Below are positions 1 through 45,426 of a stretch of 45,426 bases of DNA, one piece after another; the first letter of the stretch is position 1, and each line of letters starts with the position of its first letter. The notes below the pieces were generated by a model. That model worked only from the letters and a program-made list of their open reading frames with translations. It was not told where the DNA came from and ran no database searches. Origin of the DNA: Promethearchaeota archaeon (GTDB lineage: Archaea > Asgardarchaeota > Lokiarchaeia > Sigyniarchaeales > SOKP01); contig JAHLWH010000232.1 of the NCBI GenBank assembly GCA_019058015.1, positions 1 through 45,426 of the forward strand. Reading direction: 5' to 3'. A program made the translations under genes and the position numbers.

Positions 1-66
1 AAAGAAGCGGTTGAATTTATGAATAAAGCTAATAAATCATTATTAGAAGCATTTAAAATGGTATAA
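1..66 (+). CDS. C-terminal end of an upstream gene (partial)
   Basis: The frame starting at base 1 is open and ends with TAA at 64-66. It encodes 21 residues ending in LLEAFKMV. The start lies outside the window. The fragment is helical and charged but too short to assign to a family. It is on the same strand as the tRNA genes that follow. Confidence 0.6.
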   Translation, partial: KEAVEFMNKANKSLLEAFKMV

Positions 67-199
67 TATTGTAAAAATATTTAGCATTAATGTCTATAAT
101 ATAAATGGTTTAAGATTCTTTAAGATAGAGATAAAATATTTATTAAGATTAAACAATTTATAATAATAGCATTGGAATAGGAAAATATTAAAAAAAAGT

Positions 200-297
200 G
201 CCTCAGTTGCTTAGCCTGGTAGAGCGTTGCCTTGGTATCAAATCCGTAGGTTTAAACAGAAAGGCAAAGGTCGCGGGTCCGACTCCCGCCTGAGGCT
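200..297 (+). tRNA. tRNA-Thr(GGT) with an intron
   Basis: The acceptor stem GCCTCAG (200-206) pairs with CTGAGGC (290-296), with U73 as discriminator. The T arm is GCGGG / TCCGACT / CCCGC at 273-289. The anticodon stem TTGCC (227-231) pairs with GGCAA (263-267). The loop reads T T GGT A, so the anticodon is GGT at 234-236. An extra ~24 nt at about 238-261 interrupts the loop between positions 37 and 38, the usual archaeal intron site. No CCA is encoded. Identity as Thr rests on the anticodon read from this fold. Confidence 0.85.
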
Positions 298-312
298 CAA
301 TATTCGAAGGAA

Positions 313-450
313 GTCGGTGTGGCTAAGCTTGGTTAGTAAAGCGCTAAAAAGCGTTAGCGCCAACAAGCGCCAGACTCATAATCTCTTATAAAGAATTGGG
401 TCAGAAAATAAGACATCTGGAGATCGCGGGCTCGAATCCCGCCACCGACA
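313..450 (+). tRNA. tRNA with CAT anticodon (Met or Ile2), apparently two introns
   Basis: The acceptor stem GTCGGTG (313-319) pairs with CACCGAC (443-449), discriminator A450. The T arm is GCGGG / CTCGAAT / CCCGC (426-442). The D stem GCT (322-324) pairs with AGC (340-342). The anticodon stem CCAGA (370-374) pairs with TCTGG (416-420), with the loop starting CTCATA, giving anticodon CAT at 377-379. A ~34-nt insert (about 381-414) sits at the canonical 37/38 site. A second insert of ~26 nt (about 343-369) sits between the D stem and the anticodon stem and begins within a perfect 7-bp hairpin (341-347 with 354-360). Removing both gives a normal 78-nt tRNA. The anticodon stem lacks the G-C run of initiators, so it is elongator Met or the Ile tRNA that reads AUA. 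Confidence 0.8.
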
Positions 451-519
451 CTTTTTTTATAATATTCTACATATCCTCAAACATTAACTTTTAATAATCT
501 GTAATCAATATTTTTTGAT

Positions 520-2082
520 ATGGATAATCTAAATAAAATCTCCTTTTTGGATTCTATTTCCAGTTCCCAAATGGCTTCAGAGGATAATAATTCTGAATGG
601 TTGGGTATTCCCAAGAATTTATTAATGGAATGTGCAGGTTATTCATTCACTCAAAAGATTATTGAACATTATAATTTGAAGCCATATCAACGAGTTGTTA
701 TATTTTCTGGTCTTGGTAATAATGGTGGTGATAGTTTTGTTATTGCCCGTCATTTATCGAGTATGAAAATTTATATCGATTTAATTTTAGTGGGATTACC
801 TGAGAAAATAAGAACAGAGGAATCGCGATTAAATTGGAATATTATTCAAAATTTAAGTTTAGCTATTCAAATTAGAATTATAAAAGATTCTTCTGAATTT
901 AAAAAGCTTCAAGTAGAATTAAAAAAAATTAAAATTGACTTAATAATTGATGGACTGCTAGGAACTGGCATTAAAGGAAAGATACGAGAACCAATATCTT
1001 CTGCTATTGATCTAATTAATGATTTTCAATCTCAAGGGAAAAATATAGCCTCTATTGACGTTCCCTCTGGAATGAATCCAGATACTGGAAATATTTTAGA
1101 TAAAGCGGGTAAAGCTGATTTTGTTGTGACCTTCCATAAATTAAAAAAAGGGCTGAATGAAAACACAGAATATATAAAAAAAGTTGAAGTAAGTCCAATT
1201 GGAATACCGCTTGAGGCAAATCTTTTCGTTGGTAAGGGCGACTTGATACCAACAGTTAAAATTCACCCCGAATCTTCGCATAAAGGTGAAAACGGAAAAG
1301 TATTAGTAATTGGAGGGAGTAAAGAATATTCTGGGGCACCCGCATTAGCATCTTTAGCAGCAATTAAAATGGGAGTTGATTTAGTAAGAACTTTTGTACC
1401 AAGTTCAATTTCTGAAATTGTAAAAAAATATTCCCCTAATTTGATCGTAAATTACGGGACTGGAGATTATATTTCTATTGAACATTTATCTTCTCTAAAA
1501 GAATTGATTGAATGGGCTGATGTAATTTTATTAGGACCAGGAATGGGAATTAATGATATTACTCAAGAAGCGGTTTTAAAAATATTAACATTTTTAGCCG
1601 ATATAAATAAATCTTGTGTTATTGATGCAGATGCATTAAAATTAATTAAAAATAACCTTGAATTAATACAACGTTCTAATATAGTATTAACACCGCATGA
1701 AGGAGAATTAAAAATAATGACTGGAATATCTCTACCACCTATGAAAAATCTTATTGAAAGGTTAGAGAGTGTTTTAAGAATTGCGGAAAGATATAAAGCG
1801 ACATTTTTAGTTAAAGGGAAGTTTGATTTTATATCTAACGGTATTGATAGAAAAATCAATCGAACAGGATGCTCCCAAATGACTGTAGGTGGAACGGGTG
1901 ATGTCCTTGCAGGGATATGTGCCGCATTCTTGTCTATGGAAAATAAAGCTTTCGAATCAGCATGTTCAGCAGCTTTTATAAATGGTTTATCTGGTGAATT
2001 ATGTTTAGAGGAAATTGGTAATTATTTCAATTCCCTCAATTTGATAAATAAAATTCCACTAACTTTAAAAAAAATATTATAA
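520..2082 (+). CDS. nnr: Bifunctional NAD(P)H-hydrate epimerase / ADP-dependent NAD(P)HX dehydratase
   Basis: This protein repairs hydrated NAD(P)H. The N-terminal YjeF domain (about 1-230) epimerises NAD(P)HX, and the C-terminal ribokinase-like domain (about 240-520) dehydrates the S form using ADP or ATP. The N domain shows GLGNNGGDSFVIARHL and DGLLGTGIKGKIREP. The C domain shows GGSKEYSGAPALA, LGPGMG, DADALKLI, LTPHEGELKIM and GGTGDVLAGI, which are the nucleotide-binding and catalytic motifs of the family. The length of 520 residues is normal for the fused form. The ATG at 520 is the first in frame after the upstream tRNA. It is a cytosolic housekeeping gene. Confidence 0.95.
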   Translation: MDNLNKISFLDSISSSQMASEDNNSEWLGIPKNLLMECAGYSFTQKIIEHYNLKPYQRVVIFSGLGNNGGDSFVIARHLSSMKIYIDLILVGLPEKIRTEESRLNWNIIQNLSLAIQIRIIKDSSEFKKLQVELKKIKIDLIIDGLLGTGIKGKIREPISSAIDLINDFQSQGKNIASIDVPSGMNPDTGNILDKAGKADFVVTFHKLKKGLNENTEYIKKVEVSPIGIPLEANLFVGKGDLIPTVKIHPESSHKGENGKVLVIGGSKEYSGAPALASLAAIKMGVDLVRTFVPSSISEIVKKYSPNLIVNYGTGDYISIEHLSSLKELIEWADVILLGPGMGINDITQEAVLKILTFLADINKSCVIDADALKLIKNNLELIQRSNIVLTPHEGELKIMTGISLPPMKNLIERLESVLRIAERYKATFLVKGKFDFISNGIDRKINRTGCSQMTVGGTGDVLAGICAAFLSMENKAFESACSAAFINGLSGELCLEEIGNYFNSLNLINKIPLTLKKIL

Positions 2083-2201
2083 AATTCATTAAATCTCCAA
2101 TCTTTTTGGTACATAAAATTTTATATATTTCTAAATTATTATAATAAATAGTAAAGAATAAAAAAATAATCATTATAAGAATAGCAAGGAATAGGGTTAA
2201 A

Positions 2202-3023
2202 ATGGTTCAAGTCTTCAAAATTTTAGATACTGGGGAAACTCAAGAAATAAAAGATACTGGGATGCCAATTAAAGATATCCTAGACATTTCTGAAGTATAT
2301 ATTATAATCAGCGAACATCGCGATAAAACAATTTGGTTATGGAAAGGTGCAAAATCATCGGTTAGAAGAAAATTTATAGGAGCCCAGAAGTCGCAGGATA
2401 TTCGAGGGCAGGTCGGAATGCAATATTCAGTGTTTCCTGTAGACCAAGGCGAGGAAAAACCAGATTTTATAAAAGCTATTGGCGGCAATCCTAGTGAAGG
2501 ATTTGCGAGAGAAATTAAAGATGATAGTGATGGAATAGAGACTCATCCATTAAGGCAAAAACAAATTTTTGAACCACCAAGAGCAGCGGAAGGGATGAAA
2601 ATAGGACTATCACCTCAGGCTCAAGCTGGAATAGGCCCTTTATATACTGGAGAGGAATCAATGTCTAAATATTTAACACCGACTACTGTTGATTTTAAAT
2701 CGGTGATGCAAAAATTAGAAGAAATTGCTACTCCGGAAGGTTTCGAAAGAGAAATGATAATTATTGGCTCTCAAACCTTTGCAGTTATCGAAAAAGTTCA
2801 AACATTTTTGGGTAAAAAACAGGTCGAGAAAGTTATTGAGCGTATTAGTTCAATCCCTGAAGGTGTTTTTTTCGCTGAAGGTTATACGCCTCGGATTTTA
2901 TCAGAAAATGGAAAAGTATTGGCCATAGAATTTTTAAAAAAATCAAATAGTAATGAAAGTAGTAGTCCTAATAAAAAGAATATCTTGAAAAATCAAATAA
3001 AACAACAATTAGGTTCATCTTAA
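2202..3023 (+). CDS. Gelsolin-like domain protein
   Basis: Residues 1 to about 95 look like one gelsolin/villin repeat: an acidic segment, then TIWLWKGAKSSVRRKFIGA and a following helix (SQDIRGQVGMQ), ending near VFPVDQGEEKPDF. This matches the W-x-G...R/K-x-x-A core of gelsolin repeats found in Asgard proteins. A charged linker (about 95-165) precedes a second domain (about 165-250) that I do not recognise. The tail is Lys/Asn/Ser-rich. Asgard gelsolins bind actin and can sever or sequester it, but this one has a single clear repeat, so an adaptor or regulatory role is equally possible. It is followed on the same strand by Roadblock and VWA genes. Confidence 0.72.
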   Translation: MVQVFKILDTGETQEIKDTGMPIKDILDISEVYIIISEHRDKTIWLWKGAKSSVRRKFIGAQKSQDIRGQVGMQYSVFPVDQGEEKPDFIKAIGGNPSEGFAREIKDDSDGIETHPLRQKQIFEPPRAAEGMKIGLSPQAQAGIGPLYTGEESMSKYLTPTTVDFKSVMQKLEEIATPEGFEREMIIIGSQTFAVIEKVQTFLGKKQVEKVIERISSIPEGVFFAEGYTPRILSENGKVLAIEFLKKSNSNESSSPNKKNILKNQIKQQLGSS

Positions 3024-3119
3024 TAACAAGAATTAAAATAAAAGATATTTACAAAAAAATATTGAATCATTTTAATTATATTTCATAAAATTTATTAAAT
3101 TTCAAAATAAAATCTAATA

Positions 3120-3512
3120 ATGAGCGATTTAACACCACAAGAAGCTCAGAATTTATCCGAGTTCTTAGGAAATATCACTGAACATACTGATTTGGAAGCA
3201 TTGGCGTTAGTTACACGAGAAGGTTTAAGACTTGCTTTTTCTTGCGTTCCAGGCTATAATATCAATCCGGATTTATTTTCCTCAATGAGTGCTGTGGTTA
3301 TGAAAAGCGGTGAAGATGCTATTCAATCACTTGAATATAATGATCTTCTTGAAGTAATTCTTCGAGGCGATAATGCCTTCATAATTTTAAGCAACGCTGG
3401 ACGATTCTTCCTAATGGGTGCATCTCGAGAAATAAAAGATTTGGGAAAAATTGTCTCTGTTTTTAGATATTATGCTAAAGAAATCTCTAAAAGGTATCCA
3501 AAATTATCTTAA
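3120..3512 (+). CDS. Roadblock/LC7 domain protein
   Basis: A 130-residue single-domain protein with the Roadblock/LC7 pattern: an N-terminal helix (EAQNLSEFLGNI), then ALALVTREGLRLAFS, a central helix with MSAVVMKSGEDAIQSL, a strand LLEVILRGDNAFIILS and the final strand/helix. Such proteins form dimers that act as platforms or GAP-like regulators for small Ras-like GTPases (MglB, Ragulator, dynein light chain). Asgard genomes carry many. No small GTPase gene is visible in the window, so the partner is unknown. The ATG at 3120 follows the gelsolin-like gene by 96 nt and may be co-transcribed with it. Confidence 0.85.
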   Translation: MSDLTPQEAQNLSEFLGNITEHTDLEALALVTREGLRLAFSCVPGYNINPDLFSSMSAVVMKSGEDAIQSLEYNDLLEVILRGDNAFIILSNAGRFFLMGASREIKDLGKIVSVFRYYAKEISKRYPKLS

Positions 3513-3767
3513 AATTACCTAATTCTTTAATTATTTAAGGAAAATAATGTAATTTTGCGTTAAGCAGATTTATTTAATTTTATTACTTTTTTTAAAATAC
3601 ACAAGACATATATTTTAAAATTTTATTAATAATGAGTAGAAGTCCGTTTAAAATTTTTTAATGATTAAAAATAAATTATAAATAATAATTCTAACATTTT
3701 ATACTAATGAATATTTATTATGTTCTCAAAGGAATAAAATAATGAGTAATATTATAAAGGGTTAATC

Positions 3768-5933
3768 ATGTCTAAAGAACCATTAATGTTATTTGTTGAG
3801 GTTTTTGATTCAGATTCTGGAAAAGTAATAATTTCTAATGAGAATCTTGAAAAATTAAGTGTTAAGAATGGAGATATTGTTGAAGTTATAGATACGGATA
3901 CAAATAAAACTATATCAGCATTTATTGAGGGCTCTACAGAGGTTCTTGAATTTGCTGGTAAATTCTCTAAATTGATATGTGATAAATTGGGTTTTAAAGG
4001 AGTAGAATTAGGTATTCAAGTAAAATCTGATATTACCACATCTCTTGAGCTCACTCCATCTGGAAAAATTCCAGTTCAAGAAGCTCCACATGCTGAAATA
4101 AAACCCCCAAAAATTGAATTCGATATTGAACAGCAGCAAATAACAAAACCTCAAACACCCACTTATGCACCTCCAAAGCCACAAGCACCAACTCCTAGAA
4201 TTACTCCCCCACCTTCCCCACCTGGATTAACTCCAACCCCTCCACCGCCTTCACATCCATCACCAACCTATGCACCTCCAAAGCCGCAAATGCCAACACC
4301 TGGATTAACGCCCACACCACAACCACCTCAACTAGATCAATCAGGAATCCAACCAAGTGGATTACCCGAAACTGAAGTAACTCCCATGTACCCTAATCAA
4401 ATTGATGTATATACTCTGCAGACTCAAAAAAGTGGAATAATTTTAACACCAAAAATAATCGATGGTATGGAAGGAAGGATTCAACTAAGTGAAAATAATC
4501 TTAGAAAACTAGGATTAGGTGTAGGAATGTTAATTGCATGGGAAGATCCTTTAACACGATCTATAAGTTCAGCAAGAATTTCTATGGGTCTTAATGTTCC
4601 AGAAAATCAAATCATAATGGATCAAAATACAAAAGAAGATAGTAATATCCTCTCTGATCAAGTTGTAGTGTATTCTACTGAACCACCCATTCAGAAAATG
4701 GAGCAAATTTCCCTAGAAGTTAATTCAAAACCTGAACTTAATGGATTTTGTCAAGTCAGCCCTAGGATAATGCATTCACTATCTATGCAACCTGGTGTTA
4801 TCATTGCTTTTGAAGACGAATTAACTGGTGCTATTGGAGCCGCAAAAGTTCAAATTGATGAAAGAATGCCTTCCAATCAAATTATTATTGATAGTGAGAT
4901 ATTAGAAGCATCCGGAATCGGTAGTTATGAAGTTATTGTAAGGAAAAACCCAAGGCAAATTATAAATCTACAATCAATAAATTTAGGTATAAGCCCAATT
5001 AAAGGAGAAAATATGTGGGAACTTGTAAGTACAATACGTCAAAACGTTGAAGCTTTAAAAAATTGGCTTATGAATTATATAATATTTAAAGGAATTAAAT
5101 TACGATGGAATACAGCTAATATTGCATGTTCTGTAATTGATTGTATACCTGATTTAACGGGAGATATTTTTGCACAAATAACTCCAAATACTACACTAAG
5201 CTTGAGTCCAACGGGACTTATTCCGTTTAATGCTATATTAATTATTGACATTAGTAGAAGTATGATGGCGCGTGATGTGGAAATTAGAAATATTGCTCCT
5301 GCAATCGAAGGAATTAAGGCAGCTATGTATTCCCCCGAAATTCAAGAATTTCTGAAGAAATTTAAGGAAGGGATTTCAGTTCCACGTCGAATAGCAGCCG
5401 CTTTTGCAGCAGTTCTATTCTTAAGTGAGAAAGTTGGAAGAGGATTTGGAGAAAAAGTGAGTGTTATACGTTTTGCAGATGAATCTCAGGTATTACCCTT
5501 CCAAGGAGGGTTATATATGGACTCTGCCAGCGGAGAAAAGGGAATTCTTGAAGATTGCGCTCGAATGATTGTTGATAGAATTGGGAATGCTTATGGTCAA
5601 GCAACAAATATGGGTGCCGCTATGCTTGCAGGAAGGGAAGTTCTATATACTTTTGAACAAATAAATCCTGATCAGCCAACAATGATTGTACTTTTAACTG
5701 ATGGTGTCCCTACCGATGTAGATAATTTTCTTGAATCTATTAAACAATTCAGTGAAAATCCAAACGTTGTAATATATATCGTAGGATTGGGTAATCCTGA
5801 TGATAAACTAATGAATAGAGCTGCATCATTATGCGGCGGGGAGTATTTTAAACCGAATGATGCCGGAGAATTATTAATCTGGTACTCAAAAAGGGCAAGA
5901 GATCTAACGGTAAAACTTAAAGCTCACAAATAG
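3768..5933 (+). CDS. VWA-domain protein with repeated beta-barrel-like modules and a proline-rich linker
   Basis: Residues 1-90 form a small beta-rich module (FVEVFDSDSGKVIISNENL ... VKNGDIVEV) resembling double-psi-barrel/AbrB-like folds, such as Cdc48 N-domains. About 105-200 is a Pro/Thr-rich linker with repeated TYAPPKPQ units. Two more related modules follow (about 213-305 and 310-400; each has a GRIQLSENNLRKLGLG-like segment and ends in NQIIxD). The C-terminal third is a von Willebrand A domain with a full metal site: DISRS (D494, S496, S498), a Thr in QATNMGAAM and an Asp in LLTDGVPTD. There is no signal peptide, so it is cytosolic. The design suggests a metal-dependent protein-binding scaffold. 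Its link to the gelsolin and Roadblock genes is by position only. Confidence 0.75.
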   Translation: MSKEPLMLFVEVFDSDSGKVIISNENLEKLSVKNGDIVEVIDTDTNKTISAFIEGSTEVLEFAGKFSKLICDKLGFKGVELGIQVKSDITTSLELTPSGKIPVQEAPHAEIKPPKIEFDIEQQQITKPQTPTYAPPKPQAPTPRITPPPSPPGLTPTPPPPSHPSPTYAPPKPQMPTPGLTPTPQPPQLDQSGIQPSGLPETEVTPMYPNQIDVYTLQTQKSGIILTPKIIDGMEGRIQLSENNLRKLGLGVGMLIAWEDPLTRSISSARISMGLNVPENQIIMDQNTKEDSNILSDQVVVYSTEPPIQKMEQISLEVNSKPELNGFCQVSPRIMHSLSMQPGVIIAFEDELTGAIGAAKVQIDERMPSNQIIIDSEILEASGIGSYEVIVRKNPRQIINLQSINLGISPIKGENMWELVSTIRQNVEALKNWLMNYIIFKGIKLRWNTANIACSVIDCIPDLTGDIFAQITPNTTLSLSPTGLIPFNAILIIDISRSMMARDVEIRNIAPAIEGIKAAMYSPEIQEFLKKFKEGISVPRRIAAAFAAVLFLSEKVGRGFGEKVSVIRFADESQVLPFQGGLYMDSASGEKGILEDCARMIVDRIGNAYGQATNMGAAMLAGREVLYTFEQINPDQPTMIVLLTDGVPTDVDNFLESIKQFSENPNVVIYIVGLGNPDDKLMNRAASLCGGEYFKPNDAGELLIWYSKRARDLTVKLKAHK

Positions 5934-6101
5934 TAGATATAAATGAAATAACCATAATTAAGAAAATTTTAATTTTTTTCATTAATTCTTATGATTTTAC
6001 TTAAGTAATGGCATTCTTCTACTCTACTTATATTTAAAAAGGATCTATTAAGAATTTCGATAGATATATTTTAATATTTAAATGAAAATTTCCTAAAATT
6101 T

Positions 6102-7640
6102 TTAGACTTTTACTTTTCCTGCTTGTTCAATTACTTTGGTTGGTGATTGTTGAATCATTAAATCTTCATACATATTGTTTTCTTTTAATTGAAGGCTAAT
6201 TATATCTTCAGTAACTCCCATAGTACGAAGCATTTGGTAACCATTTCTTATTACTGCTTTAATGAATCGTGGGATTTGTGGAAGCATCCAATTGAATTTG
6301 GAAAAGGGATTACAATAACGTTTTGCTATCATTTTGAGCCAATCTCTGCCCATATAATAATCAGCATAAGCTTCTGCCACTAACCCATACATCTCGTGAT
6401 TGCTTAATTGTTCTGTTCTCATCATAGAATGGAAAAGATCATAGTACTTATAGTTATTAGTTGTAATCATATTTTTACTCTTCATCTCGTCGTAAAAGGG
6501 AGTGCCAGGAAAGGCGGTAATTGGTGTAAATTGTACAAAAGTCAAATTAAGCGATTTTGTGAATGAAATATTTTGACGGACCATTTTTTTGGTTTCACCT
6601 GGATAACCAATTATAACGCCTCCAAAAATAGAAATGCCATGATCTTGCAGCATTTTAACAACTTTTATTATCTTAACAGGTGTAGTATTTATTTTACCCA
6701 TAGCATCAAGGCTTTGTTGATGAACAGATTCAATGCCAAGAAATACTTGTCTCATACCTGCCTTTTGCATAAGATCAACTAACCATGGATTTCGGTAAAG
6801 TGTATCGACTCTTGATTGGCAGCTAAAATAAAAATTATTTGGAAGCCCCGTCTGGATAATAGTATCCAAAATTTTTTTGGTACGTTTAGCTTTAATAGTA
6901 AAATTATCTTCACAGAAAAAAATAAAATTATGACCCAAATTCACATCATAAATTTCTTGCATGATTCTTTTTAGGCTTTTAGTTCGATACGAGATATGGT
7001 GGATGGGATCTTTCCACATTTTAATGATACAACAAAATTTACACGAGTGGGGGCATCCTCTTGATGTTTCAAGTTGAGCCACTCTTGTACCTAAATAAAT
7101 ATACTTTTTCCATTTTAATAAATCTCTTCTGGGCATAGGAAAATTATCTAAGTTCGTTTCTAATCTGCGATCCTTATTATGAATAACTTTCCCATTATTA
7201 TTTTTATAGGAAACACCATCTATTTCTTTTAATGCTACGTGATTTGGGTTTCCATCAATATAATCAATTATTTCTTTAAAAGTATGCTCACCTTCACCCC
7301 GAATTGCATAGTCAACGGATTGATGTTTAGCTACATAATCCGGATCGAGTGTTGGATGATATCCGCCAATAATTGTTGAACAACCCTGTTCTTTGGCCAT
7401 TTGTGCAACCTCAAACGCGTGATCTATTTGGGGTGTCATACTTGTAATCGCAACAACATCATGACGGTTTAATTCACGCCGAAACCTTTTTTCTTTAAAT
7501 TTATCAATTTTGAAATCAAATAATTTTGCGTCATGTTCAGGTACCATAGCAGCGATTGAAATAAGACTCAGTGGGGCCCCTTTAATAATCGCATCAAGCC
7601 CAGACTCAAGTCGAGCTGGATTAACATATAAGATTTTCAT
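6102..7640 (-). CDS. B12-binding-type radical SAM enzyme
   Basis: The N-terminal ~140 residues form a cobalamin-binding-like Rossmann domain (MKILYVNPARLESG, VAITSMTPQIDHAFEVA, IIGGYHPTLDP, AIRGEGEHTF). The radical SAM core follows, with RGCPHSCKFC giving the CxxxCxxC cluster site near residues 196-203. The C-terminal ~100 residues are helical and may bind substrate. The order matches class B radical SAM enzymes, which often methylate or join unactivated carbons; some act on archaeal or hopanoid lipids. The substrate cannot be read from sequence. I prefer the ATG at 7640, three codons inside a possible TTG start at 7649, because MKILYVNP is the usual beginning of the first strand. Confidence 0.82.
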   Translation of the reverse strand: MKILYVNPARLESGLDAIIKGAPLSLISIAAMVPEHDAKLFDFKIDKFKEKRFRRELNRHDVVAITSMTPQIDHAFEVAQMAKEQGCSTIIGGYHPTLDPDYVAKHQSVDYAIRGEGEHTFKEIIDYIDGNPNHVALKEIDGVSYKNNNGKVIHNKDRRLETNLDNFPMPRRDLLKWKKYIYLGTRVAQLETSRGCPHSCKFCCIIKMWKDPIHHISYRTKSLKRIMQEIYDVNLGHNFIFFCEDNFTIKAKRTKKILDTIIQTGLPNNFYFSCQSRVDTLYRNPWLVDLMQKAGMRQVFLGIESVHQQSLDAMGKINTTPVKIIKVVKMLQDHGISIFGGVIIGYPGETKKMVRQNISFTKSLNLTFVQFTPITAFPGTPFYDEMKSKNMITTNNYKYYDLFHSMMRTEQLSNHEMYGLVAEAYADYYMGRDWLKMIAKRYCNPFSKFNWMLPQIPRFIKAVIRNGYQMLRTMGVTEDIISLQLKENNMYEDLMIQQSPTKVIEQAGKVKV

Positions 7641-7797
7641 ACTACTCAAAATATTATTTATTTGTTAAATCTACATAAAAATCAATTTACTTAGAACATA
7701 TTAGTTAAAAAAAGTATTTAAACTTGTCTGTTCTACATACCTATAGAAATAAAAATTAGAAAAAAAGGAAAAGAAAAGGTTTGTAAAGTTCTATTCT

Positions 7798-8976
7798 CTA
7801 AATTTCAACGTCATACTCTAATTGGTCGATAATTTCTATTAGATCTAAGATTTCAAACCCCATGTTAAATATTTCATTTGCATCACTTAAATTTGTTCTA
7901 CAAAATGGACATGTTGAAGATACAATTGATGCCCCAGTTTCTTTTGCTTCTTCTAATCTTTCCTGTGATATTTCAACAGACCAATCTGGGTATCCAATTT
8001 TAACACCTCCTCCAGCACCACAACACCATGCGTGATTCCGATTTCGCCTCATTTCTACAAAATTAATTCCAGGAATCTGTTTATATACATCTCTTGGGAT
8101 TTCATATATGCCAGAATGTCTGCCTAAATGACATGGATCGTGATAGGTCACAGTTTTATTGTAGTTTGATTTGAATTTTAATTTTCCTTTATCTAATAAT
8201 TCCTTAAGCAGTTCAGCAGTATGATATAGTTCAAAATCATAATTAACACCAAATTTTTCAAAATCATTCTTTAATGTTCGATAACACCCAGCACAGGAAG
8301 TAATTACCCTGAATGCACCCGCTTCTTTTATCTTTTCTATATTATAATTCATAAATTCTTTTGAAATCGAAATTTGACCCGTTCTTATCATGGGAGATGT
8401 ACAACAATGTTCATCGATTAGTGTAAAATCAATATTTGCCCTTTTGAGAAAGTTTAATGTTGCATCTCTTAAGGATTGTTGGCGATAATTTGAAGTGCAT
8501 CCAATATAATATACCCATTCTGCTTTATCGGGTAAATCATATTTTTTCTTTAGCTCTTCATTATCAGAATTTGGTTCATCATAAGGATTAAATTTTTTAA
8601 TAGCTCGCTCAATTAGTTTTTCTTGGTTTTGGGCTGGACCGATATGTTTAACTGCTAACTCTCTCAAGGCTTCTATCATATTAACAATATAATCTGCATG
8701 TGGTGCTTGACATGCATCCATGCAAGCTCCACAAGTAGGGCATGCAAAAATGGCATCCTTTAAATCATCGCTCCATTCTAAATCTCCATTTAATACTCCA
8801 CGTATAGTTCTTATCTTTCCAGATGCCCAAAACGATTCAAACAGGAATTTTTCACCAGAAGGACATGATGGTTCAAAAGTCTTATATCCATACTTACAAG
8901 TGCTACACTTGATACATCTTTCAAAAGCCATCTCTAAATATTCTTTTCCCATTAAACTATTATCTATTTCCACCAT
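7798..8976 (-). CDS. (Fe-S)-binding oxidoreductase, GlcF/HdrD type
   Basis: The N-terminus has two [4Fe-4S] ferredoxin motifs: C21xxC24xxC27 with C38, and CPTCGACMDAC (C79, C82, C85, C89). The C-terminal part carries two CCG-type domains: CCTSPMIRTG and CAGCYRTL, then HDPCHLGRHSG, WCCGAGGG and STCPFC. This is the architecture of glycolate oxidase GlcF and heterodisulfide reductase HdrD, which pass electrons between a flavoprotein and a quinone, thiol or other carrier. The gene begins immediately after the stop of the FAD oxidase gene (8977), so the two are surely co-translated and form one complex. No membrane segment is seen. Confidence 0.88.
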   Translation of the reverse strand: MVEIDNSLMGKEYLEMAFERCIKCSTCKYGYKTFEPSCPSGEKFLFESFWASGKIRTIRGVLNGDLEWSDDLKDAIFACPTCGACMDACQAPHADYIVNMIEALRELAVKHIGPAQNQEKLIERAIKKFNPYDEPNSDNEELKKKYDLPDKAEWVYYIGCTSNYRQQSLRDATLNFLKRANIDFTLIDEHCCTSPMIRTGQISISKEFMNYNIEKIKEAGAFRVITSCAGCYRTLKNDFEKFGVNYDFELYHTAELLKELLDKGKLKFKSNYNKTVTYHDPCHLGRHSGIYEIPRDVYKQIPGINFVEMRRNRNHAWCCGAGGGVKIGYPDWSVEISQERLEEAKETGASIVSSTCPFCRTNLSDANEIFNMGFEILDLIEIIDQLEYDVEI

Positions 8977-10452
8977 TTATGTATTCCACCTTCCAGGATT
9001 AAGAATTGCATTGGGGTCCATCATTTTTTTTACCTTCTCAAACAATTTTAGCCATCCAGGATTAATTTTTTTACGCATCTTTTCCGTCATCCAGGCAGGC
9101 GTTTTATAAGGGATACAACCCAATTCTAAACAAGTATCAATGATTTCTTCTAATAACTTATGAATTCTTTCCTCATCTTTAAATTTATCAAAGCGTATTA
9201 TTGGTCTAAATATGCAATAATGTGAATATTTCATACTTTTCATGTAAAGGTACAATGGAACATTATATTTTTTAAAAAGTTTATCTACTTTTTGTGATAA
9301 TTCTTCTATTTTATGAGAGGGAGCATAACTACCAAACCATGTTAAACCAGAATATTCAAATAAAGATAAAACCATTGATGGTAAATCAACTAAACTACGA
9401 AGTCTTAAGTTAAATAATTTTACAAATTCATCAAAATCTATTGAATATATTCTAATACCCTGTTGTTTAATTTTCTCAATTATGTTTAAATATATCTCCT
9501 TTTTTGCTTTATATTGATTCTCTGTATGAGCTGTTATTGTGGAAATCGACATCATTCTTGGCTCGCCCGGAAATGTTTTAGGTTCCGGAATTCCACAGCA
9601 CATTTTGACTATTTCAATGCTTCCAAGGGCAATATCATCAATAACCTCCGTCCTTCCAATTTCTCTACAAATTTCTCCTACATCCTTTAAGTTAAAAATT
9701 ATTAATGCTTCAAATTTTCGAATTGGTTTCTTTGGCCATAACTGAACTGCACATTTTGTTATTAATCCGGTCATCCCTTGCCAATTAACAAATAATCCCA
9801 TTAAATCGGGCATTGGATAACGACTCCACCAACTATCAGGGTCAGCTTCTTCCTTCCCATAAAAACATGAACCTATCCTTGCGATATCTCCATCAACTGT
9901 AATAACTTCTAAACCGTTAATAGAATCCCCCATTGATCCAATTTTACATGACATATTATTCATTCCGCTTAACATAGCATTTCCTACTACACCTGCATAG
10001 GGGGGTGCAAATGGATAATTATATCTAAGGTGGGGGAAGTTTTCATCTAAATGCTTTTTTAATTGTCCAAATGTCACTCCAGGTTCTAGTAAAGCATACA
10101 TCATATTTTCATTTATATGTAAAATTTTATTCATTTTTTTACCGAAATCTACGATAATTCCTCCCCGTTCCGGTATTGTGAGGCCTCCAACATTATTTCC
10201 AGAGATATAGGGAACGATAGGGATTACATTTTGATTACAATATTTAACTAATTCTACTAATTGTTCTTTATTTTCTGGGATTACAACAAAATCCGGCATA
10301 TTTGGAGCGCATTCGGTCATATCATAAGAATAAGGATATAAATCAACACTTTTACTTGATACATTCTCCTTTCCAAAAATTTCAACTAATTTTTGATAAA
10401 CTTCTTCTTTATTGACTTTTTCAAAAATATTTGTTTCTTTAGTGATTGTCAT
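8977..10452 (-). CDS. FAD-linked oxidase, GlcD/vanillyl-alcohol oxidase family
   Basis: Residues about 40-220 form the PCMH-type FAD-binding domain (PDFVVIPENKEQLVELV, PYISGNNVGGL, GGIIVDFGKKMNKIL, LEPGVTFGQLKKHL, GVVGNAMLSGMNNMS). The C-terminal cap ends with MDPNAILNPGRW, a signature of this family. The family oxidises 2-hydroxy acids, cresols or related substrates and hands electrons to an Fe-S partner, here the adjoining downstream gene. An SCP2-like gene lies 12 nt upstream. Substrate binding by the SCP2 protein suggests a hydrophobic or acyl-CoA-like substrate, but that is inference. The length of 491 residues is in the normal range. Confidence 0.87.
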   Translation of the reverse strand: MTITKETNIFEKVNKEEVYQKLVEIFGKENVSSKSVDLYPYSYDMTECAPNMPDFVVIPENKEQLVELVKYCNQNVIPIVPYISGNNVGGLTIPERGGIIVDFGKKMNKILHINENMMYALLEPGVTFGQLKKHLDENFPHLRYNYPFAPPYAGVVGNAMLSGMNNMSCKIGSMGDSINGLEVITVDGDIARIGSCFYGKEEADPDSWWSRYPMPDLMGLFVNWQGMTGLITKCAVQLWPKKPIRKFEALIIFNLKDVGEICREIGRTEVIDDIALGSIEIVKMCCGIPEPKTFPGEPRMMSISTITAHTENQYKAKKEIYLNIIEKIKQQGIRIYSIDFDEFVKLFNLRLRSLVDLPSMVLSLFEYSGLTWFGSYAPSHKIEELSQKVDKLFKKYNVPLYLYMKSMKYSHYCIFRPIIRFDKFKDEERIHKLLEEIIDTCLELGCIPYKTPAWMTEKMRKKINPGWLKLFEKVKKMMDPNAILNPGRWNT

Positions 10453-10464
10453 AAATTTTACCTC

Positions 10465-10887
10465 TTACCTGGTTTTCTTATTCAATTCAAAATAATTGGT
10501 ATTAGGTTCCGCTGCGACCATTTGCATAGAAACCATAAAAATATTGTAAAATTTAACCAAATTTGTACTATCGTTTCCTAATCCTTCCATCTCCATTAAA
10601 CCATTTTCCATACCAAAAATTGGATTTTCCCTACCGTAAGCGAAATCCAACATTGTTTGCAAGTTAAGCTTTACTTTCATATCAGCCTTATCGGATTTTC
10701 CCATCTCGAACTTTATCTCATTACCCTCAAAAATAACAGTTAATGGATAAAATGGTTCTATATGAATAACAACTTTCTTATTCCAGTTAGAGACAAGTTT
10801 AATGAATTCTTCTTCATTTTTTCTATAATTAAAAATGTTATACAAGGATATCGAAATTAAATCCTCGGGTTTTTGTATTGAAATCAT
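10465..10887 (-). CDS. SCP2 sterol-carrier-like protein
   Basis: A 140-residue protein with the SCP2 pattern: a strand pair (KKVVIHIEPFYPLTVIFEG), EIKFEMGKSDKADMKVKLNLQTMLDFAYG, then an apolar segment with NGLMEMEGLG and a final helix. SCP2 folds bind sterols, fatty acyl-CoAs or other lipids in a hydrophobic tunnel. It is the first gene of a tight minus-strand operon with the FAD oxidase and Fe-S reductase genes, so it probably presents or binds the substrate of that pair. It lacks a signal peptide. Family call is by pattern; no residue is diagnostic. Confidence 0.6.
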   Translation of the reverse strand: MISIQKPEDLISISLYNIFNYRKNEEEFIKLVSNWNKKVVIHIEPFYPLTVIFEGNEIKFEMGKSDKADMKVKLNLQTMLDFAYGRENPIFGMENGLMEMEGLGNDSTNLVKFYNIFMVSMQMVAAEPNTNYFELNKKTR

Positions 10888-10998
10888 CTTTTAATCACTT
10901 TAATTTTAGTAAACATTATTTATGTTATTATTTGATATTAGCTATAATTAATTTATATTTTTATAAAGTATTCAGAAAGTGATATAAAAATAGAACAT

Positions 10999-11751
10999 TT
11001 GCAAGATCTAAGGAAAATAATTGAAGCTTTTGTGAATAATAATGAAAATTTTAAAATTTATGATGCTCCCCAAAATCTATTAGAATATTTGATAAGTGTG
11101 GGATTAGGTGTTAAACTGGACTCATTTAAAGAAATTATTTTGGAAGAGGAAACTCAGATTGAATTGGGTGGTATTAAAAACTATTCAACTTCCGTAATTT
11201 ATCCAATATCAGATAAAAACTGTATTCATGACGGTAATATTATTTTAATTGGCCCTGAGATACAGGAGATTCAAGAAAACAATATAGATTTTGGTCAAAT
11301 TATAATTATTGCAGGAGAAAATATATCAGAATCTCACTACACTGACTTCCAGAGATTGCAGTTTATTTCTGATAGTATTGAGGGGTTCATGATTCGCTCA
11401 ATTCCTCGAAGATTTTGGTGTAGAATAAGTAAAGATGCAATTAAGAAAGGTTTTTCATTTAATTTATTGGGAAATTCAATTATATATCTATTCAAAAAAC
11501 AATTTCCGGAGTTAATAGAAGCTGTAGAAATAATTTTTATAAGCGCTAATGAGCAAAATATCAAAAAATTTCAAGAAGTTATTTCAAAAATTAGAGAAAT
11601 ATATAAAAGAAATTGGGCTAAAAAAATTGAAGAATGGAAAGAACGTGTAGATTGTAATTATGATTGGATCTGTGATGTGTGTCCTTATAACGAAACATGT
11701 TATAATATTTCAGATATATATGTGCTAAGAAAAAATATTGAATTCGACTAA
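10999..11751 (+). CDS. CODH/ACS beta-subunit (CdhC)-like protein lacking the A-cluster domain
   Basis: The sequence follows the N-terminal domain of archaeal CdhC (domain 2 of bacterial ACS): QIELGGIKNYSTSVI, IILIGPEIQEI, FGQIIIIAGE, then EGFMIRSIPRRFWCRISKDA, LGNSIIYLFKKQFP and a helix IREIYKRNW. CdhC then continues with the A-cluster domain. Here it is replaced by a short tail with C219-x6-C225-x2-C228-x5-C234, a different spacing from the A-cluster cysteines. It therefore cannot be a normal acetyl-CoA synthase. A CooC-type ATPase follows 14 nt downstream, so a metal or cluster-handling role near CODH/ACS is likely. The start used is TTG at 10999; no nearby ATG fits. Confidence 0.72.
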   Translation: MQDLRKIIEAFVNNNENFKIYDAPQNLLEYLISVGLGVKLDSFKEIILEEETQIELGGIKNYSTSVIYPISDKNCIHDGNIILIGPEIQEIQENNIDFGQIIIIAGENISESHYTDFQRLQFISDSIEGFMIRSIPRRFWCRISKDAIKKGFSFNLLGNSIIYLFKKQFPELIEAVEIIFISANEQNIKKFQEVISKIREIYKRNWAKKIEEWKERVDCNYDWICDVCPYNETCYNISDIYVLRKNIEFD

Positions 11752-11765
11752 TTAAAAAAATTATT

Positions 11766-12548
11766 ATGAGCCAAAAAAAGCCTTATATTATAGCAGTTAT
11801 AGGAAAGGGTGGTTCAGGAAAATCAGTATTTTGCGCCATCTCAATAATGATAATTGCTAATATGAAAAGATTTAAATTATTTGCGGTTGATGCAGACCCA
11901 ACTCATTCTCATTTATCTGATCTTCTTGATGTGAAAATTGATAAAAGTTTAGAAGCAATCAGGAAGGAAATTATTAAAACTGCAGCACAAGGAAGGGAAT
12001 CTGGAAAAATAAAATTGGCAGAAGACATAGATTATTTAGTTTATAATGCAATCGTTGAAAATAAAGATTTCTCCTTATTAGCTGTAGGACTTCCCGAAGG
12101 TCCTGGATGTTTTTGTCCAGCAAATAGTTTACTGAAAAAAGTAATATCTTCAATATCTTTGGATTTTGATATAGTTCTAATTGATTGTGAAGCCGGTTTG
12201 GAGCAAATAAGTAGAGAAGTAATCAGCAATGTAGATACAATAATCATAATATCAGACATTTCAGTTAGGAGTATAGAAACAGCTAAAACCCTACTTCAAA
12301 ACTCTAAAAAATTTACAAAATATAAACATATCGGTATTGTCGTTAATAGAGTTCGAGGAGATATATCTTATCTAAGAAAAAAAATTAATGATATGAATAT
12401 ACCAATTTTTGGAGAAATCCCTGAAGATGATAATGTTATAAAATTAGATATTGAAGGTAAATCAATGAGAAATTTATCCTTTGATACATCAATATATAAA
12501 AGTATTGAAAAAATTATACAGAAAGTTTTAGATTTCATGTATCATTAA
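11766..12548 (+). CDS. cooC: CooC/AcsF-type nickel-insertion ATPase
   Basis: A MinD/SIMIBI-class P-loop ATPase with the deviant Walker A GKGGSGKS (13-20), switch segment FAVDADPTHSHL, a Walker B-like region IVLIDCEAG, and the base-binding VVNRVRGD. The CxC pair in GPGCFCPANSLL (C115, C117) is the signature of CooC, where the two cysteines at the dimer interface bind Ni/Zn. CooC matures the Ni-Fe-S cluster of carbon monoxide dehydrogenase; AcsF does so for acetyl-CoA synthase. It lies 14 nt after the CdhC-like gene. No complete CODH gene is in the window, so the client is elsewhere or is the CdhC-like protein. Confidence 0.85.
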   Translation: MSQKKPYIIAVIGKGGSGKSVFCAISIMIIANMKRFKLFAVDADPTHSHLSDLLDVKIDKSLEAIRKEIIKTAAQGRESGKIKLAEDIDYLVYNAIVENKDFSLLAVGLPEGPGCFCPANSLLKKVISSISLDFDIVLIDCEAGLEQISREVISNVDTIIIISDISVRSIETAKTLLQNSKKFTKYKHIGIVVNRVRGDISYLRKKINDMNIPIFGEIPEDDNVIKLDIEGKSMRNLSFDTSIYKSIEKIIQKVLDFMYH

Positions 12549-12591
12549 AAGATTTAAAGATATAATTAAAAAAAAAATTATAAGATATATT

Positions 12592-13992
12592 TTAAACACT
12601 TACATGTTTTTCTAATTTTTCTTTATGTAATTTATCAGATTCCAATTTTATCTGCTCATATTTTTCCTTAGTAATTGGAAATCGACTCATTGATACGATT
12701 CCAATGCATAAGGCAATCGCAGGGAATATAAACATCAAACTTCGAAGTCCAAATTCAACAATGTTTAAGTCCACATCCTCAGTAAAAACTTTCCAACCAA
12801 CACTAGTAAAAACTATACTAATTGTAAGAAATATTAAAATTGTTGATAATTTTGTTATCAAGGCATTTATTCCGTAATAACCCCCTTCTCGTCTTATTCC
12901 CGTAGTTAATTCATCCTCATCAATGACCGTAGCTAAAACGAGATCTACATATAATAAATCTCCTGCAAGACCTATTCCAACAATAAAAAACGCTATAAAG
13001 GCAGTAATAACATCAGAAATGAACATGAATGGAAGAAGTGTGATAATAAACGTAGCCATTGACATCATTAGACCTTTTTTTACTCCAACCTTAACAACTA
13101 CCCAACGCCAAAAAAATATAAATATCGCTGCAGAAATAAATGTTACTCCCAATAAAAGACCTAATATTGTTGAATTTGTTTCCTTCAATACAAATTCACC
13201 GTAGAGTGGAACAATGGTAGGAAGCATTCCTATAACATACCAATGTCCAAGATTTGCAATAATAAAAGTTCTAAATCCTTTGTTCTTTATTGAAACTTTT
13301 AAAGATTTCAATAATGAGGGAGCTGTTTTATAATCCTCAGAAAATTCAGCTCTTTCCCGTATACCAAATTTTATTAAGAAAATTGCGCCTATTGCTATGC
13401 AAATGCACATAAATATCCCTGCATAACTGTATTCGGTCAAATAAACAGGATTTGCTAATTCAGGAATGAAAAATGTTGGCATTATAAAAGCAAATATTAG
13501 ACCAATAACCGTAAAAATCTGCTTAATAGTATTAGCTTTTGCTCTATCACTTAATTTTAAGAACATCTCAGGAAATAAAGATGCATAGTTTAAATCAAAC
13601 ATCGTATAGAAGAATTCCCATATGATTATTATAACTAAAAAATATGTGAATTTTGTAATATCAGTTGTAAGAACCGGAGTCCACAATAAAATCATTATTA
13701 GACATAACGGGATAATGGCAGCAATAATATACGGTTTTCTTCTACCCCATTTTGTTCTCGTGCGATCAGATAATGCACCCAATAGAGGATCATTAAATGC
13801 ATTCCAAACAGACCAAATAATAAAACCAACCGTAATATAAATTACATCTAATCCAACTACAGCATAGTAAAATGTAAAAATTAAGAAGGTAAACATTTGG
13901 GAGGCAATTGTATCCGAGAATTGACCTACTCCATAGGCTGCTGCATTTCTTATCGAAAATTGTTCTTCAATCTTTCTACTTTCTTTACTCAT
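12592..13992 (-). CDS. GPH-family (MelB-like) sugar:cation symporter
   Basis: A 466-residue membrane protein with about 12 hydrophobic segments. The N-terminus shows AAYGVGQFSDTIASQM and, between helices 2 and 3, NAFNDPLLGALSDRTRTKWGRRKPYI, the classic GPH signature (N-D-P-x-x-G-x-x-x-D plus GRRRP). The family takes up glycosides, pentoses or similar solutes with Na+ or H+. It is a single minus-strand gene, convergent with cooC, and has no catabolic partner next to it. The oligosaccharide locus starts ~9 kb away. Substrate unknown. Confidence 0.85.
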   Translation of the reverse strand: MSKESRKIEEQFSIRNAAAYGVGQFSDTIASQMFTFLIFTFYYAVVGLDVIYITVGFIIWSVWNAFNDPLLGALSDRTRTKWGRRKPYIIAAIIPLCLIMILLWTPVLTTDITKFTYFLVIIIIWEFFYTMFDLNYASLFPEMFLKLSDRAKANTIKQIFTVIGLIFAFIMPTFFIPELANPVYLTEYSYAGIFMCICIAIGAIFLIKFGIRERAEFSEDYKTAPSLLKSLKVSIKNKGFRTFIIANLGHWYVIGMLPTIVPLYGEFVLKETNSTILGLLLGVTFISAAIFIFFWRWVVVKVGVKKGLMMSMATFIITLLPFMFISDVITAFIAFFIVGIGLAGDLLYVDLVLATVIDEDELTTGIRREGGYYGINALITKLSTILIFLTISIVFTSVGWKVFTEDVDLNIVEFGLRSLMFIFPAIALCIGIVSMSRFPITKEKYEQIKLESDKLHKEKLEKHVSV

Positions 13993-14137
13993 TTTTATTC
14001 ATTTATTTTAGATTTGAATTTAATTTATTGAATAAATTTTCATCAACAAATTATAAAATGTTTTAGTTTGGGAAATTTAATTTACAGTTAAATAGTTCTT
14101 CTAAATATTTAAAAGTATCAGCAAACCGTTCAATTCT

Positions 14138-15121
14138 TCATTTTTTTAATGTGGTAATTGGGCGGCTTTGTAATATGTATATTTTATCATTTTCTATTGC
14201 CCATTCAATATCTTGAGGTAAATTGAATGCATTTTCAATTTTTAATCCTAAATTATGAAGTTGGCGAAGTTGTTTTTCGTTTATAGAGCAGACTGTCCTG
14301 GATTTGGAGTCTGTTTCTATCAAAATGGTATATGATCCTTTAGGATTTTTAATCGACTTTTTCTCTTTTTTACCGATAATCCTCTTTATAATTTCGAATT
14401 GATTTTTTTTAATTATAATAGTATCTGGGATTATTAAATCATCCGCAATAGTATTACCAAGCCCCCATGTGGAATTTATCAACATTTGGTTCGAATCATT
14501 ATTTATTACATTAGATGTAAAAAAAACTCCTGATATTTGTGAATTAACCATTTGTTGAACAATAACAGCCATATAAATATCAGACAATGAAATATTTAAT
14601 CCTTTTTTCCACATTTGAAGGAAGTAAAGCATTGATCGAGGTGAAAATAATGATAACCAGCAATTTTTTAAAGATGCTATAATATCATGAATATTAATGT
14701 TACATAAATAGGTATCAGCTTGTCCAGCAAAGGAGAATTTTTTGGAATCTTCGATTGTTGCTGAAGATCTAACTGCGAAAGAAATTTTACTCCCAATTTT
14801 TTTTTTAATTTTATCAAATGCTACTCTGATTTCATCGATTATTATTTTAGGAATTTTTGATTTCAGTATTAAATCTCTGATTTTTATTGAGTCTTGTAGA
14901 ATTTCTTTTAAATGAAAACGTTTTGATAATAATTTCATCAATTTATCGCTGTATTCAGATTCTTCAAGGAATTTTCTATAAGATTTTGTATTGATAATGA
15001 ATCCGGGAGGGACTATTACTCCTATTTCGATTAATTTGATTAAATTGGATCCTTTACCTCCCAATAAATCAGTATTAGGTGTTACTTCTGAAAAAAATAC
15101 AACGTATTCCGAAAGTTTCAT
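14138..15121 (-). CDS. Free-standing ATP-grasp domain of PEP synthase/dikinase type
   Basis: This is the nucleotide-binding part of PEP synthase, rifampin phosphotransferase and phenylphosphate synthase beta subunit, and nothing else. Motifs in order: LLGGKGSNL, VPPGFIINT, FAVRSSATIEDS, FSFAGQADTYL, MAVIVQQMV, SGVFFTSN, TWGLGNTIADDLIIPD and the closing IEWAIENDKIYILQSRPITT. It ends right after the QSRPIT motif, where full enzymes continue into the His domain and the pyruvate barrel; both are absent. In the family this domain binds ATP and transfers its beta-phosphate to a swivelling histidine. The two His-domain genes start 267 nt away on the opposite strand, so trans-acting phosphotransfer is the natural reading. 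Confidence 0.86.
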   Translation of the reverse strand: MKLSEYVVFFSEVTPNTDLLGGKGSNLIKLIEIGVIVPPGFIINTKSYRKFLEESEYSDKLMKLLSKRFHLKEILQDSIKIRDLILKSKIPKIIIDEIRVAFDKIKKKIGSKISFAVRSSATIEDSKKFSFAGQADTYLCNINIHDIIASLKNCWLSLFSPRSMLYFLQMWKKGLNISLSDIYMAVIVQQMVNSQISGVFFTSNVINNDSNQMLINSTWGLGNTIADDLIIPDTIIIKKNQFEIIKRIIGKKEKKSIKNPKGSYTILIETDSKSRTVCSINEKQLRQLHNLGLKIENAFNLPQDIEWAIENDKIYILQSRPITTLKK

Positions 15122-15388
15122 AGATATTCTTTGAAATTGTAATTAATAAAATATATTTAATTAAATATTAAAAATTTTTATCATTTTAAAATAACTCCTT
15201 TATTATTTTTATTTAATTTAATAAAAATAGCAAATACTACTTTCCTAATTTGTTAATTTTTTAATTTTTAAGATATCATAAAGCATATTTTTATTTGAAT
15301 CTTTTAAAAAATAAAGTTTTATTAAAGATTAAGAAAAATAATAAAATAATATTCATTCAAAATAATATTTTCAATATAGTTGATTTAG

Positions 15389-15745
15389 ATGAAAAAAATT
15401 GGGGAGGGATTATCTTGTTCATCCAATTCAGAAGTTACAGGAGAATTGGTGTATATTCAATCCGTTCAGGACGTTATAAATTTATTTGATGATGCCAATG
15501 GGAAAATATGCATAGTTGAGGATTCTGGTACTACTACTCTTGGTCCAATTTTATCAGAATTAGCCGGTGTATTGTGTCCAATAGGTTCTGTAGGCTCACA
15601 TCTTGCAATAGTTTCAAGAGAATTCGAAATACCTTGCATAATGAGTGTAGAATTTTTATTAGAAGATTTATCATCACTGAATAGAAAAAAGGGAAAAATT
15701 ATTACAGAAAGTGAAGCTAAGGGAATTATCTATTTACTTGAGTGA
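15389..15745 (+). CDS. Free-standing PEP-utilising-enzyme mobile (phosphohistidine) domain, copy A
   Basis: A 118-residue protein made only of the swivelling His domain of dikinases. It has TGELVYIQSVQDV (family: G-x-a-x-V), ICIVEDSGTT, ELAGVLCPIGSVGSHLAIVSRE and FEIPCIMS. The His in SHLAIVSRE (H71) aligns with the phosphorylated histidine of PEP synthase and rifampin phosphotransferase (TGG-x-x-S-H-x-A-I-x-A-R-E). The common TGG before it is replaced by CPIGSVG. It probably carries a phosphoryl group between the ATP-grasp protein (14138-15121) and an acceptor bound elsewhere. The start is set by the paralogue: both copies share TTGATTTARATG immediately before this codon. Confidence 0.85.
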   Translation: MKKIGEGLSCSSNSEVTGELVYIQSVQDVINLFDDANGKICIVEDSGTTTLGPILSELAGVLCPIGSVGSHLAIVSREFEIPCIMSVEFLLEDLSSLNRKKGKIITESEAKGIIYLLE

Positions 15746-15835
15746 TTTTTAATTTAAATCTAAAAATATTATTTTTAGAAAATGAGTTAATGTAGTTAAG
15801 ATCAAAAAATAAGAAGATTATAATGAGTGATTTAT

Positions 15836-17200
15836 ATGTTAGGTGATATTAGCGATGATGAAGCCAATGAACTAATCGCATTGTTTTCTAATAGTGTTAT
15901 AGAAAATTTTCTTAATCGAGGGATGGTAGAAAGTAAAGTATTTCCTGTAACGCATTACATTCACGTCGCCTGTTATATTTTATATGATCAATCTTATCAA
16001 TATAATATTTTAAAAAAAGTTGCAAGTAAGATATCTCCAGAGGACATCGCCAGAAGATCTAAATCCTTAGGCTCACGATTAAACCAGTTGTCTTTTTATT
16101 CTATATGCATGTTGTATTTACACGGTCGGGCTCAAGTTATTCATGATAATCTCACTAAAAAAAAGGTTGGCGAAACTAATATCGTTGTTGCGCCTGAAAC
16201 GAAGAAAAAAGAAACAAAATTCATTCTTGACTTTTGGAAAAGATTGAGTCCCAATTATCTCAATGATGGGCAGCTAACGGTGAAAAATAAAAAAATTAGA
16301 TGCCTTTCCGATGATTATATTAAAAAATTAAAAGATGATATGATCCCTATCAATAATAAAGAGATAACTAAGCGATTAAAACAAACAATCGCCCATTTGA
16401 CCATCTATAGTTTCCTTTCTCAAGCCGAGTGCCGATTGAGCATTTCTGAACAGGGACCATATTATTTTGAAGGCAACACTGAACCTTTAATATTCAAGGA
16501 ATTCCTGGATCTGCCTACTGGTGATGAAATATTTGGAATAGATATGTCTGGAAATATGCCATATAAAATCACCAAGATCGCACCAATTCCAAATGTAATA
16601 TTTGGAATGACGCTGAAAGATATGAAAAAAATCGAATTTAACGATTGGAGCACATTATTTGCCGATCCAGCTGAGTTTTCTTCAAACATAACATCAATAG
16701 GGATTTGGACAAGAGAATTAATGCATGAAAAAGATCTTAGGTATCCTGAAAATTTAGGTGATTTAAAACCCCTATCGCTTGATATCTTAGAGGAACTGTC
16801 TGAATTTGCAAAAAATGCCACGAAGGAATTATATATTGACATATCGAAATGGAGTTTTACTAAAAAATTGCTCTTCGGTACAAACCTTTATGCTAATTTA
16901 GTATCGGCTTTATGTACCCGTTATGCAGGATTAGAAGATGATTTTAACTGGACTTGGGCTTTTGATATTGCCGCAAATAAACCACTTAAGACTGACTCAA
17001 TAGATGAAAAAAGAATAAAGTTTTACATTGAAAAATTAGGCAAAAAAATAAAGACCAACCTAGATGAAAAAGAAGTAAAGAAATTGCATATTACAGCTTT
17101 AGAAAAATACCAAGGTGTACATCCTTTCCTTACACGAATATTTAGGCGTAGAAAACTCCAACAAATAGACCCGTTATATTATTATTTACAAGATGAATAG
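15836..17200 (+). CDS. Uncharacterised ~454-residue partner protein, copy A
   Basis: I do not recognise the family. The protein is soluble, with no signal peptide or membrane segments. The N-terminal ~130 residues look helical (DEANELIALFSNSVIENFL, HVACYILYDQSYQYNILKKV, RLNQLSFYSICMLYLHGRAQVIH). A charged linker follows, then FILDFWKRLSPNYLND, a beta-rich middle (SISEQGPYYFEGNTEPLIF, IFGMTLKDMKKIEFNDWSTL) and a Trp/Tyr-rich C-terminal part (FNWTWAFDIA). It always follows a His-domain gene, so it may be the acceptor-binding subunit of a split phosphotransferase. The start is ATG 15836, matching MLGDIS of copy B and preceded by GAGTGA; an in-frame GTG at 15827 is less likely. Confidence 0.8.
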   Translation: MLGDISDDEANELIALFSNSVIENFLNRGMVESKVFPVTHYIHVACYILYDQSYQYNILKKVASKISPEDIARRSKSLGSRLNQLSFYSICMLYLHGRAQVIHDNLTKKKVGETNIVVAPETKKKETKFILDFWKRLSPNYLNDGQLTVKNKKIRCLSDDYIKKLKDDMIPINNKEITKRLKQTIAHLTIYSFLSQAECRLSISEQGPYYFEGNTEPLIFKEFLDLPTGDEIFGIDMSGNMPYKITKIAPIPNVIFGMTLKDMKKIEFNDWSTLFADPAEFSSNITSIGIWTRELMHEKDLRYPENLGDLKPLSLDILEELSEFAKNATKELYIDISKWSFTKKLLFGTNLYANLVSALCTRYAGLEDDFNWTWAFDIAANKPLKTDSIDEKRIKFYIEKLGKKIKTNLDEKEVKKLHITALEKYQGVHPFLTRIFRRRKLQQIDPLYYYLQDE

Positions 17201-17288
17201 TCAATTGTAGATTTAATAAAAAAAGTAAAATATATTCATAAAATAATAAATTGATATTACTTTTAAATAATATTTTTAGTTGATTTAA

Positions 17289-17645
17289 ATGAAAAAAATT
17301 GAGGAAGGCGCTTCTTGTTCGTCCAATTCAGAAGTTTTAGGAGAATTTGTGTATATCCAATCCGTTGAAGACGTAATAAATTTATTTGATGATGCTAACG
17401 GGAAAATATGTATCGTAGATGATTCGGGTACTAATACTCTTGGTCCAATTTTATCAGATTTAGCAGGAGTATTGTGTCCACTCGGTTCTGCGGGCTCACA
17501 TCTAGCTATAGTTTCAAGAGAATTCGAAATACCTTGTATAATGAGTGTAAACTTTTTAATAGACGATTTGTCATCACTAAATAAGAAAAAGGGAAAAAAA
17601 GTTACGGAAAGTGAAGCCAAGGGTATTATTTATTTACTTGAGTAA
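17289..17645 (+). CDS. Free-standing PEP-utilising-enzyme mobile (phosphohistidine) domain, copy B
   Basis: Paralogue of the gene at 15389, also 118 residues, with the same active segment CPLGSAGSHLAIVSRE and H71 conserved. Differences cluster in exposed positions near both ends, for example EEGAS for GEGLS. The residues around the catalytic histidine and the FDDANGKICIV core are unchanged, which suggests that both copies are functional. The next gene starts 50 nt downstream. Confidence 0.85.
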   Translation: MKKIEEGASCSSNSEVLGEFVYIQSVEDVINLFDDANGKICIVDDSGTNTLGPILSDLAGVLCPLGSAGSHLAIVSREFEIPCIMSVNFLIDDLSSLNKKKGKKVTESEAKGIIYLLE

Positions 17646-17695
17646 TTAACAAAATTATTTTCAATTTAAATCTAAAATTATAAGGAGTTGTTTAT

Positions 17696-19063
17696 ATGCT
17701 AGGTGATATTAGCGACGAAGAAGCAAATGAACTAATCGCGTTGATTTCTAAGAGCGTTGTAGAAAATATTCTAAAGCGAGGAATGGTTGAAAGTAAAATA
17801 TTTTCAGTATCGCATTACCTTGCCGTTGCTTGTTATGTTTTATACGATCAATCTTATCAATATAATATCTTAAAAGAAGTTGCAAGTAAGATATCGCCTG
17901 AGGACATCGCCAGAAGATCGAAATCCTTAGGTCCAGGATTAAACCAATTGGCTTTTTATTCTACATGTATGTTGTATTTGCATGGTCGAGCTCAAGTTAT
18001 TCATGATAACCTCAGTAAAAAAAAAGCTGGCGAAACTAATATCGTTGTTGAGCCCGAAACGAAGAAAAAAGAAACAAAATTCATTCTTGACTTTTGGAAA
18101 AGATTGAGTCCCAATTATCTCAATGATGAGACATATATATTGAAAAATAAAAAAATTACGTGCCTTTCCGACGATTATATTGAAAAATTAAAAGATAATA
18201 TGATCCCTATAAATAATAATAAAGAGATAACCAAGCGTTTAAAGCAAACCATCGCCCATTTAACCATCTATAGTTTCCTTTCCCGAGCCGAGTGTAGAAT
18301 GAGCATATCTGAGCATGGACCATATTATTTTGAAGACAACACTGAACCTTTAATATTCAAAGAATTCCTAGAACTACATACTGGGGATGTAATGTTTGAA
18401 ATAGATATGACTGGAAATATGCCATATAAAATCACCAAGATTGCGCCGTTTTCAAATGTGATATTTGGAATGACGCTGAAAGATATGAACAAAATCGAGT
18501 TTAATGATTGGAGCACTTTATTTGCCGATCCAACCGATTTTTCTTCAAACATAACATCAATAGGGATTTGGACAAGAGAATTATCGCACCCAAAAGATCT
18601 TAGATATCCTGATAATATAGGTAAATTAAAACCCCTCTCGCTTAATATCTTAGAGGAACTGTCGAAATTTGCAAAAAGTGCCACGAAAGAATTATATATT
18701 GATATATCGAAATGGAACTTTACTAAAAAATTGCTTTTTGGGAGTCACGTTTATGTTAATAGCCTCTTAAGTGTGTGTGCCCAATACGCAGGTATAGAAG
18801 ATAACTTTAACTGGACTTGGCCTTTTGACTATGCCTCGGGTAAACCACTTAAAACTGACTTAATAGACAAAGAAAAAATAAAGTTCTATATTGATAAATT
18901 AGGGAAAAAAATAAAGACTAGCCAAGATGAAAAAGAAGCAGAAAAATTGCAAATTACAGCTTTAGAAAAATACGAAGGAGTACATCCATTTATGACGCGA
19001 ATCTTTAGGAGTAGAAGAGCCCAAAAATTAGACCCATTTTATTATAAATTACAAGATGAATAG
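17696..19063 (+). CDS. Uncharacterised 455-residue partner protein, copy B
   Basis: Paralogue of the gene at 15836, co-linear over its whole length. It has a good Shine-Dalgarno site (AAGGAG, 8 nt before the ATG). Conserved blocks are AHLTIYSFLS, ECRxSIS, GPYYFE, NTEPLIFKEFL, FNDWSTLFADP, NITSIGIWTREL, ELYIDISKW and EDxFNWTW. Variable blocks are the C-terminal third around the LLFG motif and the SALCTRYAG/SVCAQYAG segment, and the 16270s/18130s loop. If this is the acceptor-binding partner, the variable blocks are where the two copies may have diverged in substrate. No family assignment. Confidence 0.8.
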   Translation: MLGDISDEEANELIALISKSVVENILKRGMVESKIFSVSHYLAVACYVLYDQSYQYNILKEVASKISPEDIARRSKSLGPGLNQLAFYSTCMLYLHGRAQVIHDNLSKKKAGETNIVVEPETKKKETKFILDFWKRLSPNYLNDETYILKNKKITCLSDDYIEKLKDNMIPINNNKEITKRLKQTIAHLTIYSFLSRAECRMSISEHGPYYFEDNTEPLIFKEFLELHTGDVMFEIDMTGNMPYKITKIAPFSNVIFGMTLKDMNKIEFNDWSTLFADPTDFSSNITSIGIWTRELSHPKDLRYPDNIGKLKPLSLNILEELSKFAKSATKELYIDISKWNFTKKLLFGSHVYVNSLLSVCAQYAGIEDNFNWTWPFDYASGKPLKTDLIDKEKIKFYIDKLGKKIKTSQDEKEAEKLQITALEKYEGVHPFMTRIFRSRRAQKLDPFYYKLQDE

Positions 19064-19126
19064 TCAATTGTAGATTTAATAATAATAAAAAGTAAAATAA
19101 AATAGTTCAAACTTCGGTTCTTAGTG

Positions 19127-20113
19127 TTAATCCCGCGTTGTGGATAAATACTCCGAAATACCATCACCTTCTTTACCATCACAAGTGAATACCGCTACTT
19201 GCTCGTAAATTTCAGTTAATCCTTTCTCGGATGGAAGAGGTAAATATTGCGAAAATATTGTTTTTGATTCTATGGTTCTTTTCTTTCCATTTTCATCCGT
19301 TAAGATAAATGTTGATGAAACAGGTGTTTTTTCGTTTTCTTTCGTTTTTGTGGTCACTTCTATGTTTTCTATTCTAATATTATCAGCGCCTTTAGAATAA
19401 ATTATTCCATCTTGTTTTACTTCACCAAGGGCTTCAGCTTTATAAAAATTAATTGTCTCATCTTCAAACTGGGCAGAAACCCAATTCCATGCATCAATTC
19501 CAGCCCAATCCCTAATACCCCAGCTGTGATCACGATGACCGAAACCCTTAATGTTTCTTGTTTCAGTTATCTCCCCATTTTTCTTCAGATCCAAAGTACC
19601 TGTAGCTATCATAGGTTGCTCATAATGCATCTGAGCAAATACTTGATCTGTCTTAATTTGATCCTTCTTAAGAAAAGCTAAGGGATCTTCACCCTCAGCT
19701 GAATTAAATATTGGAAACCTTCCCTCAAAGTTAATATTTAAATTAACTCTACTATTTTTGAATTTAATTCTCCATTGTTTCATTGGTTTGATGCAATAAT
19801 ACTTAATTTTCGCATCGAATTCCCAATTATCAGGCATTTTTTCAAGGGGAATTTCCTTAAAATAAGTTTTCGTCTTACCATCAATTACTAATAATAATAA
19901 GATCAGAGATTTCTTTTTACCCATTTCGAACGCTAGTCTAGTAATAAAAAAAACCTTATTTGGGCGATCAATAAAATTAAAGTACCAACTCTCGTTATGG
20001 AATGGAGGGAATTTTCCCCAATCATGCATATATTCATCCTTTTCGGATATATCAAAACCTTTATTAATTTGTTTCTTGAGTTTTTTCTCTTTTGTCATAA
20101 TATTTCCATTCAA
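19127..20113 (-). CDS. DUF7064-like (CrtC/AttH lipocalin-fold) protein
   Basis: A beta-rich 328-residue protein with WYFNFID in its N-terminal half and the motif GFGHRDHSWGIRDW at 190-203, followed by WNWVSAQFED. This G-x-x-x-RDHSWG-x-R motif marks the DUF7064/7065 family, relatives of hydroxyneurosporene synthase and AttH with two lipocalin-like barrels. The family sits near lipid, polyketide and terpenoid genes and probably handles a hydrophobic ligand. The start is the TTG at 20113, preceded by AGGAG with a 7-nt spacer; the first in-frame ATG (20098) is too far from that site. It is convergent with the copy B gene at 17696-19063. Confidence 0.7.
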   Translation of the reverse strand: MNGNIMTKEKKLKKQINKGFDISEKDEYMHDWGKFPPFHNESWYFNFIDRPNKVFFITRLAFEMGKKKSLILLLLVIDGKTKTYFKEIPLEKMPDNWEFDAKIKYYCIKPMKQWRIKFKNSRVNLNINFEGRFPIFNSAEGEDPLAFLKKDQIKTDQVFAQMHYEQPMIATGTLDLKKNGEITETRNIKGFGHRDHSWGIRDWAGIDAWNWVSAQFEDETINFYKAEALGEVKQDGIIYSKGADNIRIENIEVTTKTKENEKTPVSSTFILTDENGKKRTIESKTIFSQYLPLPSEKGLTEIYEQVAVFTCDGKEGDGISEYLSTTRD

Positions 20114-20336
20114 AAATTTTCTCCTAATAAAAATTAAATATATATATTTAAAATTATTTAAAAATCTTCATTTATCAATCAAAATAAAATGTAATTCTAA
20201 AAGCAACAGCAATTTTGGACTCAAATCTCAAGAAAAAACTAATATTAATCAATATTTTTTCGATGAGAAATATTATAAGAAACTTTTTCATTTACCATTA
20301 TATGATTCTTTAAAGAATGGCTTGATGTTCAATATT

Positions 20337-21623
20337 CTATAATAAAGTATTGGCAAACATCTTAATCTTATTTTTAATCATTTTTATAGATGTCATTCTC
20401 TGATCCCCAACATCAAGTTCTATAATAAGCATCGGGATTCCAACTTCATCTTTTAAGGCTTCTCTTAAAATTTGTGGAACCGAACCAAACTGCTTACAAC
20501 CTATATGAGAAGTATAAATAAAACAATCTGCACTAAAATCTTTTGCAAATTTTACACAATCATCGATAAAAGGATCAAAAAATTGAGTTGATTGTTTCAT
20601 CATTGGAAAATCCATTGTTCTTTTTGCCATTCCCTTAAATAGCGTATCTAAGCCTGATTTAGTATTTATCGGTTCCGTTAAATTATAATTAAAGATATCA
20701 AATAGAATTGACATACCAATTTCTCTCTCTAACCATTCACATATAGCAAAATCAAAAAAGATTAGCATGTAAGGCCAAATGCTTCTTATTTTTTCTTCTC
20801 CACCTGAATGTTCCCCGCGCTTATATCTTTTTTTTATGATTTCCAACATCTCAGTGTAAAAGGCAATATTTTCAGGTTTTCCAGCCATAAGAATGGTTGC
20901 TCCAGCAGAAAATGCATTAAAGAGGTTTTCTACGGGGCAGGGAATTGCTTTTTTTAATTCGAATATTTCCAATTGAATTTTTTGAACCTGATTTTCTATT
21001 TCTATATTTTTTTTCATTCTATTAAAATCAGGTTCCTGGTCAATAACCTTTCCTAATTCATATAATGTAAGTTTAAGTTGCTTACCATAATATTCATAAC
21101 TTTTTTCTTCGTGAAGAAAAGGGATATCAGAAAGAATTAATGGGATATTTTTATACTTAAAAAATGGGTAAGAAGCAACAGAATTATCGCATGGGCCTGT
21201 TGGACAAATAATAGCGTCAAATTTAAATAAATCATCTAGTGTCATAGCCATTACTCCTTTTTGACTACTACATGTATGATATGGATGTCCCCAATTGTTA
21301 ATTATATCATAATATTTTTCAGCACCTTCAGGTAAAAGTGCTGCAAGAAGATATGAAACTGCTTCTATACAAACAGGTACACAATCAAAGCAATAAAGAT
21401 ATTCCGATGGAAAAGCAAAATTATATCCAACTATTGGTAATCCTTCTCTAGCCTTTTCAATAGCTTCTGATAATACAGATTCAAAACATTTTGTACCTAT
21501 TTTAATTGAGGGTATTTCTTGTTCTGGTAATATTCTCTCAGTTAATTCACATGTAGTTGCAATAGTTTCTAATAACATTTTATAAGGGATTACTCGATCT
21601 TCCATTTTAGTCCTATCAATCAT
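20337..21623 (-). CDS. 2-hydroxyacyl-CoA dehydratase / benzoyl-CoA reductase-type subunit (HgdB/BcrB-like)
   Basis: A 428-residue member of the HgdB/BcrB/BcrC family, which holds a [4Fe-4S] cluster and performs radical dehydration of 2-hydroxyacyl-CoA or reduction of aromatic acyl-CoA. Seen: LPIVGYNFAFPSEYLYCFDCVPV, HPYHTCSSQKG (C118), PTGPCDN (C145) and SHIGCKQFGS near residue 385. The three Cys positions fit cluster ligands or active-site residues. It is 14 nt downstream of a close paralogue (21638-22900), so the two should form the usual heterodimer. No activator ATPase (HgdC/BcrA/D) is in the window. M1 has a GAGGT site 8 nt upstream, though homology to the paralogue starts at M7. Confidence 0.83.
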   Translation of the reverse strand: MIDRTKMEDRVIPYKMLLETIATTCELTERILPEQEIPSIKIGTKCFESVLSEAIEKAREGLPIVGYNFAFPSEYLYCFDCVPVCIEAVSYLLAALLPEGAEKYYDIINNWGHPYHTCSSQKGVMAMTLDDLFKFDAIICPTGPCDNSVASYPFFKYKNIPLILSDIPFLHEEKSYEYYGKQLKLTLYELGKVIDQEPDFNRMKKNIEIENQVQKIQLEIFELKKAIPCPVENLFNAFSAGATILMAGKPENIAFYTEMLEIIKKRYKRGEHSGGEEKIRSIWPYMLIFFDFAICEWLEREIGMSILFDIFNYNLTEPINTKSGLDTLFKGMAKRTMDFPMMKQSTQFFDPFIDDCVKFAKDFSADCFIYTSHIGCKQFGSVPQILREALKDEVGIPMLIIELDVGDQRMTSIKMIKNKIKMFANTLL

Positions 21624-21637
21624 TTCTTTAACCTCTT

Positions 21638-22900
21638 TTATAATAATGTGTTTGTAAACATTCTAATCTTATCCTTCACAGTTTTAATAGAGGCAAAGCG
21701 CTTGTCACCTACATCTATATCTATAATTAATAGAGGGATACCTAATTCATCTCTTAAGGCTTCCCTAGGAAGTTGAGGAATAGACCCGAACTGCTTACAA
21801 CCTATGTGAGAAGTAAATATTCCGCAATCAGCTTTAAATTCTTTTGTAATATTTATAAATTCTGGAATGAAATCATCATAAAAATCAATAGATTGCTTAA
21901 TCATTGGAAAATTCATTGATTTTCGTGCCATATCATTAAACATTTTATCTTCCGAACTTGTATCTACAGGGTCATATAAATTGTAAGAAAAAATATCTAA
22001 TAAAACTGACATCTTAATTTCTCTATCCAACCATTCACATAAAGCTAAATCAAAGAATATGGTCATATAAGGCCAGATTGAACGAATCTGTTCTTCTATA
22101 GGACTTTCTTTTTTTTTATATCTTTTTTTTGCTAGAGCTAGCATATTTTCATAAAAATCTAATTTCTCTGGACGTCCTGCCATAAATACTGCAGCAGCAG
22201 CAGACATTGGGTTTATCATGCTCTCAAGTGGACAAGGAGTAGCTTTTTTTAATTCAAATAATTCAAATTCTAGTTTTAATGATTGATTTTCAATTTCTAA
22301 AGATTTCTTTATTTTATCGAAGTCTGGTTCTTGACCAATTATTTTGCCAATTTCACTTAATCCTATTTTGATTTGCTCAGCATAAAATTCATAACTTTTC
22401 TCTTCACGGATAAAGGGCATGTCTGTGATAACCAAAGGAATATCTTTATATTTAAAGAAAGGGTATGAAGCATATGTATTATCGCAGGGAGCAGTTGGAG
22501 TGGTTATTACATCAAATTTAAATAAATCATCCAATACCATGCCCATTACTCCCTTCTGGGAAGAGCATGTATGATAGGGGTGTCCCCAGTGAGTAATTAA
22601 GTCATAATATTTTTCTGAACCGTTAGGAAGTAATGCCGCCAATAAATATGATGTTCCTTCAATACAAATAGGAACACAGTCAAAACAATGTAAAAATTCT
22701 GCTGGACATGCAAAATGATAACCGATTATTGGCAATCCTTCTTCTGCTTTTTGAATATAGTCAATTAAACATTTTTCTAAATTTTTTAATCCCATTTTTA
22801 AAACTTGCATTTCATGTTCTGGAACAATTCTCCATACCAACTCATAGGAATTTGAAACAACTTCTAACAACATTTTATAAGGGATAATTTTTTCTTTCAT
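21638..22900 (-). CDS. 2-hydroxyacyl-CoA dehydratase / benzoyl-CoA reductase-type subunit, paralogue
   Basis: A 420-residue paralogue and operon partner of the gene at 20337. Shared blocks are IPYKMLLE, CFDCVPxCIE, SYLLAALLP, HPYHTCSSQKGVM, LDDLFKFD, SYPFFKYKDIPL, SHIGCKQFGS and LIIxDxDVGD. Cysteines C112 and C139 and the one in SHIGCKQFG are conserved. Two similar-sized subunits agree with HgdAB or BcrBC organisation. The pair could act on a hydroxyacyl-CoA in amino-acid fermentation, or on an aromatic or cyclic acyl-CoA. The sequence alone does not decide. First gene of the operon. Confidence 0.83.
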   Translation of the reverse strand: MKEKIIPYKMLLEVVSNSYELVWRIVPEHEMQVLKMGLKNLEKCLIDYIQKAEEGLPIIGYHFACPAEFLHCFDCVPICIEGTSYLLAALLPNGSEKYYDLITHWGHPYHTCSSQKGVMGMVLDDLFKFDVITTPTAPCDNTYASYPFFKYKDIPLVITDMPFIREEKSYEFYAEQIKIGLSEIGKIIGQEPDFDKIKKSLEIENQSLKLEFELFELKKATPCPLESMINPMSAAAAVFMAGRPEKLDFYENMLALAKKRYKKKESPIEEQIRSIWPYMTIFFDLALCEWLDREIKMSVLLDIFSYNLYDPVDTSSEDKMFNDMARKSMNFPMIKQSIDFYDDFIPEFINITKEFKADCGIFTSHIGCKQFGSIPQLPREALRDELGIPLLIIDIDVGDKRFASIKTVKDKIRMFTNTLL

Positions 22901-22928
22901 ATTTTATATCCTAATTTTATTTTTCCTA

Positions 22929-22952
22929 TTATTTTATCATTTCCAAGAATGC
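22929..22952 (-). pseudogene. Possible remnant of a HgdB-type gene C-terminus
   Basis: Read on the minus strand, these 24 nt match 23 of 24 bases with the last eight codons (AFLEMIK and stop) of the HgdB-like gene at 42754. Upstream codons show only weak similarity and contain a stop. The site lies just before the hgdB-like operon. It is too short to be sure. Confidence 0.35.
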
Positions 22953-23185
22953 TGAATTTCAAATAATCCGAGATGATGGTTTAATGGGATTATTTTAATC
23001 ACACCTATTTATGTATATCAAAAAATTTGCCACTCATACGTTATCAAACGGTGCCGGTGCCATTGTAATAAGTTAATTACAAATTTTAACATTTTTAATA
23101 TTTTTTAGGAGAATATTTTTTCTTATTCGGACCTAATTTTTCTCTCAATCGAATCTATTTTTTCATAACTCTGTTTTTAAAAAGA

Positions 23186-25561
23186 TTATCCCATTTTTGC
23201 TTCAACAATATGTTTTTTGCCGTCTTTAAAGACTGGAACGAGATTACTTTCTGGTATTATTTTATCTACTCTTATCTCTTTTATTCCTTTGGACACATGA
23301 TTTGGATTTTGAACCTGTATATCATAAACTGCATTCCTAAAGTGTCGAGTAAATCTGAATTTATCCCATTTTTTTGGAATACATGGGTCAACTATTAAAC
23401 CATGAAAATCTGGTCGTATTCCAAGAATCCATTCTGTTGCAACTTTCATTGACCATGATGCTGTTCCGGTAAGCCATGAGTTTTTCGCAGCTCCAAATTT
23501 TGGATGATCATCCCCTGTTATCATTTGAGAATAGATATAGGGTTCAGTTTGATGTATTTCTGCAATTTTATTTTTATTAGTTGGAGCAATTTTCTTATAG
23601 TATTCGTAGGCAATATCTCCTCGTCCTAGAATGCATTCAGCCATTTCCGCCCAAGGATTAGTGTGGCAAAAAATAGAAGCGTTTTCTTTAAGACCAGGGG
23701 GAAAAGTACTTATTCCTTTTAATTCTGGATAGAATCGTGTATATGGAGGGTGGAATAATTTAATACCATATTTAGTAATGAGATATTTCCTAATAGAATT
23801 CATACACTGAAGTCCTCTATCTACTGGAGCAACTTTACTATAAACAGCCCAAGACTGCGTGTTTAGGAAAATTTTCCCTTCGTTATTTTTTTCACTTCCT
23901 ATAATTTCTCCATTATCAGTAAAAGCACGAATATACCATTGACCATCCCATGCGTGTTTGTTAATATGTTCATTTATTCTCTTAGCTAAATTAGTATAAT
24001 TAGTAGCATCTTTGTTATGATTATACTCCTTCGCAAGTTCTTCTAAGTCTAAAAGTGCTTTGTGGAATTGCATAGCAACCCAAACACTTTCACCACTCTT
24101 ATTTGGACCATGTAGTTGAAGAGAATCATTCCAATCGGCAGTACCTATGAGAGGGAATCCATGTGGTCCCATGTGATTGTTTGTAAATTCTATCGCTCTC
24201 TTAAGATGATCATATAAAGGCGCCTTAGAGCCTTCAACGAACTCTACTTCTTCTCTTAAAATTGACATATCTCCAGTTTCTTTTATATAATTGCTAACAG
24301 CTATTATAAGCCATAGATGATCATCACTAAAGAATTTCATAAGAGGATTAACGTAGTCAGGATAATTTCCTTCACCAGATAGAGGGAAATATACATGGTA
24401 TACTTTCCCATTTTCAAACTGATTCTTAGTAAGATCTAATAACCTTTGACGAACCATCTTTGGAAGTGCATGACAAATTGCGAGAGTATCTTGGCTACTA
24501 TCACGAAATCCTATCCCTCTACCTATACCTGTTTCATAAAATGAAGCATATCGAGCCCAATCAAAGGTTGTTTTACACTGATATGGATTCCAAATGTTTA
24601 TAATGGAATTAAAGTCTTCATCAGGTGTTTCTACAATAATTTTTTCGAGATAGCTTTTCCATGCCTCTTTTAGTTTTAAAAGTTCAATTTCAATATTGCT
24701 ATTATTCTTGTATTTATGAATTATTGGTTTTACCTCAGATTTTTTTTTAACAATGCCTAATATGAATAAAATATTCTCAGTTCCATTAGGATTTAATATT
24801 AAAGTATTACAAGTAGCAGCAATTGGATTTCCACCTAATGCTTGAGAATTTCTGCACTTTCCATTTTCAACACTCAATGGATTTGCCTCGGAATGATATT
24901 GACCAATAAAAGATTCTCGATCGCAATCATGACTTGTTACATTACCATTCGATGAAAAAAATGCAATACCTAAAGATGAATCGAAAAGATGATAAATTAT
25001 CATATTTTCTTCTTTATCGTATTTTGCAACTGCAACATTTTGAATATATTGGAGATCTCTTTGATCTCCTACTGCGTTCCATAGACAAAATTCAGCATAG
25101 GAAAAAATATTCAATTCTTTTTCTTCCGAGGAATTATTTTCTAGAGTTAATGACCAAACCTCTAAATTATCTTCTAACGGTACAAAATAGAGAATTTCAG
25201 CATGAATATCTTGATAAGAAGAGCTTATTTTAGTATAACCTAATCCATGTCGACATTCATAATTATCAAGTTTCTTCATTACAGGTTGCCATGTGGGAGA
25301 CCAATATTCTGAAGTCTGATTGTCTCTAATATAAATATACCTTCCTGGTCTATCTATGGGTAGATTATTGTATCTATATCGAAGTATTCTTTGGTCTCGT
25401 GGATCTATGTAAAAACTATATCCTCCTCCAGTATTAGAGACCATAGCACAATATTTACTATTATTCAAGTAATTAATCCAAGGCGTAGGTGTATCTGGTC
25501 TTATAATTACATATTCTTTACTTTCTGCAGAAAAATATCCGAATTTTATATCTTTCACCAA
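23186..25561 (-). CDS. GH94 glycoside phosphorylase
   Basis: A 791-residue GH94 enzyme, which uses phosphate to split a beta-glucoside or beta-glucosaminide and yields a sugar 1-phosphate. N-terminal beta domain: FGYFSAESKEYVI, TPWINYL, NTGGGYSFY, RPGRYIYIRD, WSPTWQPV, CRHGLGYT. Catalytic (alpha6/alpha6) domain: GIGRGIGFRDSSQD, SDDHLWLI, GTADWNDSLQL (catalytic acid among D476/D479), NPWAEMAECILGRGD, NSWLTGTASW, LGIRPDFHGL. It lacks the NCFS...ESFQTT insertion of cellobiose phosphorylase and has HGPNKSGESVWVA instead, so its acceptor may be a different disaccharide, such as chitobiose or an aldonic acid. No signal peptide: it acts on imported sugar. Confidence 0.9.
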   Translation of the reverse strand: MVKDIKFGYFSAESKEYVIIRPDTPTPWINYLNNSKYCAMVSNTGGGYSFYIDPRDQRILRYRYNNLPIDRPGRYIYIRDNQTSEYWSPTWQPVMKKLDNYECRHGLGYTKISSSYQDIHAEILYFVPLEDNLEVWSLTLENNSSEEKELNIFSYAEFCLWNAVGDQRDLQYIQNVAVAKYDKEENMIIYHLFDSSLGIAFFSSNGNVTSHDCDRESFIGQYHSEANPLSVENGKCRNSQALGGNPIAATCNTLILNPNGTENILFILGIVKKKSEVKPIIHKYKNNSNIEIELLKLKEAWKSYLEKIIVETPDEDFNSIINIWNPYQCKTTFDWARYASFYETGIGRGIGFRDSSQDTLAICHALPKMVRQRLLDLTKNQFENGKVYHVYFPLSGEGNYPDYVNPLMKFFSDDHLWLIIAVSNYIKETGDMSILREEVEFVEGSKAPLYDHLKRAIEFTNNHMGPHGFPLIGTADWNDSLQLHGPNKSGESVWVAMQFHKALLDLEELAKEYNHNKDATNYTNLAKRINEHINKHAWDGQWYIRAFTDNGEIIGSEKNNEGKIFLNTQSWAVYSKVAPVDRGLQCMNSIRKYLITKYGIKLFHPPYTRFYPELKGISTFPPGLKENASIFCHTNPWAEMAECILGRGDIAYEYYKKIAPTNKNKIAEIHQTEPYIYSQMITGDDHPKFGAAKNSWLTGTASWSMKVATEWILGIRPDFHGLIVDPCIPKKWDKFRFTRHFRNAVYDIQVQNPNHVSKGIKEIRVDKIIPESNLVPVFKDGKKHIVEAKMG

Positions 25562-25652
25562 CTTATGTATATATTTAATATTAAAATATATAGAATATAT
25601 TAAATAAATGATTTCAGTAGATTTTAAATTACGAGAGAAAAAAAAAATTAAT

Positions 25653-25755
25653 TTAACTTAATTCCCACCGTCGATAAAGACTTGGTACACTTTCCAGTAA
25701 ATTTTTAGTGTATGGATGAGTTGGATGGAGGAAAACATCTTTCTTTAATTGCATT
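25653..25755 (-). pseudogene. Relict of an oppF C-terminus
   Basis: The minus-strand reading KDVFLHPTHPYTKNLL...SVPSLYRRWELS-stop closely matches the last ~33 residues of the intact OppF encoded at 30362-31162 (KDVFLNPTNPYTKNLL...SVPSLYRQWDLS), including the stop. No start or ATPase domain remains. It lies 92 nt upstream of the GH94 gene, on the same strand. Confidence 0.85.
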
Positions 25756-25808
25756 CAATTTCGCAAGTATATAATCTTTTTAACCATTAAAAGCTATCAT
25801 AATTACTT

Positions 25809-27098
25809 ATGTCTTCAAGTTATCTATTAGAAATAATTCGAAAAAAAACAATTCATTTGAAGATATTTACTTTTTTTAATTATTTTATTTCAGTTTTTTA
25901 TATGGTCTTCATTTTGATTTGGCTTAATCAAAACAATGTTAGTATCGCTGAAATATTTGGTTATAATTTAGCAATTATTATTATTATCGCAATTTTTTCT
26001 AATATTTTTTCCCATATCTCAGATAAAATGAATAATCGACTAATTTTTATTCAAATTAGTAATTTCACATACCCAATCGGAGTACTTTTCATTGCTTTTA
26101 AAGTTAATTTTATAACAATTATGATCTTTGCGTTCTTAACTAATTCGTTAAGTCGGGAGACATTTATTACTGCCTTAATATATGAGGTGATTGAAAAACG
26201 AGAAATTCTCACAAAAGTTGAAACTACTAATTTTGAAAAGAAAAAAGCAAAAGAATATGCTAAAACCCGAATAATGGGATCCCTTGGATGGGCTGCTGGA
26301 GCTCCGATCGCAGGATATCTAATAGAATTGTATGGATTTCCATTTGTGTTTTTATTATGCGCATTAGGGTATATAATTCTAGCATCTTATTTTTATATTT
26401 TAACTAAGGATTTTAAACAAATATTAAATATAGAAAGAAAAGAAACAAATAGCAATATTAAATCTCTTGCTGCTAATAATAAAATTTTGTATAGAAAATA
26501 TGAATTCCTCGGTTTATTGATTATTGCGGGTATTTTTGAAATTGGATTAGTATTAGCAGTTAACATTAAAACAATATACGCAACAGAACTCGGAGGAAGT
26601 TTAGTTTTTGTAGGACTACTCGCATGTTTATGGGCTAGTTTTGAAGTACCATTATTTTTTCTTTCGAGTAAAATTACTGAAAAATATAACTATATATATC
26701 CATTGATGCTAGGCGTGATTTTCATTCTTATAAAAAACCTTTTTTACATCTATATAATAACTCCCGATAATATTTTCTTATTCTTACTGTTAGAAATCTT
26801 TAATCAGTTTGGAATAATGTGGCCTGCTTTAACATATGCGATAAATCAGATTTTTGCAAAACAAAAAAAGGCACTTGGCACAAGTATGTATATTTCCATT
26901 GTAGTTTCAGCTGGATTTGTTGGAAATTTACTAGGTATGGTTCTTGCAAATTTATACAATATTGGAGGGTCCTACAAGGATTATCAAATATTATTTATAT
27001 TTAGTATGATTTTTACAGTAATCTCATTAATTTGCTATATAATTTTAATAATTGTACGCAGAAATTATAATAAAATTAAGAAAATACTTCCTCCTTAA
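25809..27098 (+). CDS. MFS transporter
   Basis: A 429-residue protein with about 12 membrane segments. The loop between helices 4 and 5 reads AKTRIMGSLGWAAGAPIAG, a major facilitator pattern close to the LacY/nucleoside-symporter-like subgroup. It is on the plus strand between an oppF relict and a GH94 relict, inside the oligosaccharide locus. A role in sugar uptake or export is plausible but unproven. It is very hydrophobic and AT-rich, unlike the opp genes. The stop codon lies in a 12-bp palindrome (27091-27102). Confidence 0.8.
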   Translation: MSSSYLLEIIRKKTIHLKIFTFFNYFISVFYMVFILIWLNQNNVSIAEIFGYNLAIIIIIAIFSNIFSHISDKMNNRLIFIQISNFTYPIGVLFIAFKVNFITIMIFAFLTNSLSRETFITALIYEVIEKREILTKVETTNFEKKKAKEYAKTRIMGSLGWAAGAPIAGYLIELYGFPFVFLLCALGYIILASYFYILTKDFKQILNIERKETNSNIKSLAANNKILYRKYEFLGLLIIAGIFEIGLVLAVNIKTIYATELGGSLVFVGLLACLWASFEVPLFFLSSKITEKYNYIYPLMLGVIFILIKNLFYIYIITPDNIFLFLLLEIFNQFGIMWPALTYAINQIFAKQKKALGTSMYISIVVSAGFVGNLLGMVLANLYNIGGSYKDYQILFIFSMIFTVISLICYIILIIVRRNYNKIKKILPP

Positions 27099-27109
27099 GG
27101 AGAGAATAA

Positions 27110-27153
27110 CTCACTTTTATCGGTGGGCATAATATATTATAGATAAAAATGAG
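27110..27153 (+). terminator. Hairpin after the MFS gene
   Basis: CTCACTTTTATC (27110-27121) and GATAAAAATGAG (27142-27153) form a 12-bp stem with one mismatch and a 20-nt loop, starting 12 nt after the MFS stop; T-rich DNA follows. It may stop or stabilise the transcript, though archaeal termination usually relies on T runs alone. Confidence 0.35.
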
Positions 27154-27254
27154 AAATTAAGGTTATAATTTTTGTTTTTATTAAAAATAATTATCTTGAT
27201 AATGTATCAGTATGATGCCCCAATTCTAGATTTATAATTTTTAGGATACAATAA

Positions 27255-27690
27255 TTATCCCATTAACACTTCAATATCATGTTTTTTGCCATCTTTAAAT
27301 ACTGGTAAGAGATTATTTTCTTGTTTTATATTATCTACTTTAACTTCTTTTATTCTTTTAGATAGATGTTCTGGATTTTGAACTTGAATATCATAAATTG
27401 CATTCCTGAAGTATCGAATGGCTCTGAATTTATCCCATTTTTTTGGAATACATGGGTCTATCTTTAAACCATGAAAATCTGATCGTATTCCAAGAATCCA
27501 ATCTGTCGCAGCTTTCATTGTCCATGATGCTGTTCCTGTAAGCCATGAATTTTTCGCAGCTCCGAATTTTGGATGATCCTTACCTGTAATCATTTGAGAA
27601 TAGATGTAGGGTTCAGTTTGATCTATTTCTGCAATTTTATTTTTACTAGTTGGTGCAATTTTTGTGAAATATTCAAATGCTTTAAAAACA
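27255..27690 (-). pseudogene. Truncated GH94 relict (C-terminal ~140 codons)
   Basis: The minus-strand frame from about 27690 to the stop at 27255 reads IAPTSKNKIAEIDQTEPYIY through MITGKDHPKFGAAKNSWLTG to the end. It matches the last ~140 residues of the GH94 enzyme at 23186 with only scattered changes (GDDHPK/GKDHPK, ASWSMKVATE/ASWTMKAATD). Upstream of about 27690 the similarity ends and a stop appears. The catalytic aspartate region is missing, so it is inactive. The reading frame is still open, so the decay is recent or the piece arose by duplication of the gene end. Confidence 0.9.
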
Positions 27691-27808
27691 AATGAAGTGA
27701 GTAATTAAAAAAAAATTTTTAAAACAAAATAAACTTTGAGGAATAGAAGAAAATATCTTTGAAGGAATTAGCAATATTTTTCCATAAAAAAAAAGAGAAT
27801 ATTAAGTC

Positions 27809-30346
27809 ATGAACATCAAGTTATCATTAGATAAAGAATGGCAAATGCAGTCTTCTGAAAAGGTGTCCAAACATGGTGAAACGATTTCAACAATTGATTT
27901 CGACCCAGAAGATTGGTATAAAGTTGAAATTCCGACAACTATAATAAACGGTCTTCTGCAGAATAAAAAAATCGAGGACCCTTATTATGGACTTAATCTT
28001 AAATCATTAGCGGGATACAAAAAAGAAGTAACAACTCAAAACTTCGAAAGTCATTATAAACCAGATGATAGTCCTTATAGAAGCTCTTGGTGGTTCAGGA
28101 AAGAATTCAAATTAGATAATTCCTTTGATAGTAATAAGCAATTTTGGTTGTTTTTCGAGGGTATAAATTATTCTGCAAATATTTGGCTAAATGGACACCG
28201 GATTTCGGGTACTGATTATGTTATTGGATCATATAGACAATTTGATTTTAATATAACTCATTTAACAAAGCAAGAATCAATAAATGTACTTGCTTTAGAA
28301 ATTTTTTCACCAAATCCAGACGATCTAAACATAAGTTTCGTTGACTGGTGTCCTCTCCCACCTGATGACGATATGGGTATTTGGCAACCTGTGACTCTTT
28401 ATTCTACTGGCCCTGTTGCTATAAAAAATCCTTTTGTGAGGAACAAACTAAACATTGAAACATTAACCGAAGCAGAATTAATAATAAGCGCAGAATTACA
28501 GAATAATCAAAAAGAAGAAATTAAAGCAACCTTACAAGGAAAAGTAGAAGAAATTAATTTTAGTAAAGAAATTATTTTGGATCCAAATGAAAAGAAAATA
28601 GTTGAGTTTCCTTATATAAGAATAAATAACCCTCGTGTATGGTGGCCATATCAGTTAGGTTTACCTGAGTTGTATAAGCTGAATCTTCAAGTTAAAGTTA
28701 AAGATGAGGTTTCTGATTCTGCTGAAATCACATTTGGAATAAGAGACATAAAATCTACTATAAATGATCACGGATCACGTGTATTTACTATAAATGGTCA
28801 TGATATTCTTATATATGGTGCTGCTTGGACTCCAGATATGATGTTACGTCAATCTAAAGAACAAGATGCAATTGATATTGCGTTTGTTAAAAATCTCAAT
28901 TTGAACACTGTTAGATTTGAGGGCAAACTCGCAACAGATCATTTCTGGAATTTATGCGATAAAGAAGGAATTCTTATTCTAGCAGGTTGGTGTTGTTGTT
29001 CATTTTGGGAGAAATGGAAGTATTGGAAAAAAGGTGATATTAGAATTGCAGAAGAATCATTACGGTCTCAGATTCTTAGATTACGAAATCATCCGAGTTT
29101 TATTGCGTGGCTTTATGGAAGTGATTTTCCACCGCCAGGATCAGTTGAGAGAGTTTATCTCAAGGTGTTAAAAGAAACATACAATGGTCTTCCTGCAATA
29201 TCAAATGCGTCTAGTCGTCCTTCTGATTTAATGGGTGAAACTGGAGTAAAAATGACTGGTCCTTATACATATGTTCCCCCAATCTATTGGTACTCACAAG
29301 AAAGAGCAGGTGCCGCTAGCGGCTTCAATACAGAAACGGGACCCGATGTATGTATCCCCCCTTTTGAGAGTTTACAACTGATGTTACCTGAAGGTCATAG
29401 GCATGTTGGAAGCGATGTTTGGAATTATCATACAGGGCTCGGTGATTTTAACAATACGAAAATAATTGAAGAAGCAATCGAAAAACGATATGGTAAAACA
29501 AAGGATTTAGAAGATTTTGCAAATACAGCTCAAGTATTGGCTTATGAATGTTGGAGGGCAATGTACGAAGCTCATACAAGAAATTTTCCTAAAGCGACTG
29601 GAGTTATTGGCTGGATGCTGTGCAGTGCTTGGCCAAGCCTTATTTGGCAATTGTACGATTATTATCTTAATCCTAATGGGGCATTCTTTGGGACTAAGAA
29701 GGCATGTGAGCCACTTCATATCCAATACTCCTACGATGACGCCTCGGTAATTATAATCAATAAGACTCTTCAGAAAAAGCAGAATCTTACTGCTACTATT
29801 AAGGTTCTCAATATGGATCTTGAGGAAAAATACCTTCATTCAATAACAAATATATTGATTGATAGATACTCTAAAAAGGAACTTTTAACAATCCCAAAAA
29901 TCAATGGCCTCTCTAAAGTGTATTTTTTAATTCTTACTCTTGAAGAGGAATCAACTATTATTAGTCGGAACTTTTACTGGCTTTCATTAAAAAATGATAT
30001 TTTCAAAAAAAAGGATGAATGGTTTTACACACCATTAAAAGAACATGCAGATATGAGTGCTTTACGACATCTTACAAAAGCCGAAATAAAAAAATCTTTT
30101 AACATAAATGAAAATGAGGATCAATATGAGATCTCTATAGACCTTGAAAATACTTCTAATACGATTGCTTTCTTTCTTAGAATTTTCCTAATCGGTGAAA
30201 AAACTGAAAAAATTATTACTCCTGTGTATTTAAATGATAATTACATAAGTCTTTTACCATCAGAAAGAAGGAAAATTACTGGTTATATTCCTAAGAAAAG
30301 TGTAACTGAAAATTTGATCATTAAAGTTAAAGGTTGGAATTGTTAA
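27809..30346 (+). CDS. GH2 glycosidase, exo-beta-D-glucosaminidase-like
   Basis: An 845-residue GH2 enzyme: an N-terminal sugar-binding domain (SWWFRKEFKL, FFEGINYSANIWLNG), an immunoglobulin-like domain (VWWPYQLGLPELYKL), a TIM barrel and C-terminal beta domains. In most GH2 enzymes the acid/base is Glu in an N-E pair. Here the site reads IAWLYGSDFPPP, with Asp at D439. The nucleophile is E509 in GFNTETGPDVCIPP. The Asp/Glu pair, 70 residues apart, matches exo-beta-glucosaminidase CsxA (D469/E541) rather than beta-mannosidase. It would remove GlcN from the ends of chitosan-type oligosaccharides. No signal peptide. It is convergent with oppF, with 15 nt between stops. Confidence 0.85.
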   Translation: MNIKLSLDKEWQMQSSEKVSKHGETISTIDFDPEDWYKVEIPTTIINGLLQNKKIEDPYYGLNLKSLAGYKKEVTTQNFESHYKPDDSPYRSSWWFRKEFKLDNSFDSNKQFWLFFEGINYSANIWLNGHRISGTDYVIGSYRQFDFNITHLTKQESINVLALEIFSPNPDDLNISFVDWCPLPPDDDMGIWQPVTLYSTGPVAIKNPFVRNKLNIETLTEAELIISAELQNNQKEEIKATLQGKVEEINFSKEIILDPNEKKIVEFPYIRINNPRVWWPYQLGLPELYKLNLQVKVKDEVSDSAEITFGIRDIKSTINDHGSRVFTINGHDILIYGAAWTPDMMLRQSKEQDAIDIAFVKNLNLNTVRFEGKLATDHFWNLCDKEGILILAGWCCCSFWEKWKYWKKGDIRIAEESLRSQILRLRNHPSFIAWLYGSDFPPPGSVERVYLKVLKETYNGLPAISNASSRPSDLMGETGVKMTGPYTYVPPIYWYSQERAGAASGFNTETGPDVCIPPFESLQLMLPEGHRHVGSDVWNYHTGLGDFNNTKIIEEAIEKRYGKTKDLEDFANTAQVLAYECWRAMYEAHTRNFPKATGVIGWMLCSAWPSLIWQLYDYYLNPNGAFFGTKKACEPLHIQYSYDDASVIIINKTLQKKQNLTATIKVLNMDLEEKYLHSITNILIDRYSKKELLTIPKINGLSKVYFLILTLEEESTIISRNFYWLSLKNDIFKKKDEWFYTPLKEHADMSALRHLTKAEIKKSFNINENEDQYEISIDLENTSNTIAFFLRIFLIGEKTEKIITPVYLNDNYISLLPSERRKITGYIPKKSVTENLIIKVKGWNC

Positions 30347-30361
30347 AGTTAGATTATTATA

Positions 30362-31162
30362 TTAACTAAGATCCCACTGTCGATAAAGACTTGGTACACT
30401 AGCTAATAAATTCTTGGTGTATGGATTGGTAGGATTAAGGAAAACATCTTTCGTTGGACCTTTCTCAACTACAAGCCCTTTTTGCATAACTAATACTCGA
30501 TCAGAGATGTATTGAGCTTGTCCTATATCATGGGTAATAAAAATCACTGATAATCCTTCTTTTTTTCTTATCATTTCAAGGAGATTCAAAATACTTGCAC
30601 GTGAGGAGGCATCAATCATACTCGTTGGTTCATCGGCAATCAATAAATTAGGTTTGATAAGTAAAATCCTTGCCAGGAGAAAACGTTGTAACTGTCCTCC
30701 ACTGATTTGATATGGATATCGACCTAAAACTTCTTTTGCATTGATTCCTATTTCTTTAAATACGTTCTCAATAAGATTCTTTTTATCACTCTTGGAAATC
30801 TTACCGTAACGGAAATCAATTGCTTGATTTAAAACGCGATCAACTTTATAAAAATAATTGAAGGAGCTATATGGATCCTGAAAGATAATCTGGACAAGTT
30901 TATAATAATCTTGTAATCTAATTGTATTAATATCTTTACCATTAAAATATATAAGACCGCTAGTTGGCTGAATTAATCGTAAAATCATATTCGCTACCGT
31001 TGTTTTACCACTACCACTCTCCCCCACCAAAGACAAAATCTCTCCTTTATTTATTTTGAAAGATATATCTTTCGCACCAACTACTTTAGTTGGCCTTATT
31101 AATCCTGAAGTATATATCTTGGTTAGTTTATCAACTTCTAAAAGTTCTTTATTTTCTATCAT
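30362..31162 (-). CDS. oppF: Oligopeptide/oligosaccharide ABC transporter ATPase (OppF/DppF type)
   Basis: An ABC ATPase with Walker A GESGSGKTT, Q-loop IFQDPYSS, signature ISGGQLQRF, Walker B LLIADEPTS and the H-loop FITHD. It ends with the OppF-type PTNPYTKNLL...SVPSLYRQWDLS. It is the last gene of a five-gene importer operon. I choose ATG 31162, which has AGGTG about 7 nt upstream. A GTG at 31171, touching the oppD stop, would add three residues. Confidence 0.92.
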   Translation of the reverse strand: MIENKELLEVDKLTKIYTSGLIRPTKVVGAKDISFKINKGEILSLVGESGSGKTTVANMILRLIQPTSGLIYFNGKDINTIRLQDYYKLVQIIFQDPYSSFNYFYKVDRVLNQAIDFRYGKISKSDKKNLIENVFKEIGINAKEVLGRYPYQISGGQLQRFLLARILLIKPNLLIADEPTSMIDASSRASILNLLEMIRKKEGLSVIFITHDIGQAQYISDRVLVMQKGLVVEKGPTKDVFLNPTNPYTKNLLASVPSLYRQWDLS

Positions 31163-31171
31163 AAATAACAC

Positions 31172-32185
31172 CTATTTATAAAGCCAGCACCTAACTGGAT
31201 GTTCTTTATTTATTGGTTCAAAAAATGGAGGATGTTCGGTCTTGCAGATGGGCATACATTCTGGGCAACGTGGGTGAAATCGACAACCAGATGGAGGGAA
31301 CCTCAGATCAGGAGGTTGTCCCGGGATACTCCCCAAATCACTTTCTGGGGAACCATCAGGGTTGAATGATACAATAGAAGAAATTAATCCTTTGGTATAG
31401 GGGTGAAGAGGTGAGTTAATAATATCTTCCATGGTACCATCTTCCGCAATCCTTCCTGCATACATGATAATACACCTATCGCATATTTGGCGAAGAGTAG
31501 GGATATCATGGGAAATGAATATAATTGTTCCGATTATCCCCACGTTTTTTAAATTTAAAAGCATTTTTATAAGAAGTTTTTGAGTGGTAACATCTAAAGC
31601 ACTCGTTGGTTCATCGACTATTAGGAGATTTGGATTCCATAAGGTAGATATCGCTATAATTGTCCGTTGTTTCATTCCTCCACTGAGTTCATGTGGATAA
31701 CGCTCAAGAACTGTTTTATCCAGTCCTAGGGTTTCAAAATGGTTAATTACAAATTTGAGAACCTTTGTCTTATCGGGTTTTACACCAGTACGTTCTGTCA
31801 TCACATCTAATATGAAATTTTTTATCTTTTTAACCGGATTCAACGAGTTCATTGATGCTTGTGGTACATATGCTAGAATTTTGCAGCAAACATCTTTCCT
31901 TAAAGTCTCTTCGTCTATTTCACATATATTACTATCTTCGATCATAATTGTTCCTCCTTCGTAATGTAACACGGGTACATAGGTGCCTGAAATGAGCTCC
32001 GCTAACGTAGTTTTACCACAACCCGATTCTCCAGAAATACCAACTATTTCTCCCCTATTGATCTTAAATGAGACTCCATCAACAGCAAAAACGACACCAA
32101 AAGTACCTTTGTAGTATCCCTTAAGATCATCAATTGCGAGTACAACATTTGACGTTTGTGATGGACTTTTTTTAAGGTTCTTCAT
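31172..32185 (-). CDS. oppD: Oligopeptide/oligosaccharide ABC transporter ATPase (OppD/DppD type)
   Basis: An ABC ATPase of 337 residues with Walker A GESGCGKTT, signature LSGGMKQR, Walker B LLIVDEPTSALD and the H-loop FISHD. The C-terminal extension typical of OppD carries four cysteines: CRFHPRCPECMPIC and a later C (PVRCWLYK), a Fe-S or zinc site in the family. Pairs with OppF to energise the permeases. It starts 49 nt after the oppC stop. Confidence 0.93.
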   Translation of the reverse strand: MKNLKKSPSQTSNVVLAIDDLKGYYKGTFGVVFAVDGVSFKINRGEIVGISGESGCGKTTLAELISGTYVPVLHYEGGTIMIEDSNICEIDEETLRKDVCCKILAYVPQASMNSLNPVKKIKNFILDVMTERTGVKPDKTKVLKFVINHFETLGLDKTVLERYPHELSGGMKQRTIIAISTLWNPNLLIVDEPTSALDVTTQKLLIKMLLNLKNVGIIGTIIFISHDIPTLRQICDRCIIMYAGRIAEDGTMEDIINSPLHPYTKGLISSIVSFNPDGSPESDLGSIPGQPPDLRFPPSGCRFHPRCPECMPICKTEHPPFFEPINKEHPVRCWLYK

Positions 32186-32234
32186 ATCATATATTTACCT
32201 TTTTATAAGTTTGTCAAAGATATAAATCAAAAGA

Positions 32235-33128
32235 TTACTTTTTACGCAATCTTGGATTGAAGAGTTCAACCATACTAGAGTGCATTGAATAGAATAAAAT
32301 GATGAACATAGACAATACAATACCTGGAGGTGCCCAGAGGTGTATGTATCCATTTATCACATGGGAATCCTGAACACTATCATACAACATCTTCCCTAGA
32401 GTGATATCAGTGGTTTGCCCTAGACCTATCAGTGAAATACCTGCCTCAAGCCCAATCCCGATGCTCATCATGATGGCAAACACCAACATAATATAAGAAA
32501 TCATGTTGGGTAAGACTTCCAAAATTGCGATCTTTATACCGCTTACACCAGTGATTTTCGAGACATTAACAAAGGCTCGCTCTTTTAAGCTAAGGACTTG
32601 AGCCCTGATGCTTCGCGCGGCCCAAGGCCAGCTGAAAAGGACTATAAATATCGCTACGACAAACATCGAACGTTGCTGCACCATACTCGCCAATAGTATA
32701 AGAAAGGGGATTTGGGGGAACACCAGAAAGATATTAGTAATTAATCCGAATGCTTCATCGAGGATTCCACCTTTAAAGGTGCCAACTGCGCCTATTAATG
32801 TCGCGATTAATGTACAAAAGATGGCAACAAAAAAGCCCAGAACAAACGAGTTTCTTGCACCATGCATAAGGACCACCAAATTGTCACGACCCTTTTGATC
32901 TGTTCCAAGTGGAAATCTAAGAGATGGTTCCCCATAAATACGGGGGAGTAATTTTAATTCACCACCTAGCAGTCTCTCTTCTAAATAGATTTTATCTGGA
33001 TCAGGATAGATCACTGCAGCAATAAAAATTATCATCAGTAAAGATATAAATAAACCAATTGAGATCACTTCTCGGGAATGGAATTTAATTAATCCCTGAA
33101 ATCGATTAAATAATTTTTTTACATTCAT
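32235..33128 (-). CDS. oppC: ABC transporter permease (OppC/DppC type)
   Basis: A 297-residue inner permease with an N-terminal helix, the OppC-specific periplasmic-side segment (PRIYGEPSLRFPLGTDQKGRD), about five further helices and the EAA loop (RAQVLSLKERAFVNVSKITG). It begins 2 nt after the oppB stop, showing translational coupling. Confidence 0.93.
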   Translation of the reverse strand: MNVKKLFNRFQGLIKFHSREVISIGLFISLLMIIFIAAVIYPDPDKIYLEERLLGGELKLLPRIYGEPSLRFPLGTDQKGRDNLVVLMHGARNSFVLGFFVAIFCTLIATLIGAVGTFKGGILDEAFGLITNIFLVFPQIPFLILLASMVQQRSMFVVAIFIVLFSWPWAARSIRAQVLSLKERAFVNVSKITGVSGIKIAILEVLPNMISYIMLVFAIMMSIGIGLEAGISLIGLGQTTDITLGKMLYDSVQDSHVINGYIHLWAPPGIVLSMFIILFYSMHSSMVELFNPRLRKK

Positions 33129-33130
33129 CT

Positions 33131-34195
33131 TTAGACCTCATGACCAGTTCTTATTCGGGGATCTATAAAGCCATAGGTAATATCGATCAAAAAATTCCCG
33201 AATACTACTATTATGATGGTGATAATAAAGGTCCCGATAATTAAGGGGTAATCTCGACCGGTAGCAGCATAAAAGAAAATATCCCCTAGTCCGGGCCATA
33301 AAAAAACATATTCAATGATCATAGTAGCACCGATCAAAGCATTAAAACGCAAATTCAAGCCAGTCAATTGGGGTAAAATAGCGTTGCGTTGTGCATATTG
33401 GCGTCTTTTGTTCTTACTGAAACCTAATTTTTTGGAGTACCACATATAATCTTGATCTAATTCATGAATAGTCATAGAGCGCATTCCAGTTGCCCAACCC
33501 CCAGCATCCGTCAAGAGTAAGGTGAGAAAGGGGAGAATATAATGGCTAACCAATCTAATTAACGTTGCAGGGTCGAACGAAGGAGCTGGTGGATAAGTAT
33601 AAGAAACTAGTCCAAGTTGATGGACAAAAATTTCCATGATTATTAAAGCCAACCAATAAAAGGGAGCTGCCATCAGAAAAATAAACAAATAATAGACAAG
33701 GGTATTCTTTTTACTTTTATGAAATCCAAGACGCCCTCCGACAAGATTGCCGAAAAAGAACGAAATTAACAGAGCGGGGATCACCAAAACCATTGTATAC
33801 GGAATGAACGGAATTACATAATCTCTTACACGCATAGGGTAATGGGAGTAAGTTGGACCAAAATCTAAACGAAGAAAATTAATCCAAAAATTTATATATT
33901 GTTCTAAGGGTGGTAAATCAAGCCCTAAATAGGAGCGAAGATCCTCTACTTTTCTTAGAAATGCAGCACGTTGAGCTTCAGTTAGACCAGGTGGTTCTAT
34001 AAACAATTGTCTCAGGGGGTCTCCAGGAATAAGTCGTGGAATAAGGTAAGCAAAAGAAACAGCAACGAAAAAGACAACAAAATAGAATACACCTTTTTTT
34101 AGGACGAATTTAAGATATGCATTGCTGGTGATTTTTCGAATCACTTTAATAATAGTGTTTTCTTCTTCAGGTTTTTCTTTAATCTCTACTAACAC
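33131..34195 (-). CDS. oppB: ABC transporter permease (OppB/DppB type)
   Basis: A 354-residue permease with a first helix near residues 35-55, the family element LIPGDPLRQLF, a long external loop, then the six-helix core with the EAA-type segment (YMWYSKKLGFSKNKRR) and the final GLGDIFFYAATGRDYPLIIG. The start is GTG at 34195, as no ATG lies near. It lies 259 nt after the binding-protein gene and is G+C-richer than flanking genes. Confidence 0.92.
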   Translation of the reverse strand: MLVEIKEKPEEENTIIKVIRKITSNAYLKFVLKKGVFYFVVFFVAVSFAYLIPRLIPGDPLRQLFIEPPGLTEAQRAAFLRKVEDLRSYLGLDLPPLEQYINFWINFLRLDFGPTYSHYPMRVRDYVIPFIPYTMVLVIPALLISFFFGNLVGGRLGFHKSKKNTLVYYLFIFLMAAPFYWLALIIMEIFVHQLGLVSYTYPPAPSFDPATLIRLVSHYILPFLTLLLTDAGGWATGMRSMTIHELDQDYMWYSKKLGFSKNKRRQYAQRNAILPQLTGLNLRFNALIGATMIIEYVFLWPGLGDIFFYAATGRDYPLIIGTFIITIIIVVFGNFLIDITYGFIDPRIRTGHEV

Positions 34196-34454
34196 TTCGG
34201 GTTCTATACTTATTGTTTTAATTTATTCTATATGTTTTATTCTATACGTTTTATAAATATTGATTAATCTATATTTAATCTTTTTTAATTATTAAAATAT
34301 CAGAATTTTTATTGTATTTTGAATAAGTTATTTTCGATAAAAAATTTTAATAAAACATTAAAAAGTTAATTAAAAATAACCCAATAAAATATATTGCTAT
34401 TAAATTTAAAAAAAAAAAAAATTATTTTTTGGAAATATATTATATATTAGTTTC

Positions 34455-36413
34455 TCAGTTTTTCTCGCGTTTTTTCAACCTTCTTCCTGTTACCAAGACT
34501 ACAATTATAACGCCTATAATCGAAGAAAAGATTAATCCATTCCACGGAATAATTGGTGTTTCTGGTTCTCCTGCAGGATACAGATTAAGTAATAGTCTTA
34601 CCTTTACTGCGGCTTCATTCATTATATAGGTTGTGCAAATTTGGTTATAGGCATTCTCTTCGCTAAGCCAGCCTTCCCAGTATTCCGTACTATAGGCATA
34701 CCAGATGCCATTAACATGTGTCGGGATTTGGGGTATTTCTGTTGCATATAAATATTGCATCCTTGAAGCTGCTGCTTTCTGCTCTGCTGAACCAGGTTTT
34801 TGAGTTTCATAATCTTCGTATAGAGAGTTGAACTCCGGATTATACCAATTACAAACGTTGCTGTACCAGAAATGTGTACCTCTCCTGGTACTAAAGACAC
34901 GTAATGGTATATCTTTGATGGGTGCTCCGCAACAATCCATAGCCAGTTCGTAATCATTTATTTCAAGGGTGCCCAACGTAAATTCAGGCCAGAAATTAAT
35001 CTCTTTCTTTGTACAAGTGATGTTGATAGCAGTGAAGTACGTACACCACTGTTCTGTCGCTTTTATAACATCTGTCCAACCAATTGGGACAACGATCTCC
35101 CAGCCACCGAGCTTAATATTCATACCATCGTGAATAAGATCGTCATCTGCGGCTCCTGGCATACCTTGATATTCCACAGGAATATCATTGGTCCACCATT
35201 CACCATTAGCGTCTTGATAACAATAATCATCTAGGATATCAACAGCCTTCGAGACATTATAATCAATGCCGTATGTTTCCTGAATTGTTGCATTATATAC
35301 AGTTAAATGAGTTGCACTCCTATCATCAATGAGACCTTGTCGAGCCCTAGCCCAATAGCCACAGGCAGCAACGTAAGCTATGGTATCATAATCTAAAGTG
35401 TATGCCAAGGCTTTACGGAGCCATACTTCATTTAATGGATATATCAAATGGTTGAAAGCGATATCAATTGTTCCACTAAGACTTGCGAAGTAAGGCGCTT
35501 TCTTGCCAAACCAAGTACCAATGTTTGGGTTTTCACCTATTGCTATCCAGATTTGATTATAGAAACCAGCATATAGATCAGTTTCACCCGTTAAAAAGGA
35601 GGTGTCTTGGGCAACATTACTTGGGAATTGTCTTAAACCAATATATCTAACTTTAGGTATGCCACCTGTATCAGGAAGGTCTGTGTGTATTTTACCCTTA
35701 CCCCACCAATCATCTCTTAGTACATAGAGTTCTTCATCGAAGGTTGCAGAACGTGAGTGGGGCACATAAGGACCTGAACTGACTTTCCAACTTGCGTTGA
35801 AAGTTGTATTAAACCAATCGTTCAAGAATAATTTTTCTAAATCGTCATTTGGTGCATTAACTTCTACAACAATGTGTTTCCAGACGTGTTCAGGTACAAT
35901 GAATACATCAGTTATCAGCCATAGTTCAACAACAGCACTAAATGGATAGTCACTATCTAGTGTAATTTTGACCTGAGTAGCAGATACTTTTTCAACTTTA
36001 GTTATCCGTTCCTGCATATCAGCTGAGAATTTTAATTGTTTAGAGGCTAACTGATAGCTGAAAACAACATCATCGGCGTCTATAGTTTCACCATCACTCC
36101 ATTTTGCATCAGATCTAAGGTTAATAGTAACCGAAAGCCCATTAGCAGCCCATGTGTAATCAGTTCCGAGAACGGGTATTAGCTCATCGGCCAAGTAATT
36201 CATACCAAATAGGGTCTCATACATGAAAGTTATACCATATGCGGCGGAAGTAGTATATGGATTAAAATCTATTGCTTCAGTTTGATACCCTAGACCCCAT
36301 ACAGTATTTGACCTCGTCGGATCTTGAGCAACAACTGTTTTTACTGAACTTGTCATTATTACAGCAAAAGGCAAAAGCATTATTATTAAAAATAAACTTC
36401 TCCTATTTTTCAT
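34455..36413 (-). CDS. oppA: ABC transporter solute-binding protein (SBP family 5)
   Basis: A 652-residue extracytoplasmic binding protein. Signal peptide: KNRR, then an apolar stretch, with likely cleavage after VVA29. The mature part shows the family 5 pattern (ITINLRSDAKWSDGETIDADDVVFSY-like block, WLRKALAYTLDYDTIA, AASRMQYLYATEIPQIP). A C-terminal helix (about 626-642) followed by RRLKKREKN anchors it to the membrane, as is common in archaea. Family 5 proteins bind peptides or, in many thermophiles and archaea, oligosaccharides. The surrounding GH94/GH2/GH130 genes favour sugar. First gene of the importer operon. Confidence 0.9.
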   Translation of the reverse strand: MKNRRSLFLIIMLLPFAVIMTSSVKTVVAQDPTRSNTVWGLGYQTEAIDFNPYTTSAAYGITFMYETLFGMNYLADELIPVLGTDYTWAANGLSVTINLRSDAKWSDGETIDADDVVFSYQLASKQLKFSADMQERITKVEKVSATQVKITLDSDYPFSAVVELWLITDVFIVPEHVWKHIVVEVNAPNDDLEKLFLNDWFNTTFNASWKVSSGPYVPHSRSATFDEELYVLRDDWWGKGKIHTDLPDTGGIPKVRYIGLRQFPSNVAQDTSFLTGETDLYAGFYNQIWIAIGENPNIGTWFGKKAPYFASLSGTIDIAFNHLIYPLNEVWLRKALAYTLDYDTIAYVAACGYWARARQGLIDDRSATHLTVYNATIQETYGIDYNVSKAVDILDDYCYQDANGEWWTNDIPVEYQGMPGAADDDLIHDGMNIKLGGWEIVVPIGWTDVIKATEQWCTYFTAINITCTKKEINFWPEFTLGTLEINDYELAMDCCGAPIKDIPLRVFSTRRGTHFWYSNVCNWYNPEFNSLYEDYETQKPGSAEQKAAASRMQYLYATEIPQIPTHVNGIWYAYSTEYWEGWLSEENAYNQICTTYIMNEAAVKVRLLLNLYPAGEPETPIIPWNGLIFSSIIGVIIVVLVTGRRLKKREKN

Positions 36414-36681
36414 TTATTTTCTACTCTTTTGTTTTATTATTTATTTTTTATTTTTTTATTTTTTTTGACAAATTTTAATAAGTACATTTATTGTTTTTTT
36501 ATATAAATATTTCTATAATTCTTCAAATCATTGTTCAAAAAATTAAAAATAATTTTTAATTTTTTAAATAGTTTTTAAATGGTTATTATATAAAGATTTT
36601 AGAGAGAAAATAAATTTAAATTTTTGAATAAATAAAGATCTTATAGGGAGAGAGAAATTAAAAAAATAAAGAGAATTAGAT

Positions 36682-37736
36682 TTGGTACTCGAATTCGAAG
36701 TTAATGAATATCTTACACTTAAATTAGAAGAAGATAAAACCGTTATTTATGTAAACGGAGAACGATTTCAACAATGTAAAATCTTAATTTTAGATATTCC
36801 AATTGAAGAAATAACTTCTTTTAAAAGAATTAGTTCAATAGATGAAGCTGTTGAGAGAATAAATCGTTCATTAGAATATAAGAAAATTAATCGTAAAGAT
36901 ATACCTCCCGAAATTGTATTTTGGGGACATTGTAGTAATTTACAAGTGTGGGCGGAGCATCGTTATGACACACGATTAATACCTAGCAGTTTAGCATTTC
37001 CTTTATTGAAAAAATTAACAGATTTTGGAGATCCTATCGCAACACGAGTTTTTAAAAAAGAAATTGAGAAACGTCTTGAAAGTGGTTTCTCGAATGTTGT
37101 TAATTATTTAATTAAAGAAAAATATGTTGATTATTTAGATCGAGAGGAAATCTTAAATGTTGAGAGTTTGAAAAAGGTAAATATCACCTTGATTCTAATT
37201 TTCATTAACATTTTCATTTACATTTTTTTAAATTTATCTTTACCTAAGGATTATATTTATTTTTTTCTAATTAATCAAAATATTATTGATAAACTTGAAA
37301 TTTGGAGAGTCTTTACCTCAATGTTTATTCATGCAAACCTTATGCACTTATTCATAAATATGATATTTTTAATGTTATTTGGGGCAATAATAGAGACAAA
37401 AAAAAAACTTCTAAATATAAATATTTATTTATATATTTTCTCTCAGGATTAATTGGTAACTTATCTTTTTTAACCTTATTGCCAGCAAATGTATTTGGTA
37501 CAGGATCTTCTGGTTCAATATTTGGTCTATTTGGGGCTTCTATTATTTTAGTAATATCAAAGAAACGATACTCCTCACTTTTTCTACTTTCACTCTTACT
37601 TTTTACATCTTTATATCTATCTTTAGCTCCTACCATTGTTTTTTGGCCTCATCTATTTGGATTATTTGGAGGATTTCTTTGTGGTTATTTATTCTTTATT
37701 TACAAAAATAACAATTTGTTATATCTTTCGGGATAA
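36682..37736 (+). CDS. Rhomboid-family intramembrane protease, split by a frameshift
   Basis: Frame 1 (36682-37452, TTG start) encodes a ~165-residue soluble N-terminal domain, then a helix (VNITLILIFINIFIYIF), EIWRVFTSMFIHANLMH and LFINMIFLMLFGAIIE. The rest lies in the -1 frame up to 37736: FLSGLIGNLSFL, GTGSSGSIFGLFGAS (catalytic Ser, codon 37509-37511) and PHLFGLFGGFLCGY (catalytic His, 37650-37652). The shift falls at ten A's (37398-37407). All catalytic parts are present once the frames are joined, so this is one missing A (sequencing or real) or ribosomal slippage. Substrate unknown. Confidence 0.82.
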
Positions 37737-37936
37737 TTATTACTTTTTCTATTTCATTGATATTTCTTATATTAAGATAATAAGCATTTTTAAACAAGAA
37801 AAAAAATTAAAAAATAAATAAAATCATTAAACTATATTTCCAGATTATTCCTTTTACCCAATTAAATCAACAAAATTACTTGCAAAGTCGCCAGATTCAT
37901 CGATTTTTCAAACTTGTTTTAAAATTTTTATCATTG

Positions 37937-38932
37937 TTATTCATCTATTACTGAATTTTCTTTTATATAATAAATCAATTCATCAACCTGTGTAAAGGCA
38001 ATGGCAGTATATGTATCAGCAGCTCCGTAATAAATAGTTATTCTTCCAGTATCAGCATCATATAATGCCCCACATGGAAAAACCACATTTGGTACAAAAC
38101 CGACTGTTTCATATTCTAATTCAGGTGTTAATAAATAATCACCTGTTCTATATAAGACTTTATCAGGCTGGTTTATATCCAGTAATGCCGTACCCATGCT
38201 ATATACAAATCCATTGCAAGTACAGATCACTCCATGATAAAAAAGCAACCAGCCTTCGGTTGTTTCAATTGGAATAGGACCAGCACCAATTTTAGTACTC
38301 TGCCACCATCCAATATCTCCTTTACCCATAACATGCCTATGTCTTCCCCAGTATTGCATATCGGGACTTTCACTTAAAAAGATATCGCCAAAAGGTGTAT
38401 GCCCAATATCACTGGGGCGATTCAACATTATGTAATTACCGTTTATTTTTCTGGGGAATAAAACACCATTCCTGTTAAAAGGTAAAAAGGCATTTTCTAA
38501 CCTGATAAATGATTTAAAATCTTTCGTCATTCCAACACCAATTGTTGGTCCATAAAATTCAGTGCACCAGGTAACATAGTAAGTATTTTCAATTTTAACA
38601 ATTCGTGGATCATATGCATAACCAGGGGGTACTGGATTTCCATTTTTATCTATCCAGTTAATTTTATCAGTATCTATCTGCCAATTTATTCCATCTTTAC
38701 TTCTGCCTGCGTGTAAATAAGGTCTACCATTTCTATGGTCAGCTCTGAAAATACCGATAAATTCTCCATTATGTGGTATAACTGCGCTGTTAAATATGCG
38801 TGCAACACCGGGAATTGGATTCCAATTGATGATTGGGTTTTTACTATATCTCCATACAATATTTGAAGAGTCACTGGGCCTTTTTTCCCAGGGTATATTC
38901 GGCAATGAATTTCCTATTATTGTTTTATTCAA
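37937..38932 (-). CDS. GH130 beta-mannoside phosphorylase
   Basis: A five-bladed-propeller phosphorylase of 331 residues. GH130 signatures: ARIFNSAVIPHNGEFIGIFR, GYAYDPRIVKIENTYYVTW with proton donor D108, FLPFNRNGVLFPRKING, GWWQSTKIGAGP, LLFYHGV and VGFVPNVVFPCG ... IYYGAADT. GH130 enzymes phosphorolyse beta-mannosides to mannose 1-phosphate. The linkage (beta-1,4 to Glc or Man, or beta-1,2) cannot be read. A decayed MalG-type permease lies directly upstream on the same strand, so its own transporter has been lost. Confidence 0.9.
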   Translation of the reverse strand: MNKTIIGNSLPNIPWEKRPSDSSNIVWRYSKNPIINWNPIPGVARIFNSAVIPHNGEFIGIFRADHRNGRPYLHAGRSKDGINWQIDTDKINWIDKNGNPVPPGYAYDPRIVKIENTYYVTWCTEFYGPTIGVGMTKDFKSFIRLENAFLPFNRNGVLFPRKINGNYIMLNRPSDIGHTPFGDIFLSESPDMQYWGRHRHVMGKGDIGWWQSTKIGAGPIPIETTEGWLLFYHGVICTCNGFVYSMGTALLDINQPDKVLYRTGDYLLTPELEYETVGFVPNVVFPCGALYDADTGRITIYYGAADTYTAIAFTQVDELIYYIKENSVIDE

Positions 38933-38957
38933 TTTTATATTTCCTCCTTTAAAAAAA

Positions 38958-39143
38958 CTAATCCTTTATTGTTCCATTTATAATACCTGAAAATATAAAT
39001 TTTTGTATAAAAAGAGAAATTATTATTACTGGTATTAGAAGTGTAATTATAGCTACTGTCATAATATTCCATTGAGAAGCTTGATCGTTAGAAAAATTCA
39101 AGAAAGTTGTTAAAATACCAGTATTTATTAATTCCCCAGTCAT
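38958..39143 (-). pseudogene. Relict of a MalG-type sugar ABC permease (C-terminal ~60 codons)
   Basis: The minus-strand reading LTTFLNFSNDQASQWNIMT followed by IPVIIISLFIQKFIFSGIINGTIKD-stop matches the end of CUT1 permeases (QW-x-x-M-A...PV-x-x-x-x-LFxQ-x-x-x-x-x-GLtaGAvKG). The upstream four-fifths, including the EAA loop, are missing. An ATG exists at the 5' end, but a functional permease is impossible. It sits 25 nt before the GH130 gene. Confidence 0.82.
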
Positions 39144-39496
39144 TTTACCCGTTTTATGAAGGTAATGTAATTAGAAAAATTAAAAAAAAATATCCAGTAA
39201 AAAAAAAGAAATCTTTTGTTATATATTCTTTATTTATTTTAACTGAGATTATAAATACTATTACATAGAAGCAATTATAATATTATAAATGGCAATTTTT
39301 ATGGATTATTTCGATTTTTTATTGTCATTCATCTATTTTCCATGGTTGAATCTTTTAATATAACAATTACAAATGAATCTTTAATTTTTTTAATTTCATG
39401 AACGTAAAAAACCTTAAAAATATATAGAAAGATTTATTTATAATTTGGGAAGCAAAATATAGCTTTCAGGAGTAAGAATAATATTTGTGATAAAAA
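39144..39496 (+). other. Divergent intergenic region, 353 nt
   Basis: AT-rich DNA between the permease relict (minus) and the cellobiose phosphorylase gene (plus). No protein-like frame is seen. It must hold the promoter of the phosphorylase; AAAAATATATAG near 39415 is a plausible TATA-like element but is not distinctive in this composition. Confidence 0.4.
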
Positions 39497-41941
39497 ATGC
39501 GATTTGGATACTTTGATGATGAACAAAAGGAGTATGCTATTACTCAACCTGATACTCCACTTCCATGGATTAATTATCTGGGGTGTGAGGCATATTTTGG
39601 TATCATCTCCAACACTGCTGGCGGATATTCATTTTATAAGGATGCGAGTTTGCGACGTATAACCCGATACCGTTATAACAACGTGCCTATTGATTTTGGT
39701 GGGCGTTATATCTACCTACGAGACAATGATAAAGAAGAATTTTGGTCTCCAACTTGGCAACCTACTCGCCATGAATTAGAGCAATATATTTGTCGACATG
39801 GACTAGGTTACACCGTCATTAGTTCTATTTATAAGAATATTGAGGCAAAAATCCGTTATTTCGTTCCTTTGGGGGATAATCTAGAAATTTGGCAATTTAC
39901 ACTGAAAAATCATCGCGAGAACATAGTTAATCTATCAATTTTCTCCTGCGTCGAATTTTGCTTTTGGAATGCCCTAGATGACGCCACAAATTTTCAACGT
40001 AATTTTAACATTGGTGAGATAGAGATTGAAGAAGGTGTAATATATCACAAAACCGAATATCGTGAAAGACGAAATCATTTTGCTTATTTTGCTTGTTCAG
40101 AACCGCTTGAGGGTTTCGATACGCAGCGTAATACTTTTTTAGGTGCGTATAGAAGTTGGGAAAACCCAATTGCAGTTGAAAAAGGTAAATCATTTAATTC
40201 TATAGCCCATGGTTGGGCACTAATTGGATCTCACCATTGTAAATTTGCCCTTAAACCAAATGAAACAAAGCAAATTATTTTTGTTCTTGGGTACCATGAA
40301 AATCCAACTGATCAAAAATTCGATCCACCAGAATCCCAAAGACTTAATAAAAAAACGGTTAAAAAGATAATCGCTAAATATTTAGATATTACAAATGTTA
40401 ATAAAGCTATTGAAGTTTTAAATGTTTATTGGGGTAATTTACTAGGTAAATTACAGGTATCTACTCCTGATATTCACACTAACAGGATGGTGAATGTTTG
40501 GAATCCTTATCAATGTATGATTACATTTAATTTATCAAGATCTGCTTCATTTTTTGAATCTGGAATTGGTCGAGGTATAGGATTTCGTGATTCTAATCAA
40601 GATTTGCTTGGTTTTGTACATATGGTTCCCAATCGGGCTCGGGAGCGTATTTTAGATCTAGCATCCACACAACTTAAAACTGGGGGTGCATATCATCAAT
40701 ACCAACCAATTACCAAACGTGGTAACGATGATATTGGAAGCAATTTTAATGACGATCCACTCTGGTTGATATTAAGCGTTGCTGCATATCTGAAAGAAAC
40801 GGGTGATTGGAATATCCTTGATGAATTAGTACCCTATGAGAATCAGCTTGGAACCGAACAATCGCTTTTAAAACATTTAGAGCAAAGTCTAAAATATACA
40901 CAAGAGCGGTTAGGGCCACATGGATTACCACTAATTGGTCGTGCAGATTGGAATGATTGCTTGAACCTAAACTGCTTTTCCGAAGAGCCTGAAGAGTCTT
41001 TCCAAACAACTACAAATAAGGATGGTAAAGTAGCGGAATCTATTTTCATTGCGGCTTTTTTTATATTAGCAGCAAAAGAATTTGCTGAGATTCTTCGACA
41101 GCGCGGTTTAGAGAATAAGGCGAGACAATATCTTAAATGGGCTGATGAGATGGATTCAACTATATGCAAATATGGTTGGGATGGGGAGTGGTTCCTCCGT
41201 GCTTACGATGATTTAGGACATAAGGTTGGTTCTCACGAGTGTAAAGAGGGGAAAATTTTTATTGAGCCGCAAGGTTTTTGTATCCTTGCTGGAGTCGGTT
41301 TGAAAGAAGGTTTGGCAGACAAAGCATTAGAATCTGTAAAAAAACATTTAGCTACTCCACATGGTATCATGTTACTTAGGCCACCTTATTCACAATATTA
41401 CTTGCATTTGGGTGAAATCTCATCTTATCCTCCAGGTTATAAGGAAAATGCGAGCATCTTTTGCCATACCACTCCTTGGATAATAATAGCTGAAACATTA
41501 CTTGGTCATGGTGATCAAGCATATGATTACTATATACGTATAAATCCTTCAGCACGAGAACATATTAGCGAAGTTCATCGCTGTGAACCATATGTTTACG
41601 CTCAAATGATTGCTGGAAAAGATGCCCCAACATATGGAGAAGCTAAAAACTCTTGGTTAACAGGTACAGCAGCTTGGAATTTAATAGCGATAACAAATTG
41701 GATTCTTGGCATACGTCCAACTTACAAAGGATTATACATTTCACCAGTCATTCCTAAAAATTGGCCTGGATTTAAAGCAACTCGTATTTTTCGTGGTGTA
41801 AAGTATCATATTTCTGTAAAAAGGATTGGTACTGGGAATATATCCACATTATTCGTCAATGACAAACCAATAGAAGGAAATATCGTTCCTTTACCACGAT
41901 CAGGGGTGAAAGAAATATTTGTTAGGGTAAAAATTACATAA
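39497..41941 (+). CDS. cbpA: GH94 cellobiose phosphorylase
   Basis: An 814-residue GH94 enzyme with the full cellobiose phosphorylase pattern: FGYFDDEQKEYAITQPDTP, NTAGGYSFYKDASLRRITRY, NALDDATNFQRNFNIGE, KTEYRERRNHFAYF, SGIGRGIGFRDSNQDLLGF, LPLIGRADWNDCLNLNCFS (catalytic acid among D484/D487), then EESFQTT, KENASIFCHTTPW and AKNSWLTGTAAWN. The NCFS...ESFQTT insertion distinguishes it from the GH94 at 23186. It converts cellobiose and phosphate to glucose 1-phosphate and glucose in the cytosol, saving ATP. It stands alone on the plus strand at the end of the glycan locus. Confidence 0.93.
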   Translation: MRFGYFDDEQKEYAITQPDTPLPWINYLGCEAYFGIISNTAGGYSFYKDASLRRITRYRYNNVPIDFGGRYIYLRDNDKEEFWSPTWQPTRHELEQYICRHGLGYTVISSIYKNIEAKIRYFVPLGDNLEIWQFTLKNHRENIVNLSIFSCVEFCFWNALDDATNFQRNFNIGEIEIEEGVIYHKTEYRERRNHFAYFACSEPLEGFDTQRNTFLGAYRSWENPIAVEKGKSFNSIAHGWALIGSHHCKFALKPNETKQIIFVLGYHENPTDQKFDPPESQRLNKKTVKKIIAKYLDITNVNKAIEVLNVYWGNLLGKLQVSTPDIHTNRMVNVWNPYQCMITFNLSRSASFFESGIGRGIGFRDSNQDLLGFVHMVPNRARERILDLASTQLKTGGAYHQYQPITKRGNDDIGSNFNDDPLWLILSVAAYLKETGDWNILDELVPYENQLGTEQSLLKHLEQSLKYTQERLGPHGLPLIGRADWNDCLNLNCFSEEPEESFQTTTNKDGKVAESIFIAAFFILAAKEFAEILRQRGLENKARQYLKWADEMDSTICKYGWDGEWFLRAYDDLGHKVGSHECKEGKIFIEPQGFCILAGVGLKEGLADKALESVKKHLATPHGIMLLRPPYSQYYLHLGEISSYPPGYKENASIFCHTTPWIIIAETLLGHGDQAYDYYIRINPSAREHISEVHRCEPYVYAQMIAGKDAPTYGEAKNSWLTGTAAWNLIAITNWILGIRPTYKGLYISPVIPKNWPGFKATRIFRGVKYHISVKRIGTGNISTLFVNDKPIEGNIVPLPRSGVKEIFVRVKIT

Positions 41942-42256
41942 ATAAATGAAATCAGAATAGAGAGTTTTTTAAATCTTAATTAGAATGAATCTTTCCAAAA
42001 CTTTGGCTCTTACTTTTATTAAAAATTAAATTATACAAAAGACCATTACCTTTAATAGTGATGAAATGGGTTAAATTATATATAAATTCTCATTAAGATT
42101 TAATTATATTAAGATTAGTTATAAATTAATTCTCTTTTAAGTAAAATACAATATTCAGAAAAAAATAATAAATAATTTCAACTTTGAAACGAGTTAAATT
42201 TAGAGATGATTATATCTTTTTTATCTATGGAGAGAAAGATAGATTTCTTAAGTAGA
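41942..42256 (+). other. Intergenic region, 315 nt
   Basis: AT-rich DNA between convergent genes (cellobiose phosphorylase and a 107-residue protein). No tRNA, repeat or protein-like frame seen. Confidence 0.5.
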
Positions 42257-42580
42257 TTAATCTATTTCCAATTTCCTCATTTTACCTACTCCTAATTTCG
42301 GATTTATCTCTTCAAGTTCTTGAATTAATTGTTCTACTTTATCATCTGAAAGAGCTCCTGAGAAAAGCCATAAGTTCTCGAATGTTCCAATGAATAGACC
42401 TTTTCTTTTTATTGGTTTTCCGCCTGATCCAACGGGATTTATTTCCAAGAACAGACTTGCTGGTCGGGTTTTGGTCTTAGGTACTTTTACAACATGTACC
42501 CCTCGAACCGGTGTTTCCATCTTCTCCCAATCTTCAGCATTTTCCAAATGATTTTTTAATTGTGCTTCAATATTTGACAT
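42257..42580 (-). CDS. Hypothetical 107-residue protein
   Basis: Not recognised. It is a compact alpha/beta protein: an N-terminal helix (IEAQLKNHLENAEDWEKME), a strand-rich middle (GVHVVKVPKTKTRPASLFLEINP, KGLFIGTFENLWLFSGAL) and a C-terminal helix with SDDKVEQLIQELEEINPKL. Codon use and composition look coding. A Gly/Lys-rich turn (GSGGKPIKRKG) could bind nucleic acid or phosphate, but that is a guess. It stands alone, with its own upstream gap of ~170 nt to the next minus-strand gene. Confidence 0.7.
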   Translation of the reverse strand: MSNIEAQLKNHLENAEDWEKMETPVRGVHVVKVPKTKTRPASLFLEINPVGSGGKPIKRKGLFIGTFENLWLFSGALSDDKVEQLIQELEEINPKLGVGKMRKLEID

Positions 42581-42753
42581 TTTTTTGCTAACTTTTTTCT
42601 ATTCCAATTTAATTTTTTTCTATATAAATTTTTATTTTAACAATAATAAAATTATTTTAATTCTATTTCTTTTTTAATTATTCAAGAAATTGATTACGAG
42701 GCTATATTAGATTATTTCATGTTCTGGTATCTCAATTCCTTCTTTTTCTTTTG

Positions 42754-43902
42754 TTATTTTATCATTTCCAAGAAAGCTTCAATTCGAGTCTGCAATCGTG
42801 TTGTATCGGCTTGAACATATTCCCTATCAATATTCAATACTGGAATCTCTAATTCTTTTAGTTCATGCTCGAACAACATATTGTCACATCCATGAAGATC
42901 ACAATTATTTATTCTTTGGAGTATGACACCATCAATTTTTGCTGTTTTAATCTCATCCTTTAAAAATTTTAATCTTCGCTCATGATCATCCATCATGCGT
43001 GGACAGGAGATTCGTTGATACACACGTTTTGAAATTTGTTCTAAGGGATTACCTCCAATTTGTACATCATCTAAAAAATTGCGGGTTCCAAAACACAAAA
43101 AATCTGACACAATTAACGCTCCAGAATTCTCAATCAAATTAACAAACTTTAAATCATCTATAATGCTTCCAACTAACAGAATTCTTTTTCGGAGATCTTT
43201 TATCCCTTCACTTTCTTTTAATTTATAATTAATTCGATGTAATTCTTGATTAGTAATATCTTTAGGAACAGAACTATTTGCAACTGAAATCTGTAATGCT
43301 TCAGCACCAGAAAGTTTTGGGTTTTCTAAAATTCGCAGTCTATGAATCTCTCTTAATAGTCTACGATTTTCATTATGAACCTTAATTGAATTTTCAAGGC
43401 TATTATCAGTTATATCAATATTATAAGCTGTTTCTAATTCTTCCTTTAATTCTACAATTTCTTGCCAATACCAATTAAATCCTTCTTCTGATATAATATG
43501 GGGTACAGAAAAGTAAAATCTCGGAACTTTCTTTTTAAAGCCCTCTCGATTAAAAACTTTCATATTAAAAATTTCAAACATCCTGCGACTATGATCACAG
43601 CTGTTACATATAAGGTATCCATCAAGAAAATCAAAGCCACCTCGTAACGCTAAATCGAGTGATGCTCTTACAAAACTACAAGTAAATCTCACCATCAATA
43701 TATCTCCAAGTTCAGTTTTTTCATGTCCAGTCGCTCTTATTCTAAAAGGCAATAAATTAGCTGCATACAGTAATTCTTCAGGGATGTAAGTACAATAATA
43801 ACCAATAACTCTTTTTCTACTTGCTTGCCATTCTTTAATGTATTCATTATTAATCGAATTAGAAATATTCAGAAAGGGGTCATTTTGTAAACTCATCTTC
43901 AT
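42754..43902 (-). CDS. 2-hydroxyacyl-CoA dehydratase family protein (HgdB/BcrC-like)
   Basis: A 382-residue family member, more distant from the pair at 20337-22900. Seen: RVIGYYCTYIPEELLYAANLLPFRIRA, FTCSFVRASLDLAL, DGYLICNSCDHSRRMFEIF, NNCDLHGCDNMLFEHEL, LNIDREY and the closing TRIEAFLEMI. These are the classic HgdB blocks with three Cys cluster ligands. No second subunit or activator adjoins it. It overlaps the upstream SCP2-like gene by 4 nt (ATGA), so both are co-translated and probably act on one substrate, perhaps an acyl-CoA. Confidence 0.85.
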   Translation of the reverse strand: MKMSLQNDPFLNISNSINNEYIKEWQASRKRVIGYYCTYIPEELLYAANLLPFRIRATGHEKTELGDILMVRFTCSFVRASLDLALRGGFDFLDGYLICNSCDHSRRMFEIFNMKVFNREGFKKKVPRFYFSVPHIISEEGFNWYWQEIVELKEELETAYNIDITDNSLENSIKVHNENRRLLREIHRLRILENPKLSGAEALQISVANSSVPKDITNQELHRINYKLKESEGIKDLRKRILLVGSIIDDLKFVNLIENSGALIVSDFLCFGTRNFLDDVQIGGNPLEQISKRVYQRISCPRMMDDHERRLKFLKDEIKTAKIDGVILQRINNCDLHGCDNMLFEHELKELEIPVLNIDREYVQADTTRLQTRIEAFLEMIK

Positions 43903-44387
43903 TCACCTTTATCCTTGATTTTATACATTTCATGCTTACCAATTGCAATGCATCTTAATAGTTTTATAGTGGCTCCTAAAGAACCACTCATTTTAATTTT
44001 TCCGGTAATGATATACTTAAGAAAAAATCTTAATATTCCAAAAATATTATTTTTTGTTCGCACTATAGCACTTACTACACGAACTACTTCATCTCTTTTT
44101 ACATTTAAAGTCACGCACGAAATGGGGTTTATAGATCTCCCCATTCGCGGTTCAAAATTATCTTTATTTTTTACAAGTACAAAAGTTAGATAACCATTTA
44201 AGGAGGGAAAATAAAATTCAATTTCTTGTCCCTCTCTTTTACCAATTTTCTTAAAAGGTTCATTGAATCCATATATTTCAATTAAAAGTTTAGCTAACCT
44301 TGCAATATTGAGTAATTTAGTTTCATTTATTAAGTATTGGGCTTTTTTTTCCCGGCTTAAAGGTTGGGAATCATTTTTTTCAATCAT
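43899..44387 (-). CDS. SCP2-like lipid/acyl-CoA-binding protein
   Basis: A 162-residue protein with an N-terminal helical part (LINETKLLNIARLAKLLIEIYG) and an SCP2-like core: QEIEFYFPSLNGYLTFVLV, ISCVTLNVKRDEVVRVV, then ITGKIKMSGSLGATIKLLRC, which resembles the G-x-I-K-x-x-G-x-L end of SCP2 domains. The match is weaker than for the gene at 10465. Translational coupling to the HgdB-like gene repeats the association of an SCP2-like protein with a redox enzyme seen at 8-11 kb. Confidence 0.5.
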   Translation of the reverse strand: MIEKNDSQPLSREKKAQYLINETKLLNIARLAKLLIEIYGFNEPFKKIGKREGQEIEFYFPSLNGYLTFVLVKNKDNFEPRMGRSINPISCVTLNVKRDEVVRVVSAIVRTKNNIFGILRFFLKYIITGKIKMSGSLGATIKLLRCIAIGKHEMYKIKDKGE

Positions 44388-44660
44388 TTAATCAGCACGA
44401 TATAGGTTTAATAATATCTTTATAAATTTGGTTTGTGATCATTTATTTTAATTTGTTCTTTTTTTATAAAAAATTAATTAATGAAGTAAAGTGTTTTTGA
44501 TTTTAATTAATTTTTACAATTCAATAATCAATTTTAAAAAAGAATGGAAAAAATTTTTAAAATATTGTCACTTATTTATCAGAAAAGGTTGTATTATTTC
44601 GTGAGTAAAGTTAAAAAAGTAAGAAATAAAAAGAGTAACGAGTAAGGAGTAAAGATAATA

Positions 44661-45074
44661 ATGATAAAACAAATTTCTATATTTTTACCAAACCACCCTG
44701 GTGTTTTAGTGGATTTAACAAAATTATTAACGGATCATTCTATTAATTTGAGAGCTCTTACGATCTCAGAGACTACGGATTACGGTATTTTAAAGATAAT
44801 AGTAGACAAAACAAGTGAATGTATTCAGATTTTGGAAAGAGAAAGTTATTTAACAGCAGTGACAGAAGTTATTGCAATAGAGATCCCAGATAAACCAGGT
44901 TCTTTACATGAAGTCATAAAATTATTAGGAGAAAATGAGATAAATATCGATTATTTATATTCTACAATTGTTAAAAATGGTGCAATTATAATTCTTAGAG
45001 TTTCTGATAATAAAAAAGTAATTGAGTTATTAAAGAGTAAAAATATTAGAGTACTCGATAAAACCGATTTTTGA
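44661..45074 (+). CDS. Double ACT-domain protein
   Basis: Two ACT domains fill its 137 residues: IKQISIFLPNHPGVLVDLTK with NLRALTIS (about 1-65), then VIAIEIPDKPGSLHEVIKLL with NIDYLYST (about 68-137). The G in PGVL and PGSL is the usual ligand-binding turn. Such free-standing pairs bind amino acids and regulate enzymes or transcription; archaea often keep one near phenylacetate-CoA ligase or amino-acid genes. No such neighbour is visible here. GGAG lies 12 nt upstream of the ATG. Confidence 0.88.
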   Translation: MIKQISIFLPNHPGVLVDLTKLLTDHSINLRALTISETTDYGILKIIVDKTSECIQILERESYLTAVTEVIAIEIPDKPGSLHEVIKLLGENEINIDYLYSTIVKNGAIIILRVSDNKKVIELLKSKNIRVLDKTDF

Positions 45075-45079
45075 ATATT

Positions 45080-45426
45080 TTAGTTTAAAACAACATTATT
45101 TCCTTTCTTTTTAAGATAACCTAAATAACATGCATTATTAAAGAACTGATAAAAATTCTTTCCAGTAATTTCTTCATTCTCTGCGTATTTATTAAATTCA
45201 TCAAATTTAATTATTCCTTTTTCGTCACCGTAAGTTTTAACAATATTAATTAGAGTTTTCACGTTTTTATTAACATATTTCTTTTTTTCTTTTACCTTCT
45301 TTTTATGTAGTCGAGATTTTATTTTTTCGATATCGATCGTTAATTGTTCTATGGATTTTTGATAAATATCTGAATACAATGTTACTCCAAGTTCTCTAAA
45401 CTTATTTGAATCGACGGAATTTGCTA
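45080..45426 (-). CDS. Hypothetical protein, N-terminus beyond the window (partial)
   Basis: The frame is open from the stop at 45080 to the window edge, so the gene starts outside. The visible part has a basic helical stretch rich in Lys (IEKIKSRLHKKKVKEKKKYV), then a possible winged-helix-like end (GIIKFDEFNKYAE ... NFYQFFNNACYLGYLKKKGNNVVLN). The end suggests DNA or RNA binding, but no family is recognised. A TTG at 45379 could be taken as a start, but upstream codons (NSVDSNKFRELGVTLYSD) look coding. Confidence 0.6.
   Translation of the reverse strand, partial: ANSVDSNKFRELGVTLYSDIYQKSIEQLTIDIEKIKSRLHKKKVKEKKKYVNKNVKTLINIVKTYGDEKGIIKFDEFNKYAENEEITGKNFYQFFNNACYLGYLKKKGNNVVLN

Follow-up and report, generated by a model that had tools for sequence, protein, structure and literature searches.

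The window analysed here (the whole 45,426-nt stretch of Promethearchaeota DNA) carries a gene, CdhC-short, whose product is a free-standing ACS/CdhC middle domain, with nothing left of the A-cluster domain except its first CxxC. The gene is paired with its own CooC-like ATPase gene, and the neighbouring genes suggest that CdhC-short is directed to an ATP-driven benzoyl-CoA-reductase-like enzyme, not to the ancestral carbon-fixing enzyme. We rate as evenly balanced the chances that CdhC-short and CooC form an accessory module maturing or activating a BCR/HAD-type enzyme, with a client, a contact and a direction of transfer that we infer. The features concerned are listed in Table 1.

Table 1. 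Features of the CdhC-short locus and its surroundings in the window
Feature	Position	Strand	Support
CdhC-short (250 aa), free-standing ACS/CdhC middle domain + cysteine tail	10999..11751	+	Pfam CdhC 4.4e-20; own clade 100/99
CdhC/ACS middle-domain homology, residues 45-185	11131..11553	+	approximately Moorella ACS residues 313-490
Cysteine tail C219-x5-C225-x2-C228-x5-C234, putative [4Fe-4S] site	11653..11700	+	family alignment
CooC-like P-loop ATPase (260 aa), 14 nt 3' of CdhC-short	11766..12548	+	3kje CooC E=1.3e-15; linked in 44/54 loci
CxC (C115-F-C117), putative metal site of CooC	12108..12116	+	C-F-C in 46/46 aligned orthologues
SCP2-like small protein, divergent neighbour	10465..10887	-	Pfam SCP2 7e-5, above cut-off; 21/54 loci
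GlcD-like FAD-linked oxidoreductase	8977..10452	-	Pfam FAD_binding_4 1.6e-25; 34/54 loci
GlcF/TfrB-like Fe-S (CCG) subunit	7798..8976	-	Pfam CCG 6.8e-35, NCBIfam TfrB 1.3e-65; 36/54 loci
HGD-D protein, 'a' type copy 2	20337..21623	-	Pfam HGD-D 5.9e-45
HGD-D protein, 'a' type (query of presence/absence test)	21638..22900	-	Pfam HGD-D 1.1e-43
HGD-D protein, 'b' type, nearest double-cubane reductase/BzdN	42754..43902	-	Pfam 1.5e-86
162-aa companion of HGD-D 'b', no Pfam match	43899..44387	-	recurs beside HGD-D in 8 loci

The CdhC-short ORF starts with TTG, and the likeness of its product to CdhC lies far beyond chance. Residues 45-185 passed the cut-off of Pfam CdhC (E=4.4e-20) and residues 45-228 matched the NCBIfam cdhC models at about 1e-21, with scores far under the full-length cut-offs of the NCBIfam CdhC/AcsB models. 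All significant PDB matches were to ACS (1e-14), and the profile-profile comparison with CdhC/ACS gave 99.6% (E=6e-24), so that the profile alignment proposed as a check in the initial annotation upheld its description of a 250-residue protein that keeps a CdhC domain without the A-cluster. The stretch covered by the family profile corresponds to the middle domain of Moorella ACS (approximately residues 313-490), and none of the Pfam, NCBIfam, PDB or profile-profile matches reached farther into the A-cluster domain than its very beginning. The protein ends at residue 250. What it shares with CdhC/AcsB is the middle domain and the first A-cluster CxxC, whereas the rest of the A-cluster domain, the C-G-C nickel ligands and the catalytic C-terminal domain are absent and the cysteines are re-spaced as C-x2-C-x5-C. 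In the joint alignment, R-x-I-P stands where full CdhC has the nearly invariant ACS signature H-x-N-Q-R, and a retained ACS-type CoA site is weak and doubtful as a candidate. An AlphaFold2 model built from four sequences had a pLDDT of 37. NCBI annotates short CdhC-domain proteins as 'carbon monoxide dehydrogenase beta subunit family protein', and there may be bacterial proteins among them.

In the cysteine tail, C-x2-C-x5-C was kept in all 54 aligned copies and the full C-x5-C-x2-C-x5-C in 50 of them. The four copies from a second Asgard family (f22) lack the first cysteine, keep C-x2-C-x5-C and have a cysteine near the C-terminus; C219 is also absent from the copy in G240, an archaeon outside Asgard. 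This pattern makes it likely that the tail binds a small Fe-S cluster. The initial annotation was right that a cysteine tail is present, but its first spacer is five residues, not six, and the tail is not simply a replacement of the A-cluster domain. The first CxxC ligand pair of the A-cluster, invariant in 34/34 full CdhC proteins, is matched by C225 and C228 in the profile alignment as well as in the joint one. The tail is thus a truncated and remodelled beginning of the A-cluster domain and not a wholly foreign addition. Over the tail, the weak profile matches to exonuclease V/Exo5 (E=0.6) and to a Cas-associated phage family (E=0.07) can be traced to the C-x2-C-x5-C pattern, which is familiar from Cas4-type [4Fe-4S] sites. 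This spacing is common to the C-terminal Fe-S motif of Cas4 and exonuclease V, but CdhC-short has no nuclease domain, and the likeness is due to chance or convergence.

CdhC-short was counted from match tables in 61 of 228 Asgard genomes, in Lokiarchaeia and the f22 family, and its matches (E<1e-37) were clearly apart from those of full CdhC (weaker than 1e-26). A phylogeny built from the region common to both forms separated 51 short from 34 full proteins on one branch with support of 100/99. The host genome (3.84 Mb, 94% complete) has, on another contig (C100), an intact 464-aa CdhC that retains every A-cluster cysteine, C-G-C included, and adjoins a 176-aa protein that looks like an epsilon subunit. 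A full A-cluster encoded nearby by frameshift had been named in the initial annotation as a finding that would refute its claim; a frameshifted or split A-cluster was rejected, as no A-cluster coding was found between the CdhC-short and CooC ORFs and many genomes share the short form. That CdhC-short is a decaying or mis-assembled cdhC gene without function has a negligible probability. It is indeed a truncated paralogue, but it forms its own clade with a long independent history, invariant residues and C-x2-C-x5-C in every aligned copy, and it recurs across the Asgard genomes and in one other archaeon, a degree of conservation by which decay is already refuted.

No relatives of CdhC-short were found in the viral contigs searched, and the plasmid search returned only a 26% match at an unannotated place in an Acetoanaerobium chromosome record. 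Other archaeal phyla were searched at a threshold of 1e-27, at which short forms of greater divergence will have been missed. Our literature search found nothing on truncated CdhC/AcsB. Further CdhC paralogues occur in a Loki-class genome, G054 (L072, 6231-7586, and L071): one, of 451 aa, keeps the A-cluster Fe4S4 cysteines but not the C-G-C nickel motif, and the other, of 403 aa, has C-H-C. These paralogues possibly have altered A-clusters.

The closest solved relative of the CooC-like protein is C. hydrogenoformans CooC (CooC1; 3kje, E=1.3e-15), and its Pfam matches are CbiA and Fer4_NifH. Of 45 orthologues spanning the deviant Walker A motif of the MinD/NifH class, 44 have GKGGxGK; the exception differs at the second-last glycine, and one further copy is truncated at the N-terminus. 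The CooC with a CxC site placed 14 nt after CdhC-short in the initial annotation was therefore confirmed. The genomes checked each encode another 2-4 CooC-like proteins of more distant relationship, indicating that the CdhC-short-linked CooC is a distinct type. CooC is known to couple ATP hydrolysis to nickel delivery to CODH (PMC6006190). The CdhC-short-linked protein shares GKGGxGK and CxC with the CooC/AcsF maturation ATPases, but its gene sits with CdhC-short and HGD-D/BcrAD genes, not with CODH or ACS genes.

Neighbour families in 54 CdhC-short loci were assigned by clustering. The survey of the pair in other genomes, also suggested in the initial annotation, found CooC in 44 of these loci, GlcF-like proteins in 36, GlcD-like proteins in 34, SCP2-like proteins in 21, each of two HGD-D types in 16 and a BcrA/D-type ATPase in 10; CdhC-short and GlcDF were divergently arranged in approximately 20. 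Most loci without CooC were explained by a contig end (L038, L041, L043 and L105), by a CooC orthologue farther off (6-8 kb in L104 and in L036, there beside a BcrA/D-like ATPase) or by what looks like a second copy. Apparent second CdhC-short copies without CooC lie near HGD-D in L108, L112 and L113, as would be expected if CooC were a shared maturase. HGD-D was found less than 15 kb from CdhC-short in 7 of 10 genomes, against approximately 0.4 expected (P=1.3e-8), and the test with the one least-favourable genome per genus gave P=5.6e-5. The nearest HGD-D in G016 is 65 kb away, and several Loki loci have GlcD/GlcF and no HGD-D close by.

The linkage of the module extends over two archaeal phyla. 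In f22, a single strand carries HGD-D b, two HGD-D a genes, two ATPase genes and CdhC-short in a row that fits into 6.4 kb, and CooC lies 1.3 kb upstream; in L037 the ATPase, CdhC-short and CooC genes are adjacent. The 1.3-Mb genome of G240 encodes a 234-aa CdhC-short with the tail motif DCERCDYREIC in a compact seven-gene operon (L146, 7925-13768) of HGD-D, a 111-aa protein, HGD-D, two BcrA/D ATPases, CdhC-short and CooC. No other single observation speaks as strongly to the function of CdhC-short.

Elsewhere in L146, we observed an anaerobic ribonucleotide reductase with two apparent intein-like inserts (3596-7873) and a RuBisCO-like gene (15039-16337). URO-D/MtaA-like methyltransferase genes lie beside CdhC-short loci in two distant lineages (L104, 135-1175; L055, 4253-5404).

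Co-occurrence was assessed by Fisher tests in genomes of the same family with a completeness of 90% or more. Of the genomes with CdhC-short, 17 of 18 had the HGD-D 'a' orthologue, versus 3 of 8 without (p=0.0045), and the presence of full CdhC was not associated with that of CdhC-short (p=1.0); the genomes are related, so both p values are optimistic. G008, G139 and G151 have an HGD-D orthologue and no CdhC-short, which is therefore not strictly required.

These patterns bear on the role at CODH/ACS that the initial annotation had proposed. It is now unlikely that CdhC-short stands in for CdhC by docking on CODH or CoFeSP and serves there as a cluster chaperone or sensor. In favour of such a role, CdhC-short is homologous to the CdhC/ACS middle domain, which has been modelled to contact CoFeSP in bacterial CODH-ACS (PMC12289521), and its partner is a CooC. 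However, no CODH/ACS gene was recognised beside CdhC-short in the 54 loci read, full CdhC was not found in several CdhC-short genomes, for example, G013 (100% complete) and G144 (single contig), and a tight HGD-D and BcrAD operon exists outside Asgard. The idea that CdhC-short occurs without CODH was not supported, as a Prismane/CODH-family protein was present in all 12 CdhC-short genomes tested (10 full, of approximately 740-800 aa, and one 466-aa fragment), and the link to CODH is thus weakened rather than severed. Of the earlier proposal, a shortened ACS relative acting as an accessory factor survives as a conserved, CooC-paired family that is plausibly an adaptor or chaperone; its assignment to CODH/ACS, at odds with the loci and with the tracking of HGD-D instead of full CdhC, is not supported. 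Pfam CdhC matches in Asgard genomes alone do not prove a Wood-Ljungdahl pathway. One of the oldest enzymes of carbon fixation appears to have supplied a domain for reuse outside CODH/ACS.

BCR/HAD enzymes carry [4Fe-4S] and [8Fe-9S] double-cubane clusters and are driven by ATP-dependent activators (PMC11971306). The corresponding gene set, HGD-D subunits and a BadF/BadG/BcrA/BcrD ATPase, is present at CdhC-short loci outside the window. HGD-D with one or two BcrA/D-type ATPases is likewise the arrangement of the BCR, 2-hydroxyacyl-CoA dehydratase and double-cubane family (BcrCBAD, BzdNOPQ, HadBC-HadI and DCCP), but the neighbours of CdhC-short score under the NCBIfam equivalog cut-offs. In the accessory module, which would comprise HGD-D proteins and BcrA/D-type ATPases and, in Lokiarchaea, often also GlcD/GlcF and an SCP2-like protein, CooC is likely a dedicated MinD/CooC-type ATPase acting on or via CdhC-short, by analogy with CooC on CODH and AcsF on ACS. 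A metal or cluster would be bound at the CxC site of CooC, ATP hydrolysis would load this cargo onto the CdhC-short tail or release it there, and CdhC-short would dock on the HGD-D enzyme and help install or reductively activate its cluster. More tentatively, the pair may be a dedicated assembly or activation machine for an unusual Fe-S cofactor, a double-cubane or heterometal variant, of a BCR/HAD-type enzyme, built from a recruited ACS middle domain and a nickel-insertion ATPase. We know of no maturation factor that serves benzoyl-CoA reductases, 2-hydroxyacyl-CoA dehydratases or double-cubane proteins in the assembly of their clusters, and the conserved pair of CooC and an ACS fragment in HGD-D operons is a concrete candidate for one. 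We know of no CooC or CdhC-like gene in these three kinds of system, and our literature search found none tied to BCR-type systems. As far as we know, 2-hydroxyacyl-CoA dehydratases work without such a partner, which counts against maturation.

The main rival to maturation, which we hold to be rather improbable, is that CdhC-short is a working Fe-S subunit, perhaps binding CoA thioesters, that transfers electrons from GlcD/GlcF or ferredoxin to HGD-D/BcrAD, with CooC maturing only CdhC-short itself. It would account for the conserved cysteine tail and for the pairing of CdhC-short with HGD-D/GlcDF sets also at loci that lack CooC (those with apparent second copies). The domain derives from a CoA-using enzyme, and the neighbouring enzymes likewise use CoA thioesters. 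Nevertheless, the exchange of H-x-N-Q-R for R-x-I-P makes a kept CoA site doubtful, and the BcrA/D-type ATPases already provide electron activation. A redox or metal sensor, in which the Fe-S tail and CooC gate the expression or activity of neighbouring oxidoreductases, is very unlikely: the divergent arrangement with GlcDF and a conserved but non-catalytic cysteine site would fit it, whereas CdhC-short has no DNA-binding or signalling domain and is co-directional within the operons of f22 and G240.

For the neighbouring BCR/HAD-type proteins, the best NCBIfam models were double_cubane, BzdN and BzdQ, all matched under their curated cut-offs (for HGD-D 'b' of the window, 204 bits on double_cubane against a cut-off of 350). 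None of the HGD-D genes within the window was seen to adjoin a BcrA/D-type ATPase gene. Approximately 19 kb of carbohydrate-use genes (23186-41941) separate HGD-D 'a' from HGD-D 'b'; named by eye, they include two glycoside-phosphorylase-like proteins, a GH2-like enzyme, a GH130-like protein and an oligosaccharide/peptide ABC transporter. The HGD-D genes are contiguous in G001, a genome of the same genus (L145, 8968-11892), and the carbohydrate stretch therefore looks like an insertion or rearrangement. Additionally, a two-gene unit encoding a 118-aa PEP-utiliser-like swivelling domain and a 455-457-aa protein with no Pfam match is duplicated in tandem at 15389-19063.

Follow-up and report, generated by a model that had tools for sequence, protein, structure and literature searches.

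It is proposed that a Lokiarchaeia genome encodes a four-protein system for the ATP-dependent dehydration of an alcohol, a reading to which we give a probability of about 0.6. The window analyzed (the whole stretch of 45,426 nucleotides) carries genes for a stand-alone ATP-grasp subunit, a free phosphohistidine (swivel) domain, a protein outside the known families that is here called X, and a DUF7064/7065 protein homologous to 25-phosphosteroid lyase (25-PSL); the placement of a split kinase next to a protein related to a steroid-phosphate lyase suggests that ATP is spent to dehydrate an alcohol. The assignment of the first three proteins as a split dikinase with X as its acceptor subunit is held with good confidence, and the presence of a 25-PSL homolog as fourth member points to phosphorylation followed by elimination, an order of events that we favor somewhat less firmly. 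The weakest step is the substrate class, which may be hydrophobic and perhaps tertiary or isoprenoid-like.

Organization of the gene module

The module comprises the following features.

14138-15121, minus strand: stand-alone ATP-grasp (PPDK_N) subunit, 327 aa; Pfam PF01326, 2e-83; putative ATP-to-His kinase subunit
15122-15388, no strand: AT-rich intergenic region from which the ATP-grasp gene and the His-X genes diverge, from sequence reading
15389-15745, plus strand: swivel (phosphohistidine) domain 1, stand-alone, 118 aa; Pfam PF00391, 2.3e-9; H71 codon 15599-15601
15827-17200, plus strand: X1, 457 aa as listed, proposed acceptor-binding subunit; no Pfam or NCBIfam family
17289-17645, plus strand: swivel domain 2, stand-alone, 118 aa; Pfam PF00391, 8.8e-9; H71 codon 17499-17501
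17696-19063, plus strand: X2, 455 aa, second copy of the proposed acceptor subunit; 80% identity to X1
19127-20113, minus strand: DUF7065+DUF7064 protein, 328 aa, proposed phosphate-eliminating lyase; Pfam DUF7064 3.9e-15, DUF7065 1.9e-6; D195 codon about 19529-19531

The first-pass annotation had described five ORFs at 14138-19063 (one ATP-grasp, two His and two X proteins) and a missing PEP/pyruvate barrel. Pfam/NCBIfam searches and an ORF check found all five at the given places, and the Pfam scan of genes in the stretch shows no barrel. Its idea of a split dikinase with an acceptor-binding third partner stands as to the split, and X is most likely that partner given its co-occurrence with the His protein and the His-X fusions described below; the fourth member, the lyase homolog, had been overlooked. 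The module boundary drawn at 19063 is one gene short, and the X-linked DUF7064/7065 gene at 19127-20113 is part of the module. The His and X genes are duplicated in tandem as one unit (86% identity between the swivel copies), and the ATP-grasp gene is divergent from the His-X genes both in the window and in sister genomes. The true start of X1 is probably ATG 15836 and not GTG 15827, because the former aligns with the start of X2, whose ATG is preceded by an AAGGAG-like ribosome site. HGD-D proteins, which belong to the same superfamily as benzoyl-CoA reductase subunits, are neighbors of the module in the window and also at L136, in a different Asgard class; the adjoining pair has weak scores against all characterized members.

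The ATP-grasp and swivel subunits

As in two-component dikinases, the ATP-grasp domain resides on its own subunit and the swivel domain bears a conserved His. The PPDK_N match spans residues 18-326 of the 327-aa protein, which ends in QSRPITTLKK with no second domain detected by Pfam; its PDB relatives include PEP synthase (8a8e, 5.5e-61) and the ATP-grasp part of rifampin phosphotransferase (5hv6, 7e-50). The nucleotide-site residues are kept, and 38 stand-alone homologs show little or no variation at K23, R118 and E306. Both swivel proteins contain the intact SHLAIVSRE site reported earlier, with the His at residue 71 in each, and H71 is invariant in 56/56 His homologs. In X, R31, R101 and R203 are invariant in 57/57 homologs. 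Conservation of such residues in all three proteins places the module far beyond chance. Following the scheme of PEP synthase and rifampin phosphotransferase, the ATP-grasp subunit (14138-15121) would phosphorylate the free swivel domain at H71; phospho-H71 would then dock on X, which may hold the hydroxylated acceptor and allow the phosphoryl group to pass to the acceptor hydroxyl. The three Arg residues of X are candidates for the handling of phosphate or phospho-His.

Protein X as a putative acceptor subunit

Neither X1 nor X2 has a significant match in Pfam or NCBIfam; a RepA_C match of X1 (E 0.039) was taken as chance. The AlphaFold model of X is confident (pLDDT 89.5, pTM 0.90), but no PDB structure matches it at E<=0.001, though RPH structures are present in that database, and none of the viral structures matches it either. 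Sequence searches of the PDB with single sequences and with a profile gave chance matches only, and hhalign comparison of X with RPH-like proteins of the same phylum gave probabilities of about 1% or less, against 100% (E 1e-57) for a control comparison of Asgard X with bacterial X. An acceptor domain of the RPH/HpeH type is rejected on fold search and profile comparison, and a PEP/pyruvate barrel is ruled out by the lack of such a Pfam domain and of any barrel-fold match of the model. The suggestion that X resembles the ~70 kDa subunit of phenylphosphate synthase holds for size only, as no profile or fold similarity to the rifampin-binding-type acceptor domain (HpeH/PpsA homolog) was detected. 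In the proposed phosphoryl transfer, X would stand where other dikinases have the PEP/pyruvate barrel or a rifampin-binding domain.

X is present in 52 of 147 Asgard genomes. All 49 genomes with this stand-alone His protein contain X, and none of the 95 X-less genomes has that His protein (Fisher p about 7e-36); in G012 and G016 X is present and the His protein was not detected. The first-pass annotation had named a lack of the trio in other genomes as grounds for refutation; this did not come about, and the co-occurrence of His and X is almost perfect. Alternatively, X could be a scaffold or regulator, and a different protein would receive the phosphoryl group from the free His domain, much as happens in phosphotransferase-system relays. 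This would agree with the lack of a known match for the X fold and with the fact that His and ATP-grasp genes can be placed away from X in a genome. However, X fits an acceptor domain in place and size and is duplicated together with His as a unit. Some Rhodococcus proteins join His and X in one chain, which ties the two together; the fusions are at L082:7454-9088, at L079:4182-5915 and in R. opacus L143, and the fused cases have the order His-X. Several divergent X copies accompany a single His protein in a genome, as expected of alternative substrate subunits, and we consider a scaffold role very improbable compared with that of an acceptor subunit.

The lyase homolog and the second step

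The DUF7064/7065 gene is the constant archaeal partner of X, lying within 350 bp in 65/70 Asgard loci, and all four genes are present in 38; of the five loci with no lyase nearby, three are close to the end of a contig or belong to a short one. As a single sequence the protein reaches E 0.45 against 25-PSL, and the family profile matches 25-PSL (9fzn) at E 8.6e-21, mainly over the N-terminal half. Its model (pLDDT 89.6) has the 25-PSL structures 9g4c, 9fzn and 9g2i as top Foldseek matches (E about 1e-13, with 1.1e-13 for the first; probability 1.00, TM 0.61-0.69). The Asp of the GxRDxSWG motif, D195, is invariant in 68/68 homologs; the corresponding residue in structure 9g4c is Asn. Profile match, overall fold and conserved Asp together are those of the 25-PSL family, and the protein (19127-20113) may eliminate phosphate from the phosphorylated acceptor to leave a C=C bond.

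Identity to 25-PSL is only about 15% in the aligned model, and the fold is common to hydratases and pericyclases, so another reaction is possible. The same kinase could be combined with a different second step: DUF7064 would act as a hydratase, cyclase or isomerase that makes or rearranges the alcohol, with phosphorylation as a means of trapping or detoxification; matches of the model to kievitone hydratase and fungal pericyclases (E 1e-9 to 1e-11) are consistent with this. We regard it as unlikely, since 25-PSL leads the fold matches and alone is significant by sequence profile. In addition, the lyase family is paired with three kinase types, namely the X system, full-length RPH-like dikinases (beside a paralog at L132, L133, L135, L138 and L139) and, among bacterial relatives, APH-type kinases, a pairing that favors a phosphorylated substrate.

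Comparison with known kinases and bacterial X systems

Our literature search found no description of a three-part dikinase or of DUF7064. RPH and PRK06241-type dikinases share with the Asgard module the PEPS/RPH-type ATP-grasp and the phosphohistidine swivel, but they are single chains whose acceptor domain shows no relationship to X in profile comparison or fold search; in the same Asgard genomes it is a full-length RPH-like dikinase that pairs with the DUF7064 paralog. PEP synthase and PPDK likewise have ATP-grasp and swivel domains, together with the PEP/pyruvate barrel absent here. The Rv3169 family of Mycobacterium tuberculosis matches the DUF7064 protein (NCBIfam 1.3e-16), whereas its partner Rv3168, an APH-type kinase, differs from the Asgard kinase in type. 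Rv3169 is in an operon with Rv3168 (PMC5340868). The 25-hydroxysteroid kinase (25-HSK) and 25-PSL of Sterolibacterium denitrificans form the reported kinase-lyase route for tertiary C25 alcohols (PMC8449060, PMC11061730), and the Asgard module has in common with it a kinase, then a lyase homologous to the product of the fourth gene, and a proposed ATP-dependent dehydration. However, 25-HSK is a single 43 kDa phosphotransferase with a reported ternary complex, whereas the Asgard kinase is a putative phosphohistidine dikinase made of three parts, and no APH domain such as that of 25-HSK occurs among the Pfam-scanned window proteins.

A close architecture is that of HpeHI, CreHI and PpsAB, which have a separate ATP-grasp subunit, a swivel His on another polypeptide, a third acceptor-binding part and no PEP barrel. 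In HpeH an RPH-like acceptor domain and a C-terminal swivel form one chain; in the Asgard module the swivel is a separate gene product, X has no detectable homology to the rifampin-binding domain of RPH, and the fused bacterial cases have the order His-X instead of acceptor-swivel. These split dikinases act on phenols (PMC9618137, PMC12167813), and the trio might accordingly phosphorylate a phenol or an enolized ketone for carboxylation or ring reduction, and the resulting aryl or enol phosphate would undergo some different reaction on the DUF7064 protein. Some bacterial X genes occur with biotin carboxylase, carboxyltransferase, thiolase and an annotated tyrosine phosphatase, like the Hpe pathway, and others with BCCP and a PYC-like carboxyltransferase; X genes beside a biotin carboxylase system with no directly adjoining lyase (L058, and the third X of L079 and of L082) indicate that X need not always feed a lyase. 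The HGD-D proteins by the module in the window and at L136 would fit as well, but that pair is weak against all characterized members, no carboxylase is found among the scanned window genes, X lacks detectable homology to the RPH/HpeH/PpsA acceptor domains, and the constant archaeal partner is a phosphosteroid-lyase homolog whose relatives are paired with other kinases. Such an analog of phenylphosphate synthase or HpeHI is rather unlikely, though the most probable of the alternatives to dehydration considered here.

The three-part split had been taken as an archaeal feature; several bacteria have it too. In Bacillus, Rhodococcus, Methylibium and Paraburkholderia X has a separate His protein as its neighbor, and associations as in Asgard are seen in Rhodococcus 008 (L081), Methylibium (L080/L084), Paraburkholderia (L083) and R. 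oxybenzonivorans (L082/L150). Among 250 relatives of the Bacillus carrier X was found in the carrier itself only, so it is rare there.

Substrate class and wider significance

A tertiary or isoprenoid-like alcohol is suggested tentatively as the substrate. The flanking genes conserved at the short form of X encode an Fe-S protein, a histone-deacetylase-like protein, a TrmB regulator, an acyl-CoA synthetase and a geranylgeranyl-reductase-like protein, and they do not settle the substrate. It is conceivable, although we put it at less than even odds, that X represents a new fold and a third type of acceptor module among phosphohistidine dikinases. Together with its 25-PSL-like partner it would then make up a hitherto undescribed pathway in which tertiary or isoprenoid-like alcohols are dehydrated at the expense of ATP, common across Asgard archaea and of scattered occurrence in bacteria. 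If the proposal is correct, a new acceptor module would be added to the small-molecule dikinases, the unannotated family X, which roughly one in three of the Asgard genomes sampled contains, would gain a function, and the DUF7064/DUF7065 families would be assigned as partners of several unrelated kinases. To our knowledge few examples of ATP-driven dehydration of unactivated alcohols exist, and a swappable kinase with a common lyase would constitute a general route for the anaerobic use of branched or hydrophobic alcohols. On the plasmid of Methylibium PM1, a bacterium that grows on MTBE and tert-butanol, the X, His and lyase genes are close to methylmalonyl-CoA mutase-family genes.

The putative split-kinase genes

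The first-pass annotation read five ORFs here as a three-part split dikinase; all five are present as described, and a fourth kind of gene adjoins them.

14138-15121, minus strand: ATP-grasp protein
15389-15745, plus strand: His, a stand-alone swivel (phosphohistidine) domain
15827-17200, plus strand: X1, proposed acceptor-binding subunit
17289-17645, plus strand: second His
17696-19063, plus strand: X2
19127-20113, minus strand: DUF7065+DUF7064 protein, the fourth gene (Pfam-type domain assignment)

The ATP-grasp protein (327 residues, PPDK/PEP-synthase type) consists of that domain alone, the two swivel domains have 118 residues each and both carry H71, and neither copy of X (455-457 residues) gave a significant match in Pfam or NCBIfam. 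His and X form a tandem-duplicated pair (identity between copies 86% and 80%, respectively), which suggests that they work together. Three full-length proteins that combine ATP-grasp and swivel domains are encoded on other contigs of the genome (C21, C77 and C184), which means that the split system is one dikinase among several.

In the two-component dikinases HpeHI, CreHI and PpsAB, the ATP-grasp subunit works with a second subunit, in which a swivel domain forms the C-terminus behind a rifampin phosphotransferase (RPH)-like acceptor domain (PMC12167813). The AlphaFold model of X1, built from 46 sequences (mean pLDDT 89.5, pTM 0.90), contains an N-terminal helical bundle, a pair of long helices, about seven strands and, at the C-terminus, a weaker extension. 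Searched with Foldseek against the PDB, RPH structures included, it gave no match (best E 1.8, probability 0.03), and the X profile did not align to RPH-like full-length proteins from within the phylum. By these two comparisons X is a distinct acceptor candidate, perhaps with a new fold, although more distant similarity could escape such methods. R31, G100, R101, R203, G210, P211, Y212 and P281 are invariant across 57 X sequences, and the three arginines would be compatible with phosphate handling.

Conservation of the module

Of the 147 Asgard genomes sampled, 52, from several classes, encode X, which has a long (~410-457 aa) and a short (~385-400 aa) form; the stand-alone His protein is present in 49, every one of which has X (49/49; Fisher p ~7e-36). 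Among 70 Asgard X loci, which share descent and are not independent counts, 65 have a DUF7064/7065 gene no more than 350 bp from X; His is within 5 kb in 49 and the ATP-grasp gene within 5 kb in 39, with all four together in 38. X and DUF7064 form one operon at most loci, with His and ATP-grasp divergent, whereas DUF7064 is convergent with X in the window's genus; order and strand differ between loci. In another Lokiarchaeia genus, acetoacetate-decarboxylase-family proteins (up to two copies) adjoin the ATP-grasp gene (L045:447-1229 and sister loci).

X homologues are also found in Bacillus sp. MRMR6, Rhodococcus, Methylibium petroleiphilum PM1 and Paraburkholderia, with 19-26% identity in the multiple alignment and an hhalign probability of 100% (E 1e-57) to Asgard X. 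Here too the neighbours are a separately encoded His protein and, in most cases, a protein of PPDK type; His is fused N-terminal to X in R. oxybenzonivorans and R. pyridinivorans, and the fusion lies inside a longer protein on R. opacus pROB02. The linkage persists through changes of gene order and crosses phyla. DUF7064/7065 genes lie near X in Methylibium, Rhodococcus 008, Paraburkholderia and R. oxybenzonivorans, whereas parts of biotin-dependent carboxylases stand instead beside X in Bacillus and some Rhodococcus, resembling the Hpe pathway, in which hydroxyphenylethanones are phosphorylated by HpeHI and carboxylated afterwards (PMC9618137). Given these alternative partners, X probably accommodates acceptors of more than one class.

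Two plasmid regions hold further genes: pRB98 of R. oxybenzonivorans (398000-440000) combines His, X, dikinase, lyase homologue, phosphatases, methylcrotonyl-type carboxylase and bacterial microcompartment genes, and near the pROB02 fusion (R. opacus B4) are two kinase genes (APH-like and ecdysteroid-22-kinase-like), a tyrosine phosphatase and a weak DUF7064 homologue.

The proposed lyase and its partner kinases

A profile of 31 DUF7064/7065 members had a sole PDB match, 25-phosphosteroid lyase (25-PSL; 9fzn, 8.6e-21). Modelled structurally (pLDDT 89.6), the protein from the window also matches 25-PSL best (E ~1e-13, TM up to 0.69); pericyclases and kievitone hydratase come next. The Asp of its GxRDxSWG motif (D195) is invariant in 68/68 homologues and is replaced by Asn in 25-PSL structure 9g4c, which holds product and phosphate, as would fit a catalytic role for D195. 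In Sterolibacterium, a tertiary alcohol is phosphorylated by 25-hydroxysteroid kinase, and a lyase then eliminates phosphate to leave an alkene (PMC8449060, PMC11061730).

A second Asgard DUF7064 paralogue directly adjoins a full-length RPH-like (PRK06241-type) dikinase of ~910 residues (loci L132, L133, L135, L138 and L139), a further candidate kinase-lyase pair; in the window's genome, the matching dikinase is on C77 (L141:390-3122, minus strand), a contig that ends just beyond it, and C53 carries a fragment of the corresponding lyase. DUF7064 relatives also occur on plasmids of Rhodococcus and Mycobacterium, where the adjoining or overlapping gene encodes an APH-type phosphotransferase (Pfam APH 1e-26 to 5e-28); Rv3168-Rv3169 form an operon (PMC5340868). 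That one family pairs with kinases of three kinds, unrelated or built differently, is most simply explained if it acts on the phosphorylated product.

Proposed pathway

From the observed anatomy, conservation, linkage, fusion, and lyase homology and fold, we infer every chemical step of an ATP-dependent dehydration: the ATP-grasp protein would phosphorylate H71, H71 would pass the phosphoryl group to an acceptor on X, and the DUF7064/7065 lyase would eliminate it. Methylibium PM1 grows on tert-butyl ethers; together with the lyase kinship, the P450s alongside APH-kinase-paired relatives and the methylcrotonyl-type carboxylase genes in a Rhodococcus cluster, this suggests a tertiary or isoprenoid-like alcohol as a possible substrate. 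A CoA-ester or aromatic pathway would also fit, given that HGD-D proteins and oxidoreductases resembling GlcD/GlcF are encoded close to the module both in the window and at L136, a locus in an Asgard of another family.

In the literature searched, which takes in a minority of subscription papers, we found neither a three-part dikinase of the ATP-grasp/His/X kind nor a function assigned to DUF7064. As chemistry, the kinase reaction is of a known type; new relative to these sources are the three-part split and the X family, and the pairing with a lyase gives them a testable function.

Neighbouring genes

Genes for GlcD-like FAD oxidase, CCG Fe-S protein and HGD-D (2-hydroxyacyl-CoA dehydratase/benzoyl-CoA reductase superfamily) lie at 7798-10887, 20337-22900 and 42754-44387, and likewise at L136:9898-16001; they are a possible downstream pathway. 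At 10999-12548, a short CdhC-like protein (acetyl-CoA synthase beta domain) adjoins a CooC-like P-loop ATPase, an arrangement kept in sister genomes. The region 23186-41941, with two GH94 phosphorylases, a GH130 phosphorylase, a GH2 enzyme and a peptide/sugar ABC transporter, is a beta-glycan use cluster adjoining the module.
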